This document shows positions 1 to 64,000 of a stretch of DNA of 64,000 nucleotides, in pieces (within the stretch, counting starts at the first letter, position 1; every line of letters begins with the position of its first letter). The notes below the pieces were generated by a model. It did no database searches, had not been told where the DNA came from, and saw nothing but the letters and a program-made list of their open reading frames with translations. The position numbers and the translations under genes are program-made. The DNA is from Agarivorans sp. Alg241-V36 (lineage in GTDB: Bacteria > Pseudomonadota > Gammaproteobacteria > Enterobacterales > Celerinatantimonadaceae). The stretch is taken from the NCBI RefSeq assembly GCF_900537085.1, contig NZ_UNRE01000003.1:124001-188000 (forward strand), in the 5' to 3' direction.

Positions 1-1146
1 GGTGTCCCACTGCTCTGTAATGAGCTCGGTGTTAAAGTATTTGCCACTAGAGCTGGCCTCAATATCAACCATCGGGTGATGGGTAGAAAATACAAACTGC
101 CCGCCACTCACTAGCACCCGTTTCACGTCAGTAAATAAGGGGTTAAGATCTTCCAAGTAATGCAACATTAGCGGGCAAATAACCATGTCATAGCTGGCGT
201 CACTTTCTTCAGGTAAACCCGTGCCTAGGTCTTGCTGATAACAGCGAACTTTTCCTGCTAGCTTTTGATTGACCAGCTCAATCATTTCAGCTGAACCGTC
301 TATGGCAGTTACCACTGCGCCTTCTGCTAGCAAGTATTCGGCGTAAACCCCAGATCCACAACCTAAATCAAGCACACGCTTGCCCTGTAAGTCACCTAAC
401 ATAGCTTGCAGAGATGGCCTCTCATAATGGGCATTAAACACATTGTCGCGAATTGCCAAGTCGTATTCATTCGCATAGGTGGAATACATGGGCGCCTTTT
501 CGGCAGAGGGTTGCGTCATTGATTTATTGGCTTCTTGGTCGGTAGGCACAGTATCAAGTATGTATTCTAAAGTACTGGAACCACTAAAGCCGAGTAACCA
601 ATTAAGATAGGGGTAAGTTTCGGTTTTTACTACTTTAAACCCCTTACTAAGGTAGAGTTTTTTAGCTCGCGGATTGGTATCGATAACATCTAAACGTAGC
701 TTGCTGAACCCCTGCGTACGCGCTTGCTCAATAATGCCATCTAGTAACATTGAGCCTAAACCTAAGCCGCGATAAGACTCGTCAACCACAATACCGTCCA
801 TCACCATAGTTTGCTGGCTAGCTTTGCGCTCAAATAAGCTAAACACTATGGCGGCCCAAGCACCTTTAAAATAGCCTAACAAATCAACTAAACCTTGCCA
901 ACCAATGCCACTGGTAAAGCCTGCTTTAGGTGTTTGAAAGCCAGCCACCGCAACCAACTTACCTTGGTCAATCACCGATAATGAATACTCTGCTTGAAAA
1001 GCCTGAGCCAATAATGTGATGCGTTGCTGTTGATCCGGCACTGCCAAGCGAAATTTTTGACCAAATGCTTGCTCATATAACTTGGCAACCTGCGCTCTTT
1101 GCTGTTCGGGCCAAGCAAGCTGAGCGCGCAACGGCGACTTATTCAT
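1..1146 (-). CDS. GNAT acetyltransferase-SAM methyltransferase fusion (3' end beyond window)
   Basis: The frame is open from an ATG at 1146 to the left edge, giving 382 codons without a stop. Residues about 1-190 look like a GNAT N-acetyltransferase, with an acetyl-CoA loop reading RGLGLGSMLLDGI. Residues about 210 onward look like a class I SAM-dependent methyltransferase, with motif I LDLGCGSG and the acidic strand end TAIDGS. I translated across the junction (positions 481-600) and both halves are in one frame. An internal Met at 519 begins a sequence that resembles the normal start of a stand-alone methyltransferase, so the fusion may be recent. Substrates are unknown. The C-terminus lies outside the window. 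Confidence 0.85.
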   Translation of the reverse strand, partial: MNKSPLRAQLAWPEQQRAQVAKLYEQAFGQKFRLAVPDQQQRITLLAQAFQAEYSLSVIDQGKLVAVAGFQTPKAGFTSGIGWQGLVDLLGYFKGAWAAIVFSLFERKASQQTMVMDGIVVDESYRGLGLGSMLLDGIIEQARTQGFSKLRLDVIDTNPRAKKLYLSKGFKVVKTETYPYLNWLLGFSGSSTLEYILDTVPTDQEANKSMTQPSAEKAPMYSTYANEYDLAIRDNVFNAHYERPSLQAMLGDLQGKRVLDLGCGSGVYAEYLLAEGAVVTAIDGSAEMIELVNQKLAGKVRCYQQDLGTGLPEESDASYDMVICPLMLHYLEDLNPLFTDVKRVLVSGGQFVFSTHHPMVDIEASSSGKYFNTELITEQWDT

Positions 1147-1189
1147 CGCTAACTCCTGTAAACCTAGGGACTGTTAATTCTCTTATTAA

Positions 1190-1678
1190 TTAGAGTGTAA
1201 GCGCCATCACCCAATCGTCCATCACATAACCTTGGCCAATGTCGGTACACTGCTCAGCCACTTTAACAAAACCCATTTTTTGATATGCCGCGATAGAGTC
1301 ATGATTGTGTCGGTTTACTGTCAGCGAAATACGCTGCAACTTGAAATCCTTGGCCAATTGCTTAGTAAAGTTCATCGCTTGTTTAGCCAAACCTTGGCCT
1401 CGATGTTGAGAGTGCACATAAATTTTGCTTAAAAACAGCTGCTCTTCTTGTCGCTGCACACCTAAGTAGCCAGCGTATTTCCCTTCAGATTCAATGAAAT
1501 AGTATGAGTAATCTTCCGCCGCTATTTGTTGCTTGATGCGCGTTGCAGAATGAAAGGTAGCCAGCATGTACTTCACTTGCTCTAGGCCAATAATCGGCGT
1601 GTAATGTTCTAACCATATCTCGCTGGCTAATTCGGCAAGCTGTTGAATATCATGCTGTTCTTTAATCTGGTGGAACAC
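1190..1678 (-). CDS. GNAT family N-acetyltransferase
   Basis: This is a single-domain GNAT enzyme of about 162 residues. The acetyl-CoA-binding motif reads HRGQGLAKQAMN, and the C-terminal pattern NRHNHDSIAAYQKMGF is typical. The frame is open to an ATG at 1723, but a strong Shine-Dalgarno AAGGAGG at 1690-1684 lies 5 nt before a GTG at 1678. Starting there places the IREA-like first strand at the usual distance from the N-terminus, so I chose the GTG. The substrate cannot be read from sequence. It follows the fusion gene's start by only about 45 bp on the same strand, so the two may be co-transcribed. Confidence 0.8.
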   Translation of the reverse strand: MFHQIKEQHDIQQLAELASEIWLEHYTPIIGLEQVKYMLATFHSATRIKQQIAAEDYSYYFIESEGKYAGYLGVQRQEEQLFLSKIYVHSQHRGQGLAKQAMNFTKQLAKDFKLQRISLTVNRHNHDSIAAYQKMGFVKVAEQCTDIGQGYVMDDWVMALTL

Positions 1679-2025
1679 TGCCACCTCCTTGATGATGTCG
1701 ACTATTGGCTTCCAGCTTATCACTATTAAGCGATTGCTATAGGGGCGGTTGACCTTTCGCGATTAAATTTCGTTCGAGGCAGAATCGTTTTAGGCTTCTC
1801 ATGCAAGCTAGCAGCACATTAAAGCCTTTGTCTTGTATAAATAAGCCGCAAACTGTTGCAAAAATCAGCTCGAAAGATCAACAGCCCCAGAGTAGAAAGC
1901 TAAAACAAGATTGATCTAATTAGCACCAATGTCACAGTTTTGGTGTAAAATCGCCGCTCATTTATCACCAGCTCGCGCTGGGTACTTCACACGCCATTAC
2001 GCACAGACTTAAGGTTTGCCCAAAT
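1679..2025. other. Intergenic region between divergent genes
   Basis: About 347 bases separate the GNAT gene and the HAD phosphatase, which diverge. Promoters for both should lie here. The only hint I see is a TAAAAT hexamer at 1946-1951, about 75 bp before the phosphatase, with no convincing -35 partner. No coding frame or RNA gene is evident. Confidence 0.4.
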
Positions 2026-2850
2026 ATGATTAAACTTATCGCCCTAGATATGGACGGCACGCTTCTCAATGACGAGAAAAAAATTACTCCTCGTACTTAT
2101 CAAGCTATTCAGCAAGCTAAGCAAGCAGATGTGAAAGTGGTACTTGCTTCAGGCCGTCCACTAGAAGGTTTGCGCCCGTATCTGGAACAACTAGAGCTAA
2201 CCAGTGAGCAAGACTTTGTCATCTCATATAATGGTTCACTGGTACAGCGAGTTGGCAGCGGTGAAGTTATTCACAAAACCACACTAAGTGGTAGCGACGG
2301 TACCGAGCTAGCTAAAGTTGCAGAGCAATTAGGTGTATTCATTCACGCTTTCTCAGCAGAACATGGGCTGATTACTCAGCAGCACAATCCATGGACTGAT
2401 ATCGAATCATCAATTAACGGCATGGATGTAAGCGAAGTAGACTTTGCTAGCCTTCAAGCCAACGACGCTCTTACCAAAATTATGTTTGTTGCCGAAGAAA
2501 GTGTATTGGATAACGCCATTGCCAACTTACCTGCAAGCTTGCGCGAACAGTATACCGTTGTGCGCAGCGCTCCCTTCTTCTTAGAGTTTTTACATATCGA
2601 GAGCAACAAAGGTGTCGGCGTAGAGCAATTGGCGAATATTCTTGGTTTACAAGCCTCACAAGTAATGTGTGCCGGTGATGCCGACAACGACCGCCACATG
2701 CTGCAATACGCTGGTTTAGCAGTAGCCATGGGCAATGCCGACGAAGACATAAAAGCCATGGCCAACTACATTGCCCCCAGCAATAAAGAAGACGGTGTCG
2801 CTGTTGCGATAGAAGAAAACGTACTTAAAGCGCTTTGCACTGAGCAATAA
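2026..2850 (+). CDS. yidA: Cof-type HAD-IIB sugar-phosphate phosphatase, YidA-like
   Basis: The 274-residue protein is a full-length Cof/YidA-type haloacid dehalogenase phosphatase. Motif I ALDMDGTLL sits near residue 8 and carries the nucleophile Asp and the acid/base Asp. Motif II includes VLASGRP. The C-terminal motif III/IV reads CAGDADNDRHML. The type-II cap lies between them. YidA of E. coli dephosphorylates small sugar phosphates, and the same role is likely here, although substrate specificity in this family is broad. The gene stands alone on the plus strand and is followed by a weak hairpin. Confidence 0.85.
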   Translation: MIKLIALDMDGTLLNDEKKITPRTYQAIQQAKQADVKVVLASGRPLEGLRPYLEQLELTSEQDFVISYNGSLVQRVGSGEVIHKTTLSGSDGTELAKVAEQLGVFIHAFSAEHGLITQQHNPWTDIESSINGMDVSEVDFASLQANDALTKIMFVAEESVLDNAIANLPASLREQYTVVRSAPFFLEFLHIESNKGVGVEQLANILGLQASQVMCAGDADNDRHMLQYAGLAVAMGNADEDIKAMANYIAPSNKEDGVAVAIEENVLKALCTEQ

Positions 2851-3180
2851 AAGCTATCTTTAAGTAAACCATACAAAGGCGAGCCTCTTAATTTGAGTCT
2901 CTCCTTTTTATTTATAAAGCTACGATGTATAAACTTAGCGTATTAAAACCAGCCAAATATACTTTTTATAAAATCGAAGCGAAACAATGACTAAAATCTA
3001 TAAAAACCCCGTCACAAGCCATTACAAATAAATCATAAAAATCATTAGTAGAACCTTTCCATTTTAGATGATTTAGATAAACGTTCGCTAAAGCAACACT
3101 TAAAACCCAAGCTATTGTGGTTACATTTCTCGGTGCTATATTCTCAGCTCAAATTATTAATAAATAAGGAAATTTGAATT
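2851..3180. other. AT-rich intergenic region with weak terminator hairpin
   Basis: This 330-base stretch holds no gene that I can support. At 2875-2910 an imperfect stem (AAAGGCGAG with CTCTCCTTT) is followed by a T-rich run, and it may terminate the phosphatase transcript. The rest is AT-rich and probably carries the promoter of the small membrane protein that starts at 3181. That gene has the ribosome-binding sequence AAGGAA about 9 bases upstream. Confidence 0.4.
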
Positions 3181-3471
3181 ATGAGCACAAAGAAAACCGC
3201 AGGAATAGTAGTGGCAGTTTTGGGCGTGATTTTGCTAGCTATTGGCGGCTTTAGCCTAAATGATATCGCAGTAGCAGAGCAGCAAGCTCAGGCGCTAGGC
3301 GGTTTATTTGGCGGTGCTGGAAATGACTTGTTAGGTGGTCTAGGTTTAGACGCCGCATTAGAAGCAGAAAGAAATAAAGCTTACGGCTTTATTGTATTTG
3401 GCATAGCTTCTATCTTAGGTGGATTATTCCTAGTTAAAACTTCTGGCGAAGACGCTGCAGAGCAAGCATAA
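3181..3471 (+). CDS. Small two-TM membrane protein, weakly DUF3185-like
   Basis: The 96-residue protein has two hydrophobic segments, residues about 7-27 and 70-86. A Gly/Leu-rich loop with the repeats LGGLFGG and LLGGLGL lies between them. The arrangement is reminiscent of DUF3185 inner-membrane proteins, but the match is weak and I would not assign the family firmly. The function is unknown. It appears to be monocistronic: a hairpin follows directly and the next gene has its own 5' region. Confidence 0.6.
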   Translation: MSTKKTAGIVVAVLGVILLAIGGFSLNDIAVAEQQAQALGGLFGGAGNDLLGGLGLDAALEAERNKAYGFIVFGIASILGGLFLVKTSGEDAAEQA

Positions 3472-3483
3472 ATAGATAAAAAT

Positions 3484-3520
3484 AATCACTTAACCTACAG
3501 CTATGGGTTAAGTGATTTAA
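3484..3520 (+). terminator. Hairpin after small membrane protein gene
   Basis: A perfect 12-bp stem, AATCACTTAACC (3484-3495) with GGTTAAGTGATT (3506-3517), has a 10-nt loop. The trailing T-run is short, so termination may be partial. The stem is positioned 12 bases after the stop codon. Confidence 0.55.
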
Positions 3521-3610
3521 TAGTATACAACCGACCAAATGCGGTAGAAACAGGATTGCATTCAATGAGTTATTTCTAGTTATCAACTCACCTCGTTAAA
3601 TGATTACTAA

Positions 3611-3634
3611 AAACATACCTATAAACATACCTAT
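3611..3634 (+). repeat. Two perfect 12-bp direct repeats
   Basis: The unit AAACATACCTAT occurs twice in tandem about 100 bp before the MalM-like gene, and a partial third unit (AAAC) follows. Its role is unknown; it could be a regulatory site or simple slippage. Confidence 0.6.
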
Positions 3635-3736
3635 AAACAGCTATTTAAACTGTAAATCACTGCAGACTAACTGATTTTTCCCTAGTTATGTATTAAGCTG
3701 TGTACGTGTAACAATCAGCTTTTAGTAGAGGTATTA

Positions 3737-4312
3737 ATGAACATTTTGACAAAAAAAATTAAAAAACATACCACCTTTATCTTTATTGTTTCGGCACTTA
3801 TTTCACCTAGCTCCCTTGCAGAGGTGTTGCAGCAAAAACCTGTTAGCTTACCTTTTAACGAGATAGTGGATGTTAGCTCAAACCCCTCTCAAAATAAGGT
3901 CGCTGATTCCAATTTAAGTTACGAGATCCCACCTAATTCTGGTCCGGTTAAAATGACAATCGCCACGTTTATCGACAAGACCATATTTGTGCCCAACATT
4001 GCTGTTCTAGATGAACATGATTCTATAGTTGCTGAATATACATCTAAAGATTTAACCTATGTTTCAATGCAACCTAGCGATAAAGATAAGTTGACCGGAG
4101 AGTTTATTATCAACCCCTTGGCTAAAAACAATGCAATGAAGGTTGTTATTTATACTACCCAGCAGGATATTGAAGGCTTCACTGAAACGTATCCGGCATA
4201 TCGCAAATTCTTAGAATCAGCGGCATTCTCTGACATTAAAATTCCTAACGAAAAAGTTCCTCATAGTAACCAAGGAACATTAGAAATTAACTTTGAGTCC
4301 GCTTATAACTAA
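3737..4312 (+). CDS. MalM-like periplasmic protein
   Basis: The 191-residue protein begins with a signal peptide: KKIKKH, then a hydrophobic stretch and SSLAE near residue 29. The mature region resembles MalM, the periplasmic protein of enteric maltose operons. Shared features are a strand pattern around VFVPNIAVLDE-like residues, an FTY-like turn (LTYVSMQPS), a conserved VVIYTTQQD segment and a C-terminal HSNQGTLEI. MalM has no established biochemical activity. No maltose transport gene is nearby, so this is an orphan copy. The assignment is by motif recognition only. Confidence 0.6.
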   Translation: MNILTKKIKKHTTFIFIVSALISPSSLAEVLQQKPVSLPFNEIVDVSSNPSQNKVADSNLSYEIPPNSGPVKMTIATFIDKTIFVPNIAVLDEHDSIVAEYTSKDLTYVSMQPSDKDKLTGEFIINPLAKNNAMKVVIYTTQQDIEGFTETYPAYRKFLESAAFSDIKIPNEKVPHSNQGTLEINFESAYN

Positions 4313-4327
4313 ACATTATCAGTAATA

Positions 4328-4372
4328 GAAACATCGTAACTCGACTTTCGTACTGCGATGTTTCTACTTTTC
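4328..4372 (+). terminator. Hairpin after MalM-like gene
   Basis: GAAACATCG (4328-4336) pairs with CGATGTTTC (4356-4364), and a T-rich tract follows. The stem lies 16 bases after the stop codon. It probably also separates this gene from the convergent secF. Confidence 0.5.
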
Positions 4373-4461
4373 TATAGTCTTAACAATGACTAGGCTTTAG
4401 TTGAAAAAATACTTACTATTGATCATCACCTCTTATCTATATCCAATCAAAAGTGAAAACT

Positions 4462-5364
4462 TCACGGTAAGGCTTCCTCCGCCATCGGCGCTGCTTTTTT
4501 ATAATGCTCTGGGCTAATACCAATAAGCTGCGGAAAGGTCACTCCCAAAGATATCGACGACCAAGTACCAAAAGCAATTCCTAAACACAGAGCAATAGCA
4601 AAGCCTTCTAAGGCAGGTCCGCCTAACAACCACAAGCTACTCACCGTTACCAAGGTGGTTCCCGAAGTAATCAAGGTTCGAGAAAAGGTTGCCCGTACCG
4701 CATCGTTAATCAGCAAGTTCGCCTCTTCATTGGGTTTGGCTTTAAACAACTCTCTGGTTCGGTCAGCGATAATAATCGAGTCATTTAGTGAATAGCCCAG
4801 CACCGCCAACACCGCCGCTAAGGTAGTAAGGTTGAACTCTATTTGGGTTAGGGCAAACATCCCCAAAACAATCACCACATCGTGAGTAAGTGCTAACAAC
4901 GCCCCCAGGGCTAAACGCCACTCAAAGCGATAACTTAGATACAGCATGGTTAAGAGCAAACAAGCAAATACCGCTAAGCCGCCCTGCTCTACCATGTCTG
5001 AACCCACTTGAGGCCCAACAATGCTGCTGTTTAATACCTCAATCGAAGCACTAGAAGATTCCAACACAGAGACTAGGCTCACGATTGTGTCTTCTACTTG
5101 GTTGTAACGAAAGGTCCAGCGACCAGCTTCACTAGAGCCAATAAGCTGAACATCTTGCTGCAGTGCCTTGTCCACTATGGGCTTTATATCTGCGGCTTTT
5201 AGCTGCTGATCTAATCGTACTTCGGCCACCACACCGCCGGTAAAGTCCAAACCCCAGTTCAAACCTTTGCCTGCCAGTAAAGCAATGGCAAGTAACAACA
5301 AAATGCCGGAAATAGCCGACATGCTAAAGCGCGTACGAGTGAGTAATGAATGAGAAATCGTCAT
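4462..5364 (-). CDS. secF: Protein translocase subunit SecF (probable accessory copy)
   Basis: SecF partners SecD in the inner membrane, where the pair uses the proton gradient to help the Sec channel complete protein export. The 300-residue protein has TM1 near residues 15-35 with the conserved GLNWGLDFTGG after it. A periplasmic domain follows, then five more membrane segments containing VLGYSLNDSIIIADRTREL, the SecF signature in TM4. The start is 2 nt after the secD stop, so they are one transcription unit. The neighbourhood lacks yajC and tgt, the usual partners of the primary copy, so I infer a second secDF set. Confidence 0.85.
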   Translation of the reverse strand: MTISHSLLTRTRFSMSAISGILLLLAIALLAGKGLNWGLDFTGGVVAEVRLDQQLKAADIKPIVDKALQQDVQLIGSSEAGRWTFRYNQVEDTIVSLVSVLESSSASIEVLNSSIVGPQVGSDMVEQGGLAVFACLLLTMLYLSYRFEWRLALGALLALTHDVVIVLGMFALTQIEFNLTTLAAVLAVLGYSLNDSIIIADRTRELFKAKPNEEANLLINDAVRATFSRTLITSGTTLVTVSSLWLLGGPALEGFAIALCLGIAFGTWSSISLGVTFPQLIGISPEHYKKAAPMAEEALP

Positions 5365-5366
5365 AA

Positions 5367-7154
5367 TTAAACCCTTAGCTCTCGGCGTTGATCACGCCCC
5401 CAAACAAGATTGATGATGGCGCGAGATAAAAACACACCGGTAAACATGCTGGTTAACAGCCCCAAACCTAGAGTTACAGCAAAGCCCTGAACCGGCCCAT
5501 TGCCAATGGTATATAAGGCTAGCGCCACAATCATGGTGGTGAGGTTGGCATCAAAAATTGAACTAAAAGCACTGCTAAAGCCTTTATCAATACTTTGAGC
5601 AAAGGTTCGCCCTTCCTGCATTTTGTCTTTGATGCGCTCAAAAATAAGCACATTGGTATCTACCGCCATGCCTACGGTTAATACCATGCCGGCAATGCCA
5701 GGTAAGGTGAAAACCGCTCCAGGTAGCAGCGCAATTAAGCCAAATAAACACACCATGTTGGCCAATAAAGCCAAATTAGCCACCCAGCCCATCTTGCGAT
5801 ACCACAGGGCGATAAAGGCCAAGGTTAAACCTAGGCCCAACGCCAATGCGGCAAAGCCATTGCTTACATTCTCGGCTCCTAAAGAGGGCCCAATAGTACG
5901 TTCTTCAATGATTGTCACTGGCGCGGTTAAGGAGCCGGCGCGCAGCAATAACGCTAACTCCTGCGCCTCTTGCATACTGCCTGCACCGGTTATGCGAAAG
6001 CGAGTTCCCAATTGCGACTGAATAGTGGCAACGCTAATCACCGTGCTTATTTGTTGGCTTTCACCTTTAGCATCTCGGCTGTATTCGCTATACACCGTCG
6101 CCATGGGGTAACCAATATTGTCGCGGCTAAACTGCGACATTGTTCTGCCGCCGCTAGCATCGAGCGAAATGCTCACCTCGGCAGCGCCCATCTCACCCAT
6201 TCCGGCACGCGCGTCAATAATATGTTCGCCACTTAAGATTGCTCGGCGGTTTATCTCAAGCATTGTTCCATTTTTATCTGGAACGGTTTGGCTATTACGC
6301 GAAGCGGATTCAGCTAGGCTGTGGAATGACAAAGACGCGGTCGCACCAATCACATCCTTAGCAGCGGCGGGGTCTTGAACACCAGGCAGCTCAATTCGAA
6401 TTCGGTCTAGACCTTGGCGCTGAATAGACGCTTCAGTAATTCCTAACTCAGCAATACGGCCGCGCATAATTTGCAAGTTTTGCTGTACTGTTAGGTTGCG
6501 AAGTGTGGATTTTTCCTCATCAGACAGCGACAAACTAAAAGTATTGCCGCTAGTACGGCTATCCCAATGAGCAAATTGATTGCGAATCAGTGTTCTAGCA
6601 GCAGCTAAATCTGCATCATTATGTATGCTTATCTGCACTCCGCCATCAACTAAACGGCCACGGCTTGAGCGTATTTCACGGCTGAAATCGTCGATAAGCG
6701 ATTGAGCCTGTGCTTGATAAACCGGCGCCATATCAACTTCCAGCAGAAACTGCACGCCGCCTCGAAGATCTAATCCTAATGCGATGGGGCTAAAGCCCAA
6801 ATCCAACAACCATTGTGGGGCTGCAGGCTCCATAGCTAAAGCAAGCGTTGTGTTATCGCTAAGCTTGCTAACTAATACCGATTTTGCGCTTGCTTGTTCA
6901 CTTTGATGCTCAAGTAATACAACGGTGCGGTCTTGTTGCTGCTCGACCCGCGTAGCAGTAATACCTTGTTGCGCCAAAATGCGGTGAATCTCAGAGGCAT
7001 CTACTTGCTGTCCTCGGTGGTTAATATGCAGAGCGGCATGCTCTCCGTAGAGCGACGGTAAAGCGCTAAACAACATCACCAGCAAGGTGACGGCCAGCAC
7101 AAGGTATTGCCACTTGGCAAAACGGTTTATTGGCTTATGTGAATATTTTTTCAA
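5367..7154 (-). CDS. secD: Protein translocase subunit SecD (probable accessory copy)
   Basis: The protein has TM1 near the N-terminus, a large periplasmic region and five C-terminal membrane segments. These include GLDLRGGVQFLLEVD (SecD motif after TM1) and AVDTNVLIFERIKDKM (TM4 signature). The frame is open upstream to an ATG at 7220, but a TTG at 7154 preceded by GGAGAG seven bases upstream gives a normal 595-residue SecD starting LKKYSHK, so I prefer it. The extension would add an unlikely tail. It acts with SecF on translocating and releasing exported proteins. It lies downstream of a small unknown membrane protein on the same strand. Confidence 0.85.
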   Translation of the reverse strand: MKKYSHKPINRFAKWQYLVLAVTLLVMLFSALPSLYGEHAALHINHRGQQVDASEIHRILAQQGITATRVEQQQDRTVVLLEHQSEQASAKSVLVSKLSDNTTLALAMEPAAPQWLLDLGFSPIALGLDLRGGVQFLLEVDMAPVYQAQAQSLIDDFSREIRSSRGRLVDGGVQISIHNDADLAAARTLIRNQFAHWDSRTSGNTFSLSLSDEEKSTLRNLTVQQNLQIMRGRIAELGITEASIQRQGLDRIRIELPGVQDPAAAKDVIGATASLSFHSLAESASRNSQTVPDKNGTMLEINRRAILSGEHIIDARAGMGEMGAAEVSISLDASGGRTMSQFSRDNIGYPMATVYSEYSRDAKGESQQISTVISVATIQSQLGTRFRITGAGSMQEAQELALLLRAGSLTAPVTIIEERTIGPSLGAENVSNGFAALALGLGLTLAFIALWYRKMGWVANLALLANMVCLFGLIALLPGAVFTLPGIAGMVLTVGMAVDTNVLIFERIKDKMQEGRTFAQSIDKGFSSAFSSIFDANLTTMIVALALYTIGNGPVQGFAVTLGLGLLTSMFTGVFLSRAIINLVWGRDQRRELRV

Positions 7155-7324
7155 TGGAAAACTCTCCAAAAAGTAAACGGCCACACCCCAAACAGCCTTA
7201 CCCCAAAAACCTTCAAGCATTTAATGAAAGGTAATCCAAGGCATAGCTGAGCATCATGCTAGGCATGAACTCTAAATTTGAGTGTGAGTTTTATTAAGGC
7301 TCAGACAGCGCTGAGCAAAGAGAG

Positions 7325-7834
7325 CTAAGTAGTGCGGGTATGTATATGAGAATACAGGGTGTTCGCTTCTTTCCAAGCGGATAAGCGAGAGGGAGACGAG
7401 CTAGCGTGGCCAGTCCAATGGCTTTGAGTAGGCTCTGGGTGCTGGGCTTGCGTAGCCATTGCTAACAATGGTGGCGGCAAAAACGCCACTAACAAATAGT
7501 AACTAGGGGCAATCCCTTGGTCGGCGCAATTATCGGTGCTCACTACGCGCCGAGAGATTGAAAGAAAGAATTGAGTTGATTGGGTATTTAATAGCGGCCC
7601 CGGCTCATCGGGCAAAGACTGCGATGCAGCCTGACAAGCATCAGATGAAACCGGCTCTTGTACTAAGCAGCTAATACCTACCCCAGATAGCGAATCATCG
7701 TTTGCTAGGTGCTCACCAGCGCTCACTGTGTAAGTACACACCGAGAAAATTAAGGCGATAAAAAAATGACAGCAAGCTTTAAGCAATGATTTATATACCT
7801 GTGAAAACTGCGCAGAACTATAACAGACAAACAA
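7325..7834 (-). CDS. Unknown cysteine-containing membrane or exported protein upstream of secD
   Basis: I do not recognise this 169-residue protein. A hydrophobic stretch at about residues 18-40 looks like a signal peptide or anchor (LLKACCHFF and following, ending VSAG). A second short hydrophobic segment, YYLLVAFLPPPLL, lies near residue 115. Several cysteines are scattered between them, and the C-terminus is polar. It is on the same strand as secD with a gap of about 170 bp that contains a short GCTCAG/CTGAGC hairpin. The position suggests a possible link with the translocase pair, but nothing shows it. It could still be a spurious frame. Confidence 0.45.
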   Translation of the reverse strand: MFVCYSSAQFSQVYKSLLKACCHFFIALIFSVCTYTVSAGEHLANDDSLSGVGISCLVQEPVSSDACQAASQSLPDEPGPLLNTQSTQFFLSISRRVVSTDNCADQGIAPSYYLLVAFLPPPLLAMATQAQHPEPTQSHWTGHASSSPSRLSAWKEANTLYSHIHTRTT

Positions 7835-8035
7835 GCAAAGATGTTGATCTAAACACCATTACAAAAAAATAACAGAACTCTCTCATTAAGGCTGTTTAAA
7901 TCGCTAAGGCAACTAACTGAAATAATTTATAAAAAGCATTTTCATCAATATATTTTCTTTAGCTTTACGCTGCACTTGTAAGCGGATTCCGTTCACTTTG
8001 CAATCAAAATGCCACAAATAAGTCACCTAATTGAC

Positions 8036-8051
8036 ATGTCTAGATAAGCTG
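8036..8051 (+). promoter_or_regulatory. Candidate phosphonate-regulator operator, copy 1
   Basis: The 16-mer ATGTCTAGATAAGCTG contains the near-palindrome TGTCTAGATA. It sits directly after a TTGACA (8031-8036) that could be a -35 element, about 55 bp before phnC. A copy matching at 15 of 16 positions occurs in inverted orientation just before phnE (10003-10018). Palindromic sites of this kind are bound by HutC-type GntR regulators, and the locus encodes one (PhnF). The regulator assignment is inference. Confidence 0.5.
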
Positions 8052-8104
8052 ACTGTCACATTCGAGGCCTAATTTATTGTTCAAAACAACGGCAGGATCG
8101 GCTT

Positions 8105-8929
8105 ATGAACAATCAAGTAATCACAGTAAAACAGCTGAACAAACACTTTGAGTCAAACCACGCCCTTAAAAGCGTAAACCTCAATGTTCAGCAAGGTGAG
8201 ATGGTGGCGTTGCTTGGGCCTTCTGGCTCTGGTAAATCAACCTTATTACGCCACCTCAATGGCTTGGTTAGCAGTGACAAAAACAGCAAAGGTTATATCG
8301 AAGTGCTGGGCACCCCTGTACAGAAAGATGGTAAGTTTTGCAAAACCGTTCGTAAAAGCCGCAGCCAAACCGGCTACATCTTCCAGCAGTTTAATTTAGT
8401 CTCACGCCTTAGCGTTCTGCAAAATGTATTGATTGGCGCATTAAGCGCTACACCTAGCTGGCGCAGCCTTAGCGGTCGATTCACCTTCGAGCAAAAACGC
8501 CAAGCCTTAGCCGCGTTAAAGCGCGTTGGTTTAGAGCAATTTGCCTTACAGCGTGTATCAACCTTGTCGGGTGGTCAGCAACAACGGGTGGCGATAGCTC
8601 GCGCACTGATGCAACAAGCCAAAATTATCCTTGCCGATGAACCCATTGCTTCGTTAGACCCAGAGTCATCGCGCATCGTGATGGAAATTCTCACCGACAT
8701 TAATAAACAAGAAGGCATCGCAGTTGTGGTGACCTTACACCAAGTTGACTACGCCAAACGTTATTGCCCACGAGTTGTGGCGTTAAAACTTGGCGAAGTA
8801 TTTTACGACGGGCCTAGTGAGCAGTTAACCGAAGCCAAACTCGCAGCCTTATATGGCTCGCAAACCGAATTAACCAACACCGAAAACCAAGACCAAGCAG
8901 TACCACAACTTTGGCCACAGATGGCCTAA
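8105..8929 (+). CDS. phnC: Phosphonate ABC transporter ATP-binding protein PhnC
   Basis: PhnC is the ATPase of the phosphonate importer, working with periplasmic PhnD and membrane PhnE. The 274-residue protein carries Walker [10 protein letters not shown], a Q-loop in FQQFNLV, the signature LSGGQQQR, Walker B ILADEP and the H-loop TLHQVDYA. The sequence is typical of the PhnC family, including the insertion [12 protein letters not shown]. It is the first gene of the phn locus, with an AGGATCGGCTT leader. The gene ends about 26 bases before the phnD start. Confidence 0.92.
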
Positions 8930-8955
8930 ACCCATTCAATAAGGAGATAGATGGC

Positions 8956-9963
8956 ATGTTAAAGCTAATCAAGCAGACAGCCTTTGCAACCGCAGTTGTT
9001 GCGACAGCGTTCAGTTCAACCATGGTTTCAGCTGCTGAAAAAGCGATGGACACCATCAATTTTGGGATTATTTCTACCGAGTCTCAGCAAAACTTAAAAA
9101 CTACTTGGACACCGTTTTTAGAAGCGATGGAAGAGAAAACAGGTTACAAAGTAAAAGCATTTTTTGCTCCAGACTACGCCGGCATCATTCAAGGCATGCG
9201 TTTCGATAAAGTAGACGTAGCTTGGTATGGCAACAAATCAGCCATGGAAGCAGTAGACCGTGCTGGCGGCGAAATTTTCGCGCAAACAGTTGATGCTACA
9301 GGTAACCCAGGTTACTGGAGCGTGTTGGTTACTCACAAAGACAGCCCGCTAAACAGCCTAGAAGATGTTATTGCCAAGCGTGGCGACCTTACCTTTGGTA
9401 ACGGCGATCCAAACTCTACTTCTGGTTTCTTAGTACCTTCGTACTACGTCTTCGCTCAAAACAACATTTCAGTTTCAGACTTCAAACGCAGCATGAACTC
9501 AGGTCACGAAGCTAACGCTTTAGCCGCTGCAGCCAAGCAAGTAGATGTTGCTACGGGTAATACCGAAAACATGGACCGCCTAAAAGTAACGGCGCCAAAA
9601 AAATTCGAACAGCTAAAGGTTATTTGGAAATCACCACTTATCCCTTCAGACCCAATCGTATGGCGTAAGAACCTACCAGAAAGTGTGAAAGGCGAAGTAT
9701 ATGACTTCTTCATGGAGTACGGCACTTCTGGCGACGCGCAAGAACTAGCGGTATTAGAAGCACTGCAGTGGGCCCCTTTCAAAGCCTCTAGCGACCTTCA
9801 ACTATTGCCTATCCGTCAATTGGTATTGTTCAAAAACCGCATCGTAACCGAGAACGACACCAAGCTATCTAAGGCCGAAAAAGCCGCTGAGCTAGCCGTA
9901 ATCGACGCCCAACTTGCCGACCTAAACCGCAAGCAAAGCGCTATTACTGCAATGGCTAAATAG
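8956..9963 (+). CDS. phnD: Phosphonate-binding periplasmic protein PhnD
   Basis: PhnD captures phosphonates in the periplasm for PhnCE. I place the start at the ATG at 8956, 9 nt after AAGGAG (8941-8946), giving 335 residues. The open frame reaches 8911, but that would overlap phnC. The N-terminus is a signal peptide ending MVSAAEKA. The mature part shows PhnD features: [12 protein letters not shown] near the start, [10 protein letters not shown], and [17 protein letters not shown], which forms the phosphonate pocket. A strong hairpin terminator follows directly. Confidence 0.92.
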
Positions 9964-9972
9964 CCAATTATG

Positions 9973-9997
9973 AGCTGGGCTTATGCCCAGCTTTTTT
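9973..9997 (+). terminator. Rho-independent terminator between phnD and phnE
   Basis: AGCTGGGC (9973-9980) and GCCCAGCT (9985-9992) form a perfect 8-bp GC-rich stem with a 4-nt TTAT loop, followed by six T residues. It lies 10 bases after the phnD stop. It should end or attenuate the phnCD transcript before phnE. Confidence 0.8.
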
Positions 9998-10002
9998 CAA
10001 GG

Positions 10003-10018
10003 CAACTTATCTAGACAT
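10003..10018 (-). promoter_or_regulatory. Candidate phosphonate-regulator operator, copy 2
   Basis: On the minus strand this reads ATGTCTAGATAAGTTG, which differs at one of 16 positions from the site before phnC. It lies between the phnD terminator and phnE, 14 bp before the phnE start. That is where a second promoter would be needed. Binding by PhnF is inferred. Confidence 0.5.
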
Positions 10019-10031
10019 ATTGAGAACTGAA

Positions 10032-10820
10032 ATGAATACCGAAGCAGCCATTCTTAACCCAAACAGTAAGCCTTCATGGTTAAGCTTACTATTTTGGGCC
10101 ATCGCCATCGCCGGTTTAACTTGGAGCTGGCAAGGCGCAGAAATTGCCCCAATGAAGATCTATAACGATGCTGGCAACATGGCTGAGCTAGCCAGTGATT
10201 TCTTTCCACCAGATTTTACTGACATAAATTACTACCTCGAAGAAATGCTTGTCACTCTGCACATTGCCATTTGGGGCACGATTTTCTCGATTTTTTTGTC
10301 TGTTCCTTTCGGTTTAATGTGTGCCGAAAACATGGTTCCGGCTTGGGTTTATCAACCGATGCGCCGCCTTATGGATGCCGCTCGCGCGATTAACGAAATG
10401 GTATTTGCCATGCTGTTTGTGGTTACCGTGGGTTTAGGTCCTTTTGCTGGGGTAATGGCCTTGTTCATTCACACCACTGGGGTATTAGCCAAGTTGTTCT
10501 CAGAAGCAGTAGAAGCCATCGACCCAGGCCAAGTTGAAGGCGTACGCGCCACCGGTGCTAACAAACTTGAAGAAATTGTTTACGGGGTTATCCCTCAGGT
10601 ATTGCCCTTGTGGATCTCATTCTCATTGTATCGATTTGAGTCCAATGTTCGCTCGGCCACGGTAGTTGGCATGGTGGGTGCTGGCGGTATTGGCGTTATT
10701 CTCTGGGAAAGTATTCGCGGCTTTATGTTCCCCCAAACCTGCGCAGTGATGATCATTATTGTTGCCACCGTAAGCCTACTAGATTTCGCCTCGCAGCGAG
10801 TCAGAAAACTGTTTATTTAG
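10032..10820 (+). CDS. phnE: Phosphonate ABC transporter permease PhnE
   Basis: PhnE is the membrane channel of the phosphonate importer. The 262-residue protein has about six membrane segments. The ABC-permease EAA loop appears as [23 protein letters not shown] (residues about 162-184), the site of contact with PhnC. I chose the ATG at 10032 over a TTG at 10020 because the TTG falls at the edge of the operator-like site. The ribosome-binding site is poor. The gene is followed after 11 bp by phnF. Confidence 0.9.
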
Positions 10821-10831
10821 TCGAGTTCACT

Positions 10832-11530
10832 ATGCCGCGTTATCAAGAAATAGCCCTAAGCCTAGAGAAAGAAATTAGCCATGCTTACCAAGCAGGCCAA
10901 TACTTGCCGCCAGAGCAGCGCCTTGCCGAGCGCTACAAGGTAAATCGCCACACCTTACGCCGAGCGATTGACGAGTTAGTGCTAAAAGGCTGGCTATTAC
11001 GCCAACAAGGCAAGGGCGTAATGGTGCTCAGCAAGCCGGTGCGTTACCCGCTGCACTCTGGCTCTAAGTTTACCGATAACTTACTTAATGCAGGCGCCAA
11101 ACCTAATAGCCGGGTACTAAGTTTTAGCCAAACTAACGCCAATCAACAGGTCGCCAATGGCTTAGGCATCGCCGTTGCCAGCCCGGTTTTGCAGCTTAAA
11201 ACCTTGCGTTTCATCGACCAAATGCCGATTAGCATTGTGTTTCACCACCTGCGTTTAGGCGAGCATGAAAAGCACTTAAGCCAATATCAACAAGGCTCCT
11301 TACATAGCTTTCTTAAGCAGCATTGTCAGGTGGAGTTACGCCGCCAACACACGGTAGTGGGGGCGCAACTGGCCAACCAAGAAGATTGTGCCTGCCTGCA
11401 AATAGATGGCAGCCACCCCTTGCTCACTCTGCAAACCATTAACGTCGATCAAGCACAGCAACCCTTTGAATTTTCTATCTCCCACATTAGAGCCGAGCTA
11501 GTAGAGCTCAGCTTGGAGCATCCTCTATGA
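10832..11530 (+). CDS. phnF: GntR-family transcriptional regulator PhnF
   Basis: PhnF is a HutC-subfamily GntR regulator. The N-terminal winged helix (residues about 1-70) includes PPEQRLAERYKVNRHTLRRA, the recognition helix region. Residues about 85-230 form a UTRA ligand-binding domain. It is thought to control phosphonate genes according to an effector. It sits between phnE and phnG, and its ATGA stop overlaps the phnG start by 4 nt, so it is translated with the lyase genes. The 16-bp element found twice in this locus is its most likely target. Confidence 0.9.
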   Translation: MPRYQEIALSLEKEISHAYQAGQYLPPEQRLAERYKVNRHTLRRAIDELVLKGWLLRQQGKGVMVLSKPVRYPLHSGSKFTDNLLNAGAKPNSRVLSFSQTNANQQVANGLGIAVASPVLQLKTLRFIDQMPISIVFHHLRLGEHEKHLSQYQQGSLHSFLKQHCQVELRRQHTVVGAQLANQEDCACLQIDGSHPLLTLQTINVDQAQQPFEFSISHIRAELVELSLEHPL

Positions 11531-11997
11531 GTACCCAAAACTCCAGTTCATCAGCAGATATCGCCCAGCGTCAGCAATGGATGAGCATCTTAGCCAATGC
11601 CTCCTATCAAGAACTATCGCGTCGCTGGCAACAACTGGGTCTAGACCCTGAATGCGAGATTATTCGCCAGCCCGAAATTGGCCTAGCCAAACTACAAGGC
11701 CGCATAGGTGGCAGTGGCGAGCGCTTCAACTTCGCCGATACCACCATCACTCGCGCAGCCGTGCGCCTTAACAATGGCACCTTAGGTTACGGCTACCTGC
11801 GTGGCCGCGCCAAACAACATGCCTTGCTCAGCGCATTAATCGACGCGCTGATGCAACAAGCCGAATACGCGCATAGCCTGCAAGAAGCTGTGATTCAGCC
11901 CTTGGCAGAGTTACAGCAACAAGCTAAACAGCAGCAAGCTACGCGCGCCGCCGAATCGAAAGTAGATTTCTTCACCGTGGTTCGAGGAGAAGACTAA
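11527..11997 (+). CDS. phnG: C-P lyase core subunit PhnG
   Basis: PhnG is part of the PhnGHIJ core complex that activates phosphonates by joining them to the ribose C1 of ATP. The 156-residue length matches the family. Visible family features are ILANASYQELSRRWQQLGLDPE, the strand IRQPEIGLAKLQGRIGGSGERFN and the segment LGYGYLRGR. It overlaps phnF by 4 nt and shares its last base with the phnH start, which implies translational coupling. Confidence 0.92.
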   Translation: MSTQNSSSSADIAQRQQWMSILANASYQELSRRWQQLGLDPECEIIRQPEIGLAKLQGRIGGSGERFNFADTTITRAAVRLNNGTLGYGYLRGRAKQHALLSALIDALMQQAEYAHSLQEAVIQPLAELQQQAKQQQATRAAESKVDFFTVVRGED

Positions 11998-12596
11998 TGC
12001 AACAAATTGAAACTGGCTTTAGCCACAGCGTACATAACGCCCAGCATTGTTTTCGACAAATTCTTAAAGCCCTAAGTGAACCGGGCCACCAAGTTGAGCT
12101 CGATAAACACCAAGGCTTCGCACCGCTAAATGCAGCCGCCAGCCAAGTAATAATGAGCTTATGTGACCAACAAACCACAGTGTATTTAAGCCCAGCACTG
12201 GGTGACTCGACCACCAGCAACATTGAACAGGCTTGGCACAACCTAAGTTTTCATAACGGTGTAATGGCAGCGACGCTTAATCAAGCCGATTTTGCGGTAG
12301 TTAGCGCCAGCGAAAACCTCAACTTTAGGCAGCTAAAAGCCGGCAGTGATGAAAGCCCAGAACATAGCTTAAGCCTAATAGTGCAAAGTACAGGTTTTAA
12401 CCAAGGGCCGCGCTTTCGTCTATCAGGCCCTGGGGTAAAACAGCCACGAGAAATTCAACTAGGCGAGCTGAGTGACAGCATCATCAACTACCTGCTAAAA
12501 CCTTGCCACCGCTACCCCCTGGGCATTGATTTCATGTTCTGTCATCAACAATCCCTGCTGGCAATTAGCCGCACTTCTAAGCTGGAGTTAATCTAA
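11997..12596 (+). CDS. phnH: C-P lyase core subunit PhnH
   Basis: PhnH is a structural subunit of the C-P lyase core. The 199-residue protein has the usual length and shows the family start FSHSVHNAQHCFRQILKALSEPG. It also has a conserved C-terminal half with LSGPGVKQPREI and HRYPLGIDFMF. It overlaps phnG and phnI by one base at each end (TAATG), so synthesis is likely coupled. Confidence 0.92.
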   Translation: MQQIETGFSHSVHNAQHCFRQILKALSEPGHQVELDKHQGFAPLNAAASQVIMSLCDQQTTVYLSPALGDSTTSNIEQAWHNLSFHNGVMAATLNQADFAVVSASENLNFRQLKAGSDESPEHSLSLIVQSTGFNQGPRFRLSGPGVKQPREIQLGELSDSIINYLLKPCHRYPLGIDFMFCHQQSLLAISRTSKLELI

Positions 12597-13711
12597 TGTA
12601 TGTAGCAGTAAAAGGCGGTGAAAAAGCCATTGCCGCAGCACATAAACTGCAAGCGGAGCGTCGCCGCGGAGATCGCGAGATTGCCGAGTTAAGTGTTGAG
12701 CAAATCAGCCAGCAGCTCAGCTTAGCCGTTGAACGCGTGATGACCGAAGGGGGTATTTATGACCGCCAATTAGCGGCTTTAGCCATTAAACAAGCCAGTG
12801 GCGACCAAATAGAAGCAATATTCTTGTTGCGCGCTTATCGCACCACACTGCCGCTGTTAGCCACTTGCGAACCCTTTGATACCAATAAGATGCAAGTGCA
12901 AAGACGCATCTCAGCCACCTACAAAGACTTACCCGGCGGGCAGCAACTAGGCCCAACTTATGACTACAGCCATCGCCTGTTAGATTTCAACCTACTGGCA
13001 GAACAGCAAGCCGATGAGCAAACGGCAGCGGCGTCTGATTCATTGGCAGATAAAACCGATGCGACCGAGAGCCAGCCCAATTGCCAAGCCTTTAGCAAAG
13101 TCTTTTCATTGCTTGAGCAACAGGGCTTAGCCCAGCCCGAACAAGATAGCGGTGAAGAGCCTGCCGATATTACTCAACAAGCCATTAGCTACCCTTGCTC
13201 TCGGGCTGCGAGGTTGCAGCAGCTTAGCCGCGGCGACGAAGGCTTTTTGCTATCGCTGGCCTACTCCACCCAACGAGGTTACGGACGTAATCACCCCTTT
13301 GCTGGCGAAATCCGCAGCGGTGAAGTGGCCCTAGAGATTTGCCCCGACGAACTCGGTTTTAAGGTCGAAATAGGCAGCATTACCCTCACCGAGTGTGAAA
13401 TGGTTAATGGCTTTGTTAGCCCAGAGGATAAAGACGCCCACTTTACTCGTGGCTACGGCCTTGCCTTTGGCTTTAGCGAGCGAAAAGCCATGGCGGTTGC
13501 GCTACTCGACCGCTCTTTGCAAACCGAGCGCTATAACGAGCCCGTTGCCAGCCCCGCTCAAGATGAGGAGTTTGTGCTGGCCCACGCCGACAATGTGGAG
13601 GCAGCAGGCTTTGTTTCTCATCTTAAATTACCTCACTACGTTGATTTCCAATCGGAACTAGAACTGCTGCGCAAAATGCGCCAGACAGGAGCCAAGCATG
13701 ACGAGCTTTAG
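12596..13711 (+). CDS. phnI: C-P lyase core subunit PhnI
   Basis: PhnI is the core-complex subunit that, with PhnG, PhnH and PhnL, displaces adenine from ATP to make ribose-1-phosphonate-5-triphosphate. The 371-residue protein starts MYVAVKGGEKAI, as is usual. It contains RAYRTTLPLLA, RRISATYKDLPGGQQLGPTYDYSHRLLDF and GYGRNHPFAGEIR, which are strongly conserved in the family. It overlaps phnJ by 14 nt. Confidence 0.94.
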   Translation: MYVAVKGGEKAIAAAHKLQAERRRGDREIAELSVEQISQQLSLAVERVMTEGGIYDRQLAALAIKQASGDQIEAIFLLRAYRTTLPLLATCEPFDTNKMQVQRRISATYKDLPGGQQLGPTYDYSHRLLDFNLLAEQQADEQTAAASDSLADKTDATESQPNCQAFSKVFSLLEQQGLAQPEQDSGEEPADITQQAISYPCSRAARLQQLSRGDEGFLLSLAYSTQRGYGRNHPFAGEIRSGEVALEICPDELGFKVEIGSITLTECEMVNGFVSPEDKDAHFTRGYGLAFGFSERKAMAVALLDRSLQTERYNEPVASPAQDEEFVLAHADNVEAAGFVSHLKLPHYVDFQSELELLRKMRQTGAKHDEL

Positions 13712-14579
13712 CCAACAAACTGCTGCCATTGATGACGCCAACCAACAGTACAACTTTGCCTATTTAGATGAGCAAACCAAACGGATGATTCGTCGCGCCA
13801 TCTTAAAGGGCGTCGCCATTCCGGGTTATCAAGTTCCTTTTGGTGGCCGCGAAATGCCCATGCCCTATGGTTGGGGAACCGGCGGCATTATGCTCAGTGC
13901 CTCGATTCTTGGTCAGCAAGATGTACTCAAAGTGATTGACCAAGGCGCCGACGACACCACCAACGCCGTATCTATTCGCCACTTTTTTAGCAAGGTGTGT
14001 GACATCGCCACCACCGAGCAAACGGAGCAGGCCAGTGTGATTCAAACTCGCCACCGCATTCCCGAGCAAGCATTAAGCAATGAGCAAATTTTGGTGTTTC
14101 AAGTGCCTATTCCCGAGCCCTTACGCTTTATTGAACCACGCGAAACCGAGACCAAGAAAATGCACGCTTTGGAAGAGTACGGTTCGATGCAAGTTAAGCT
14201 CTACGAAGACATCGTAAAGTACGGATACATTGCCACCAGCTACGCCTATCCGGTGAAAGTACATGGGCGTTACTTAATGGATCCTTCACCGATCCCTAAG
14301 TTTGATAACCCCAAATTACACCAGTCTGAAGCCTTGATGATTTTTGGTGCTGGCCGAGAAAAACGCATTTACTGCATTCCGCCCTACACTGATGTACACA
14401 GCCTCGATTTTGAAGATCACCCTTTCAGCATTCAGCAATGGGACGAGCCTTGCGCCCTATGCGGCAGTCACAACACCTTCCTCGATGAAGTGCTTATCGA
14501 CGACCAAGGGCAACGCATGTTCATTTGCTCAGACACCGATTACTGCCAGAAGCAGCAAGCAGGAGCTAATCATGACTAA
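13698..14579 (+). CDS. phnJ: Radical-SAM C-P lyase catalytic subunit PhnJ
   Basis: PhnJ breaks the carbon-phosphorus bond with a [4Fe-4S] cluster and SAM, releasing a hydrocarbon and a cyclic ribose phosphate. The 293-residue protein keeps the unusual cluster motif CX2CX21C: Cys252 and Cys255 in CALC, then Cys277. A further cysteine, Cys283, lies in CSDTDYC and corresponds to the thiyl-radical cysteine of E. coli PhnJ. GYQVPFGGREMPMPYGWGTGG is near the N-terminus. The enzyme therefore looks active. It overlaps phnK by 8 nt. Confidence 0.95.
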   Translation: MTSFSQQTAAIDDANQQYNFAYLDEQTKRMIRRAILKGVAIPGYQVPFGGREMPMPYGWGTGGIMLSASILGQQDVLKVIDQGADDTTNAVSIRHFFSKVCDIATTEQTEQASVIQTRHRIPEQALSNEQILVFQVPIPEPLRFIEPRETETKKMHALEEYGSMQVKLYEDIVKYGYIATSYAYPVKVHGRYLMDPSPIPKFDNPKLHQSEALMIFGAGREKRIYCIPPYTDVHSLDFEDHPFSIQQWDEPCALCGSHNTFLDEVLIDDQGQRMFICSDTDYCQKQQAGANHD

Positions 14580-15399
14580 TCTCGCTAGCCAAGTTGCGCC
14601 AAGCAAGCCTGTTACCTTTAGTCAGGCAGACCAAGCCTTATTAGAGGCACAAGACCTCAGCATGTTATATGCGCCCGGCAAGGGTTTTGAAGGTGTTGAT
14701 TTAAGCCTTTACCCAGGAGAAGTATTGGCCATTGTTGGCGAATCAGGCTCTGGCAAAACCACTCTGCTAAAAACCTTATCTGGCCGCTTAGCCCCGCAAA
14801 GCGGCAGCGTGAATTACAGCTTAGAAGACGGAAAAACCGCCGCGCTTTATCAGATTAGCGAAGCCGAACGCCGCAGCTTAATTAGAGCTAACTTCGGCAT
14901 TGTGCATCAACACCCCATGGATGGGCTGCGCCCAAGAGTATCGGCTGGCGGCAATATTGGTGAGCGGCTAATGGAAAATGGCTGGCGTAACTACCAGCAA
15001 ATTCGCGAACAAGCGCTAACTTGGCTTAAAGCGGTGGAAATAGACCCAAGCCGCATCGACGATATGCCGCTTACATTTTCTGGCGGCATGCAGCAGCGCC
15101 TACAAATTGCCCGCAACTTAGTCACGCATCCCAAGTTGGTGTTTATGGACGAACCCACCGGCGGTTTAGACGTATCGGTGCAAGCGCGCCTATTAGATTT
15201 AATTCGCAATTTAGTCACCGAACTGCAACTCGCGGTGGTTATTGTTACTCACGATCTTGCAGTAGCAAGGTTGCTGGCGCACCGAATTATGGTGATGAAA
15301 CAAGGCCAAGTGGTAGAAAGCGGATTAACCGATAGGGTGCTAGATGACCCGCGTCATCCCTATACCCAATTGCTGGTTTCATCGGTTCTTCAACAATAA
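14572..15399 (+). CDS. phnK: C-P lyase ABC-type ATPase PhnK
   Basis: PhnK is an ABC-like ATPase that docks on the C-P lyase core and is needed for activity, but it is not part of a transporter. The start is the ATG at 14572, overlapping the phnJ stop by 8 nt. The longer open frame begins inside phnJ and is not credible. The 275-residue product has Walker A GESGSGKTT, the signature FSGGMQQR, Walker B LVFMDEPTGGLD and the H-loop VTHDLA. Its first 25 residues are longer than usual and vary. Confidence 0.92.
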   Translation: MTNLASQVAPSKPVTFSQADQALLEAQDLSMLYAPGKGFEGVDLSLYPGEVLAIVGESGSGKTTLLKTLSGRLAPQSGSVNYSLEDGKTAALYQISEAERRSLIRANFGIVHQHPMDGLRPRVSAGGNIGERLMENGWRNYQQIREQALTWLKAVEIDPSRIDDMPLTFSGGMQQRLQIARNLVTHPKLVFMDEPTGGLDVSVQARLLDLIRNLVTELQLAVVIVTHDLAVARLLAHRIMVMKQGQVVESGLTDRVLDDPRHPYTQLLVSSVLQQ

Positions 15400-15423
15400 T
15401 CGCCTAGCTTACAAGGAGTCATC

Positions 15424-16125
15424 ATGCATCCCGTCATGATTGCTAAAAACATCGACAAAACCTTTGTATTACACAACCAAGGGGCTGCGCGATTACCGGT
15501 ACTACGCCAGCAAAATTTAGAGATTTTTGCCGGCGAATGCTTAGTGCTAAACGGCAGCTCGGGCTCGGGTAAATCAAGCCTGTTACGCTCGCTTTATGGT
15601 AACTACCAAATCGATCACGGTGAGTTACTGATTCGCCAAGGCGAGCAATGGCTCGATTTGGCCAGCGCTCCCGCTCGAGAAATTATTGCGCTACGCCGCG
15701 ATACCATTGGCTGGGTCAGCCAATTTTTAAGAGTTATTCCGCGTTTATCGGCCTTAGACATTGTTATGCAGCCAATGCTAGAAAATGGCATTAGCGAAGC
15801 CCAAGCAAAGCCTAAAGCGCAATCGCTATTGCAGCACTTAAATGTGCCAGAGCGACTATGGGGCTTAGCGCCAGCCACCTTTTCTGGTGGCGAACAGCAG
15901 CGGGTAAACATTGCCCGCGGATTTGCCCTCGATTACCCGATTTTATTATTAGACGAACCCACCGCTTCTCTCGACAAACACAATGCCCAGCAAGTGGTTG
16001 AATTGATCCTAGCCGCCAAGCAGCGCGGTGCCGCCATTGTGGGTATTTTTCACGATGTATGGGTTCGAGAACTGGTCGCAGACCGTTTACACAACATGCA
16101 AGCCGCGACCCCAATAGCAGGATAA
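15424..16125 (+). CDS. phnL: C-P lyase ABC-type ATPase PhnL
   Basis: PhnL is the second ABC-like ATPase of the C-P lyase system, required with PhnGHI for the first nucleophilic step. The 233-residue protein has Walker [10 protein letters not shown], the signature FSGGEQQR, Walker [12 protein letters not shown] and the H-loop [14 protein letters not shown] lies 8 nt before the ATG. The gap to phnM is 4 nt. Confidence 0.93.
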
Positions 16126-16129
16126 GACA

Positions 16130-17266
16130 ATGATTATTACTAATGTAAACATGGTGTTAGAGCATGAAGTTGTTAAAGGTTCATTAGAAGTACGCGAAGG
16201 CCGAATAGTGGCGCTCAGCGATACCTTAAGCCAACACAGCAGCGCCATTAATGGCGACGGTGCCTACCTATTACCCGGCTTAATTGAACTACACACCGAC
16301 AACCTCGAGAAGTTTTTTACCCCTCGGCCCAAGGTGAGTTGGCCTAGCGGTTCGGCCATGGCCAGCCATGATGCCTTAATGATCTCGAGCGGTATTACCA
16401 CGGTGCTAGATGCCATTGCGCTGGGTTACATAAACGACCACGGCACCCGCTTGGCTAACTTAGAGCGCATGTTGCACACCATTGTGAATAGCCAACAACG
16501 CGGGGTTAACCGCGCCGAGCACATGCTGCACCTGCGCTGTGAACTGCCTAATGCCGACACTGCCAACATTTTCGAAATCTTGGTTGAGCAAGGGCCTGTT
16601 GCCATGGTGTCGTTAATGGATCACACACCTGGCCAACGCCAGTTTGTCGATAGCGAAAAATACCGCACCTACTACATGGGCAAATATGGCTTAAACGATC
16701 AGGAAATGGCCAGCTTTGAAGCCGAGCAAACGGCGGCATCTGAGCAATGGTCAGACGCTAACCGCAAACACATTGCCGCCTCAGCGCGTGAGCGTGGTAT
16801 CGCGCTTGCCAGCCATGACGATGCAACGGTAGAGCATGCGCTAGAATCAGCAGCTTTAGGCTGCGCAGTGGCCGAATTCCCTACCACCGTGGCGGCGGCC
16901 AAGGCCTCACACGATGCCGGCTTACAAGTGATGATGGGCGGGCCAAACATTGTGCGCGGTGGCTCGCACTCTGGCAACGTAGCCGCGGCCGAGCTTGCTC
17001 GCGAAGGGGTATTGGATATTTTGTCTTCTGATTATTACCCAGCAAGTTTATTAGATGCAGCCTATATGGTGGCGAACATGGACGACAATCACTACGATCT
17101 TTGCCAAGCCATCAACATGGTAAGCCTAACTCCAGCTCATACCTTAGGCATGGACGACCGTGGCAGCATTTGTGAAGGCAAGCGAGCCGACCTAGTGCTG
17201 GCCAAACCCAACGACGAGCGCTTGCAAGTGCTGCAAGTATGGCGCGAGGGAGAGCGAGTATTTTGA
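16130..17266 (+). CDS. phnM: Alpha-D-ribose 1-methylphosphonate 5-triphosphate diphosphatase PhnM
   Basis: PhnM removes pyrophosphate from the ribose-phosphonate triphosphate to give the PhnJ substrate. The 378-residue protein is an amidohydrolase-fold metalloenzyme. Metal-site motifs are LIELHTDNLEKFFTPRPKV near residue 55 and SHDDATVEH near residue 225. A late DYYPASLLDAAY carries the catalytic Asp region. Its stop overlaps the phnN start (TGATG). Confidence 0.94.
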   Translation: MIITNVNMVLEHEVVKGSLEVREGRIVALSDTLSQHSSAINGDGAYLLPGLIELHTDNLEKFFTPRPKVSWPSGSAMASHDALMISSGITTVLDAIALGYINDHGTRLANLERMLHTIVNSQQRGVNRAEHMLHLRCELPNADTANIFEILVEQGPVAMVSLMDHTPGQRQFVDSEKYRTYYMGKYGLNDQEMASFEAEQTAASEQWSDANRKHIAASARERGIALASHDDATVEHALESAALGCAVAEFPTTVAAAKASHDAGLQVMMGGPNIVRGGSHSGNVAAAELAREGVLDILSSDYYPASLLDAAYMVANMDDNHYDLCQAINMVSLTPAHTLGMDDRGSICEGKRADLVLAKPNDERLQVLQVWREGERVF

Positions 17267-17868
17267 TGACTACGCTAACTGCCAGCGAACTAAGCGGCGA
17301 AGCCAAGTTGTTTTACTTGGTGGGTCCTTCAGGCTCTGGCAAAGACAGCATCATAAACAGTTTGCGCAGCCAGTTAGAAGCCGACAGTAACTTGTTGATT
17401 GCTCACCGCTATATCACTCGCGCAGTTGATGACAGCGGTGAAAATCACATTGCCCTGAGTGTGCCCGAATTTACCCACCGCAAACACAGCGGTCTATTTG
17501 CCATGGATTGGCAAGCCAATGGCTGCAACTACGCAGTAGGTAACGAAGTAAACACCTGGTTAAGCATGGGCTTCTCGGTGCTGTTTAACGGCTCTCGCCA
17601 GCAAATTCCTTTGGCTGAAGAATTGTTTGGCGAGCGCTTACGGGTTATCGCCCTTGATGTTGAACCGCAAGTACTGGCCGAGCGCCTACGCAAGCGCGGG
17701 CGTGAGTCTGAACACGATATCGCAGCACGGCTGCGCCGCAGCGAGCAATATCAAGCATCTCTACCAGAAGATTGTTGGCGCTTAGACAATAATCGCAATC
17801 TAGACAGCACCGTGAGCAAACTGCTCAAATACATTGAAGCACAAACCACAGAGTTATATATCCAATGA
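17266..17868 (+). CDS. phnN: Ribose 1,5-bisphosphokinase PhnN
   Basis: PhnN phosphorylates ribose 1,5-bisphosphate to PRPP, the last salvage step of the pathway. It has a guanylate-kinase-like P-loop, LVGPSGSGKDSI, and family segments HRYITRAVDD and LRKRGRESEHDIAARL. The start is taken as the ATG at 17266, which overlaps the phnM stop and gives 200 residues. An ATG at 17239 in the same frame lies inside phnM with no good ribosome-binding site. The gene overlaps phnP by 4 nt (ATGA). Confidence 0.92.
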   Translation: MTTLTASELSGEAKLFYLVGPSGSGKDSIINSLRSQLEADSNLLIAHRYITRAVDDSGENHIALSVPEFTHRKHSGLFAMDWQANGCNYAVGNEVNTWLSMGFSVLFNGSRQQIPLAEELFGERLRVIALDVEPQVLAERLRKRGRESEHDIAARLRRSEQYQASLPEDCWRLDNNRNLDSTVSKLLKYIEAQTTELYIQ

Positions 17869-18617
17869 AACTAAGCCTACTTGGCACCGGTAATGTTAGA
17901 GGCTGCCCAGTTTACGGATGCGATTGCCCAGCCTGCCAGCGAGCAATTTTAGACCCAAGTAAAGCGAGATTACTGTGTTCTGCAATGCTTGAAGTTAATG
18001 GCCAGCAAATCCTTATCGATGCCAGCCACCCGCAGTTACAAACACGTTTTCCGGCAGGAAGCATTGATGCCATTTTGCTGACTCACTTTCACATGGATCA
18101 TGTTCAAGCCTTGTTTGAATTACGCTGGGGGCTATGCGAGGCCATTCCGGTTTATCATCCCGATGACCCACTGGGCTGTGATGATTTATTTAAGCACCCC
18201 GGCATTCTCGATTTTCAGCCAGCGTTAGCTGCCATGCAGACTTTTCAGCTAGCAAACATAAGCGTTACCCCGCTGGCTTTAAATCACTCTAAGCCCACCT
18301 TAGGCTATTTGTTTAGCAGCGAAAAAGGTCGTATCACCTACCTCACCGATACGCTAGGCATTCCCGACAAAAGCTGGCAGCAATTACTGCGTCGGCCACC
18401 CAAATACGTAGTGATTGATTGCAGCACTTCGCCACTGCACAGCTCAAGTAATCACAACAACCTTAACGACGTACTTGAACTTGCACATGCTCTACCCGAC
18501 AGCACGTGGGTACTCACTCACATTGGCCACGACTTAGATGAATACCTAATGCAATACCCCAAGTGCTTACCCAGCAATGTGCTGGTTGGGCATGACGAAC
18601 TATGCCTAAGCCTATAA
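17865..18617 (+). CDS. phnP: Phosphoribosyl 1,2-cyclic phosphate phosphodiesterase PhnP
   Basis: PhnP opens the cyclic ribose phosphate made by PhnJ. The 250-residue metallo-beta-lactamase-fold protein shows THFHMDHVQ as its dinuclear metal motif (HxHxDH). It shows the PhnP-specific [11 protein letters not shown] zinc knuckle near residue 17 and later metal ligands in [14 protein letters not shown] and THIGHD. All expected ligands are present. It overlaps phnN, and the next gene starts after 16 bp. Confidence 0.94.
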
Positions 18618-18633
18618 AAGTAAAGGAATAACC

Positions 18634-19287
18634 ATGGCTATTGTAGATCCCGGTGCAAACTTAAACTCCCAGCCCAGTATTGCGAATAGCAGTAAAGTGA
18701 CTAGCTCCGAGCTAGGCAGCTGGACCGAAATTGGCGAACGTTGCTTGTTAGATAACGTGCAATTTGGTGACTACAGCTACGCGCAAAATGATGTCGATAT
18801 CGCCCTATGCACGGTGGGTAGATTTGTCTCAATTGCTTCTAGCGTACGAATTAACCCCAGCAACCATCCGTGGTGGCGCCCTAGCTTGCATCACTTTAGC
18901 TATCGCCCACAAAAGTACGGCATGGCCGCCAAGGTAGATGAGCAAGTATTTGATTGGCGAGCAGACAACAAAGTCAGCATCGGCCACGATGTTTGGATAG
19001 GCCACGGCGCGATCATTATGCCAGGGGTAAATATTGGCAATGGGGCAATTGTTGGCTCTGGCAGCATCGTTACCAAAGACGTGCCTGCTTGGCACATTGT
19101 GGTAGGCAATCCTGCCAAGGTATTAAGACCACGCTTTGATAAAGCCGATACCGGAGAGCGCTTAGAAAAACTCGCTTGGTGGAATTGGTCACACGACAAA
19201 CTGGCCGAAGCCCTGCCCTTGTTCCAAGAAGACTGCATAAGTTTTCTTGAGCACTATGAAAAGCAGACCATTAGCGAAGGTGCTTAG
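18634..19287 (+). CDS. Phosphonate-locus hexapeptide-repeat acyltransferase
   Basis: The 217-residue protein has a left-handed beta-helix acyltransferase domain: [21 protein letters not shown] and [23 protein letters not shown] are hexapeptide repeats. It has the [15 protein letters not shown] insertion seen in the xenobiotic-type acetyltransferases. Proteins like this recur in C-P lyase operons and are classed as a phosphonate-metabolism transferase family. Whether it acetylates aminophosphonates, as unrelated PhnO does, is inference. It lies 16 bp after phnP, and its stop codon overlaps the next start by one base. Confidence 0.85.
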
Positions 19288-20531
19288 TGGCCGCAAATTT
19301 ATTGCGAGTTCGCTTAGCTACACATGGAATGGCGATTGCCCAAACTCTGCTGTGGGCAAGCCTTTACTATAGCTTTCCGGCGATGCTGCTCACTTGGCAT
19401 CTGCAACTTAGCTGGTCTATTGCTGATGTGTCTTTAGCCTTTACCATCGCGCTGGTAGCCTCGGCGCTTTGCTCTCCGTTTATCGGCCGTTTAATCGACA
19501 AGGGCTTTGGCCCGCAGGTGCTAAGCCTTAGTGCATTGTTAGGCGGTTTAGCCCTGTTGGCTGTAAGCCAGGTTGAACACTTATGGCAATTCTATGGTGC
19601 GTGGTTAATGCTGGGTTGTGCCAGTGCCGGTTGCTTATACGAGCCTTGTTTTGCCTTTCTTACTCGCTATCGTGGCAGCGATGCTAAATCGGCAATTACT
19701 AAGGTCACCTTATATGCTGGATTTGCCGGCACAGTAAGCTTTCCCCTTTGTCATTATTTAGTTGGCTTAGTGGGCTGGCGCGCCACCTCCGTAAGTTTGG
19801 CCTTAATCGTTATATTTATTGCAACACCACTTTTGTTTAGCTGCGCCAAGCTGATACAAGGTGCACAAAGATCTTTGTTGTCTCAAGCTAAAACTCGCCT
19901 TACTTCTACGCCTTCAAAAGGGGTGAGCCATTCGCTTAAAAGCGCGATCTTTTGGCTTATCGCCATGGCTTTTTCACTTAGCGCACTTAACCACACAGTA
20001 CTGGTTAACTTTTTACTGCCCAGCATGCACGCTATCAACTTTACGCCTAACGATGCGGTGTTAGTAATGGCAATGATAGGCCCTATGCAAGTGGTTGGGC
20101 GCATTGCCATGATGAGCGTAGATAAGCGGCTTTCAAACACCGTGATAACCATGCTGTGTTTTGGCAGTTTACTGGTGGCAGCAAGTTTGTTGTGGCGGCT
20201 TAGCACTAGCCAACAAGTCATTTGGCTATTTGTTGTATTGCAAGGCAGTGCCTATGGGGTAACCAGTATTTTGCGGCCAGTATTAACTAAGCAGCTATTA
20301 GGTAAAGAGAGTTTTGGAGCGATATCGGGGTTGTTAGCAGTGCCCTATTTACTCGCCAGCGCGAGTGCGCCGTTTTTAGGAGCTTATGCTTGGCAAGTCA
20401 ATCAGCAGCAGGGGATCTTTAGTCTAGTGAGCCTAAGTGCAGGCTTGGGTTTTGTAGCAATGGCAGCCTGTTGTTTGCAACAAGCTGCCAAAACCACTAA
20501 CTATCAGAAGTTAACGGCTAAGCCTAAGTAA
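19287..20531 (+). CDS. MFS transporter at the end of the phn locus
   Basis: The 414-residue protein has about twelve hydrophobic segments and the major-facilitator motif FIGRLIDKGFG between TM2 and TM3. It starts at a GTG that overlaps the preceding stop codon by one base, so it belongs to the phn transcript. Substrate is unknown. It could export a C-P lyase product or import an organophosphorus compound, and neither is shown. Its last 28 bases overlap the convergent outer-membrane protein gene. No terminator is visible at the junction. Confidence 0.85.
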   Translation: MAANLLRVRLATHGMAIAQTLLWASLYYSFPAMLLTWHLQLSWSIADVSLAFTIALVASALCSPFIGRLIDKGFGPQVLSLSALLGGLALLAVSQVEHLWQFYGAWLMLGCASAGCLYEPCFAFLTRYRGSDAKSAITKVTLYAGFAGTVSFPLCHYLVGLVGWRATSVSLALIVIFIATPLLFSCAKLIQGAQRSLLSQAKTRLTSTPSKGVSHSLKSAIFWLIAMAFSLSALNHTVLVNFLLPSMHAINFTPNDAVLVMAMIGPMQVVGRIAMMSVDKRLSNTVITMLCFGSLLVAASLLWRLSTSQQVIWLFVVLQGSAYGVTSILRPVLTKQLLGKESFGAISGLLAVPYLLASASAPFLGAYAWQVNQQQGIFSLVSLSAGLGFVAMAACCLQQAAKTTNYQKLTAKPK

Positions 20532-21115
20532 GCACCGCTATCGCTGGTGCTGTAGCTACGGGTAGCGATATCTTCGTACTGGTAACCCGCAGAGATATCA
20601 ATGGTGCTAGCTACTAGGTCAAACAGTTCATAGTTTACCCCAGCACGAAAACGGTTAGCTTTGTAATCTTCATCGGTAAGTGACACTTTCAAATCACTCT
20701 CTAAACCAAGACCCGAACCTGGAAAACGCCATGCAACACGCCCTACTGCGTATACTTGCTCGCCATTGTCAGAGCCAGCTAAAGCAGCGTTAGCACTATC
20801 CCAACGCTCGTAACCTGCACCTAAATCTAGGTAAAGACCAGCTGTATCAAATAGGTTGTAGTACAACTCACCTTGGTAGCTAGAGCCATCAGCTGCATCA
20901 CCTTGCTTACGCTTGTTTGCGCCAACAGCTACATTAGGAATAAGCGGAATAGGATGCTTAAAACGCAACTCTAAATCACCTTGCCAAGCCGAAGAAGCTT
21001 TTGGGTCAGTATTGGTTTGAGCGATATGGCTAGCCAGAGTTAAACCGAGTAGATCGGCTTGAGCAGGAAGAGCAGCGAACATTGCAGCGCCAACAGCAGC
21101 GAGGCGAAATTTCAT
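20504..21115 (-). CDS. Outer-membrane beta-barrel protein, YfaZ/TIGR04219-like
   Basis: The ATG at 21115, with AAGGA six bases upstream, gives a 203-residue protein with a clear signal peptide (MKFRLAAVGAAMFAALPAQA). The frame is open further upstream, to 21187, but that would bury the signal. The mature part has alternating aromatic/polar strands (YLDLGAGYERWD, GLGLESDLKVSL, FDLVASTIDISAGYQYED) and ends AYLGLAVNF, a typical beta-barrel C-terminal Phe. The function is unknown. It follows the adhesin gene on the same strand after 185 bp and overlaps the MFS gene by 28 bp. Confidence 0.75.
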   Translation of the reverse strand: MKFRLAAVGAAMFAALPAQADLLGLTLASHIAQTNTDPKASSAWQGDLELRFKHPIPLIPNVAVGANKRKQGDAADGSSYQGELYYNLFDTAGLYLDLGAGYERWDSANAALAGSDNGEQVYAVGRVAWRFPGSGLGLESDLKVSLTDEDYKANRFRAGVNYELFDLVASTIDISAGYQYEDIATRSYSTSDSGAYLGLAVNF

Positions 21116-21300
21116 GTTGAGTCCTTTAACTAAACAAGTTCTAAGAAGGTAAGGCGGCATTCTGCCACGCGACTCAGTTAAGGCCAAGAGAAAAAGCTAC
21201 GCCATCAACCCCTTTTAGTTTATTTTGCTAAAAATTTACAAATTGCCTTATTTTACTGCAATATAGGTATTACCTTTAGCTCAAACAACACTCGCTATAT

Positions 21301-24300
21301 TTACCATTGATTGTGCATATTGTTGAGCGCCGAATGCAATAGCTCATCATCATGACTATCCATAGCAGTATTATCATCAACCAGTTGGTTATGGTTATGA
21401 TCATGGTCTTGGGCATCATCAAGTTGATGATGTTGGTCCTCTCCTTCAGCCAATGGATTGTCAAACGGATCCGGTGAATGTCCAGCCAAGTCATCTTCAT
21501 CAGCTAGAGGGTTGTCTACGTTAAACTCCGGTAGTAAGTCTGTTTGGCTGCCAGCTAAAGACTCAGACGGCGCATCATCTCTGCTCATTCCCAGCATTTG
21601 AAAGTAGTGGTCTACCGGTGACGTAGGCTGAAGGGTAGATGTTAAATCCGAGGTCTCTGTTTCACTTTTAAGCTCTTGATGGTGTTCAGACTCACTAACA
21701 GACCCATAACTTGCCAACTCATCACTTGGTGCTATGACTAGGTCAACATCAATAACATCAACATCTAAAGGAGCGTCACTGGCATCTGGAGCTGCTGGAG
21801 GTGGAGTATGGTGGCCAACCACTGGGGTAACCGTCATATCCAACACTTCCGATCCTAAAGTAAGCTTACCGCTGTGACCAGGTCCATGATTTAAAATACT
21901 CACTTGAACATGCATTACAACATCATCGTGATGGGACCCCTGCAAAGCGACTTCAAATCTATCCTCATGAACACCGACATCTTGAGCGCTGCCGTGAGGA
22001 CCAGTATGAGTATTGGCATGCTCTTGATAGCTGAGTTGACCGGTTTTAGGGTCAATAGTCAGCGTTCCCCAATGGCTGGTATAAGAGGTTTGATAATGGC
22101 CATTAACTAATATTTTCCAGCCTTGCTCTGCAACAGGTACCGGAGTTTGGCCGGGTACAATTGTTGGTACGCCAAGTGAGGCACCAATATGGTGACTGCC
22201 TGGTGGTGCTGTGACAACGATGGGCTCAGGTTTAGCACTTGCTGCCATGTTTAAAGCGGAGTTTACGTTGCCATGCTCATCGGTCATGATGGCTTTAACA
22301 ATACTGCTGGGAGCAACTTCGAGTTGAATTCCGTGCGCTAAGCTATTCGCGTCGAGTACATGGTCAACGCCATTAATACTAAGGTGTTCGCCTACTTTGG
22401 CATCTGTTGCTGCATGCACCGTTGCGGTAATGGTTCCAGCGTGGCCATGGGCTATTTCAGCTTTGTTGTATAAGTTATCACTGCCGGGACTCTCAAAAGT
22501 GATACTCGGTCTACCAACTTGGAGATCAGTATCATAGTGTAAGGTTTGAGTTGCATTGGCTTTATTGCCTGCATTGTCGACAGTGGAAACAGAGGCCGAA
22601 ACTGACGAATCAGAGGCCAACTCACTACCCGCAACTACAATACTAAATTGTCCATGACTATCTACAGTTCCTGTGTAACTTTGTTGATTAATACTTAACG
22701 TAACAACATCACCTTGATGTACATCGCCGCCAACTTGGCCAGTGATGTTTACCGATGTATGACTTTCTTGAGCATTAATAATATTGTCGGCGGTAATAGG
22801 GTCAAGGTGAATGCTAGTTTGGGCTTGGGTATCAATTTTCACATCGAGTACTGGTGATACAGCAGGCACCACTGATGAAGGAGCCAATGCTTTAGCGGAT
22901 AGATTATGATCGCCTTCAGTTAAGCGGCTTACAGCAACGCTATATTGCCCAGAGGCATCAGAAACCGCGTGTCCAACGGGTGTTGAACCATCGTAAACCG
23001 TCACTTGCGAATAGGGAATATCGGTGTGTCCGGTGATTGTTGGAGTTGTATCCTTGGTCAAGTTGTCAGTTTGTGATGAACCCGAGTCGCTCATCGATGC
23101 AAGATCCAAAGTCACCGTGTTGGTTGGCGCGACGTTTGCGCCAACAGGTAAGGTTGGTTGCGTGGTTGTAACCACAGGTTGAGGAGGTACAGTTGTTGAT
23201 GTAACTATGCCGCCAGTAGTCGAAGTGGTTACCTGTCCAGATGCATCAAAGGTGATGAATTTCGAATCCTCAGCTTGGCCATCACTGACTTTGACTTCAA
23301 ACACATCAACACCATGGTAGGAGTTGGTTGCAGCATTGTAACTCATCCCTGCCACAGATGTGTTTGGCGTATAGACATAGTCACCAGTATTGGGATTAAC
23401 GGTTAGTGAACCAAAATGACCTGTTGAACTAACGACAGAGAACGTATGAGAGTCAGTAACGTCTGCATCCGTCTCTGTTAATGTGCCCGTCGTCGATGAT
23501 GCTTGGCTGACACCGAGCATCGGTGCGTCGTTGGTGCCAGTTACCGTTAACGTTGCGGTTTGCTGTGCATTACCACCCTGACCATCGGTTACATTGTAGG
23601 TGACCACTATGGTTTCAGACTGGTTTACCCCTAAATGCTGAAAGGCTTGGTGCGTTGCATCAACGACCAATGTGTGCCCATCAGAAGCAACAAAAACACC
23701 CGCAGGCAATGCCGTTGATGTTGCGCCGCCATCCACTTGGTAGTGCAGGTTAGTAATCGACAGCGTATCGCCATCGGTATCTGTCGCGCCTTGCAATAAA
23801 TCCAATTGATGATGATTTGTTTGGTCTTCGCTCACGGTATCTGTGACGGCCGCTACCGTTGGGGCATGGTTTACTGAATCGACCGTTATGGTGTTAGTGG
23901 CCTCTTTCGAGTCTTGGTGTCCATCGTTAACAGTATATTTAAACTGAACATCGCCATTAAAATCTTGCGCAGGAACGAACTGAAGTTTAGCGATATCGGC
24001 AGTAGCAATACTCTGACCTGCGGTAATATCGTGTCCATCAAGTACAAACTTACCTTGTGTTGCTGGTGGTAGATCTGTGATTGCTATGGAATGTAGCGTA
24101 TCGCCGGTATCAATATCCGTAAACCCAAACTGACTGGCTTGCATTTGGTAGTGCGTGTCTTCAGTGCCATGTGCAAGTGTCGTCGCAGTGATGGTCGGCT
24201 GATCATTGGTTCCTGTCACCGTTATTGTTATATCGTGGGCAGTGTGGTCTGCAGAATAAACACGGTACACAACCTTTTCTACTTCACCTTCAGCTAATGA

Positions 24301-27300
24301 TTGCAAGTGACTGTTGGCTACTTCATAACCCCAAGCGCCATTTGGTGTTATGCGTAAAAAACCACCAAAGGGGTCGTTAATCGCTTGCTCTCCAAACCGA
24401 TTGACCTGAAAGTGGTCTTGCCCTGCATCAGGATCACTGACATTCAATAAACCTGAAGCCGCTACGGGGTGATTTGAACTATGACCAACATTATGATCTT
24501 CAATAATCGTCCCTGTATCAGTACCAGTAATCACAGCAGAATCACGTGTGGGAGCCAGAGTGATTGAGGCTGATGTAGCCACACTTCCACCATGTGAATC
24601 CTGCACATCATAGGTAAATGAGACCTTGCCGTTGTAATCTTGTGTAGGATGAAAGGTGAAGGTTCCGTCATGATTATCGGTAATCTTTCCATGATCAGCG
24701 ATAAGATTTGCTACAGAGAGTTTCCCCGCATCATCGTGGTCGATGTCTGTAGCGTTAGCGAGTAAATCAGCAGCGTGTAGAACGACATCTGTATCTTCAG
24801 TACCAGCTGTAAGTGTAACTGCTGAGCTAACAACGGGAGCATCATTGTCACCTTGAATAGTGACTTGAATTTCATGAGTCGTACCATCAGCAGAACGCAC
24901 AGTAACAGTATCAATTAAGGTTTCGCTACTAGCGAGAGATTGAATCTTTGCGAGGCTATTATCAATTTCATAGCGATATGAACCATCGGATTGAAGAATG
25001 AGTTTTCCACCTTCCTGTGTCGTATATCCGGTATCCCATGTGCCTGTCTGTTGGTTTTGATGAAGATTTCCATCAAAATGTTCTTCTCCAGCATCAGCGT
25101 CAGTAATGGTCAATTGGCCGTTGTATATAATCGTATTGCCTGAGTTTAGGGTAAGGTTATGATCCTCTTGAACAGTAAAGGTGTCTTGCCCGCCAATAAC
25201 TGCTGTATCACCTACAGCACTCAATGAAGTGCTTGCACCCGTATGCGTAACTCCACCATGCGCGTCTTGCACATCATAGGTGAAGTGAACTTGGCCGTTA
25301 TAGTCTTTGGTTGGCGTGAAGGTGTAGGTGCCGTCTTTGTTATCAATCACAGAGCCGTGGTCTACTAACAGATTAGCAATGGAAAGCTTGCCAGCGTCAT
25401 TTGTATCAACGTCGACAGTATTGGAAAGCAAATCAGCCTTTGTAAAAGTAAGAGCAGTGTCTTCGGTACCTGTAGTAAGTGTCACTTCAGAACTGATGTA
25501 CGGTCTGTCGTTATCTCCATGAATGGTAATAACGATATTTTGAGCAGTACCATCTTTAGAATATACGGTAATGGTGTCGGTTAGCGTTTGCCCTTCACCG
25601 AGTTGATCTATGGTAGTGCCAATAGTTGTTTTTCTATTGCCGACCCAATCAACGCTTCCAACCGTCACGTCGTAATGCCAAGTACCATCTGTATTTAAGA
25701 GTAAGTGTCCATATTGTCCGTGGTAGGAGTTATTCCAAGCGCCGCCCTTAGGGTCGAATTGGGCTTCACCACTATCAGGGTCAACAATATCCAACTTGCC
25801 ATCAGCTGTTAATGCTGCCTGTCCAAGTTTAGCCATACCAGGTTGTGCGTAATCGGGTGACATATCACCATAACTGCCATGCCCTTCATCGACATCGCCA
25901 GTTGTTATTCCGGTGATTATGGCTTTGTCGTCAGTGCCATTAATCCTAACCGTAACTTTTTGCTCTGTCCCATCAACAGAGTGTACTACTAGCGTATCGG
26001 TAAGTGACTCGCCTGTTTTCAGGCCTTGAATAGCCTGTTTGGAATTGTCTGCAGTATAAGTCCAGTGGCCTAGTTCGTTAATAGAAAGGCTTCCGAATTG
26101 CCCTTGTTGTACGCCCGCTTGGAACTGATTTTGACCTGAATCCACATCAGTAACTGTGAGCGTACCATCAACATGGAGTTGCCCTTGATGCAGGTCTTTA
26201 TCTTCGGTTAATTGTGTTGTGCTGGTTCCTGCAATAACAGCCTTATCGTCAGTGCCATTAATGGACACAGTGATTTTCTGTTCAGTGCCATCGACTGAAT
26301 GAACGACTAGCGTATCGGTGAGCGACTCTCCGGTTTTCAGGCCTTGGATTACTGGCTGAGAATTATCTGCCGTATAAGTCCAGTGACCGAGATTATCGAT
26401 ACTGAGCGTGCCGAACTGCCCTTGCAATACGCCCGCTTGGAATTGATTTTGACCATTATCAACATCAGTGACAGTGAGCGTGCCATCGACATGAAGTTGT
26501 CCTTGATGAAGGTCTTTGTCTTCAGTGAGACTCGCCGTACTAGTTCCACCAATCACCGCCTTATCGTCGGTGCCGTTAATAGTCACAGTGATTTTTTGTT
26601 CGGTACCATCGACAGAATGAACAACTAGCGTATCGGTGAGCGATTCTCCGGTTTTCAGGCCTTGGATTACTGTTTGAGAATTATCTGCCGTATAGGTCCA
26701 ATGGCCTAGTTCGTTAATGGAAAGCGAACCGAATTGACCTTGTTGTACGGTGGCTTGGAACTGGTTTTGGCCATTATCGACATCAGTGACAGTGAGCACG
26801 CCATCGGCATGCAGTTGCCCTTGATGCAGGTCTTTATCTTCGGTTAATTGTGCTGTGCGGGTTCCTGCAATGACTGCCTTATCATCAGTGCCGTTAATGG
26901 ATACAGTGATTTTTTGCTCTGTGCCATCGACGCTATGAACGACCAAAGTGTCAGTTAATGATTCACCTGTTTTCAGGCCTTGTATAGCCTGTTGTGAATT
27001 ATCAGCGGTGTAGGTCCAGTGGCCTAGGTTATTGATCGACAGTGTGCCGAACTGGCCTTGTAACACATTGGCTTGGAACTGGTTTTGACCATTATCTACA
27101 TCAGTAACAGTAAGTGAGCCATCAACATGAAGTTGCCCTTGATGAACATCTTTATCTTCGGTCAATGATGCTGTTGATGTCCCTGCAATGACCGCCTTAT
27201 CGTCAGTGCCGTTGATAGTGACAGAGATTTTTTGCTCAGTGCCATCGACGCTGTGAACGACTAGCGTATCGGTAAGTGACTCACCCGTTTTCAGGCCTTG

Positions 27301-30042
27301 AATTACTGGCTGAGAATTATCTGCCGTATAGGTCCAGTGGCCTAGTTCGTTAATGGAAAGCGAACCGAATTGACCTTGTTGTACGCCCGCTTGGAATTGG
27401 TTTTGGCCATTATCGACATCAGTGACATTGAGCACACCATCTGCATGAAGTTGTCCTTGATGAAGGTCTTTATCTTCGGTTAATTGTACTGTGCTGATTC
27501 CTGCAATGACTGCCTTATCGTCAGTGCCATTAATGGACACAGTGATTTTCAGCTCAGTGCCATCGACAGAATGAACGACTAGCGTATCGGTGAGCGACTC
27601 GCCCGTTTTCAGACCTTGGATTACTGGCTGAGAATTATCTGCCGTATAAGTCCAGTGACCTAGACTATTGATACTGAGCGTGCCGAACTGACCTTGTAAC
27701 ACATTGGCTTGGAATTGATTTTGCCCATTATCTACATCGGTAACAGTCAGAACTCCATCAACATGAAGTTGCCCGCTATGCAGGTCTTTATCTTCGGTTA
27801 ATTGTGCTGTGCTGGTTCCTGCAATGACTGCCTTATCATCAGTGCCGTTAATGGATACAGTGATTTTTTGTTCAGTGCCATCGACGCTGTGAACGATTAG
27901 CGAATCGGTAAGTGACTCGCCTGTTTTCAAGCCTTGAATAGCTTGTTGGGAATTGTCTGCAGTATAAGTCCAGTGGCCTAGGTTATTGATCGACAGTGTT
28001 CCGAACTGACCTTGTAAAACGTTCGCTTGGAATTGGTTTTGACCATTATCTAGATCAGTAACAGTAAGTGCGCCATCAACATGAAGTTGCCCTTGATGAA
28101 GGTCTTTATCTTCAGTGAGCGAGGCTGTTGCAGTGCCTGCAATCACCGCTTTATCATCAGTGCCATTAATGGACACAGTGATTTTCTGTTCAGTGCCATC
28201 GACAGAATGAACAACTAGCGTATCGGTGAGCGATTCACCTGTTCTCAGTCCTTGAATGACAGCTTGAGAATTATCTGCCGTATAGGTCCAGTGGCCTAGT
28301 TCGTTAATGGAAAGCGAACCGAATTGGCCTTGTTGTACGCCCGCTTGGAATTGGTTTTGACCATAATCTAGATCAGTAACAGTAAGCGTGCCATCGACAT
28401 GAAGTTGTCCTTGATGAAGGTCTTTGTCTTCAGTGAGACTCGCCGTACTAGTTCCACCAATCACCGCCTTATCGTCGGTGCCGCTAATAGTCACAGTGAT
28501 TTTTTGTTCGGTACCATCGACAGAATGAACAACTAGCGTATCGGTGAGCGATTCTCCGGTTTTCAGGCCTTGGATTACTGTTTGAGAATTATCTGCCGTA
28601 TAGGTCCAATGGCCTAGTTCGTTAATGGAAAGCGAACCGAATTGACCTTGTTGTACGGTGGCTTGGAACTGGTTTTGGCCATTATCGACATCAGTGACAG
28701 TGAGCACGCCATCGGCATGCAGTTGCCCTTGATGAAGATCTTTATCTTCGATCAGAACGCCGCTAAAACCTCCGCCAATGATTGCTTGTTCATTAGTGCC
28801 AAGAACTTGAATACTAAGGTCTTGCTTAACCATTTCACCAGCACTGTCGGTTACACTAACAACAAAGTGCTCAACTCCCTTCTGCCCTTCGGTTAAAGCA
28901 AGGGTTGCTGGCTGCTGGTTATCAAGCTGATATTGCCACTGGCCATTATCAGGATTAATGGTTAATTGGCCATATTGACCTTGAGAGTGGCTAACTGACC
29001 ATTGTAGTTGTTCATTATGGTCTGGATCTTTAGCGAATAACTGACCATCAACTTCTGAAAGTGCAGCCATCTCAGTAACATTGGCGTGGTGCAAACCCGA
29101 AATTTGGGGTTTATCATTACTGCCCTCCACCTCTATTGAAACTACCATTTTAATTTGATGCTGCAGATTGTCTTTAACTACAACAACAAATTGCTCACTA
29201 TGGTGCTCTCCTTCAGCCAAAGCATTGGTCGTGGCTAGTGCATTATCTAACTGATAACGCCACTGTCCAGTATGCGGGTCCACAAACAGCTGGCCATATA
29301 CTCCACTTCCAGACTCAACTGTCCAACTTACTTGGTTAGCGCCCACGCCAGAAACATGCAACTCACCACTAACCTCACTCACCTTATCTTCTTTCACTGC
29401 TCCGCTTTGTTGCTGCGCCCCTTCAGCATGCATAACCGGTGCTGGCTGCTGGTCAGTTTGAGAATGATTAACGTGAGTAAGCTGTTGCACTGTCACACTG
29501 GGCTTATAATGGCTACCCTCAACATGTCCCGAATGGTTGCTAGTTATTCCCGTAGCCCCAACGTGATTAAGAAGTGAGTGTGTTGTAAGCCAATGAGAGC
29601 TGGCACCATTTCCTCCACCCCCTTTACCCACTCTCGCAACACTTGCTTTAGTATCATCAACTAAGGGGTCTTCAACCAAGGCAGCACCGGCAATGGCTTT
29701 TGAAGCAGCGTCAGGTTTGAGTGACTCAGACTCAGACTCAGCATCAGCAAACTCTTTAATTTGTTTAGAGTCTATTTCAGTAAGGTCTTTAGTAGATGTT
29801 AATAAGGTTTCATCTGGTAAAGCTTGCTGCTCACCAAGAAGTTGTTGATGAGATTTATCAGCAACCAAATCCTGATTTTTAAGCCCCTCAACTTTCACAT
29901 CTCGCAGCTCTTTAGCCTGCAAACGCTGCACATCTTTATCTATGCGTTTAGCTTTTTTGATGCTTTTGTCTGAATTACTTTGCTTCTTTGAAGAACTTTT
30001 TACTGCCTTATCTTGAGGCTTGTTATGATCATCTTTAGTCAT
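21301..30042 (-). CDS. Giant VCBS-repeat adhesin, probable type I secretion substrate
   Basis: The 2913-residue protein is probably a surface adhesin. Residues 1-140 are charged and Lys/Asp/Glu-rich with no signal peptide, as expected for type I export. Two divergent VCBS-like domains (about 218-429) precede nine near-identical 106-residue VCBS repeats (430-1383), each with ELGHWTYTADNSQ-type cores. Then come a tenth degenerate repeat, cadherin-like/tandem-95 domains (TYTFTPTKDYNGQVHFTYDV), further VCBS units, and Ig-like domains near residues 2330-2540. The last 60 residues are His/Asp-rich (DHDHNHN). I see no RTX nonapeptides. It is the last gene of the secretion operon, 12 bp after the adaptor gene. 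Confidence 0.85.
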   Translation of the reverse strand: MTKDDHNKPQDKAVKSSSKKQSNSDKSIKKAKRIDKDVQRLQAKELRDVKVEGLKNQDLVADKSHQQLLGEQQALPDETLLTSTKDLTEIDSKQIKEFADAESESESLKPDAASKAIAGAALVEDPLVDDTKASVARVGKGGGGNGASSHWLTTHSLLNHVGATGITSNHSGHVEGSHYKPSVTVQQLTHVNHSQTDQQPAPVMHAEGAQQQSGAVKEDKVSEVSGELHVSGVGANQVSWTVESGSGVYGQLFVDPHTGQWRYQLDNALATTNALAEGEHHSEQFVVVVKDNLQHQIKMVVSIEVEGSNDKPQISGLHHANVTEMAALSEVDGQLFAKDPDHNEQLQWSVSHSQGQYGQLTINPDNGQWQYQLDNQQPATLALTEGQKGVEHFVVSVTDSAGEMVKQDLSIQVLGTNEQAIIGGGFSGVLIEDKDLHQGQLHADGVLTVTDVDNGQNQFQATVQQGQFGSLSINELGHWTYTADNSQTVIQGLKTGESLTDTLVVHSVDGTEQKITVTISGTDDKAVIGGTSTASLTEDKDLHQGQLHVDGTLTVTDLDYGQNQFQAGVQQGQFGSLSINELGHWTYTADNSQAVIQGLRTGESLTDTLVVHSVDGTEQKITVSINGTDDKAVIAGTATASLTEDKDLHQGQLHVDGALTVTDLDNGQNQFQANVLQGQFGTLSINNLGHWTYTADNSQQAIQGLKTGESLTDSLIVHSVDGTEQKITVSINGTDDKAVIAGTSTAQLTEDKDLHSGQLHVDGVLTVTDVDNGQNQFQANVLQGQFGTLSINSLGHWTYTADNSQPVIQGLKTGESLTDTLVVHSVDGTELKITVSINGTDDKAVIAGISTVQLTEDKDLHQGQLHADGVLNVTDVDNGQNQFQAGVQQGQFGSLSINELGHWTYTADNSQPVIQGLKTGESLTDTLVVHSVDGTEQKISVTINGTDDKAVIAGTSTASLTEDKDVHQGQLHVDGSLTVTDVDNGQNQFQANVLQGQFGTLSINNLGHWTYTADNSQQAIQGLKTGESLTDTLVVHSVDGTEQKITVSINGTDDKAVIAGTRTAQLTEDKDLHQGQLHADGVLTVTDVDNGQNQFQATVQQGQFGSLSINELGHWTYTADNSQTVIQGLKTGESLTDTLVVHSVDGTEQKITVTINGTDDKAVIGGTSTASLTEDKDLHQGQLHVDGTLTVTDVDNGQNQFQAGVLQGQFGTLSIDNLGHWTYTADNSQPVIQGLKTGESLTDTLVVHSVDGTEQKITVSINGTDDKAVIAGTSTTQLTEDKDLHQGQLHVDGTLTVTDVDSGQNQFQAGVQQGQFGSLSINELGHWTYTADNSKQAIQGLKTGESLTDTLVVHSVDGTEQKVTVRINGTDDKAIITGITTGDVDEGHGSYGDMSPDYAQPGMAKLGQAALTADGKLDIVDPDSGEAQFDPKGGAWNNSYHGQYGHLLLNTDGTWHYDVTVGSVDWVGNRKTTIGTTIDQLGEGQTLTDTITVYSKDGTAQNIVITIHGDNDRPYISSEVTLTTGTEDTALTFTKADLLSNTVDVDTNDAGKLSIANLLVDHGSVIDNKDGTYTFTPTKDYNGQVHFTYDVQDAHGGVTHTGASTSLSAVGDTAVIGGQDTFTVQEDHNLTLNSGNTIIYNGQLTITDADAGEEHFDGNLHQNQQTGTWDTGYTTQEGGKLILQSDGSYRYEIDNSLAKIQSLASSETLIDTVTVRSADGTTHEIQVTIQGDNDAPVVSSAVTLTAGTEDTDVVLHAADLLANATDIDHDDAGKLSVANLIADHGKITDNHDGTFTFHPTQDYNGKVSFTYDVQDSHGGSVATSASITLAPTRDSAVITGTDTGTIIEDHNVGHSSNHPVAASGLLNVSDPDAGQDHFQVNRFGEQAINDPFGGFLRITPNGAWGYEVANSHLQSLAEGEVEKVVYRVYSADHTAHDITITVTGTNDQPTITATTLAHGTEDTHYQMQASQFGFTDIDTGDTLHSIAITDLPPATQGKFVLDGHDITAGQSIATADIAKLQFVPAQDFNGDVQFKYTVNDGHQDSKEATNTITVDSVNHAPTVAAVTDTVSEDQTNHHQLDLLQGATDTDGDTLSITNLHYQVDGGATSTALPAGVFVASDGHTLVVDATHQAFQHLGVNQSETIVVTYNVTDGQGGNAQQTATLTVTGTNDAPMLGVSQASSTTGTLTETDADVTDSHTFSVVSSTGHFGSLTVNPNTGDYVYTPNTSVAGMSYNAATNSYHGVDVFEVKVSDGQAEDSKFITFDASGQVTTSTTGGIVTSTTVPPQPVVTTTQPTLPVGANVAPTNTVTLDLASMSDSGSSQTDNLTKDTTPTITGHTDIPYSQVTVYDGSTPVGHAVSDASGQYSVAVSRLTEGDHNLSAKALAPSSVVPAVSPVLDVKIDTQAQTSIHLDPITADNIINAQESHTSVNITGQVGGDVHQGDVVTLSINQQSYTGTVDSHGQFSIVVAGSELASDSSVSASVSTVDNAGNKANATQTLHYDTDLQVGRPSITFESPGSDNLYNKAEIAHGHAGTITATVHAATDAKVGEHLSINGVDHVLDANSLAHGIQLEVAPSSIVKAIMTDEHGNVNSALNMAASAKPEPIVVTAPPGSHHIGASLGVPTIVPGQTPVPVAEQGWKILVNGHYQTSYTSHWGTLTIDPKTGQLSYQEHANTHTGPHGSAQDVGVHEDRFEVALQGSHHDDVVMHVQVSILNHGPGHSGKLTLGSEVLDMTVTPVVGHHTPPPAAPDASDAPLDVDVIDVDLVIAPSDELASYGSVSESEHHQELKSETETSDLTSTLQPTSPVDHYFQMLGMSRDDAPSESLAGSQTDLLPEFNVDNPLADEDDLAGHSPDPFDNPLAEGEDQHHQLDDAQDHDHNHNQLVDDNTAMDSHDDELLHSALNNMHNQW
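26477..26826 (-). repeat. 350-bp near-identical block within VCBS array (copy A)
   Basis: This block matches 28385-28734 with a single difference that I can see, T at 26576 versus C at 28484. The offset is 1908 bp, exactly six repeat units. Other units differ much more, so this points to recent conversion or segmental duplication. Confidence 0.85.
28385..28734 (-). repeat. 350-bp near-identical block within VCBS array (copy B)
   Basis: Partner of 26477-26826. The single base difference changes Asn to Ser in a TINGTDD/TISGTDD motif. The block ends abruptly at both sides, where the units revert to ordinary divergence. Confidence 0.85.
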
Positions 30043-30054
30043 AATAAAATTCTC

Positions 30055-31380
30055 TTAACGTTCGCCAAAGGCAGTGGTGATGTTGGTAAATACTGGCTTC
30101 CATAAGTATTGAAATACCGTTTTATCGCCAGTCACAATATCTACTTCACCGGTCATGCCGGGAATAAGGCCAAAGCGCTCGGGGTCGTCATTAAAAAATG
30201 GGGTTTCTATGCTTATTTTAACCTTGTAGAAAACGCCCCCTTTCTCATCGGTGTCTGTAGAAGGAGAGATCCTTTGCACAATGCCATCTAAAGCCCCATA
30301 ACGGCTGTAATCAAAGGCGTCTATTTTTACCCTTGCACGTTGCCCTTCGGTAACAAAACCAATATCACGTGGAGATAACTTAGCTTCAATTAGCGCTTCC
30401 TTGGTGGTAGGAACAATTACCGCAACGGTTCCACCTGGTGCAATTACGCTGCCTGAAGAGGTAGTCGGAATAGATTGCACAATCCCATCAACTGGCGCTA
30501 AAACGGTAGTTTGAGAAACTTGTGAACCGGAAGATTTTAAGCGCGCTTCAACCCCTAATAGCTCAGCTTGAGCCTCGGCACGTTTTTCGCCAACTTGATT
30601 AAACAGGGCGGCATTTTTCTGTTCGAGCTGCTTGCTAAGATTGGTTAGGCTTTTACTTAAAACTTGCTCTTTGCCCTCTAAAGATTTTAGCTCTCTTATG
30701 TAAGAGTCGAGCTTTTGTTGAGCTTCTAGTACCTGTAGTTTAGACACCACCTGAATACCGCCCGGTGATTTCATCATGTTGATGGTTTTACGAGAGGCCG
30801 ATATTTGGTCACTTAGTGCTGGCACTTCATTCTCTACCGCAGCCAACTCTGCTTTAGCTTTAGCTATCTCCGACTCTGTTAACGCTGAAGTGGCGGCTAA
30901 CTCAGCATTCATCCTTTTGAGCGCTGAAACATGCTGCGCCACTAATTTAGGATACTCAGCTTTAAACGCCGAGAAGTCAGCTTGGCGCTGCTCAACAAAG
31001 GCGTTGTAACGCTCAATACGTAATTCTAAATTGGCTTGTTTACTGGCTAATTCTTCCTCTAAAGACTGGCTATCAATGGCCACAAAATTTGCCAATACAT
31101 CGCCCTGCTTAACCACATCACCTTCCTCTACACTCACAGAGGCTAAGGTTCCACCTAGCTGACTTTGAATAACTTGCCGGTGACCAAGAGGCACCACCTG
31201 CCCCTTGGCTTTAGCAATTTCTTCCACTGTGGTAAAAATTGACCACAACAGCATTCCCAATACCGACAAGGCAATAAACCACGCAATACGGCGAATCAGC
31301 TTTCTCTCTGCTGGTGCTTCAATGGCATCAGTAAATTCATGTTCTGGCCAAATACGATTAGCTAATTGACGCTGTTCCAT
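30055..31380 (-). CDS. HlyD-family periplasmic adaptor of type I secretion
   Basis: The adaptor bridges the inner-membrane ABC exporter and an outer-membrane TolC-type channel. The 441-residue protein has one membrane anchor (residues about 30-50, LSVLGMLLWSIFTTVEEIA). A split lipoyl domain follows (GHRQVIQSQLGGTLASVSVEEGDVVKQGDVLA), then long coiled coils (about 90-290) and a beta-barrel region. The C-terminus ends TGDKTVFQYLWKPVF, typical of HlyD/LapC-like proteins. It starts 2 nt after the upstream ABC gene's stop and lies 12 bp before the adhesin. No TolC homologue is encoded in the window. Confidence 0.9.
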   Translation of the reverse strand: MEQRQLANRIWPEHEFTDAIEAPAERKLIRRIAWFIALSVLGMLLWSIFTTVEEIAKAKGQVVPLGHRQVIQSQLGGTLASVSVEEGDVVKQGDVLANFVAIDSQSLEEELASKQANLELRIERYNAFVEQRQADFSAFKAEYPKLVAQHVSALKRMNAELAATSALTESEIAKAKAELAAVENEVPALSDQISASRKTINMMKSPGGIQVVSKLQVLEAQQKLDSYIRELKSLEGKEQVLSKSLTNLSKQLEQKNAALFNQVGEKRAEAQAELLGVEARLKSSGSQVSQTTVLAPVDGIVQSIPTTSSGSVIAPGGTVAVIVPTTKEALIEAKLSPRDIGFVTEGQRARVKIDAFDYSRYGALDGIVQRISPSTDTDEKGGVFYKVKISIETPFFNDDPERFGLIPGMTGEVDIVTGDKTVFQYLWKPVFTNITTAFGER

Positions 31381-31382
31381 AT

Positions 31383-33434
31383 TTACTGCTCCGTTTCACT
31401 GTTGGATTGAGGCTGCTGCGAAGGAATAGGTCCAACATAAGCGGCTGTACCTTTGTCTAAAATTATTACCTTGTCGGCTAATTGGATTAGCTCTTGGTCA
31501 TGGCTGGTGAAAATAATGGTTGCCTTGCCTCGCAAGCTTTCTAAGGTGCGAATAAACTGGCTTTTAGCATCTGGGTTTCGGTTGGCCAAGGGCTCGTCTA
31601 ACAACAAATACTGAGAACCTTTTAGTAGTGCTCTCGCTAAAGAAATATAACCACCTTCTACTGCTGACAGCATGGCACTATCATCACCAGCGATTGGCGC
31701 ATCTAACTGTTCGTTTAACGCGCTAAATAAAGCGCGCCCACCAGCTGCGAACAAAGCATCAACCAACTGCTCGTCACTGGCATCAGGGTTTGCTATTCGT
31801 AGGTTTTCTGCCAAAGTGCCGGGAAATAAATCTGGCTCTGCGGGGCAATAAGCCGCCCATGAACGCAATAGCTCTGGGTCGTACTGGCGAATGTTTTTGT
31901 TGTTTATTGCTACATAACCGGCTTGAGGTTCAATCACCCCTAAAGCTGATAGCAACAATGAGGTTTTGCCGCAGCCATTAGGACCAATAACCGCCACCAT
32001 TTCTCCGGCGTCTATTTCAGCATTAACCGCCGATAGTGCTGGCTCCATTTCGGCCCCGTAACGCAAGGTTAAATGTTGAAAAGATACACTAGGAACCTGG
32101 CTCATATCGGGAACATCTAAACGCAATTCGCTATTTTCAGTTTTCACCTGCATAAATCGATCAAACTGCTCAGCCGCCCCCTTTAGCAAGATGAACTTTT
32201 GGGTAGAGCTAAACGCCAGTTGCGCTGGGCCGGTGATTCGCCAAATCAGCATGACACAGGCAATCAACGCCCCGGCGGATATTGACTGATTGAGCACCAA
32301 GAAAATGCCACAGAAAACAGTTACCAAGGCAGTAGACAAACTTAAAGCATGAGCCACTGCAGCCATCAAGCCATTGCGAGCCGCATAACGAAAGTTCTGC
32401 CGGCTATTCTCTCGGCATAAACGGGCAAACTTAGTGGTCCAAGCATCTACTTGCCCGGCCGCTTTTAGCTGGGTGAGATTTTTAGCTAACTCGTTAAGCG
32501 CATTTTGATACTCACCCGATACCGTAGGAGAAGCGCTTTGAATGTAGCTGCGCATTAGCCGCATAAGTAAATAAAACACCAGTAACATTAACAGCGGAAC
32601 CAGCACCAACCAACCACTTAACAAAGTAATGGTAGCTAAGGCGATGAAGGTAAAAGGTAAATCGATTAGGCCGCCTGCAGCAGGGCCAGATAACACCGTG
32701 CGAACCTTTTCTGCGTTGCGCATACGAGCCACATGATTGGCAATGCCCACTCGCGATAACACCATTAACGGCATGTTTAACAAACGGTGAAAGGTAAGCT
32801 CAGACAAATCTCTCGCCATGCGATTACTCGCTGAGGACATTACTTTGGCTCTAATCAAGCGTGATGCAACTAAAATACTTAAGGCCAACGCCGCCCCTAA
32901 AGCAATGCTGGGTAATACCTCAGGTGTTTGCCCGCCAATCACACGGTCATAAACTGCCATTGTAAATAGCGGTACGGCTAAGCCAGTCAAGCTAGACAAT
33001 AAACTGAGCCAAAATACCGGCCGATACCATTTACTTCGCTTGCTTACTTGCTCGGCAAAAGCTTTGGCAGAAGATCCCTGCTGAGGCAGCCGCTCAATCA
33101 TTATTAAATGTGCGTCTTCGCCAATAGTGGCTGGGTCACAGGCCTGCCACTGCTGCTCAAACTGTTCAAGTTGCTCACCATGGCGACGCAACAACTTAGG
33201 TGCATGGTGATCGGATATCAGTACAAAAGGATGAGCCGCTTGAGAAACTAAAGAAGGCAAGTGGCGATGCACCGAATAGGCAATATGGTGCTTTTTAAGC
33301 AAGCCTACAAAGTCCATAACATCTAGTGAATCTAAACGCTGGTCTTGTTCAATATTGGTCGCTTGAGAGTACAAACCAAGCTGTTGCAACAAGCTAATTA
33401 ACGTGGGTTTTAAATCAGGATTTTGCTGTTCCAT
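31383..33434 (-). CDS. Type I secretion ABC transporter, catalytic subunit
   Basis: The 683-residue protein has an N-terminal domain (about 1-135) that resembles the inactive C39-like domain of adhesin exporters and lacks a visible catalytic Cys-His pair. A six-helix membrane domain (about 140-430) and an ATPase domain follow. Walker A GPNGCGKTS and Walker B LLLDEP are intact, with H-loop FTSHD. The signature is LSAVE instead of LSGGQ and the D-loop is altered (NRNPD). It lies one base after the companion ABC gene and probably forms a heterodimer with it. It should hydrolyse ATP at one composite site, using the partner's signature. Confidence 0.88.
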   Translation of the reverse strand: MEQQNPDLKPTLISLLQQLGLYSQATNIEQDQRLDSLDVMDFVGLLKKHHIAYSVHRHLPSLVSQAAHPFVLISDHHAPKLLRRHGEQLEQFEQQWQACDPATIGEDAHLIMIERLPQQGSSAKAFAEQVSKRSKWYRPVFWLSLLSSLTGLAVPLFTMAVYDRVIGGQTPEVLPSIALGAALALSILVASRLIRAKVMSSASNRMARDLSELTFHRLLNMPLMVLSRVGIANHVARMRNAEKVRTVLSGPAAGGLIDLPFTFIALATITLLSGWLVLVPLLMLLVFYLLMRLMRSYIQSASPTVSGEYQNALNELAKNLTQLKAAGQVDAWTTKFARLCRENSRQNFRYAARNGLMAAVAHALSLSTALVTVFCGIFLVLNQSISAGALIACVMLIWRITGPAQLAFSSTQKFILLKGAAEQFDRFMQVKTENSELRLDVPDMSQVPSVSFQHLTLRYGAEMEPALSAVNAEIDAGEMVAVIGPNGCGKTSLLLSALGVIEPQAGYVAINNKNIRQYDPELLRSWAAYCPAEPDLFPGTLAENLRIANPDASDEQLVDALFAAGGRALFSALNEQLDAPIAGDDSAMLSAVEGGYISLARALLKGSQYLLLDEPLANRNPDAKSQFIRTLESLRGKATIIFTSHDQELIQLADKVIILDKGTAAYVGPIPSQQPQSNSETEQ

Positions 33435-33435
33435 G

Positions 33436-35109
33436 TTAAGCCCCCTTCTGTTGCTTTAGCAGGCTGACTAAGCCGTCTTCTGCTATCTGCAGCTGTATGT
33501 CACAGTGGTTTTTCACTTCATCAAAATGCGAAGCAATCATCACCGTCATGTCATCGCCTTGCTTACTTAGCAAGGCCAGTAAACGCTGCTGAGCATCTGC
33601 ATCTAAAGACAACATCGGTTCGTCTAACAGCAATATCGACGGTTGCTGCGCTAACGCGCGCACCAAGGCGATAAGTTTAATCGCTCCCTTGTTAAGCATT
33701 TGGTTGCCACTGTCTCCCACGCGGGTTTGATAACCGGCTGGCAACAAGGCAATAGCAGCACTTAAACCTAAGTCATCTGCTAACACCATGGCGTTGGCTT
33801 CTAGTTCAGGTCGAAACAAGGTCATGTTTTCCATCAAACTACCGGCAAACAAAGTAGGCCACGGCGCTAAATACACTACAGATTGGCGATACTCATTAGC
33901 ATCATGCTGGCCAAGTTCAACACCAGCAATACTAATGCTGCCTTGCTTATGTTGATGAAAGCCAGCCAGCATACTTAATACCAAACTTGCATGGCTAAGA
34001 GGATTAGATTGCACTACCACCATGCTGCCGGCGGGCAGGTTAAAACTCGCGTTTTCAATACAGGCCACAGAGGTTTTAGCACTCAATTGGCTGTATTCAA
34101 TGGGCCCTGCAGGCAACTTTTGCTGATAGCAATGTTCGGCGCTAAAGCGCTCTCCTTCTAAACTGGTTAGCTGCTTTACTTGCTGCATCGCAGACTTAGC
34201 GGTAACCATTCGAGAGCGCAAACTAATAATGGCGCTTAAAGGCGCAACCGCTCGGCCCGCTAAAATAGAACAGGCCGCTAAACCACCCGTGGTTAGTTGT
34301 CCGTCTAGTACCATTAAGCACCCCAACAAAACCAATACTAAGGTTGTTCCCTGAGAGGCGCCTTGAATAAACTCCTGCAGCTTGGCCGATAACCAATCCA
34401 CCCGCTGTTGCTGCTGCAAGCGCTTAAAGTTAACTTTTCGGTAATCGGCGGCAATCCCACTTTCTAGGGCTAAGGCTTTAGTGGTGGTAAGCCCAGACAA
34501 TACGTTCAGTAATAAACGTGAGCGCTCGGCTTCACTAAGGGCTAAATCTTGGGTGGCTTGAGCTAGCTGCTTACCAAGCAGCAATACAAATAGGCTAATT
34601 AATCCCCACACCGCAATCGGAATAAAAACTAATGGCCCGCCAATGTAAGCCACTAAAGCTAAGAAAATCACCACGAATGGGAAATCAATCAGGGCCAAGG
34701 CCGCTTGACCAGAATATAGGTCTCGCATACCTGCTATTGAACTTAAGCCATTAAACACCCCACCCCTGCCAAGTTTGGCGATAGGTTCAAAACTGCTGCC
34801 CAGTAGAGCTTTCACCGCATCAATAGTGGTATGCAACTCAAAGTTAGCGGCTGCCGAAGCCAATAACCAGCTCCGTATATATCGCAACACTAGCTCTAGT
34901 AAAATAGCCACCGCTACACCGAGCATAAGAACCGTAGCCGTGCCGTAGCCTTGGTTAGGTAATATGCGGTCGTAAATCTGCAACATGGCAAAAGGCAAAG
35001 CGAGCGAGAGTAAGTTTATAAATGTAGATGAGAGCAATACATCGATTGCTGAGCGGTTTCGAAACAATAGGCTTAACGCATACCTCATGTAGCTGGCTTC
35101 CTTTCTCAA
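33436..35109 (-). CDS. Type I secretion ABC transporter, degenerate subunit
   Basis: The 557-residue protein has an ABC-exporter membrane domain (about 15-310) with the motif LPFAMLQIYDRILPNQGYGT, typical of peptide/RTX exporters, but no C39-like extension. In its ATPase domain the Walker A region reads QSNPLSHAS: the glycines and the Lys are gone. The signature reads LNKGA. Walker B LLLDEP and H-loop ASHFD remain. It therefore probably cannot bind ATP normally and acts as a partner to the downstream subunit. V. cholerae RtxB/RtxE is a known example of a two-ATPase type I exporter. First gene of the four-gene operon. Confidence 0.87.
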   Translation of the reverse strand: MRKEASYMRYALSLLFRNRSAIDVLLSSTFINLLSLALPFAMLQIYDRILPNQGYGTATVLMLGVAVAILLELVLRYIRSWLLASAAANFELHTTIDAVKALLGSSFEPIAKLGRGGVFNGLSSIAGMRDLYSGQAALALIDFPFVVIFLALVAYIGGPLVFIPIAVWGLISLFVLLLGKQLAQATQDLALSEAERSRLLLNVLSGLTTTKALALESGIAADYRKVNFKRLQQQQRVDWLSAKLQEFIQGASQGTTLVLVLLGCLMVLDGQLTTGGLAACSILAGRAVAPLSAIISLRSRMVTAKSAMQQVKQLTSLEGERFSAEHCYQQKLPAGPIEYSQLSAKTSVACIENASFNLPAGSMVVVQSNPLSHASLVLSMLAGFHQHKQGSISIAGVELGQHDANEYRQSVVYLAPWPTLFAGSLMENMTLFRPELEANAMVLADDLGLSAAIALLPAGYQTRVGDSGNQMLNKGAIKLIALVRALAQQPSILLLDEPMLSLDADAQQRLLALLSKQGDDMTVMIASHFDEVKNHCDIQLQIAEDGLVSLLKQQKGA

Positions 35110-35334
35110 TAAACACTGCGATGAGTTATTGATAAGCCTAGCAAATAATCGGATTTTTTCTTTTTTAGTGTGTTTTTATTTAGGCCTGCGAATAAGCCCC
35201 AACATATTCATTAACAAAATTGACACAAATACAAAACTAATTCACTATCGCTTACAGTTAAACCAGCTCATGATTTCAGCATTGCTGTATATGTTGTCAT
35301 TTAAATCTATTTATTACTGCGTAAACAAACAGAT

Positions 35335-36102
35335 ATGAATGAATCAGTTAATTTAGCACAAGTATTGGCTTTACCCAGCCACTGCCACCACCATAGTCAT
35401 CGCTATTTTCAGGTAGTGATTGGCCTGCAAGGGCAAACCGAGTTTGATATTCAAGGCCAAGCTAACATGGTGGGTCCAGGTCAAGGTTGTTTGGTTCCTG
35501 CCACTACCGATCATGCCTTTACTGGCGTAGGTCGAAATCAAATCTTGGTGATCAATCTTGCTAGCGCCTATCAAGCCAATTTACAAAGCAAAATCGACCA
35601 GCTATTTGAACAGCAGTCCTATTTCAACTTAGCCAATCAATCGCAAGTGCTGATTAACGCGCTATGTCAGGAAATGCTCAGCCAACCACAAGACACTGCG
35701 CTCGCCGAAGCCTGCGCCAATACCTTGTTGTGTGTGCTACAAAACCAACTGGCACAAGCCAAACAGCAACAAACTAAAGTCACCCGTTTGCAAATGGAGC
35801 ATATCGACCGCTACATTCAGCAACACTTACATCGAAAAATCACCGTGGCGCAGCTGGCTGGTTGTGTATTTTTAGCCGAAAGCCAGTTCCACTTATTGTT
35901 TCGCCAGCAAACGGGATTAACGCCCCACCAATACTTACTTCGCCAACGCTTTAGCGCGGCAAAGCAGTTCTTGAGCACACCGCAATTAAGCATTGAGCAA
36001 ATCTCACATCGCTGTGGCTTTGCCAGTCAAAGCAGCTTTACCAGCGCCTTTAGCGCCTTTTATGGCATCTCGCCCGCTCGCTACCGCAAACAAGTGCACT
36101 AA
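35335..36102 (+). CDS. AraC-family regulator, candidate proline-use regulator
   Basis: The 255-residue protein has an N-terminal cupin-like sensor (HHHSHRYFQVVIGLQGQTEF) and a C-terminal AraC HTH pair (ITVAQLAGCVFLAESQFHLLFRQ and IEQISHRCGFASQSSFTSAF). It is transcribed toward putA, which starts about 337 bp downstream. In Vibrio a regulator named PutR sits in this position, so a role in controlling put genes is likely but not shown. It diverges from the type I secretion operon, with 225 bp between starts, so control of that operon is also possible. Confidence 0.85.
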   Translation: MNESVNLAQVLALPSHCHHHSHRYFQVVIGLQGQTEFDIQGQANMVGPGQGCLVPATTDHAFTGVGRNQILVINLASAYQANLQSKIDQLFEQQSYFNLANQSQVLINALCQEMLSQPQDTALAEACANTLLCVLQNQLAQAKQQQTKVTRLQMEHIDRYIQQHLHRKITVAQLAGCVFLAESQFHLLFRQQTGLTPHQYLLRQRFSAAKQFLSTPQLSIEQISHRCGFASQSSFTSAFSAFYGISPARYRKQVH

Positions 36103-36314
36103 GGCTAAGCGCCAAAACAGCGTTGCCCCATTTTCAGCTAGCTTATTTCCGTTAAGCAATAGCCTTGCTGCGCCCTAGCCTGACTACACTATAAATAAGC
36201 AACATGAAGCTAGATTAACGACTGGGCTGCAGGATTATCGTCACTCCCTTATCACGAGTTCAGGTTAAACAGATTGTTAATCGCTTGCTTCGCTTTTTGT
36301 TCATCAACAGAGAG

Positions 36315-36343
36315 TTTCGAAAAAAACGCGGAGTTTTTCGAAA
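36315..36343. promoter_or_regulatory. Inverted repeat upstream of putA
   Basis: TTTCGAAAAA and TTTTTCGAAA form a 10-bp inverted repeat around a CG-rich centre, about 100 bp before putA. It could be an operator or an RNA hairpin. No follow-on T-run argues for termination. Confidence 0.4.
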
Positions 36344-36395
36344 TACGCGACGCTTAAAGCGCTCTACAATCGGCCTCTAAATAACAAAGCCGCAA

Positions 36396-36421
36396 CATCC
36401 TCTGTCCCCTCGCAGAGGATG
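36396..36421 (+). promoter_or_regulatory. Leader hairpin before putA ribosome-binding site
   Basis: CATCCTCTG (36396-36404) pairs perfectly with CAGAGGATG (36413-36421) across an 8-nt loop. The 3' arm includes an upstream in-frame ATG (36419), which is why I reject that ATG as the start. The hairpin ends about 7 bases before the real GAGG. Confidence 0.45.
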
Positions 36422-36439
36422 GCACTACGAGGACAAAGC

Positions 36440-39400
36440 ATGCACCAATCATCGCAACTCGATGCAAAGGCCATGACCCAAGCTTGGTTTATTGAGCAGC
36501 CTTTAGATAAAATTTGGCAATGCATTTCGCCGCTTTACTGCGTGGATGAATCACACTGGTTAAGCCAACTCCTGCCTCTAGCAGAGCCAAGCGCAGCCGA
36601 ATTAAGCCAAACAACAGTGCTAGCCACCCAACTTATCGAACGGGTTCGCGCCGACAAAAAAGCGGTGCAAATGATCGACGCCCTGCTGTTGGAATACAGC
36701 CTCGATACCCGAGAAGGCATTTTGTTAATGTGCTTAGCAGAAGCCTTAATGCGCGTTCCCGACGCGGCCACTGCAGATGCACTTATCCGCGACAAACTCA
36801 GTGTGGCCGATTGGCAGTCTCACCTTAAAAACTCCGACTCACTATTTGTGAACGCCTCCACCTGGGGCTTAATGCTCACCGGTAAAGTGGTGAGTTTAGA
36901 TACCCCAGCAGACGGCCAAGCAGGCAAGGTACTTAACAAGCTGGTGAACAAGTTCTCCGAGCCGGTGATTCGCCAAGCCATGCATCAGGCGATGAAGATC
37001 ATGGGCCATCAGTTTGTATTAGGTCGCAGCATTGAAGAAGCCCTAAACAATGGCCAGCCTCTGCAACAGCAAGGCTTTGCTTATTCTTTCGATATGCTGG
37101 GTGAATCGGCACTAACTCGCCAAGATGCGCAAAAATATTTTGATGACTACCACCAAGCCATTAGCGCCGTGGCCAAGCAGCAAACAAGAGCTAATCAGGC
37201 TCAACCTGCCGCCTCGGTATCAATCAAACTCTCGGCACTGCATCCACGTTATGAGGCAGCCAATCAAGCTAGAGTGCTGCAAGAGCTATTCGACACCGTG
37301 CTGGCACTGCTTATTCATGCCCGCGAGCATAATGTGGCGATTACCATAGATGCAGAAGAAGCCGACCGCCTCGAAATATCCTTAAAGCTGTTTGCCAAAC
37401 TTTACCAAGATCCCGCCATTAAAGGTTGGGGGAAATTTGGCTTGGTAGTACAAGCCTACTCCAAACGCGCCCTGCCAGTAATTGCTTGGCTGGCCAGCTT
37501 AGCCAAACAGCAAGGCGATATTATTCCGATGCGTTTGGTAAAAGGCGCCTATTGGGATAGCGAGCTAAAACTCTCTCAGCAACATGGCCACCATGCTTAC
37601 CCAGTGTTCACCCGTAAAGAAGCCACCGACGTAAGCTACTTAGCCTGTGCTCGGCTGCTGCTTAGCGAGCATATTCGTGGGCTCATTTATCCGCAATTTG
37701 CCAGCCACAATGCGCAAACTATTGCTGCAGTGTCGGCCATGGCTACCCATCAAGATTTTGAATTTCAGCGCTTACATGGCATGGGAGACGCGCTATATAA
37801 CCATGCCAAACAACTGCTCAACAGTGATGTACGCATTTACGCGCCAGTAGGTAGCCACAAAGATCTGCTGCCCTATTTAGTGCGCCGCTTATTAGAAAAT
37901 GGGGCTAATAGCTCCTTTGTGCATAGGTTGGTTGATGCCCGCTGCCCAGTAACAGATTTAACCGTTCATCCGGTAGATTTACTGCGCTCACGCAGCAGCT
38001 TACATAATCCTAAAATTGCGCTGCCACCGCAGCTATTTGGCAAACAACGGCAAAACTCCTTGGGTGTTGCCACCGATATAGAAAGCGAATGGCAACCCTT
38101 TGAACAGCAAGTGAGTCAGTTTTTAGCCGCCCACCAATGGCAAGCCAGCTCGCTAATTGCAGGGCAAACTCAAACTGGCGAAAGCCACTTAATAACTGCG
38201 CCTTATCAGCGAGACCAACAGCTAGGCCAAGTCACTTGGGCCAATGCCGAGCAAGCCTTAGAAGCGATAAACCAAGCCGAACAAGCCTGTCAGTCGTGGC
38301 AGCAAACACCGGTAAACGAACGCGCCAACTACTTGCTGCAATTAGCCGACAAGCTTGAACAACACATGCCTGAATTAGTGGCCTTGTGCCATCGCGAGGC
38401 AGGTAAAACCGTATTAGACAGCATTGATGAAATTCGTGAAGCAGTGGACTTTTTGCGTTACTACCCGCAGCAAGCCATTCAACAATTTGGTGCTCCCATA
38501 GAGCAACAATCGTTTCTAGGTCAGGCGCAACAAGTCAGCTATCAAGGGCGTGGCATCTTTGTTTGTATTAGCCCGTGGAACTTCCCCCTAGCCATTTTTA
38601 TCGGTCAGGTATCGGCAGCTCTAGTGGCCGGGAACTGCGTGATAGCCAAACCCGCCGAGCAAACCAGCCTTATTGCAGCCCGCTGTATTGAGTTGCTGCT
38701 AGAAACCGGCATCCCACAATCAGTTATTCAACTAGTACTGGGTAATGGCGTACTGCTAGGGCAAACCCTGTGCAGCGACAAACGCATTGCTGGCGTGGCC
38801 TTTACTGGCTCTACACCTACTGCCCAAGCCATTAATAAACAACTGGCTAAACGCGACGCACAGCCGGTGCCGTTTATTGCCGAAACTGGCGGGCAAAACG
38901 CCATGATAGTAGACAGCACCGCCCTGCCCGAGCAAGTGGTAAGAGACGTGCTGCGATCTGCTTTTGCCTCTGCCGGCCAGCGCTGCTCGGCGCTGCGGGT
39001 TTTGTATGTTCAAGAAGATATTGCCGAACGGGTTTATTCACTGATTAAAGGGGCCATGCAAGAACTCAGCATTGGCAACCCCGAGCTATTAAGCACTGAT
39101 GTAGGCCCGGTTATCGACCCACAAGCGCAGAGCAAATTGCAGGCACATATTGATTGGTTGCAACACAACGCCGAGCTTATCTATCAATGTCCATTACCCG
39201 ATGATTGCGCGAAAGGCAGCTTTATTGCTCCCTGCGCGTATCAAATAGACAACATTGCACAACTAAGCCAAGAGCACTTTGGCCCCATTTTGCATGTGAT
39301 TAAATATCAATCAAATCAACTTGATAGGGTGATCGATCAAATAAATCAAAGTGGATTTGGTTTAACCTTGGGCGTGCATAGTCGTAATGAAAGCACCTAT

Positions 39401-39592
39401 CGACATATCGAGCAACGCGCTCGAGTAGGTAATTGCTACGTAAATCGAGACCAAGTAGGCGCCGTGGTAGGAGTACAGCCATTTGGTGGCCAAGGCCTTT
39501 CTGGCACAGGCCCCAAAGCCGGTGGCCCGCATTATTTATATCGGTTTGCCAAGGCCAAGGTAACCAACATCCTTGCCGAGCAGGAGCGCTAA
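36440..39592 (+). CDS. putA: Bifunctional proline dehydrogenase / L-glutamate gamma-semialdehyde dehydrogenase PutA
   Basis: PutA oxidises proline to glutamate in two steps. Residues about 70-480 form the FAD proline dehydrogenase barrel (RMVKGAYWDSE, DVRIYAPVGSHKDLLPYLVRR). Residues about 540-1030 form the aldehyde dehydrogenase, with FIAETGGQNA (catalytic Glu) and SAGQRCSALRV (catalytic Cys). At 1050 residues it is the short form: there is no N-terminal ribbon-helix-helix DNA-binding domain and no extra C-terminal domain, so it should not be self-repressing as in E. coli. I chose the ATG at 36440, preceded by GAGG, over one at 36419 inside a hairpin. Confidence 0.93.
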   Translation: MHQSSQLDAKAMTQAWFIEQPLDKIWQCISPLYCVDESHWLSQLLPLAEPSAAELSQTTVLATQLIERVRADKKAVQMIDALLLEYSLDTREGILLMCLAEALMRVPDAATADALIRDKLSVADWQSHLKNSDSLFVNASTWGLMLTGKVVSLDTPADGQAGKVLNKLVNKFSEPVIRQAMHQAMKIMGHQFVLGRSIEEALNNGQPLQQQGFAYSFDMLGESALTRQDAQKYFDDYHQAISAVAKQQTRANQAQPAASVSIKLSALHPRYEAANQARVLQELFDTVLALLIHAREHNVAITIDAEEADRLEISLKLFAKLYQDPAIKGWGKFGLVVQAYSKRALPVIAWLASLAKQQGDIIPMRLVKGAYWDSELKLSQQHGHHAYPVFTRKEATDVSYLACARLLLSEHIRGLIYPQFASHNAQTIAAVSAMATHQDFEFQRLHGMGDALYNHAKQLLNSDVRIYAPVGSHKDLLPYLVRRLLENGANSSFVHRLVDARCPVTDLTVHPVDLLRSRSSLHNPKIALPPQLFGKQRQNSLGVATDIESEWQPFEQQVSQFLAAHQWQASSLIAGQTQTGESHLITAPYQRDQQLGQVTWANAEQALEAINQAEQACQSWQQTPVNERANYLLQLADKLEQHMPELVALCHREAGKTVLDSIDEIREAVDFLRYYPQQAIQQFGAPIEQQSFLGQAQQVSYQGRGIFVCISPWNFPLAIFIGQVSAALVAGNCVIAKPAEQTSLIAARCIELLLETGIPQSVIQLVLGNGVLLGQTLCSDKRIAGVAFTGSTPTAQAINKQLAKRDAQPVPFIAETGGQNAMIVDSTALPEQVVRDVLRSAFASAGQRCSALRVLYVQEDIAERVYSLIKGAMQELSIGNPELLSTDVGPVIDPQAQSKLQAHIDWLQHNAELIYQCPLPDDCAKGSFIAPCAYQIDNIAQLSQEHFGPILHVIKYQSNQLDRVIDQINQSGFGLTLGVHSRNESTYRHIEQRARVGNCYVNRDQVGAVVGVQPFGGQGLSGTGPKAGGPHYLYRFAKAKVTNILAEQER

Positions 39593-39593
39593 C

Positions 39594-40292
39594 ATGACGA
39601 CGACAAACAAAGTTTTGCAACAAAGCCTTGCCGTGCAAGAAGCCTGGCAACAACAAAGCGCTGCATCGCGTAGCGAGATACTCATGGCTTGGGCGCAGCT
39701 GCTTGGCCAGCGCGATCAAAACTACGCTGAATGCGCCGCAATGATCCGCTTTCAATGCCAGCAGGCTTTAGCGGTCATTGGCAAAGAGCATCAGCTACAA
39801 GGGCCTACGGGCGAAAGCAACGAGCTGTATACCGCAGGCCGAGGTTGTTTTTTAGTGCTTGCCGATGACTCTGCCGGTAAAGAGGCTTTGGTAGGCTTAA
39901 TTACTGCGGCTTTAATCGCCGGTAATAGCGTTATTTGTAGCGCTGCCGATTGCCCGCTCGACGAGTTGCTGGGCGAGCTATTACGTGCAGGTTGCCCTAA
40001 CAGAGTTGCCCTGCCCTTGGCCTATAGTTTAGCCCCAGAGCTGGCGCAACATCGTGCAGTAGCAGGTATTGCCTTGGCGGGCTCGCAGCAAAGCGCTGTG
40101 CACTACAACCAGCTTATTGCTGAACGCGATGGCCAGCTAGCGCAGCTAGTATGTGAAAGCGACATGCGGAACTTTAGCCACATGAGTGAACCTAAGTTTT
40201 GCTTGCGCTTTATTACCGAGCGCACCCGAACCATAAACATTACCGCTGTTGGCGGTAACGCCAGCCTGCTAGAGCTAGGTAGCGGCGAATAA
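39594..40292 (+). CDS. Truncated aldehyde-dehydrogenase-like protein in put cluster
   Basis: This 232-residue protein resembles the N-terminal, NAD-binding half of an aldehyde dehydrogenase (LITAALIAGNSVICSAADCPLDELLGELLRAG and VAGIALAGSQQ match the co-factor-fold order of PutA). The half carrying the catalytic Cys is absent, so it should not be an active dehydrogenase. Similar short proteins follow putA in Vibrio, as far as I recall, which suggests a retained role rather than decay. The start is the ATG at 39594, with AGGAG 9 nt upstream. It starts 1 nt after the putA stop codon, and putP is 80 bp downstream. Confidence 0.75.
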   Translation: MTTTNKVLQQSLAVQEAWQQQSAASRSEILMAWAQLLGQRDQNYAECAAMIRFQCQQALAVIGKEHQLQGPTGESNELYTAGRGCFLVLADDSAGKEALVGLITAALIAGNSVICSAADCPLDELLGELLRAGCPNRVALPLAYSLAPELAQHRAVAGIALAGSQQSAVHYNQLIAERDGQLAQLVCESDMRNFSHMSEPKFCLRFITERTRTINITAVGGNASLLELGSGE

Positions 40293-40372
40293 CACGAATG
40301 GCTTGGTTAGCCATTCACAGTAACAATCCAAATTAACCAAAATGCTGAACTCAGCAATAAAAGGAAAAAGGA

Positions 40373-41869
40373 ATGATTGAAAATAGCTTTGCTATCAGTG
40401 CCACATTTATAGCCTATCTTATCGTTATGCTATCAATTGGCATTTACGCCTATAAACGCACCTCCAACTCAGAAGATTACTTCTTAGGTGGTCGCTCATT
40501 AGGCCCATGGCCAGCAGCCCTATCGGCTGGCGCCTCAGACATGAGTGGCTGGTTGCTACTTGGTTTGCCGGGTTACGCTTATGCCGCTGGTATCGAAGCT
40601 ATTTGGTTAGCTGGCGGCTTGTTAGTAGGCACCTGGTTAAACTGGCTGATTTGTGCCAAACGCCTGCGCACCTACTCCATTGTTATGAACAACGCTCTCA
40701 CCATTCCTGAGTTTTTTGCCCGCCGTTTTGAAGATAAATCTAAACTGCTGCAATCAATCTCAGCCTTCTTTATCTTGCTGTTTTTCTTGTTCTACACCAG
40801 TTCTGGTCTGGTGGCTGGCGGCAAACTGTTTGAAACAGTATTTGGTTTAGACTACACCACCGCAGTGATTGTAGGCACCGTTTGTGTTGTCTCCTACACC
40901 CTGTTTGGCGGCTTTTTAGCGGTATCGTGGACCGATTTAGTGCAAGGCTTGTTAATGGCTGCAGCCTTAATGATTGTGCCTATCGCCGCAATGGAAGGCT
41001 CCTTTGGCGATCTAAACCAAGCGCTAACCCTTAAAAACCCAGAGCTACTAAACCTGTGGACCGACGTAAAAGGCGAGCCGCTATCGGCCATTGCGATTAT
41101 CTCGCTAGTGGCATGGGGTTTAGGCTACTTTGGCCAGCCACATATTTTGGCGCGTTTTAAAGCTACTCGCAGCAACAAAGACATTGGCACCGCTCGCCGT
41201 ATCGCAGTAACTTGGACGGCGCTGTCTATGGCCGGCGCACTGCTTATTGGCGTAGTGGGCATTGTGTATGTAGATTCTCACCTAGGCGGCAATATTAAAG
41301 ATGGTGAAACTATCTTTATGCTATTGGTGAATGCGATTTTCCACCCAGTTATCGCCGGTATTTTACTAGCCGCTATTTTGGCTGCGATTATGAGTACAGC
41401 TGACTCGCAACTATTAGTATCTTCTTCTGCCCTAGCAGAAGACTTCTACAAACAAGTATTTCGCCCGCAAGCCAGCCAGCAAGAAATTGTTAAAGTGGGT
41501 CGCATAGCGGTAGTTGCCTTGTCTATTGTGGCGCTAGTATTAGCCATGAACCCAGAGAGCTCGGTACTCGGTTTAGTTTCTTACGCATGGGCCGGATTTG
41601 GTGCAGCCTTTGGCCCAGCTCTATTGATTAGCTTGTTCTGGAAAGACATGAACCGCAACGGCGCATTAGCTGGCGTAGTGCTAGGTGGCGTAACGGTTGT
41701 AGTATGGAAGCAGCTAAGCGGCGGCCTATTCGACATTTATGAAATTGTGCCCGGCTTTATCTTCGCCAGCATTGCCATTATCGCAGTGAGCAAAGCCACC
41801 GGCGGAGCCAGCCAATCAATTCATACTACTCACGCTGAATATGAAAAACAGCTGGTTGAATTAGATTAA
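40373..41869 (+). CDS. putP: Sodium/proline symporter PutP
   Basis: PutP brings proline into the cell with Na+. The 498-residue protein has about thirteen membrane segments of the SSS family. It shows SEDYFLGGRSLGPWPAALSAGASDMSGWLLLGLPGYAYAAG-type N-terminal sequence with the Na+-site region, FGGFLAVSWTD and AAIMSTADSQLLVSSSALAEDFY. AAGGAAAAAGG precedes the ATG. It is the last gene of the put cluster and is followed by a terminator. Its C-terminal tail is duplicated as a fragment at 43501-43602. Confidence 0.94.
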   Translation: MIENSFAISATFIAYLIVMLSIGIYAYKRTSNSEDYFLGGRSLGPWPAALSAGASDMSGWLLLGLPGYAYAAGIEAIWLAGGLLVGTWLNWLICAKRLRTYSIVMNNALTIPEFFARRFEDKSKLLQSISAFFILLFFLFYTSSGLVAGGKLFETVFGLDYTTAVIVGTVCVVSYTLFGGFLAVSWTDLVQGLLMAAALMIVPIAAMEGSFGDLNQALTLKNPELLNLWTDVKGEPLSAIAIISLVAWGLGYFGQPHILARFKATRSNKDIGTARRIAVTWTALSMAGALLIGVVGIVYVDSHLGGNIKDGETIFMLLVNAIFHPVIAGILLAAILAAIMSTADSQLLVSSSALAEDFYKQVFRPQASQQEIVKVGRIAVVALSIVALVLAMNPESSVLGLVSYAWAGFGAAFGPALLISLFWKDMNRNGALAGVVLGGVTVVVWKQLSGGLFDIYEIVPGFIFASIAIIAVSKATGGASQSIHTTHAEYEKQLVELD

Positions 41870-41886
41870 ACGCTAAATCAAATAAC

Positions 41887-41917
41887 AACCGCTTGCCTTC
41901 GGGTTAGCGGTTTTTTT
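41887..41917 (+). terminator. Terminator after putP
   Basis: AACCGCT (41887-41893) pairs with AGCGGTT (41905-41911), with an internal GCC/GGT pairing and a TTCG loop, and is followed by seven T residues. A UUCG-type tetraloop and T-tract make a strong Rho-independent terminator. Confidence 0.85.
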
Positions 41918-42229
41918 GTACTCGTAAATCCTCCCTTGTTTAAGCAATAAAACTTCCTGCCCTAAAGCTGCTATTTTGTTTAGCAAGTAAGCCCCAAACG
42001 GCAGTATTTTTGTCAGCTGTTTTCCGCGGTTTTGAATACTACTCATCCCCACGCTGAACAAATTACAATAATGTACCTATCAATCTGCGCTATCGTAACT
42101 GGAGTGCATTTAACTTATGTACTGGTAATCAAGTTTATCGCTCGTAAACTAAAGGCTAGGGATCTTGTTAAGTTGAAAGGCTCAAATATAATCGGCAGTT
42201 AGAAGCATCTAGCCAGGAACGCTTATGTT

Positions 42230-43054
42230 TTGTATATCAGTACAAAAATGTTTTTAGATTATAATCCGACTCAAGGAAAAGTCGCTGACAAGCGCGCCTA
42301 TCAAACGCGGCAGCCATTGCCGCCGTTAAATCGTTGGGTGCAATCGTATTGGCAGCTCACAGTCCCTAAAGGTCAGTTTCAATACCACAGTGTGCCGGAT
42401 AACTGTGTTGATTGGATTATTAACCTAGATAACTTCAGCGATAATTTTCTGGTTCCGCCATTTCTCTCATCTACTGTATTTCATATCAATGGCCCTGCCT
42501 CTTTTTTTGGTATTCGTTTTCAAATTCTCGGGCATAAAGGCTTAATCTCTGTGCCCTTAGGCGAATGGGCAGAGGCTGGTAGCGTAAAGGCGGAAGACTT
42601 ACTAACGGCAGAAATCGTTTACTCTGTATTTGAAGCCATTGATAAGGCAAAGTGCTTTGATTCGCGCTGTAATAGCCTGTTTGCAGTAATGCTTTCTGCT
42701 ATAAAGTTTGGCAAGGAGGACCCTCGCCTAGCTCGTTACATTCAATACTGTTACAAATGTGTCAGCGCTAATCTAGGCCTAGCGGAGAGCCACAGTTCTG
42801 AATTTGGAGTGTCTGCACGTCAGCTTAGAAGGTTGACCAAACAGCACCTTGGTTTGGCCCCCAAAGATTTTGGTAAGGTACTTAGATTTCAGAGTGCCCT
42901 CAAAGCCATGAACACTTGGCACCACAACAAAGCCTACCTCGATAATTACTACGACCAGCCACATTTTGTGCGCGAGTTTAAACGCTTATCTGGAGTTACA
43001 CCGACACAGTTCAGAAAAATGTCCGTTTTATACAATCACTACTCTTCTAAGTGA
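42230..43054 (+). CDS. AraC-family regulator with DUF6597-like N-terminus
   Basis: The 274-residue protein has an N-terminal domain with PLPPLNRWVQSYWQL and VPDNCVDWIIN, as in AraC regulators with a DUF6597 domain. Its C-terminal HTH region includes FGVSARQLRRLTKQHLG and QPHFVREFKRLSGVTPTQF. The start is uncertain: the frame opens at a TTG (42230), 10 nt after AGGAA, and has an ATG at 42248. The gene sits between putP and a putP remnant and precedes a VOC protein, which it may regulate. Confidence 0.8.
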   Translation: MYISTKMFLDYNPTQGKVADKRAYQTRQPLPPLNRWVQSYWQLTVPKGQFQYHSVPDNCVDWIINLDNFSDNFLVPPFLSSTVFHINGPASFFGIRFQILGHKGLISVPLGEWAEAGSVKAEDLLTAEIVYSVFEAIDKAKCFDSRCNSLFAVMLSAIKFGKEDPRLARYIQYCYKCVSANLGLAESHSSEFGVSARQLRRLTKQHLGLAPKDFGKVLRFQSALKAMNTWHHNKAYLDNYYDQPHFVREFKRLSGVTPTQFRKMSVLYNHYSSK

Positions 43055-43097
43055 AAGATAATGCTAACTATCTAATCAACAGCAAGAGGTAAATAAC

Positions 43098-43496
43098 ATG
43101 ATTGAAATAGACGCTATGTTTCCTGTGATGGTAACGGCAAACTTAGAGGCGGTGAAGGCATTCTATGAATCTGTGTTTGGCTTTAATGCCGTATTTTACG
43201 ACGCTGACTTTTATTTACACTTGGTGTCACCCCATTCAGGTATTCAGCTTGGCTTTTTGATGCCAGAACATGCTAGCCAACCAGACTTTCTTAAACCATT
43301 AATGTCTCCCGACGGTTATGTAATTTCCCTAGAAGTTAAAGATGCTACTAAGGCCTATACCGAAGCTCAGAAAATGGATTTGACGATAGCAATGCAGCTC
43401 AAAGAAGAAGTGTGGGGCCAGCTACATTTTATGCTGCAAGACCCAGCTGGTTTTAAGATAGACGTAGTGCAACATGTGGACGCTTCAGGTAACTAG
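43098..43496 (+). CDS. VOC-family (glyoxalase/bleomycin-resistance-like) protein
   Basis: The 132-residue protein has the paired beta-alpha-beta-beta-beta units of the vicinal-oxygen-chelate fold (MVTANLEAVKAFYESVFGFN, and LHFMLQDPAGFKIDVVQ at the end). Members include glyoxalases, dioxygenases and drug-binding proteins; the role cannot be told from sequence. It lies 43 bp downstream of the AraC-type regulator, with AGAGG before its ATG, so the two are likely one unit. Confidence 0.82.
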   Translation: MIEIDAMFPVMVTANLEAVKAFYESVFGFNAVFYDADFYLHLVSPHSGIQLGFLMPEHASQPDFLKPLMSPDGYVISLEVKDATKAYTEAQKMDLTIAMQLKEEVWGQLHFMLQDPAGFKIDVVQHVDASGN

Positions 43497-43500
43497 TCAC

Positions 43501-43602
43501 ATTCCCATTATAGCAGTGAGCAAAGCCTTTGGTGGTGCTAGGCAAGCTATTCATACTTCTCACGCTGAATATGAAAAGCAGCTACTAAACAAAGCAAGCT
43601 AA
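43501..43602 (+). pseudogene. putP: putP 3'-end remnant
   Basis: Translated in frame from 43501 this gives 33 residues and a stop that match the C-terminus of PutP. By eye, 23 of 32 aligned residues are identical, including HAEYEKQL. The DNA corresponds to 41770-41871 upstream. There is no start, no upstream continuation and no membrane portion, so it is a fragment. It begins within 5 bases of the VOC stop codon. Confidence 0.85.
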
Positions 43603-43614
43603 ATAGAGAAATAC

Positions 43615-43649
43615 AAAAAGCCGTTTACCCAAGGGTAAACGGCTTTTTT
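43615..43649. terminator. Bidirectional terminator after putP remnant
   Basis: AAAAAGCCGTTTACCC and GGGTAAACGGCTTTTT form a perfect 16-bp inverted repeat with a tiny loop and A/T tracts on both sides. It would end plus-strand transcripts from the VOC side and minus-strand transcripts from yggL. Confidence 0.88.
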
Positions 43650-43692
43650 ATACCAATGCAGCTGCGCAGCTAGCGCCAACTAACGCAAGTTT

Positions 43693-44022
43693 TTACACAC
43701 CATAGTTGGCATCAATTAACTTCCCAATCACTACTTGAGAAGTGCGAGGTTGAGCACTTAGCCATTGCTCAACAGCCTGTCGGTCTTCCTCAGTTGCAGA
43801 ACCATAGCGTTGCTGAGAAGCTACAAACGCAGCGAATTCCTTAGCTGAACCACCACCGCCAATAATAAGCCCGCGCGCTTCAACCACATCGACAAGCTCA
43901 TCTAAGAACAGATCAAAACCAGCTTCTGTTTCATCTAAATCACAAGCGCATATAAATCCAAATACTGCGAATTCTTCAAGATATAGCTTCTTGCGTAATC
44001 TGCGACTTGTTGTTTTAGTCAT
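43693..44022 (-). CDS. yggL: YggL-family protein (DUF469), 50S-associated
   Basis: The 109-residue protein starts MTKTTSRRLRKKLYLEEFAVFGF, which matches the conserved start of YggL (SRRLRKKxxxxEFxxxGF). YggL homologues bind the 50S ribosomal subunit and affect assembly. It is 8 bp downstream of the DUF1152 gene start-to-stop junction, so they are probably co-transcribed. The length agrees with the family. Confidence 0.82.
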   Translation of the reverse strand: MTKTTSRRLRKKLYLEEFAVFGFICACDLDETEAGFDLFLDELVDVVEARGLIIGGGGSAKEFAAFVASQQRYGSATEEDRQAVEQWLSAQPRTSQVVIGKLIDANYGV

Positions 44023-44030
44023 GGTGTTCT

Positions 44031-44972
44031 TTATAGCGGGATTTTTCTATTTTTTCTCTGCTTATTCAGGATTCGATGCATCCTAAATGCATTACCTACC
44101 TCACTCATTGTCTGGCTTGAAACTATTTTGTTTCTAAACTGAATGCGAGAAGACACTCCTTCAAGTGAAAAGAACCAAAAAAGACCCATCAACGGGCTGA
44201 TAAATTGCTCACTATTCACTGTTCTTGGAGTTGGGTGCACATCTCCAAATTCCCCTTTCATTGAAGCCGAAATAGAATTTGTAACGATGCTCATATGTCC
44301 CGGATGCTTTACATTTAAATAATCTACCAGCTCGATATATTCCTTGCCCTCCTTCATATCTTTGGTGATAGAAACACTGCCAAAATATGAGTCATTTTTA
44401 ATCAATGTAGAAATATTCTCTAAACACGAATGATGATTAAGATTATGAAATTGCTCGACACCAAAACCTGTGGCTACAAGAAAGCTTTTTTCTACTGTAG
44501 ACTGTGATGCAGCAACTATCGAACAAGCATCTTCCACCATTGTGGCAACACCAGACTCATCACCAAACATCAAACCATCCGTGCCACCATCAACCAAAAC
44601 TAAACAATCAACACCATGCTTATCAATAATCTTTTGGTAAGCATGACTTAACGGAGCCACGCCTAGTTCGTCAGAAAAGCCATAAATTATTGGGTCTTCA
44701 CCTTTTGATCGTAACCATTTAGCCAAATGTTTTTCAGGAAAGTAATCAAGGTCTTTTGATTCTGGTTTAATAAGGTATGTTCCACGGCATAAAGGTTCAC
44801 AGTCGGATAACGCTAACTCAGTGAAAGAGAGGTTAGCCAGTATCACTTCTTTGCCGAGTTTTCGTAAATAAGAATAAATGGGTATACCACTTACAATATC
44901 AAAGCCACCGCCTACTCCAGCAAGTAAAACAACTTTCGATCCAGATATTGAATCAAAGAATGGAATTTGCAT
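44031..44972 (-). CDS. DUF1152 family protein
   Basis: The 313-residue protein contains the glycine-rich VVLLAGVGGGFDIVSGIPIY near its start, the hallmark of DUF1152, and DCLVLVDGGTDGLMFGDE in the middle. The function of this family is unknown. The open frame extends to 45116, but that basic, Ser/Lys-rich extension is atypical, and the ATG at 44972 with GAGG upstream gives the usual length. It precedes yggL by 8 bp on the minus strand. Confidence 0.75.
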   Translation of the reverse strand: MQIPFFDSISGSKVVLLAGVGGGFDIVSGIPIYSYLRKLGKEVILANLSFTELALSDCEPLCRGTYLIKPESKDLDYFPEKHLAKWLRSKGEDPIIYGFSDELGVAPLSHAYQKIIDKHGVDCLVLVDGGTDGLMFGDESGVATMVEDACSIVAASQSTVEKSFLVATGFGVEQFHNLNHHSCLENISTLIKNDSYFGSVSITKDMKEGKEYIELVDYLNVKHPGHMSIVTNSISASMKGEFGDVHPTPRTVNSEQFISPLMGLFWFFSLEGVSSRIQFRNKIVSSQTMSEVGNAFRMHRILNKQRKNRKIPL

Positions 44973-45750
44973 ATTACATTTGACCTCAGGGTACGTATTA
45001 GAAAAATTGCGATGAATGAACTTAGCACTTAATTTAAAGCTAGCTTTAGGCTTCTTATAACGACTTATTTTTAAATAAATTTTATCTTCGCGACTATTAT
45101 GCGGCACTTTCCGCAAACCAGTACGAATGACTACAGCTTTTTGTCCTGTAAAACTCTAAATTTTTGACCGCTGACTTTTACCACAAAACTCTCCGAGTGA
45201 TTAGACCGCTAACAACTTATTAAGAGGGAAGTTTCCCACTAATTGTAACAAAGCCAGACTAGCATCTTTTATACTATCTATCAGTAATCTAAAACAACAA
45301 ATTGACAAAAAAGTCAGCATGAATAAATACCAACCCTTGTAAAAAGTAGGGGCAGTGGTAAGCCGGCCAAACTCACGTTATTTTTGCGCGATGCTCTACT
45401 CAAATAGTTGCGATACGCTTTGGCAAAAATTTCTACTGGTAGCAGCTAGCAAGCTGTTGGTTTCTTGCCCACTCAAGAGTTAACCGGTTCAGGTTAATGT
45501 CTCAACTCTCCTCTACTCTACTCTACTCTCCTGCCTTATCTTACTTGTATTACAACTAGGTCTAACTTCATCTCAGGGAGAGAACAAAACCACTGGACAA
45601 CGCCAGAACAGACTTAGCTTAAGTTTCAACAACTTATTTATATGTATTATTAAAATATTTTAATACGATCACTTTTTATTGATAACTATTGAGTAATATG
45701 TCGCCTATTGCTTTGCCCACTTACCATTAACACAGTGAAAAGGAGATCCC
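44973..45750. other. Long intergenic region before the PL6 lyase
   Basis: About 778 bases with no credible gene. It separates divergent transcription units, so promoters for the DUF1152-yggL pair and for the lyase should lie here. The right-hand part is AT-rich. A short pyrimidine repeat lies at 45511-45529. I found no convincing operator or RNA. Confidence 0.4.
45511..45529 (+). repeat. CTCTA simple repeat
   Basis: Nearly four copies of CTCTA lie in a pyrimidine-rich tract about 220 bp before the lyase start. Slippage here could vary spacing of regulatory sites, but there is no evidence that it does. Confidence 0.6.
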
Positions 45751-48429
45751 ATGTACTTTAAGAAGTACCTGCCAGTTGTTCTTGGCTTAATAGTTGTTGG
45801 ATGTAATAGCAGTAGCGACTCCCCTGCCACCCCGCTAGACCCTACAGAACCTGCAGACCCACCGGTAATTGTTGATCCGCCCGTTGATCCAGAACCAAGC
45901 CCCAACGAACCTAGCTTTGGTTTGCCGGAAGGGGTGTTAACAGTTCCGAGTATAAGTTGTGACGAGGTATTTAGCTCTACCTCGGCTTTAGCCGATGCGG
46001 TGTCTAAAGAGATGGCAGCCGGAACAACCCTGTGTTTGGCAGATGGTGAGTTTAGCGGCGACCTACAAATTAGCTTTGGCGGTGCTGGCACCGCAGAACA
46101 ACCGATTAAAATTGCTGCCCAAAACCCCGGCAAGGCAATACTAAAAGGCGGCGAAGTGGCCATTAACATGGGCGGTACTTATACCCAGTTACAAGGCATA
46201 GTATTTGAAGAAGTACGCTATGGCAGCAACCTTATTGCTACCCGCTTTGGCACTAACGACCTTTGCCACAACTGCCGTATTAGTGAAATAGCGATTATTG
46301 ATGCCAAGGCCGAGGATGACTACGGCATACTGTTACACATTTACGGTAAAAACGTTTGGCTAGACCACAGCATTGTGAGTGGTAAAACCGTTAAAAACCC
46401 GATGATTTCTTTTAACCGCTGGGTAGACGATAGTTGGGATGAGGCCACTAAACTGGCAGAGCTAGCCCAAGGCATTGTGGTGTATAACAACTACATTGCC
46501 AACCGTACCCCAGCCGATAACAAAATGTATGCTGGTAGTAGCGATAACGACTACGAGGCCATTCGCACCGGTTTAAGCTTTACCCATCATTATCCTGGTA
46601 ATTCGTTTATTGTGCGCAACGTGTTTGAGCGTATTCAAGGTGAGGCCGAAGTTATCTCTAACAAGGGCTCTAACAATGTGATTGCTTATAACACTATTCG
46701 CAATAGTTATGGCTCGCTCACTAACCGCCACGGCAACAGTAACGCCATTGAACACAACTTTATTATTGGTGAAGACTACCCGCTTGCTGGCGGCATTCGC
46801 ATTGCCGACGACGGCCACTCAGTAGTAAATAATTACATTGAGGGCGCACGTTACCAAAATACCAGCCACCACGGCGGCATTGTGCTGTTGGGTTACGACG
46901 GCGCGGGCGATGGTGATAACGGCTACCAACAAGTCGAAAACGTACATGTTGCCAATAACACCATTGTAGACAGCGTAAATAGCTTAAACATTGATGGTGG
47001 CAGCAAGCCCCAGCAGCCTAAACAGGTTTACCTGGCAAACAACTTAGTTGATATGGCAATTGGCCCAGTGATTACCCAAGCCGAACGCGGCATGCTGCCC
47101 GATTCAACCGTGGTGGGTAATATATTTCATGGTCAGGCGTTTTCTGATGATGATGCAGTGCCATTAGGCACTGGCGGTATCGAGTTTGTAAGCGCTAACT
47201 TGAGCAAAGGGGATGATTCGCTGTATCGCCCCACTGATAGCTCGCCCGATTTAATGGCTGTGAGTGACTACAGTAAAGGGGATTTTGCTGATGTAAGCCT
47301 AGATATGGATGGGCAAACCCGAAGCGCAACCACCACTGTGGGTGCAGACCAGCCATTAAGCTCAACCGTTAATTTACGACCACTCAGCTTTGCTGATGTA
47401 GGCCCCAGCAGCTACCAACTTAGCAAACCTAAAGCCACTATGTTAGAAGCGGATATTGCTAACCCTGCCTTTGATGATGGCTTAACGGGCTGGACAAATA
47501 GTGGTGCGCAACAGGCCGAAGAGAGCGCTTCCTTCTCTCGTAAATCCAGCGCCAAAGTTTCTGCCAACAGCAGCCTTAGCCAAAGCATTACATTAAGCGC
47601 CAACACGCCTTACGTATTGTCGGCCTTTGTAAAAGGCAGTTATCAATTGGCATTGGGAAACCTCGCTAGCAAGTCTGGCGTAGTGACTGGTGACAAATAC
47701 CAGTGGGTAAGCACCGAGTTTAATTCGGGCAGCAATACCGAAGCTACGCTGAGCTTAAGCTTGCCCGATACGGTAACCACTAGCACCGAACTTGAGGATG
47801 GTAACTTGGGTGAATTTAGGAGCAATAGCGGCTCAAGCGATGCCTGGGTTCAGCATGAAGATAGCAGCGGCGGCTTAGGTGATGTTGGTAGTTCTGGCGA
47901 TACAGCCTTTAGTGATAGCGGCTCCGCCAGCAGTGGATCGGCTCGCATTCGCTTTAAAAGCTCGGAATCTAACCACGACTTTACGGCGACTCCGGGCTTG
48001 TCTCAAACCGTTGCTAATATCCCACTAAACACCGATTTGCAGCTATCTATGTACTATTGTGATAACAAAGGTGATAACTCCTTAAGCACTTTACATTACG
48101 GCGTAAAAGACAGTACTGGCGCTATTATTGCGCAAGCTTTCGCCCACGTTAAAGATTTGGATGATGCACCACAAGGTGATATTAAAAGCTGCTTTAAACA
48201 AGTGAGTTTAGGCTTTGATTCAGCCAACAACAGCAGCATAGAAGTGTTCGCATTTATGCAAATAGATACCGCCAGCTACACAGATGCGCAGATCTACGCC
48301 CATGAACAATTTACAGATGACGAGGTAGAAGTTCGTATCGACGAATTTGCACTTACTTATGCCGCTGCACCGAGTGGCGAGAGTGAAGCATTTTTTGATG
48401 ATATTCGCCTAATGAGCAGAGAGGATTAA
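45751..48429 (+). CDS. PL6-family polysaccharide lyase lipoprotein, probable alginate lyase
   Basis: The 892-residue protein begins with a lipoprotein signal (VVGC, Cys18) and a Pro/Asp-rich linker, so it is probably held in the outer membrane. Residues about 65-540 form a parallel beta-helix of the PL6 type. The catalytic pair is visible: Lys305 in VISNKGSNN and Arg326 in LTNRHGN, spaced 21 residues as in chondroitinase B. Two C-terminal beta-sandwich domains (about 565-670 and 680-890) look like carbohydrate-binding modules. It probably cleaves alginate or a related polyuronate by beta-elimination. It is convergent with a secreted beta-helix gene, and a shared terminator lies between them. 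Confidence 0.88.
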   Translation: MYFKKYLPVVLGLIVVGCNSSSDSPATPLDPTEPADPPVIVDPPVDPEPSPNEPSFGLPEGVLTVPSISCDEVFSSTSALADAVSKEMAAGTTLCLADGEFSGDLQISFGGAGTAEQPIKIAAQNPGKAILKGGEVAINMGGTYTQLQGIVFEEVRYGSNLIATRFGTNDLCHNCRISEIAIIDAKAEDDYGILLHIYGKNVWLDHSIVSGKTVKNPMISFNRWVDDSWDEATKLAELAQGIVVYNNYIANRTPADNKMYAGSSDNDYEAIRTGLSFTHHYPGNSFIVRNVFERIQGEAEVISNKGSNNVIAYNTIRNSYGSLTNRHGNSNAIEHNFIIGEDYPLAGGIRIADDGHSVVNNYIEGARYQNTSHHGGIVLLGYDGAGDGDNGYQQVENVHVANNTIVDSVNSLNIDGGSKPQQPKQVYLANNLVDMAIGPVITQAERGMLPDSTVVGNIFHGQAFSDDDAVPLGTGGIEFVSANLSKGDDSLYRPTDSSPDLMAVSDYSKGDFADVSLDMDGQTRSATTTVGADQPLSSTVNLRPLSFADVGPSSYQLSKPKATMLEADIANPAFDDGLTGWTNSGAQQAEESASFSRKSSAKVSANSSLSQSITLSANTPYVLSAFVKGSYQLALGNLASKSGVVTGDKYQWVSTEFNSGSNTEATLSLSLPDTVTTSTELEDGNLGEFRSNSGSSDAWVQHEDSSGGLGDVGSSGDTAFSDSGSASSGSARIRFKSSESNHDFTATPGLSQTVANIPLNTDLQLSMYYCDNKGDNSLSTLHYGVKDSTGAIIAQAFAHVKDLDDAPQGDIKSCFKQVSLGFDSANNSSIEVFAFMQIDTASYTDAQIYAHEQFTDDEVEVRIDEFALTYAAAPSGESEAFFDDIRLMSRED

Positions 48430-48436
48430 CAAGCAA

Positions 48437-48466
48437 AAAAAGAGCAGTAGTTAACTACTGCTCTTT
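48437..48466. terminator. Bidirectional terminator between lyase and beta-helix genes
   Basis: AAAAGAGCAGTAGTT and AACTACTGCTCTTTT form a perfect 15-bp palindrome between the two convergent genes, centred on TTAA, with A/T tracts on each side. Confidence 0.85.
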
Positions 48467-48480
48467 TCTCTTAGGGTCAT

Positions 48481-49917
48481 TTATTGGCAAGTATAACCAG
48501 AAACCACATTACCGTTTTTGTCGTAAAACTGAGGCGCATTACCTGTGCCGTTAAACGAGCTTTGATTGTAACGAATATTACTGTTAGTACCGCGTGCTGT
48601 GCTGGTACTTAAACCACAAGGCACGTTGTAAAAAGACGCCGTTACTTGGTAAGGGTTGCGCGTTGTAAACTGAGAAGCATCGTTGTTTTCAACCACCAAG
48701 TTAGAGAAACCAAAAGCTAAAATAGTGTTCTCACCCGTTCCTTTAAAGATGTTTCTTACCAGCGTTATATCACTACTTGCTTGAGCATGGTTAAGCGGTG
48801 CGTGGTGATCCTGAAAGGACAATACGTTAATCCCCGTTGCAAAGTTACCACTCGCACCTACGGTAATAGTGTTGCTATCTACCACAATGTCACGGCTATT
48901 GTGTTCAACATTAATGCCAGCAGTAAAGTTGTTTTCGATGTCGTCGGAAGAGTTAATGTCATCTTCAGTGGTACTAACGGTATTACCTGCAACGGTGATG
49001 TTTGCCACAGTTGCCAACGCGATACCAAACTCGTTAGCCCCTTCAACGGTGTTTGAGTTAACCTGTGAACCATTGGCAAATACCACCGGCTTATCACTAA
49101 ACTGGGCACGGGCTGCAGCGTCAAAAAACGGAATATTAGTGAAGCTTGGTGGCACATATACGCCATCGTTACCGGCATCTACCGAAATCCCCAAACGAAC
49201 CCGGTTACCACGAATTCGGTTATTAGAAATATTTAAAGTGCCACCATTAAGTACCACATTATTGGCACTTACATTCCACACGTTGTAAACACGGCCTACG
49301 TCGCGCAATAGCTCTACACTGCGGTTTACTTTGATAAAGTCATTATTGGTGATAGTAAAATTACGCGGAATTAGGCCTGAAGATGCAATTCCAACGGCGG
49401 TATTTTCGAAGGTATTGTTGTCGATAGTGATATTAGCGATTTGATTGTAAGCGTCTTCGTAAGGGATGTTGATTAAACGGGCATTGGAGTGATCGTTGCC
49501 GGCTTCACTAGCCACTTGTGTATTGGTATTTTGGCCTAGTTGATCAATCAGCAACAAGTTGCGGATCGTTACATTTGAACTTTGAATATTAAACAAGGGT
49601 TGGAAACCGTCGTTTGAGGTGCGGATTACTCGGCTGGTACGAAACCCAGCAGCACCTTGAATAGTTACCGGCGTTTGAATATCGATTTGCTGATCGGTAA
49701 AAATGCTTCCTTGGATGGTGATTACATCTACGCTAGAGCCATTGTTTGCCGCATCTTGTAAGCGTGCACTTAGCTGTGCTGCATTACTGGCGGTAAAGTT
49801 GGCCGCGTGAACACTGCTTGCCATAGCAACGCTTGCAAGTACCGCAAGTGTGGCAGGCTTTAACAAAGCAACAAATTTTGATGAAGCTTTCCTTGAAGTG
49901 TGGTGGCACGTAAACAT
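48481..49917 (-). CDS. Secreted right-handed beta-helix protein
   Basis: The 478-residue protein has a long signal peptide ending VASVAMASSVHA (about residue 38). Many rungs of a right-handed parallel beta-helix follow: the xxVTIxxNxF-type pattern recurs, as in ITIDNNTFEN, FTITNNDFIK, ITVAGNTVS and IVVDSNTITV. Two C-terminal cysteines (VPCGLS, GYTCQ) may form a disulfide. The fold is shared by pectate and alginate lyases, but I cannot identify a catalytic pair. GGAGAT precedes the ATG. Being convergent with a PL6 lyase suggests a role in polysaccharide use; this is inference. Confidence 0.8.
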   Translation of the reverse strand: MFTCHHTSRKASSKFVALLKPATLAVLASVAMASSVHAANFTASNAAQLSARLQDAANNGSSVDVITIQGSIFTDQQIDIQTPVTIQGAAGFRTSRVIRTSNDGFQPLFNIQSSNVTIRNLLLIDQLGQNTNTQVASEAGNDHSNARLINIPYEDAYNQIANITIDNNTFENTAVGIASSGLIPRNFTITNNDFIKVNRSVELLRDVGRVYNVWNVSANNVVLNGGTLNISNNRIRGNRVRLGISVDAGNDGVYVPPSFTNIPFFDAAARAQFSDKPVVFANGSQVNSNTVEGANEFGIALATVANITVAGNTVSTTEDDINSSDDIENNFTAGINVEHNSRDIVVDSNTITVGASGNFATGINVLSFQDHHAPLNHAQASSDITLVRNIFKGTGENTILAFGFSNLVVENNDASQFTTRNPYQVTASFYNVPCGLSTSTARGTNSNIRYNQSSFNGTGNAPQFYDKNGNVVSGYTCQ

Positions 49918-50273
49918 GAATTACATCTCCTTTGGTTAAATTCGAAGCAACGCTAACACCACACATCAACAAATAAAACACAATTGGATTACCAATTTGA
50001 TCTTTTGTTAACCTATCTGCATATATTTTTATTTGTCTGTTGTATTTATAAATTTGAGAAGCCTATCACTATATAAATCTAGAATAGAGATATAGGGAAG
50101 GCACTAGCAGTAGGATAAACCTAGAGACCATCACTAGGCGATTGATAATACTTTAGGTTTTATCGAGGCAACGCAAAAAACCTAAGCAATAGCTCAAGTA
50201 AAAGACATGAAATCGCACTTTATTTGTGGACTTATTAGCTCAGAAACAGAGCTCTAAAATGGTTAACCAAAAC
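49918..50273. other. Intergenic region upstream of beta-helix gene
   Basis: This 356-base AT-rich stretch has no gene that I can support. It should hold the promoter of the minus-strand beta-helix gene. The downstream end of the diguanylate cyclase gene lies on its right side. No clear hairpin terminator is seen. Confidence 0.4.
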
Positions 50274-51233
50274 TTAACGTTGGCAACTTTTGTTTTGATA
50301 CATCAACTGATCAGCTTGCTCTAAGGCGCTGTCGATAGACTTAAATTGCTTAAAATCTACCTCGAGTAGCCCATAGCTAAAACACAAGGGGTAAGCTAAT
50401 TGATGTTGCTTAGCGGCGGCAGCTAACTCTTTTGCAAAGCGCTGCAGTATGTCGGTAGCATCGGCGACATTAGTGTCGGTAAACAACACCACAAACTCAT
50501 CTCCGCCCATGCGAGCAAATAAATCAGATTCTCTAAAAGTACTGCGCATTTGTTCGGCAAACAGCTGCAGGGCTTTGTCACCTTCGGCATGACCGTGTTC
50601 GTCGTTAATCGGCTTAAACTGGTCTAAATCCATGTAGGCAATGGCCAAGGAGATATTCTGCCTATGGCACATGGCGTAGGAATAGTTTGCCAGCTTCATA
50701 AAACCACGACGGTTAGAAATGCCAGTAAGCTCGTCGGTACTGGCCAACTGCAAGGCTGCTAGCTCTTGCTCTACCATTACCGCTAAATCATCAAGCGCGA
50801 TTAAATCATCTTGGCTAAGGCTTTTTGGCTTAGTATCGATAATGCACAAAGTACCTATCTTTTCACCCTCTGGGGTAACGAGTGGGTGGCCTGCATAAAA
50901 GCGAATATGTGGGTAACCAGTGACCAATGGGTTGTCGGCAAAACGAGGGTCATTAAGGGCATCTTCAATTTGAAAGGTGTCGTCACCTAGTATGGCGTGA
51001 CCGCAAAAAGAGATGTCGCGAGGGGTTTCGCTGGCATCTACACCAAAACAGGATTTAAACCACTGACGATTCTCATCCACCAAACTCACCAAGGCAATGG
51101 GTACATCAAATAGCCGTTTGGCCATTCGAGTGATGCGATCAAAGCGCTCTTCTGGCTGAGTATCCAGAATATCGAGATCTTTTAGTGCTTTAAGGCGACT
51201 TGCCTCGCCAATAGGTGTACTTGGTGCTTGCAT
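50274..51233 (-). CDS. GAF-GGDEF diguanylate cyclase
   Basis: The 319-residue cytoplasmic protein has a GAF sensor domain (about 25-155) and a GGDEF domain (about 160-315). The active site GGDEF is intact. The inhibitory I-site RESD lies exactly five residues before it, so the enzyme should make c-di-GMP and be subject to product inhibition. No signal or membrane segment is seen. The ligand of the GAF domain is unknown. c-di-GMP commonly controls adhesins, but no LapD/LapG pair is in the window to link it to the adhesin. Confidence 0.9.
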   Translation of the reverse strand: MQAPSTPIGEASRLKALKDLDILDTQPEERFDRITRMAKRLFDVPIALVSLVDENRQWFKSCFGVDASETPRDISFCGHAILGDDTFQIEDALNDPRFADNPLVTGYPHIRFYAGHPLVTPEGEKIGTLCIIDTKPKSLSQDDLIALDDLAVMVEQELAALQLASTDELTGISNRRGFMKLANYSYAMCHRQNISLAIAYMDLDQFKPINDEHGHAEGDKALQLFAEQMRSTFRESDLFARMGGDEFVVLFTDTNVADATDILQRFAKELAAAAKQHQLAYPLCFSYGLLEVDFKQFKSIDSALEQADQLMYQNKSCQR

Positions 51234-51452
51234 AGATAACTTATAGTGGGGCTACAAACTTAACTATAGTTCGAAAAATCAACACTCTAGAAACTTTGTC
51301 GCCGTTAACAATCATTCAAATTTAGTATCTACGGCAACTCTGGAAATGGCAAGTTGATTAATAACAAATATATTTTTATTCGATAACAAAAGTATAAGGA
51401 AAGGCGCGTTAACATCGCCTCCCCGTTGCTAACAAGCTGCGAGAACCTGTGC

Positions 51453-52388
51453 TTAACTCACCTTTGAGCTAGAAGCTAAAAAGCTTGCGATGTGCTGGTT
51501 AACTTGCTCGCTGTATTCATACTGCAAAGCATGGCCTGCACCCTCAATAGTTTGTAACTGACAATGCTCGCCTAAGGCTTTTTGAACTCCCTGCGCTTGG
51601 CTATAGGGCAATATTTTGTCGGCACTGCCCCACAATACTAGGCTGGGAATATTAAGCTTTGCCACCGCCAAATAAGCATCTAGCATTGGCTCTTGCATTA
51701 AAGCTCTTACCGTTGCCAGCATTGCTTTTCGATAACCCTTGTAGCGAAGTTGCGGCTCAAACTGTGCCACCCAATCTAGAGCAAGCTCAGGGGCAGATAA
51801 ATCCTCTAGCTGGCGCTTTGGCAAACTAGGGATCACAAAGCTGTAGGCAAAGTACTCGCCAATAATGGGTACAGGCAGCGGCGCAATTTTAGGGGTGCTA
51901 CTTAACGGAGCCAGCAAGATAAGCCCGGCGACCCGTTCTGGATAGGTTTCGGCAAAGCGAACACTAATGGCCCCACCCATGGATAAGCCAGCCAGATACA
52001 CCGGCTCATCAATTTGCTGGTCATCTAACAGCTCTTTTATTTGTTCTACAAACAGCTGTCTGGTGTAAGCAACATTGGGCCTTGCAGAATACCCGCGCCC
52101 ATAAAGATCGAGGCTAATCACTTGGTAACCTTGGGCGAGTAAGCTATTTACGTTTCGTTCCCACACATAAGAAAACGCCGAGAAGCCATGAATTAACACA
52201 ACAGTAGGCGCAGTGCTTTGTCCATCGCGATGAAAGTGAACCAAACCATGGCTAAGTTGAACATGTTGTCCGGGGAGATCGTCGGTATCAATATCGGCAA
52301 TCTCAAAGGCTTCTTGATTGCGATAAAACGGTAAGGCAAGGGCTGCCAATAGCAGTAAAAATAACAAAAACTCTATTAAATATAGCAT
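51453..52388 (-). CDS. Membrane-anchored alpha/beta hydrolase
   Basis: The start is the ATG at 52388, placed 7 nt after GGAGG, giving 311 residues. A hydrophobic N-terminus (LIEFLLFLLLLAALALPFY) anchors or exports it. The hydrolase core has VVLIHGFSAF (oxyanion loop), the nucleophile elbow GLSMGG, ILPYSQ and a late GAGHALQYE with the catalytic His. The general reaction is ester or amide hydrolysis; the substrate is unknown. It stands alone between the cyclase and Sel1 genes. Confidence 0.82.
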   Translation of the reverse strand: MLYLIEFLLFLLLLAALALPFYRNQEAFEIADIDTDDLPGQHVQLSHGLVHFHRDGQSTAPTVVLIHGFSAFSYVWERNVNSLLAQGYQVISLDLYGRGYSARPNVAYTRQLFVEQIKELLDDQQIDEPVYLAGLSMGGAISVRFAETYPERVAGLILLAPLSSTPKIAPLPVPIIGEYFAYSFVIPSLPKRQLEDLSAPELALDWVAQFEPQLRYKGYRKAMLATVRALMQEPMLDAYLAVAKLNIPSLVLWGSADKILPYSQAQGVQKALGEHCQLQTIEGAGHALQYEYSEQVNQHIASFLASSSKVS

Positions 52389-52548
52389 CGTCATTCCTCC
52401 ACTTAAGGGGTAGTTCAACTATACAATAAAGCGCGCTAAAAAGGAGTTAGTATTGTCGAATGTTTGACCGACGTAACCTTCAATCAATACCAACTCATTA
52501 TTAATGGGATGAAAGCAAATTCATCTAAGGTTTAGTAGCGATTTACGC

Positions 52549-53232
52549 CTACCAAGGTACCTCGATACCCATTTCTTTTATTAAACGATCGACTTCTTTC
52601 CAAGCCGCTTTTTTCTGCGTCATGTCTAGCTCTTCGCCAATCAAGAAGTCGCGATCGCCAGGTGCATTACCGTGGCCCAGTAGCGCAGCAATCGACATCC
52701 ACACATAGGCTTGCTCTGGATCTTCATCCATGTTTTCGCCTTCGAAGTAATACAAACCTAATAGGTAAGCAGCTTCTTTGTGTTTGTTTAATGCAGCTTG
52801 GTTGTACCAAAACTCAGCTTGACCAAAGTCTTGCTCGGTGCCCACGCCATTCCAAAAGTTTTCGGCTAATAGAAATTGCGCTTCTGCATCTTGCTGTTTA
52901 GCGGCAACCATTAGCCACTCAACTGCTAGCTCAGGCTTCGCGCCTTGGCTAGTTAAACCGTCTTGGTATAACACTGCAGCTTGCGTCATGGCAGCTACAT
53001 TGCCTGCTTTGGCAGCTTTTAAGTATTCTGCCAAGGCGGCATCGTAGTTTTGCTCTACGCTGTCACCGTGGTGTAGTTGCTGAGCACGAGTAAACTCTTG
53101 CTCACCACACACGCCATCACATACGATTGCTGGCGCTTCGATACCATTGGTATTTGTTTCACCAGTACTGCTACAACCCACGATAAACGCGGCTGCAATA
53201 CAACTTGCTAAACAATAAACTGTTTTTTTCAT
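52549..53232 (-). CDS. Sel1-repeat lipoprotein
   Basis: The ATG at 53232 with AAAGGA upstream gives a 227-residue lipoprotein: lipobox IVGC followed by SSTGETN. The rest is made of Sel1-type helical repeats (YLKAAKAGNVAAMTQAAVLYQDG, WLMVAAKQQDAEAQFLLAENFWNG, YNQAALNKHKEAAYLLGLYYFEG). Sel1 repeats mediate protein-protein contact. The partner is unknown. A second Sel1 protein lies two genes upstream on the same strand. Confidence 0.82.
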   Translation of the reverse strand: MKKTVYCLASCIAAAFIVGCSSTGETNTNGIEAPAIVCDGVCGEQEFTRAQQLHHGDSVEQNYDAALAEYLKAAKAGNVAAMTQAAVLYQDGLTSQGAKPELAVEWLMVAAKQQDAEAQFLLAENFWNGVGTEQDFGQAEFWYNQAALNKHKEAAYLLGLYYFEGENMDEDPEQAYVWMSIAALLGHGNAPGDRDFLIGEELDMTQKKAAWKEVDRLIKEMGIEVPW

Positions 53233-53434
53233 TATTATTCCTTTGTTGACCACTGCCTAATGACCAAAGAAGGCAGCGGCAGCAACGCTACCACACAATG
53301 GCTCGAAGAAAATAGTGAATAATTATTTTGTTGCGATTAATCAATTGCAGGAGAAATACAGAAAAAAGTGCTATTGCGATCCCAAAGTTGCTGCTAATAG
53401 CCTTAGCAGCAACTGAATTAGTGAATAAACAAGC

Positions 53435-54607
53435 TTATTTGATGCAGTTATCGAAGAAGGTAACGGTGGCAGGCCAATCAGAAAACACGCCTACTAACGC
53501 AAGGTCTTTCTTAAGCACATTAAGCACTTCAAACTCGTGCATGTCGGTGTACTTGCGCTCAATGGTCCAGGTGATCAAATCTAAGCCAGCGTCTTTTAAT
53601 TGCATGGCATAGTCGGTAGCCACTACTGCTCCGTTTTGCTCTTCCACAAGAGCGGTGTATATCGGAGCAACAATGTTGATGTTTTTAGCGGCAATTTCGG
53701 TAGGGCTAGGCACGCCATCAAGCAAGTAGATAAGGTAAACCGCTTGCTCGCCAAGCTCAGGCGTATTCGCAACCCAATACTCTACATCGTCAATTGAGAA
53801 AGATTGCGCATAAACATCGCTAGGCTCAATACCCGCTTCAATGTATTCATCAATCATCTTTTGGGCAAATTCTTGTTGGGTAATGCCTGCGGCTGCTAAA
53901 TCTTGAGCTGCTGGTGTTTTAAGCTCTGGCGTCATCTTTACGCCTAGCTCTTTAAACAAGGCGATGCTTTCTTTATGCGACATTAAAGTGCCCGATGTTG
54001 CATAAAGGTCAGTACGAAAACTTGGCGTTGCATCCATGTATTCTTCAACGGTTGTGGCTTGTTTATTTGCCGCGTCCATTTTACCGGTTAATGATTTGTA
54101 CTCCGCTAAGGTGAAATCTGAAGTACGACATTCGGCCGTCGCTTCTACACCATTGGCAGTGTCTGCCGGAGTGAATGGAACAGAGCACTTGGCGGCTAGC
54201 TCTGGCACTGCCAATACGTTGGTTGTGGTGTGTAAATCTGCATGTGAGTGGCGGCAAACTAATTCGCCATCTTTAGTGAAAGCAACATCACACTCCAGTA
54301 CACCTGCACCCATGCGAGCTGCGGCTAAGTAACTCTCTTTAGTATGCTCTGGAAACATTAATGGCGCGCCACGGTGGCCAATAGAAAAGTCGCTAACACT
54401 GTAGGTACTCATGTCATCTACACAGGCCTGCAGGCTGGTTTTTAACTCGCCATCGGCCAGTTGATCAACCAAGAATGCAGGGCGTGGCCCTAACTGTACT
54501 TTTGAGATAGCACCAGCGTTGGCTGCTTGAATAGGATTGTCGTCGTCGCTACAGGCGCTTAAGAGTACAAGTGGGCAGAGCAATAGCCCTAAGTGAGAGA
54601 ATTTCAT
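53435..54607 (-). CDS. Glycerophosphodiester phosphodiesterase lipoprotein
   Basis: The 390-residue protein has a lipobox (LLSAC, about residue 19) and the GDPD barrel signature: SIGHRGAPLMFPEHTKESY near residue 76 and LECDVAFTKDGELVCRHSH. These carry the catalytic His pair and the metal-binding Glu/Asp. It hydrolyses glycerophosphodiesters to glycerol 3-phosphate and an alcohol, probably at the outer membrane or in the periplasm. An insertion of about 60 residues (AVPELAAKCSVPFTPADT and following) follows the second motif, as in some bacterial homologues. AAGGA precedes the start. Confidence 0.85.
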   Translation of the reverse strand: MKFSHLGLLLCPLVLLSACSDDDNPIQAANAGAISKVQLGPRPAFLVDQLADGELKTSLQACVDDMSTYSVSDFSIGHRGAPLMFPEHTKESYLAAARMGAGVLECDVAFTKDGELVCRHSHADLHTTTNVLAVPELAAKCSVPFTPADTANGVEATAECRTSDFTLAEYKSLTGKMDAANKQATTVEEYMDATPSFRTDLYATSGTLMSHKESIALFKELGVKMTPELKTPAAQDLAAAGITQQEFAQKMIDEYIEAGIEPSDVYAQSFSIDDVEYWVANTPELGEQAVYLIYLLDGVPSPTEIAAKNINIVAPIYTALVEEQNGAVVATDYAMQLKDAGLDLITWTIERKYTDMHEFEVLNVLKKDLALVGVFSDWPATVTFFDNCIK

Positions 54608-54735
54608 TGGTTAACATCCTTTTTGTTAGTGAATAACATCGATTTAAGAGCTAACCAGTAAAGATTTCTCGGGTGACATTGTGATGAAAAATTGATGTTA
54701 GATTTATGTCACAAAGATGAACGATTGGTAAAAGC

Positions 54736-54771
54736 AACAAAGCCAGCGGTAACTCCGCTGGCTTTGTTAAT
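54736..54771 (-). terminator. Terminator after second Sel1-repeat gene
   Basis: AACAAAGCCAGCGG (54736-54749) pairs perfectly with CCGCTGGCTTTGTT (54755-54768) over a TAACT loop. The minus-strand 3' side carries only short T-rich sequence. It lies about 20 bases past the Sel1 gene stop at 54790. Confidence 0.7.
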
Positions 54772-54789
54772 TTTAGTCAATTGTAATTG

Positions 54790-55431
54790 CTATCGGTAGT
54801 CGGGAATGGCTCGATTCCAAGTCACTAGCTTTTTATCATTGGCTTTATTGCGCCAATAACTGGCTAAGCGCGGATTAGGCTCGGTGGCCAAACCAACTTT
54901 ATAGTAGTAAGCCAAGGTGCTGGCTGCTGGTTTAGAGCCTTTATCGGCAGCTAAGCTAAACAATTCAAAGGCTTTGTTGTAGTTTTGCTCAACCCCACGG
55001 CCGTAATGGTACATACGAGCCAATGCCCAAATAGCTTGTGGGTTACCCTGCTCAATGGCTTGCTCAAATAAAAGCTGGGCTTTTTCGAAATCTCGCTCAC
55101 CACTCACTCCGTGGTAATAAAGCAAACCTAGTTCACGGCTAGCTGCTGGGTGCATCTCTTGGCTGGCTACTTGGTAATAGGCTAAAGCCTTATTTAAATC
55201 GGCGGCCTCAAATACTCCACTTGCAGTGGCTTTACCTAACCAGTAAGCCGACTCTGGCCTGCCTTGCTCGGCTAACTGTTGGTGTAAGTTATAACATCCC
55301 TGCTGTTTTTTAAGCTGGGTGCACCAAGCACTTAAACGCTGATCTTCATTAGTAGTACTTGATTTAGCATAGGCCAAAAAGCTACTACTTAAGGCTAGTC
55401 CTGCTACACACCAAATAAGCAATTTTTTCAT
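54790..55431 (-). CDS. Periplasmic Sel1-repeat protein
   Basis: The ATG at 55431 (AAGG nine bases upstream) gives 213 residues with a signal peptide (MKKLLIWCVAGLALSSSFLAYA). Four or five Sel1 repeats follow (YYQVASQEMHPAASRELGLLYYHG, FEQAIEQGNPQAIWALARMYHYG, FSLAADKGSKPAASTLAYYY). Upstream the frame stays open to 55512, but that segment lacks a ribosome-binding site. The role is unknown. It ends in a hairpin and is separated from the GDPD gene downstream. Confidence 0.78.
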   Translation of the reverse strand: MKKLLIWCVAGLALSSSFLAYAKSSTTNEDQRLSAWCTQLKKQQGCYNLHQQLAEQGRPESAYWLGKATASGVFEAADLNKALAYYQVASQEMHPAASRELGLLYYHGVSGERDFEKAQLLFEQAIEQGNPQAIWALARMYHYGRGVEQNYNKAFELFSLAADKGSKPAASTLAYYYKVGLATEPNPRLASYWRNKANDKKLVTWNRAIPDYR

Positions 55432-55483
55432 GATGTTCATCCTTGGCTTGTTACGACAACTCTGAAGTGACAACTTAATCACT

Positions 55484-55499
55484 TGTGATCTACGTCGCA
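55484..55499 (-). promoter_or_regulatory. CRP-like half-perfect site
   Basis: TGTGA-TCTACG-TCGCA differs by one base from the CRP consensus TGTGA-N6-TCACA. It lies about 53 bp before the Sel1 gene start at 55431. One mismatch sites occur by chance, so this is a weak call. Confidence 0.25.
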
Positions 55500-55643
55500 C
55501 TTTGTGTGCCAAATATAAAAGTCATATATTTCAAAGCAATGACAGGATGTAACTTCTTAATCAAACCAAAATAAAGCAATAATCACCAATATGAGTCACC
55601 AAATTGGTAATTATGAAAAACAATAATAGTAAAAATGGATTAG

Positions 55644-56639
55644 CTAATTAGCTTTTGCCGTTTTACGCCATTGCAAGGGAGTTTGCTTAAACCACTTTTT
55701 AAAGCTTCGAATAAAAATAGCCGGCTCTTGAAAACCCAACTGCAAAGAAATGTCGGCAATCGACAGCTGACTATCTAGCAGATAATCAACAGCCATGGTT
55801 TTTCTGGCTCCCTCTAACAAGTTTGAGTATGAGGTTCCTTTTGCCTTCAAACGCTTTTGCAATACACGAACATGAACCCCAAATAAAGCAGCTACATGCT
55901 CGATGCTAGTATTACCGTCGTAAATTAAGGCGGGCAAAATTTGATAAATAAGATCGTCAATATTCTCTAAGCGCTGCAAAGTCTCGCTACTTTGTTTTCG
56001 CAAAGCCTCTGCAGGAAATACTTGAGCACCAGTAACATGTGCCCAACGTTGTTCAAATACCAAGGCGTTATTCGGCTTATCGCAAAGTACTGGGCAGCCT
56101 ATTAGTTGCGAGAGCTCTTTGGTGCAAGCAAAGGAATGGTCTAACCATACTTCCGTAGCTTGCCATTGCTCACCAAATAAGGTTTTAAAGGTGCCGAACA
56201 AATTAGTGACCATTGCCCGATGCATAGAGTCGCAATTAAGTTGGTCTGCAAAACGCAGGCTAAACTCGGCCCTAAGCAGCTCCCCGTGTTTCACCAACTC
56301 CAACTCGGTGCCACTAGACTGGGCATTTAAAAAGGCCTTAAGCATGTGAATCATCGCTTCTAAATTGGGCATGCTTTGCACTGCAATTGCCAACACCCCT
56401 TGTTTACGCAATGGCATCCCTAGGCCGCACAAGGCACTAGCCATGGGCTTTTCACTGTATTGATCGGCAACATCCAGTAACTTGGCCATCTTCACTTGGC
56501 TGATAAGCCCGCTTTCTGCATACAATTGACTGGGTGAAATACCTGCTGCGGCCAATACTCGGTGCTTGTCTAGACCTTGCTGCACTAATAGCTCTACCAC
56601 GGTTTTTAGCGCGGGTAGCTGAAACTGATATTCCTGCAC
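55644..56639 (-). CDS. AraC-family regulator with arabinose-binding-like domain
   Basis: The 331-residue protein has a long N-terminal domain like that of OruR/PF12625-type AraC regulators (PALKTVVELLVQQGLDKHRVLAAAGI at the start). The C-terminal HTH pair is TSIEHVAALFGVHVRVLQKRLKAKG and SIADISLQLGFQEPAIFIRSFKKWF. The effector and targets are unknown. It diverges from the SYLF gene, which begins about 165 bp away, so it may regulate it. Confidence 0.83.
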   Translation of the reverse strand: MQEYQFQLPALKTVVELLVQQGLDKHRVLAAAGISPSQLYAESGLISQVKMAKLLDVADQYSEKPMASALCGLGMPLRKQGVLAIAVQSMPNLEAMIHMLKAFLNAQSSGTELELVKHGELLRAEFSLRFADQLNCDSMHRAMVTNLFGTFKTLFGEQWQATEVWLDHSFACTKELSQLIGCPVLCDKPNNALVFEQRWAHVTGAQVFPAEALRKQSSETLQRLENIDDLIYQILPALIYDGNTSIEHVAALFGVHVRVLQKRLKAKGTSYSNLLEGARKTMAVDYLLDSQLSIADISLQLGFQEPAIFIRSFKKWFKQTPLQWRKTAKAN

Positions 56640-56804
56640 TGCTCACTTCCTTATGTGGCTACTTATCATGATTGTGGCTATTGTTCGCAAAATGTCAATT
56701 TAATCCCAAAGCTTGGTTAAAATAGCACCAAGTTGAAAGGCCGAGCAGTATTTCAGATTGTTAATTTTTGGCTGTCCATACACAGCGCATACTTAGGAAC
56801 AATA

Positions 56805-57374
56805 ATGACTAAATCTCTTAAAGCTATTTTCGCTATCGCACTGTTAAACATGACTATTAGCATGCCTGCATTCAGTAAAAGTGCAGCCGAAGAACGTGCC
56901 GAATCAGACCAAATGGTTCAAGAAAGCTTGGTCGACTTTAAAAAAGAAAACAGCGATATCGCCGGTAAAATAAACAACGCTGTGGGTTACGCTGTATTTA
57001 GCAACGCTGGCATCAACCTATTTGTTATTTCTGCAGGCGGCGGCCATGGTGTTGCCATAGATAATGCTTCTGGCAAGCGCACTTACATGAACATGGGTGA
57101 AGCGGGCGTAGGTTTTGGCGCAGGCGTTAAAGATTTTAGAGCCTTAATGGTGTTTAATACTCGCGAGTCTTACGACAAGTTTGTTGAGTCTGGCTGGTTA
57201 TTTGGCGCTCAAGCTGATGCCTCTGCTAAAGCGGGTGACAAAGGTGGCTCGGCTGAAGGTGAAGGTGCTATTGGTGACGTAGACATCTACCAAATGACTG
57301 AAGCAGGTTTATCGCTAGAAGCTACCGTAAAAGGTACTAAGTTTTGGAAAGATAAAGACTTAAACCAAAGCTAG
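56805..57374 (+). CDS. SYLF/YSC84-type lipid-binding protein
   Basis: The ATG at 56805 (AGGAA seven bases upstream) gives 189 residues with a signal peptide (KAIFAIALLNMTISMPAFSKS). The mature part shows the SYLF pattern: AVGYAVFSNAGINLF, GGGHGVAIDNASGKRTYMNMGEAGVGFGAG and DFRALMVFNTRESYDKF. Such domains bind lipids; in bacteria the function is unclear. The frame is open further upstream but that would extend past the signal. It is monocistronic, with a strong terminator downstream. Confidence 0.85.
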   Translation: MTKSLKAIFAIALLNMTISMPAFSKSAAEERAESDQMVQESLVDFKKENSDIAGKINNAVGYAVFSNAGINLFVISAGGGHGVAIDNASGKRTYMNMGEAGVGFGAGVKDFRALMVFNTRESYDKFVESGWLFGAQADASAKAGDKGGSAEGEGAIGDVDIYQMTEAGLSLEATVKGTKFWKDKDLNQS

Positions 57375-57399
57375 ACTTAAACAAGTAACAAGAATAACA

Positions 57400-57430
57400 A
57401 AAAAGCTTGGCGCAATTGGCCAAGCTTTTT
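57400..57430 (+). terminator. Terminator after SYLF gene
   Basis: AAAAAGCTTGGC (57400-57411) pairs with GCCAAGCTTTTT (57419-57430), with a 7-nt loop and a T-run at the end. It is 25 bases after the stop codon. Confidence 0.85.
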
Positions 57431-57443
57431 GCGTTCTACGGTG

Positions 57444-57609
57444 TTATACCAATCACACTAAGTAAGTGATCAGAAATAGCGCAGGAAAAACACTCGAGAA
57501 TAAGGCGGAATTTTTCGATAAGTAGTTATTCTACAATCAAAAATTCTAACGCAGTTATCGAGTGTTTTAACCAGATAGAATGAACAGCTATTTAGTACGA
57601 TTGGTATTA
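57444..57609. mobile_element. MITE-like palindromic element
   Basis: The 166-bp element has imperfect terminal inverted repeats of about 19 bp: TTATACCAATCACACTAAG at the left and the complement of TAATACCAATCGTACTAAA at the right. Inside, AAAACACTCGA and TCGAGTGTTTT pair, and GCGGAATTTTT and AAAAATTCTAACGC pair, so the whole element folds as one long hairpin. It encodes no transposase. Similar TATACCAATC-bounded repeats are common in marine gammaproteobacteria. Its right end supplies the stop codon of the adjacent GNAT gene. Confidence 0.75.
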
Positions 57610-58032
57610 AATCCCCGTACTCATGGTGTACTCAGGCAGACCGGTATGTGGGTCTATTTGCTCTTTCACTAAACTAAAACCCTGTGACAAATAGAACTGA
57701 TAGCTAGCAGTGTTCTGTTTGTAGACCGACAAAGTTAATACACTACGCTGCTGTTTAGCATGGGCAATTAACTGCTTACCAACGCCCAGCCCTTGCGAAT
57801 TTGGCTCAACAAAAATGGCAGCGATATGCTTGTCATCCAGCGAATAAAACCCCACTACTTTACCTTCTTGCTGAAACACATAGGTTTCGGCATTCGGTAA
57901 ATACTGAGTGCGCATTTTGTCTACTTGCGAATGCCAAAAGCTAGGGGCTACAAAGTCGTGCGCTTTTATCGAAGCGGCCAGCCATATAGCTAATACTGTT
58001 TCAGTATCACCAGATTGATAAGCTCGGATCAT
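57607..58032 (-). CDS. GNAT family N-acetyltransferase, YjaB-like
   Basis: The 141-residue protein is a GNAT enzyme resembling YjaB. It has AIWLAASIKAHDFV, the acetyl-CoA loop SQGLGVGKQLIAHA and the C-terminal NTASYQFYLSQGF. Its TAA stop (57607-57609) lies in the right terminal repeat of the palindromic element, so the original C-terminus may have been altered on insertion. The substrate is unknown. Confidence 0.8.
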   Translation of the reverse strand: MIRAYQSGDTETVLAIWLAASIKAHDFVAPSFWHSQVDKMRTQYLPNAETYVFQQEGKVVGFYSLDDKHIAAIFVEPNSQGLGVGKQLIAHAKQQRSVLTLSVYKQNTASYQFYLSQGFSLVKEQIDPHTGLPEYTMSTGI

Positions 58033-58192
58033 TGTGAATACACGTTTAGTAACAAGTTAAACAATGATACCGCAATCACCCAGAGAAAGGGCATGTCAGC
58101 AAAGTGATAGTTTGATGAAGATTAAGCTAAGTACGAATAATTTGAATCGAGCTAAAGTATATTGAGAGTCGAATGAACAATAAGGCATAAAT

Positions 58193-58873
58193 CTAATGCC
58201 CCTCCCGCTCCATTTTCTCTACAAAGTCATCAAGCTCTTTACCGGGGCTGTGGCTAAATACCCGTTCTTGGTGATGCAGTTCGCTAATGCGATCCACTCG
58301 AAAGCTGCGAAAATCCTCTCGTAGCTCGCACCATGCTAGTAGTGTCCATGTGCCTCGCCAGAAGTAAATGGCTAAGGGACGAATTTCTCGTTTGGTGCAA
58401 TCGGCCTTGGCATCTTGATAACAGATTTCTAGGAATTCTCGCTGCTGAGAGGCAACACGCAGTGGGTCTAAATATTTGAATTGGTCACTGTCGATATAAA
58501 AATCGGGAGCAAACATTAAAGATTGGTAGGCTTGCAGGCGCTGTGGCAATACCGCTTCTACTTTTATCATTGCTTGTTTGGCAGCAGAAGACAGCTCTTT
58601 ACCTGCCCAGGTTTGTACCATGCGCATGCCAATTTGAATGGCTTCTAGCTCTACTTCATTAAACATTAGTGGCGGTACACTAACTTCTTGGCGAAGCAAA
58701 TAGCCCACGCCGGCCTCCCCTTCAATAGGAATGCCGCTTAAACACAGATCTTGAACGTCGCGATAAATAGTGCGAGTAGACACCTCTAAACGCTCGGCTA
58801 ACTCTTGGGCAGTGGTGAGTCGCCGCATACGCAGAATTTGTACAATCTGAAAAAGTCTGTCTGCCCGTCTCAT
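58193..58873 (-). CDS. YafY-type HTH/WYL-domain transcriptional regulator
   Basis: The 226-residue protein has an N-terminal HTH_11 domain (RRADRLFQIVQILRMRRLTTAQELAERLEVSTRTIYRDV). A WYL domain follows (residues about 135-215, REIRPLAIYFWRGTWTLLAWCELREDFRSFRVDRI), a ligand- or nucleic-acid-sensing module. It follows the VOC gene on the same strand by about 90 bp. The two may form an operon in which this protein regulates the VOC enzyme. Confidence 0.85.
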   Translation of the reverse strand: MRRADRLFQIVQILRMRRLTTAQELAERLEVSTRTIYRDVQDLCLSGIPIEGEAGVGYLLRQEVSVPPLMFNEVELEAIQIGMRMVQTWAGKELSSAAKQAMIKVEAVLPQRLQAYQSLMFAPDFYIDSDQFKYLDPLRVASQQREFLEICYQDAKADCTKREIRPLAIYFWRGTWTLLAWCELREDFRSFRVDRISELHHQERVFSHSPGKELDDFVEKMEREGH

Positions 58874-58960
58874 AAACCATCCCTGCCTAAGTGCAGAGCA
58901 AACACTAGCCCAGCTTGAAAGGCTGAGCTAGCTAAATTTGCTTGCATAACTACTTCGATA

Positions 58961-59344
58961 TTACTGGAACTTAGACCACAGACCTATTTTGTTACCCTCG
59001 CTGTCAACAATTAGCGAGAAATAACCATGCTCACCGTCTTTAATGCCAGTGACAGGCATTAAGATTTGCACGCCTGATTGAGTAATTTTATCCACCAAAG
59101 GGCTCAACTTTTCGCTTAAGTGCAGATAAATAGTGCAGCCGTCCATGCTTGGCTTCATCATTTCATGCTGACATAAACCAAAGCTGGCAGCCTCTGGATC
59201 TTCGGTTTCTAAAATGGCCATATCCATATCGCCCATATTCTCGCGGCGAAAGGTTAGATCAAAGTGCTCGGTGTAAAACGCCAATGCGCGGTCCATATTG
59301 GCTACGGCGATTTCGGCCCATACTAAGGGTGCTACTGCTAACAT
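58961..59344 (-). CDS. VOC-family protein (glyoxalase-like)
   Basis: The 127-residue protein has the VOC repeat pattern, with VWAEIAVANMDRALAFYTEHFDLTF at the start and HGYFSLIVDSEGNKIGLWS at the end. Metal-ligand positions look conserved, but reaction and substrate are unknown. The ATG is preceded by GGAG-like sequence. It is followed by a YafY-type regulator on the same strand. Confidence 0.82.
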   Translation of the reverse strand: MLAVAPLVWAEIAVANMDRALAFYTEHFDLTFRRENMGDMDMAILETEDPEAASFGLCQHEMMKPSMDGCTIYLHLSEKLSPLVDKITQSGVQILMPVTGIKDGEHGYFSLIVDSEGNKIGLWSKFQ

Positions 59345-59593
59345 AACTATCTCCTTGCTGTTACCGGTTAGCCCCCATGGCCAGCCAGTGAGTTAACTAT
59401 AATCCCCTGCTACTGACACCTACCTGTCAGTAGGGTTTCAGTAGTTGAAATTAATTTACTCAAATAAAGCTTGCTCTAGTTCCAAGAGTTTACAAGTAGT
59501 GGCGCATCCTTAGCACCAAGCTATTGAATATGATTAGCTTATTTGCAAAAATTCTGGCGACAAATTTATCACTATAAACACAAGGAAATGTGA

Positions 59594-61999
59594 GTGGCTA
59601 AATATGAACTAGTGAGTTTAGGCGCTCAAAATGGCAATAACCGCGACAACCATGTGGTAACGAATCTTTGTAAAGCCTTAGAGATCACCCCTGCAGCTGC
59701 TCAAAAATACTTAGTTGAAGGCCATGTTCTAAAAGAAGGCCTGTCCTTAAGTTTGGCTAAAAGCCTTGCCGAAGTATTTGGCGAACATGGCCTGCGCGTT
59801 GAACTTAGAGAAATGGCAGTGCTTGAAGTAAATTCTGCAGCCCCCGCTAGCTCACATGCCAAGGCTCAACAAAATAGCTCACCCAAGTTAAAAGCCGATT
59901 TCACTAAGCTACTCAGTGGAGAATTCCCACGCTCTAGTGTCAGCCGAGAGTACCGAATAGGCATGATATACACGCTGCTAATTAGCTTAATTGCGCCGCT
60001 TATTTACTCCCTGATGTTAGTGAGCTTAATCAGTTTTTCAGTATTTTATTTCTCGGTGCTAGTTGAAAACATCGGTGATTTCTCTGGTGGCGTTGTTAAG
60101 CAGTTACTCCTCATTGTTCCTTATTTTATTGTTGCTGTGCTATTTGTGTTTTTACTAAAACCCCTCTTTGCCAGCTACCAACAGCCTCAGCTATATCGCC
60201 TGCAGAAAAAAAGAGCACCGGCATTATTCAACCTAGTTTATGTAATGTGCGACAAACTAGAGGTTCCTCGCCCAACAGAAATTTGCCTAGATACAGAAGT
60301 AAACGCCTCTGCCGGAGGCCTAGACGGTTTGCTTAGCCTGCGTAAAGGCGAGTTGCGCCTAACTATTGGCATGCCCTTATTAACCGGCATGAATATGCGC
60401 CAGCTAAGTGGCATTTTAGCCCACGAGTTTGGCCACTTTGCCCAAGCTCAGGCCATGCAAACCCGCTACATTGTGCAAACCATTAACCACTGGTTTTATA
60501 GCCGAGCCTACGAGGCCGATGAATGGGATTTACGCCTACAAAACTGGGCTAAACAAGAACACCTGCCCTTTGTAATGAACATTGCGATTATTGCGGCTCA
60601 GCTTTCAATTGGCCTCACGCGATTGATATTTAAAGGCTTGTTTAAACTCAATTTTAGGCTCACTCAATATATGTCTCGAGCAATGGAGTTTGATGCCGAC
60701 AGCTACGAAAGCCGCTTTGTGGGCAGTGAGCAGTTTGAGAACACCGCCATCGAACTACGTAAACTGGCTTTAGCCGCGCAAAAAGTAACTGACATCAATA
60801 AACTGGCATGGAATGACAACAAACTACTGGCGAATATACCGCTAGCGGTGGCTAATTTAGCCAAGCAAACCAGTAAAGCGCAAATGAGTAAAATAGAACA
60901 GCAAATGCAGCGCAGTGACAGCTCCACCTGGGATAGTCACCCAGCGGATAAAGACCGCATTGCCTTTGTTACCTCGCGAGGCGACCAAGGTATTTTTAAG
61001 TCTGAATTAGCTGCTGCCACGCTAATTGGTGACATTGACACCTTAAGTGAGTCGGTAAGTGCTTTTTTCTATACGCTGCAAGGCATTAAGCAGCCAAGTA
61101 AATTTATGGTGAGTAACGACAGCTTAATTGAGAATGAACAGCAAAAACAACAAACTGCCGAGTACCTAAAACAGTTTTTTGGTGAGATCTACAGCGGACG
61201 TTTTTTCCACCTTTCAAACCTAGTAGACAATAAGCCCAGTGGTTTAAGTGATTGCATTACGCAGATTAATGCTCAGCATAAACAGATTCAAGATCAAGAA
61301 CAGCACTACTTTAAGCAACTAGACACCTTGCGCGTCGCTTCCTTGGTAAAGCTTTACTACGAAGCCAACCTAAACATAGAACCCGAAGATTTTGACTTGC
61401 CCGCCAACAATCGGGTTGATGTAGGTAATTTAATCACCGAATCTACGGCGGCAATAAAGCAACATCAAAACGAGTTTAAGCCTTTTGATAAGCTGCTACA
61501 TCACCGTATTTTTCTGTGTCGCTCGTTAATGTCTAGCCAACAAACAGCCCGTTTAGATAGCCTGTTAAACGCCCTTCAAGGCATGGCTAAGTTAGAACCT
61601 ATTATCAATAACCTAGAGCGCTTTCACTTTATTCTCGATACGCTGATAAACCTAGACGATGAGTGGCAAGCCAAGATTCATTCTCGGCTATTAGCGCAAA
61701 CTAACTTATGTGCCTTAGAAACCAAGCGACTAGCCATTGAAGCCAAAAACATTAGCCTGCCAGATCCCAAATACCCTAACTTGGCTGAGTTTATCGAAGG
61801 CTGGAATGGCGGCGTACTGGACTTCTCACCTACCATTCAACCTTCGCAATATATGTTCATTTGTGAACAAAGTTATAAGGCTGCAAAGTACAAACACTAT
61901 TGGTTATGTGCCGAACTAAGCCAGTTGTGTATGGAAGTTGAGAGCAGTATAGATACGCAAGCTCAGAGTGAACCCGCCGATGAGCCCGCCTTGGTATAG
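59594..61999 (+). CDS. M48-family membrane metallopeptidase with N-terminal L7/L12-like domain
   Basis: The 801-residue protein starts at a GTG preceded by AAGGAAATGTG. Residues about 1-75 resemble the C-terminal domain of ribosomal L7/L12 (AAQKYLVEGHVLKEGLSLSLAKSLAEVFGEHGLRVELRE). Two hydrophobic segments follow (about 120-190). The M48 zinc site HEFGH is at residues 277-281 and the third ligand Glu365 is in EFDAD. The remaining 430 residues are helical and unlike other parts of the family that I know. It is probably an inner-membrane zinc protease of protein quality control; the target is unknown. It appears monocistronic. Confidence 0.82.
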   Translation: MAKYELVSLGAQNGNNRDNHVVTNLCKALEITPAAAQKYLVEGHVLKEGLSLSLAKSLAEVFGEHGLRVELREMAVLEVNSAAPASSHAKAQQNSSPKLKADFTKLLSGEFPRSSVSREYRIGMIYTLLISLIAPLIYSLMLVSLISFSVFYFSVLVENIGDFSGGVVKQLLLIVPYFIVAVLFVFLLKPLFASYQQPQLYRLQKKRAPALFNLVYVMCDKLEVPRPTEICLDTEVNASAGGLDGLLSLRKGELRLTIGMPLLTGMNMRQLSGILAHEFGHFAQAQAMQTRYIVQTINHWFYSRAYEADEWDLRLQNWAKQEHLPFVMNIAIIAAQLSIGLTRLIFKGLFKLNFRLTQYMSRAMEFDADSYESRFVGSEQFENTAIELRKLALAAQKVTDINKLAWNDNKLLANIPLAVANLAKQTSKAQMSKIEQQMQRSDSSTWDSHPADKDRIAFVTSRGDQGIFKSELAAATLIGDIDTLSESVSAFFYTLQGIKQPSKFMVSNDSLIENEQQKQQTAEYLKQFFGEIYSGRFFHLSNLVDNKPSGLSDCITQINAQHKQIQDQEQHYFKQLDTLRVASLVKLYYEANLNIEPEDFDLPANNRVDVGNLITESTAAIKQHQNEFKPFDKLLHHRIFLCRSLMSSQQTARLDSLLNALQGMAKLEPIINNLERFHFILDTLINLDDEWQAKIHSRLLAQTNLCALETKRLAIEAKNISLPDPKYPNLAEFIEGWNGGVLDFSPTIQPSQYMFICEQSYKAAKYKHYWLCAELSQLCMEVESSIDTQAQSEPADEPALV

Positions 62000-62034
62000 T
62001 CCAGTATTTCGCCTAGAACATATATTTCCACGAC

Positions 62035-62063
62035 TTGCTGAGTAGCTAGCACTTACTCAGCAA
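62035..62063 (+). terminator. Weak hairpin after M48 peptidase gene
   Basis: TTGCTGAGTA (62035-62044) pairs with TACTCAGCAA (62054-62063), with a 10-bp stem and 9-nt loop. No T-run follows, so termination is doubtful. Confidence 0.4.
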
Positions 62064-62154
62064 ATTAAGCTGCAAGTGAACAATTTTGTACAAAACCTTC
62101 TGCTAATTCTGCGCTATGATGACAGCATACTTAGGCCAGTAAGGAGGCAAGCCA

Positions 62155-62979
62155 ATGGCAATAGAACAAGCACGTTATCAGCTTGCCGACGAGTTAGGCG
62201 GTATAGAAATACTGAATGCCCGTTACCAACACCAAAACTTTTCGCGCCATAGCCACGAAGGCTACACCATTGGCGTAATTGAAAGCGGCGCCCAACAATT
62301 TTACCGCACCGGCGGTAACCATATCGCTCCACAAGACAGTATTATTTTGGTGAATGCCGATGAAGTGCATACCGGATGCTCGGCCTCGGAAGGCGGCTGG
62401 TCTTATCAAGCCATGTACCCTACTCCTGACCAATTTGAACAACTAAGCCAAGAACTAGGCATTAAACAACAAGGCGCGCCTTACTTTGACCAAGCGGTGG
62501 TACAAGATGCTGTGGTAGCTAACTCACTGCGTGCGACCCTTGCTTTACTTGCTAGCTCTAATAACCGCTTACAACGAGAAAGCATGGTTTACGCAAGTTT
62601 GAGTTTATTAATGACTCGTCATGCTAAAACTGCGCCCAAGGCTAAGACACAAGCTGATGCAAGTAAGCAGCTAGGCTTAGTGAAACAGTTTTTGGATGAA
62701 CAGCCGCAAGCTAATGTGTCGCTCAGCGAACTGGCTAATCTGGTTAATCTAAGCCCTTGTTATTTAGTAAAACAGTTTGTAAAACACTACGGTATTCCGC
62801 CACATGCTTACCAAATTCAAGCTAGATTACGCTTAGCCAAACAGCTACTGCGCCAAGGTAATAAGCAGTTGGATGTTGCCTTAGATTGTGGCTTTCATGA
62901 TCAAAGCCATTTTAGCCGCCACTTTAAACGGGCTTTGGGTGTCTCGCCTGGCCGTTATGCTAAAGAGCTTGCTGCTTAA
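62155..62979 (+). CDS. AraC-family regulator, likely of azlCD
   Basis: The 274-residue protein has an N-terminal cupin-like domain (FSRHSHEGYTIGVIESGAQQFYRTGG) and a C-terminal AraC HTH pair (VSLSELANLVNLSPCYLVKQFVKHYG and QLDVALDCGFHDQSHFSRHFKR). A strong ribosome-binding site (AAGGAGG) precedes the ATG. It lies 30 bp upstream of azlC on the same strand and probably regulates the permease operon, of which it may be the first gene. Confidence 0.88.
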   Translation: MAIEQARYQLADELGGIEILNARYQHQNFSRHSHEGYTIGVIESGAQQFYRTGGNHIAPQDSIILVNADEVHTGCSASEGGWSYQAMYPTPDQFEQLSQELGIKQQGAPYFDQAVVQDAVVANSLRATLALLASSNNRLQRESMVYASLSLLMTRHAKTAPKAKTQADASKQLGLVKQFLDEQPQANVSLSELANLVNLSPCYLVKQFVKHYGIPPHAYQIQARLRLAKQLLRQGNKQLDVALDCGFHDQSHFSRHFKRALGVSPGRYAKELAA

Positions 62980-63009
62980 GCCTGCCATTTAACCCTCTCA
63001 AGGAAGACT

Positions 63010-63732
63010 GTGAACAGTATTAACACCATTAATCATGTGACTTGGTCGAGCAAACTGGCCGCCTTTGCGAAAGGCACGTTAGCGGTACTACCGCTTACTA
63101 TTGCCGTGGTGCCTTGGGGCATATTAGCTGGCTCTTATGCCATGGAAGCGGGCCTTAGTCCTTTGCAAAGCCAAGCTATGTCGGCCATTTTATTTGCCGG
63201 CTCTGCCCAATTGGTGGCAACAGGCATGTTTAAGCTAGGTGCTGGTTTACTAAGCATGTTAGTCACTACTGTTCTGATCACCTCTCGCCACTTTTTGTAC
63301 AGTATGGCGATGCGTCCAAAAATCAGCGGATTACCGCTTAAATGGCGACTACTACTGGGCTATTTACTTACCGATGAATTGTTTGCCATTGCTAATCAAA
63401 ATAAGGCTGAACACTTTGATCGCTGGTATGCCTTAGGCGGAGGACTAAGCTTTTACCTTGGTTGGAACATTGCCTCGGCAGTAGGCATTGTAGCTGGTGC
63501 TAACATCGAAAACCTCGACAGCTGGGGCTTAGATTTTGCCATTGCAGCCACCTTCATCGCGATTGTGGTGCCTAACATAAAACATGGTTCGAGCTTGTTA
63601 TGTGTACTAATCGCCTTGGTTAGCTCTGTAGCCTGCGAGTTATTTGCAGTGCCTGGTGGCCTGCTCATCTCAGCCTTACTGGCAATGGGTTTAGCCACCG
63701 CTTATGCCAAGTGGCGAGGAGGAGAACAATGA
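63010..63732 (+). CDS. azlC: Branched-chain amino acid exporter subunit AzlC
   Basis: AzlC is the larger membrane subunit of an AzlCD exporter for branched-chain amino acids or related compounds. The 240-residue protein has the family signature near residues 20-60 (LPLTIAVVPWGILAGSYAMEAGLSPLQSQAMSAILFAGSAQ) and about eight hydrophobic segments. The start is a GTG, with GGAAG upstream. It overlaps azlD by 4 nt (ATGA), which implies coupled translation. Confidence 0.9.
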   Translation: MNSINTINHVTWSSKLAAFAKGTLAVLPLTIAVVPWGILAGSYAMEAGLSPLQSQAMSAILFAGSAQLVATGMFKLGAGLLSMLVTTVLITSRHFLYSMAMRPKISGLPLKWRLLLGYLLTDELFAIANQNKAEHFDRWYALGGGLSFYLGWNIASAVGIVAGANIENLDSWGLDFAIAATFIAIVVPNIKHGSSLLCVLIALVSSVACELFAVPGGLLISALLAMGLATAYAKWRGGEQ

Positions 63733-64000
63733 TCTGGTTTACTATTTTCGCCATGGCCGCCATTGTATTTGCTAGCCGTTACTTGTTCTTAGAACCAAAG
63801 ATTCCGCTGCGCTTAAACAAAACCACCTTGCAGTTTTTGAGCTACTCGGCGCCTGCGGTTCTCACTGCGATATTTGCTCCAATTGTTTTCATTCGCGATA
63901 AACAATTAGATCTATCCTTCGAGAATCCCTATCTGCTCGCCGCCCTGCTAGCCGCCCTGTTAGCCTACTTCACCCGCAACGCGCTGATTACTACAGTGGT
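63729..64000 (+). CDS. azlD: Branched-chain amino acid exporter subunit AzlD (partial)
   Basis: The reading frame opens at the ATG at 63729 and runs off the right edge after 90 codons. It shows the AzlD pattern: FASRYLFLEPKIPLRLNK and LSYSAPAVLTAIFAPIVF, followed by a hydrophobic stretch. Proteins of this family are about 100 residues, so most of it is present. It forms a complex with AzlC. The start overlaps the azlC stop. Confidence 0.85.
   Translation, partial: MIWFTIFAMAAIVFASRYLFLEPKIPLRLNKTTLQFLSYSAPAVLTAIFAPIVFIRDKQLDLSFENPYLLAALLAALLAYFTRNALITTV

Follow-up and report, generated by a model that had tools for sequence, protein, structure and literature searches.

Two candidate PhnF operators in the phn locus of Agarivorans, one inside a Pho-box-like array and one behind a terminator-like hairpin

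Why does the phn locus of Agarivorans sp. Alg241-V36 carry the same short element twice, once before phnC (site 1) and once between phnD and phnE (site 2), and what could a regulator do at the second of these places? An earlier note on this DNA took the two elements for operators of PhnF at the promoters of two co-regulated transcripts, phnCD and phnE-MFS. The window, i.e., the whole stretch of 64,000 nucleotides that was analysed, contains a full C-P lyase operon on the + strand (8105 to 20531; Table 1), and what was called phnE-MFS consists, more exactly, of phnE, phnF, phnGHIJKLMNP, a gene for a hexapeptide transferase and the MFS gene. The products of phnL, phnM, phnN and phnP and the hexapeptide transferase (TIGR03308) score over their NCBIfam cut-offs; phnG, H, I, J and K are named from the gene order, which is conserved in relatives, and not from family models. 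The presence of a HutC-type GntR regulator in the same locus was borne out, as the phnF gene is situated within the phn/C-P lyase operon and its product passes the cut-off of NCBIfam TIGR02325 (208.7 bits vs. 156.8), carries GntR and UTRA domains (Pfam) and has the ligand domain of E. coli PhnF (2fa1) as its best match among solved structures. It scores under the cut-off of the narrower PhnF model NF007486 (227.1 of 363).

The nearest NCBIfam model to the MFS gene that ends the operon (19287-20528, +) is one for arsenite efflux, with a score far under the cut-off (139.7 of 400 bits), and by tblastn this gene is phn-linked in 6 of 13 relatives, besides two of another genus (L039-L043, L048, L049). 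Adjoining the phn locus, a gene on the - strand (21301-30042 of the window) encodes a 2913-aa repeated-domain protein, adhesin-like in appearance.

Table 1. Features of the phn locus in the window, with positions, strands and basis or remark
Feature	Position	Strand	Basis or remark
Pho-box-like array, half-sites at 8009, 8020, 8031, 8053; 11-bp register	8009..8059	+	motif scan; 11/11 loci
Candidate operator 1, palindrome-like ACATGTCTAGATAAGC, 13/16 to ACTTGTCTAGACAAGT	8034..8049, core 8037-8046		sequence, footprint
-10-like hexamer TAATTT, 10 nt after last Pho half-site	8070..8075	+	layout as at the genome's own pstS
phnC, ATP-binding protein	8105..8929	+	TIGR02315, NF007438 over cut-off
phnD, substrate-binding protein	8956..9963	+	TIGR03431 over cut-off
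Terminator-like hairpin GCTGGGC-TTAT-GCCCAGC, then TTTTTT	9974..9997	+	terminator score, conservation
Candidate operator 2, ACTTATCTAGACATAT, 13/16 to ACTTGTCTAGACAAGT	10005..10020, core 10008-10017		13 nt behind hairpin
phnE, permease	10032..10820	+	TIGR01097 over cut-off
phnF, GntR/HutC regulator, proposed binder	10832..11530	+	TIGR02325; GntR + UTRA domains
phnGHIJKLMNP, hexapeptide transferase, MFS gene	11527..20531	+	downstream of operator 2

The two 16-mers, ATGTCTAGATAAGCTG (8036-8051, +) and ATGTCTAGATAAGTTG (10003-10018, -), differ by one mismatch, and the 15/16 identical positions that had been claimed for them hold: they are the only matches at up to one mismatch in the whole 64 kb window, and none of 100 dinucleotide shuffles of the window contained a match that close. 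At up to three mismatches, at least two matches occurred in 17/100 shuffles, which makes this a weak test, and the 10-bp core alone with one mismatch has 4 matches in the window, which is not unusual (26/100 shuffles had as many). The 15-mer TGTCTAGATAAGYTG is present in exactly two copies in the whole 4.7 Mb genome, both at the phn locus. Both elements are copies of one ACTTGTCTAGACAAGT-like palindrome, so the near-palindromic core described in the earlier note stands and extends to a conserved unit of 16-18 bp; the “inverted” arrangement does not stand, because the strand of a palindromic element has no meaning. The inversion was therefore rejected as a meaningful feature, and in one relative (G007, locus L047) both copies point in one direction, its phnD-phnE copy being oriented opposite to that of the window. 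A genome-wide search with the 16-bp pattern gave no further match without mismatch and three other places at one mismatch, and a wider PhnF regulon in the source genome was set aside, with no additional mismatch-free match found.

Whether such sites accompany phnF elsewhere was judged from the 52 of 394 genomes of the order that were positive in a PhnF search at E 1e-30 or better (own genome included), the loci of all 51 relatives (13 + 38) being compared. In these relatives the 10-bp core at 9/10 or better was found 47 times in 16,801 bp of phn gaps vs. once in 230,878 bp of phn coding sequence; the count covers phn coding sequence and the relevant gaps and excludes cores farther upstream (e.g., in G449 and G008), and “coding” means aligning to the window's proteins, so that the gap figure includes sites over the additional initial codons of enterobacterial PhnF. 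Combining 42 distinct sites into a symmetrised profile gave ACTTGTCTAGACAAGT, in which the central TCTAGA hardly varies, a form shaped in part by the 13-of-16 entry rule and by the symmetrising itself. It fits the operator consensus of the HutC subfamily of GntR regulators, NyGTMTAKACNy (PMC4494728; here and below, papers are cited from excerpts), from which the window's copies deviate at one base of one half-site, having AT for AC. The helix stretch NRHT[LVI]RRA is present in 57/57 PhnF rows, and in five rows of other orders (L123-L127, left out of all counts of 52) the recognition helix reads the same as in the others despite weak or no sites (best operator matches 9-12/16; p ≤ 0.033 in 3/5), so the helix alone is no proof of the motif assignment.

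The internal operator takes several places among the 52 genomes. It lies in the phnD-phnE gap in ten of them (7 of the genus Agarivorans, G046, G430 and G007; 13-15/16), in the phnE-phnF gap in 13 (12-16/16), and in front of phnF in the four in which no linked phnCDE stands ahead (G008, G455, G593 and G480; 12-15/16). In a further 23, all of the enterobacterial family f18, the sites are over the first codons of phnF (9-12/16; p > 0.05 in 4/23), where protein conservation may account for part of the match, and in two (G022, G449) there is no internal operator with a CTAG core. In the f18 loci (L088-L121) the operator-like sequence, e.g., ACTTATCCAGACATCC or ACTTGTCTACACATCC, extends over approximately codons 2-6 of phnF, and the site would therefore be inside the regulator's own reading frame. 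Before phnC, a site at 12/16 or better is present in 22 of 36 linked loci (23 once the frame-shifted phnC of G449 is placed) and in none of the 11 f18 loci among these 36. The phnC of G449 (L086, about 3369-4100) changes frame part way, by a real break or by an assembly error.

In the tree of PhnF, one change is needed for each of the two groups, phnD-phnE and phnE-phnF (ungrouped rows uncounted), and G022 and G449 are placed inside the phnD-phnE group, with G007 and G449 among the long branches. The placements together with this tree therefore indicate that the internal operator stands ahead of the phnF-containing segment, its place shifting by one gene between groups. Sites of this kind follow phnF across the 52 genomes; they are strong in roughly half of these and weak in the enterobacterial group, and each of the 7 Agarivorans-genus genomes compared retains both positions. 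This tracking, the fit to the HutC consensus and the 7/7 conservation support the proposal that the elements are PhnF operators, and the absence of the 16-mer from related phn loci, named earlier as a ground for giving the proposal up, was not what we found, since sites are present in relatives. PhnF probably binds at both sites, and of all that we propose here this is the most secure.

Site 1 stands inside a Pho-box-like array that the earlier note does not mention. CTGTCAY-like half-sites are found at -96, -85, -74 and -52 from phnC, and the slot at -63 (8042) is occupied by operator 1, which interrupts the usual adjacent pair of half-sites. Measured against the definition of a Pho box in PMC4415409, the array has the CTGTCAT-like direct repeats in an 11-bp register before a -10 box. 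This register gave the best array in 11/11 loci tested, with at most 1/500 shuffles as high in any, although these p values are optimistic because the offsets were picked after inspecting the loci. In the same genome, a PhoB-like gene (TIGR02154 over cut-off) is preceded by a Pho-box-like pair, CTGTAATAAATCTGTCAT, and a pstS-type gene by CTGACACATAACTGTCAC, 10 nt and TATAAT, which is the same layout as that of the phnC promoter. A search of the whole genome for CTGTCAY pairs showed no excess (303+328 matches vs. 338+344 in the reversed control), and our reading of the array therefore relies on place, not on counts; the matches inspected closely were those before phoB and two pst-type genes.

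The 16-mer of site 1 ends 20 bp ahead of the -10-like box, and if phnC transcription starts near 8082, as we infer, the 18 bp of operator 1 would span roughly -49 to -32 relative to that start. Because operator and array overlap, competition between PhnF and PhoB at site 1 is suggested. The position of operator 1 before phnC is kept in 12 genomes of the phnD-phnE clade (11 computed, G449 by eye). Loci of the phnE-phnF group have their upstream operator at a greater distance from the aligned start of phnC (-113 to -193), and the nesting is therefore a feature of the Agarivorans/Motilimonas/G007 clade. In another relative (G008, L051), a Pho-like TTGTCAT, 10-11 nt, TAGTAT and then a 15/16 PhnF operator are found before a phnF-first C-P lyase operon, the operator standing at the likely start point of that operon.

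At site 2 the surroundings are of another kind. A terminator had been assumed after phnD, and a hairpin with a T-tract is indeed found there; in 10/10 loci with a phnD-phnE operator such a hairpin lies 13-14 nt ahead of the operator, the stop-to-stem distance varies from 8 to 18 nt in the same loci, and nine of the ten have 11-12 nt between the operator and the start of phnE, G007 having 2 or 8. All ten have the G+C-rich hairpin and T-tract of an intrinsic terminator, with d from 7 to 35 when scored with the d'Aubenton Carafa constants. The automated terminator scan of 7800-11600 returned 6 terminator-like sites (shuffle mean 4.8), none of them at the phnD-phnE hairpin, probably because some of its T's were taken into the stem. 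Some hairpin, trivial in a few cases, is present in all 36 phnD-phnE gaps tested, but the T-tract sum of the best hairpin reaches at least 3.5 in 10/10 gaps with the operator vs. 0/26 without it (highest 3.0), and the terminator score alone is passed by 10/10 vs. 3/26; these counts are not independent, since the group with the operator is essentially one clade. Within the Motilimonas family, the two operator genomes have the T-tract and the two genomes without the operator lack both.

Across seven distinct stems in nine loci, pairing is kept in 49/49 cells and 4 cells are changed on both sides, a number reached by 4/500 shuffles; as the count of 2 both-side-changed stem pairs is reached by 198/500 shuffles, the covariation is modest. 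The stem of G007 is unrelated in sequence, yet the 13 nt to the operator are kept. Of the 24 loci whose phnE-phnF gap holds an operator-like core, only two (G009 and G011, again at 13 nt) show a T-tract, so the pairing of terminator and operator is not general. The phnC-phnD gap (8814-8929 to 8956) has neither an operator nor a positive-score terminator-like hairpin in any locus tested, and the hairpin-operator unit is therefore special to the later gaps.

What, then, could PhnF do at the two places? On the observed sequence features, conservation and spacing of both sites we build a model to which we give an even chance and in which PhnF binding, PhoB binding, repression, roadblock and ligand are presumed: both elements would be PhnF operators, the first blocking PhoB and polymerase and the second forming a post-initiation barrier at the terminator. 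Operator 1 would sit in the middle of the PhoB-type array and over the presumed -35 region of the phnC promoter, where bound PhnF would keep PhoB and RNA polymerase away, so that phnC would be transcribed only under phosphate starvation and once a phosphonate-derived ligand had freed the site of PhnF. Operator 2 would act after initiation, as a barrier 13 nt behind the phnD-phnE terminator. With PhnF bound, polymerases leaving phnD would be halted at the terminator/operator unit and the permease, PhnF and the C-P lyase would be off, and with PhnF released, part of the polymerases would read through into phnE and beyond; PhnF would also limit its own synthesis. A single repressor may thus control two different transcription steps.

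Intrinsic terminators usually release the transcript 7-8 nt past the stem. From this point 5-6 bp remain to operator 2, and since polymerase extends farther than this in front of its active site, a collision at the terminator is expected. The collision of PhnF and polymerase might aid release, or it might halt polymerase before the hairpin can form. As a tentative possibility, operator 2 and the terminator could be one device, a repressor-gated intrinsic terminator, PhnF acting on initiation at operator 1 and on termination at operator 2; the fixed spacing of 13-14 nt would then follow from the way in which polymerase, hairpin and PhnF collide, and at least two origins or relocations of the gated unit would be needed, one at phnD-phnE in the Agarivorans/Motilimonas/G007 clade and one at phnE-phnF in G009/G011. 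That the operators follow phnF through rearranged loci speaks for the model. Against it, the near-constant distance from the operator to the phnE start fits other constraints too, and a terminator of good score must still permit enough read-through for the C-P lyase genes.

Operator 2 could possibly be just a plain roadblock or an autoregulatory site of phnF, the hairpin merely protecting the end of the phnCD transcript and keeping the binding protein in excess, and the 13-14 nt being inherited. Hairpins occur in phnD-phnE gaps without an operator, several of them strong, the T-tract is missing at 22 of the 24 operator-like cores between phnE and phnF, and the phnD-phnE group is one clade, all of which would agree with this; less easily explained are the joint presence or absence of T-tract and operator within the Motilimonas family, and the 13 nt kept by the unrelated stem of G007 and, in another gap, by G009 and G011. 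Rather doubtful, in our view, is the arrangement of the earlier note, in which each operator represses its own promoter and the transcripts are phnCD and phnE-MFS, the second promoter overlapping operator 2 and escaping recognition because it is weak or unusual. The terminator between phnD and phnE does call for a promoter after it, the PhnF operator of G008 is at the apparent promoter of a phnF-first operon, and HutC operators often overlap promoters, e.g., that of BguR over the -35 (PMC3585215). However, no sigma70-like promoter at site 2 was better than shuffles in any of the 10 loci (p 0.56-0.88), the automated scan of 7800-11600 gave 2 promoter-like sites (shuffle mean 4.3), none at site 1 or 2, and in the phnD-phnE gap of the 7 Agarivorans-genus genomes the conserved blocks are the stem, the T's and the operator, with no Pho-box-like array seen. 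Together with the fixed spacing to the hairpin, this led us to set site 2 aside as an ordinary promoter operator and to keep that reading as a rival. The position of site 2, within the unit and past its start (transcripts as deduced from sequence), with no promoter found there, would be compatible with a roadblock, and at about even odds we favour a terminator/roadblock gate over a second promoter.

PhnF bound at both operators, which are 1971 bp apart, might also loop the DNA and so repress phnC more strongly, as two like sites within one operon could suggest and as two-site binding by PhnF is described for Mycobacterium smegmatis (PMC7866108). Nothing in the sequence demands a loop, the mycobacterial sites stand together in one promoter region, and we consider looping improbable. 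HutC repressors are, moreover, usually dimers. More improbable still is that a regulator other than PhnF, recognising a similar core, uses these sites; BguR of Streptococcus shares the core TGTCTAGACA (PMC3585215), and additional GntR-type matches occur in the genome, but the sites track phnF through rearranged loci and the exact 15-mer is confined to the phn locus genome-wide.

If the model is right, phosphonate use in the Agarivorans/Motilimonas/G007 clade would need phosphate starvation plus an inducer, and this dual requirement matters for the timing of methane release from methylphosphonate by marine bacteria. The footprint itself names a testable PhnF operator across a whole order. A PhnF regulon has been named for Pseudomonas stutzeri RCH2 (PMC5299692), and the PhnF ligand is called unknown in PMC5351497, with alkylphosphonates suggested in PMC4494728. 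In the literature within scope, outside which most subscription papers fall, we found this motif stated nowhere for PhnF, and neither a PhnF operator inside a Pho box nor a terminator-operator pair in a phn operon; its passages on PhnF give no PhnF operator for Gram-negative C-P lyase operons. PhnF operators may already be listed in RegPrecise.

The PhnF motif of M. smegmatis reportedly differs from the motif of the window. The mycobacterial system is alike in having a GntR/HutC repressor, a phn transporter operon and two sites, and differs in that both sites are in one divergent promoter region, transport is of phosphate and the operon is without C-P lyase genes (PMC7866108). Operators of the HutC subfamily share the GT-4-AC palindrome beside the pathway genes of the regulator (PMC4494728), whereas the window is set apart from these and from predicted PhnF regulons by a Pho-box-like array around one copy and a mid-operon terminator ahead of the other. 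BguR of Streptococcus pneumoniae is also a UTRA-domain repressor, and its operator, AAAAATGTCTAGACAAATTT, lies over the -35 region and has the same 10-bp core as the PhnF consensus, but its pathway is another one and no PhoB involvement is mentioned in the passages on it (PMC3585215). For the proposed function of site 2, the nearest likeness is to roadblocks, in which a repressor downstream of the start stops an elongating polymerase: PurR, CodY and CcpA are known to act in this way (PMC10310618), and Mfd removes polymerase stalled at LacI (PMC4132739). Unlike the sites in the accounts of these roadblocks, site 2 is paired at a fixed distance with a mid-operon intrinsic terminator, which, if real, would give a repressor a compact natural means of adjusting the upstream genes of an operon relative to the downstream ones. 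A looser likeness to such a terminator-operator unit is seen in the Pol I terminators of yeast with Reb1.
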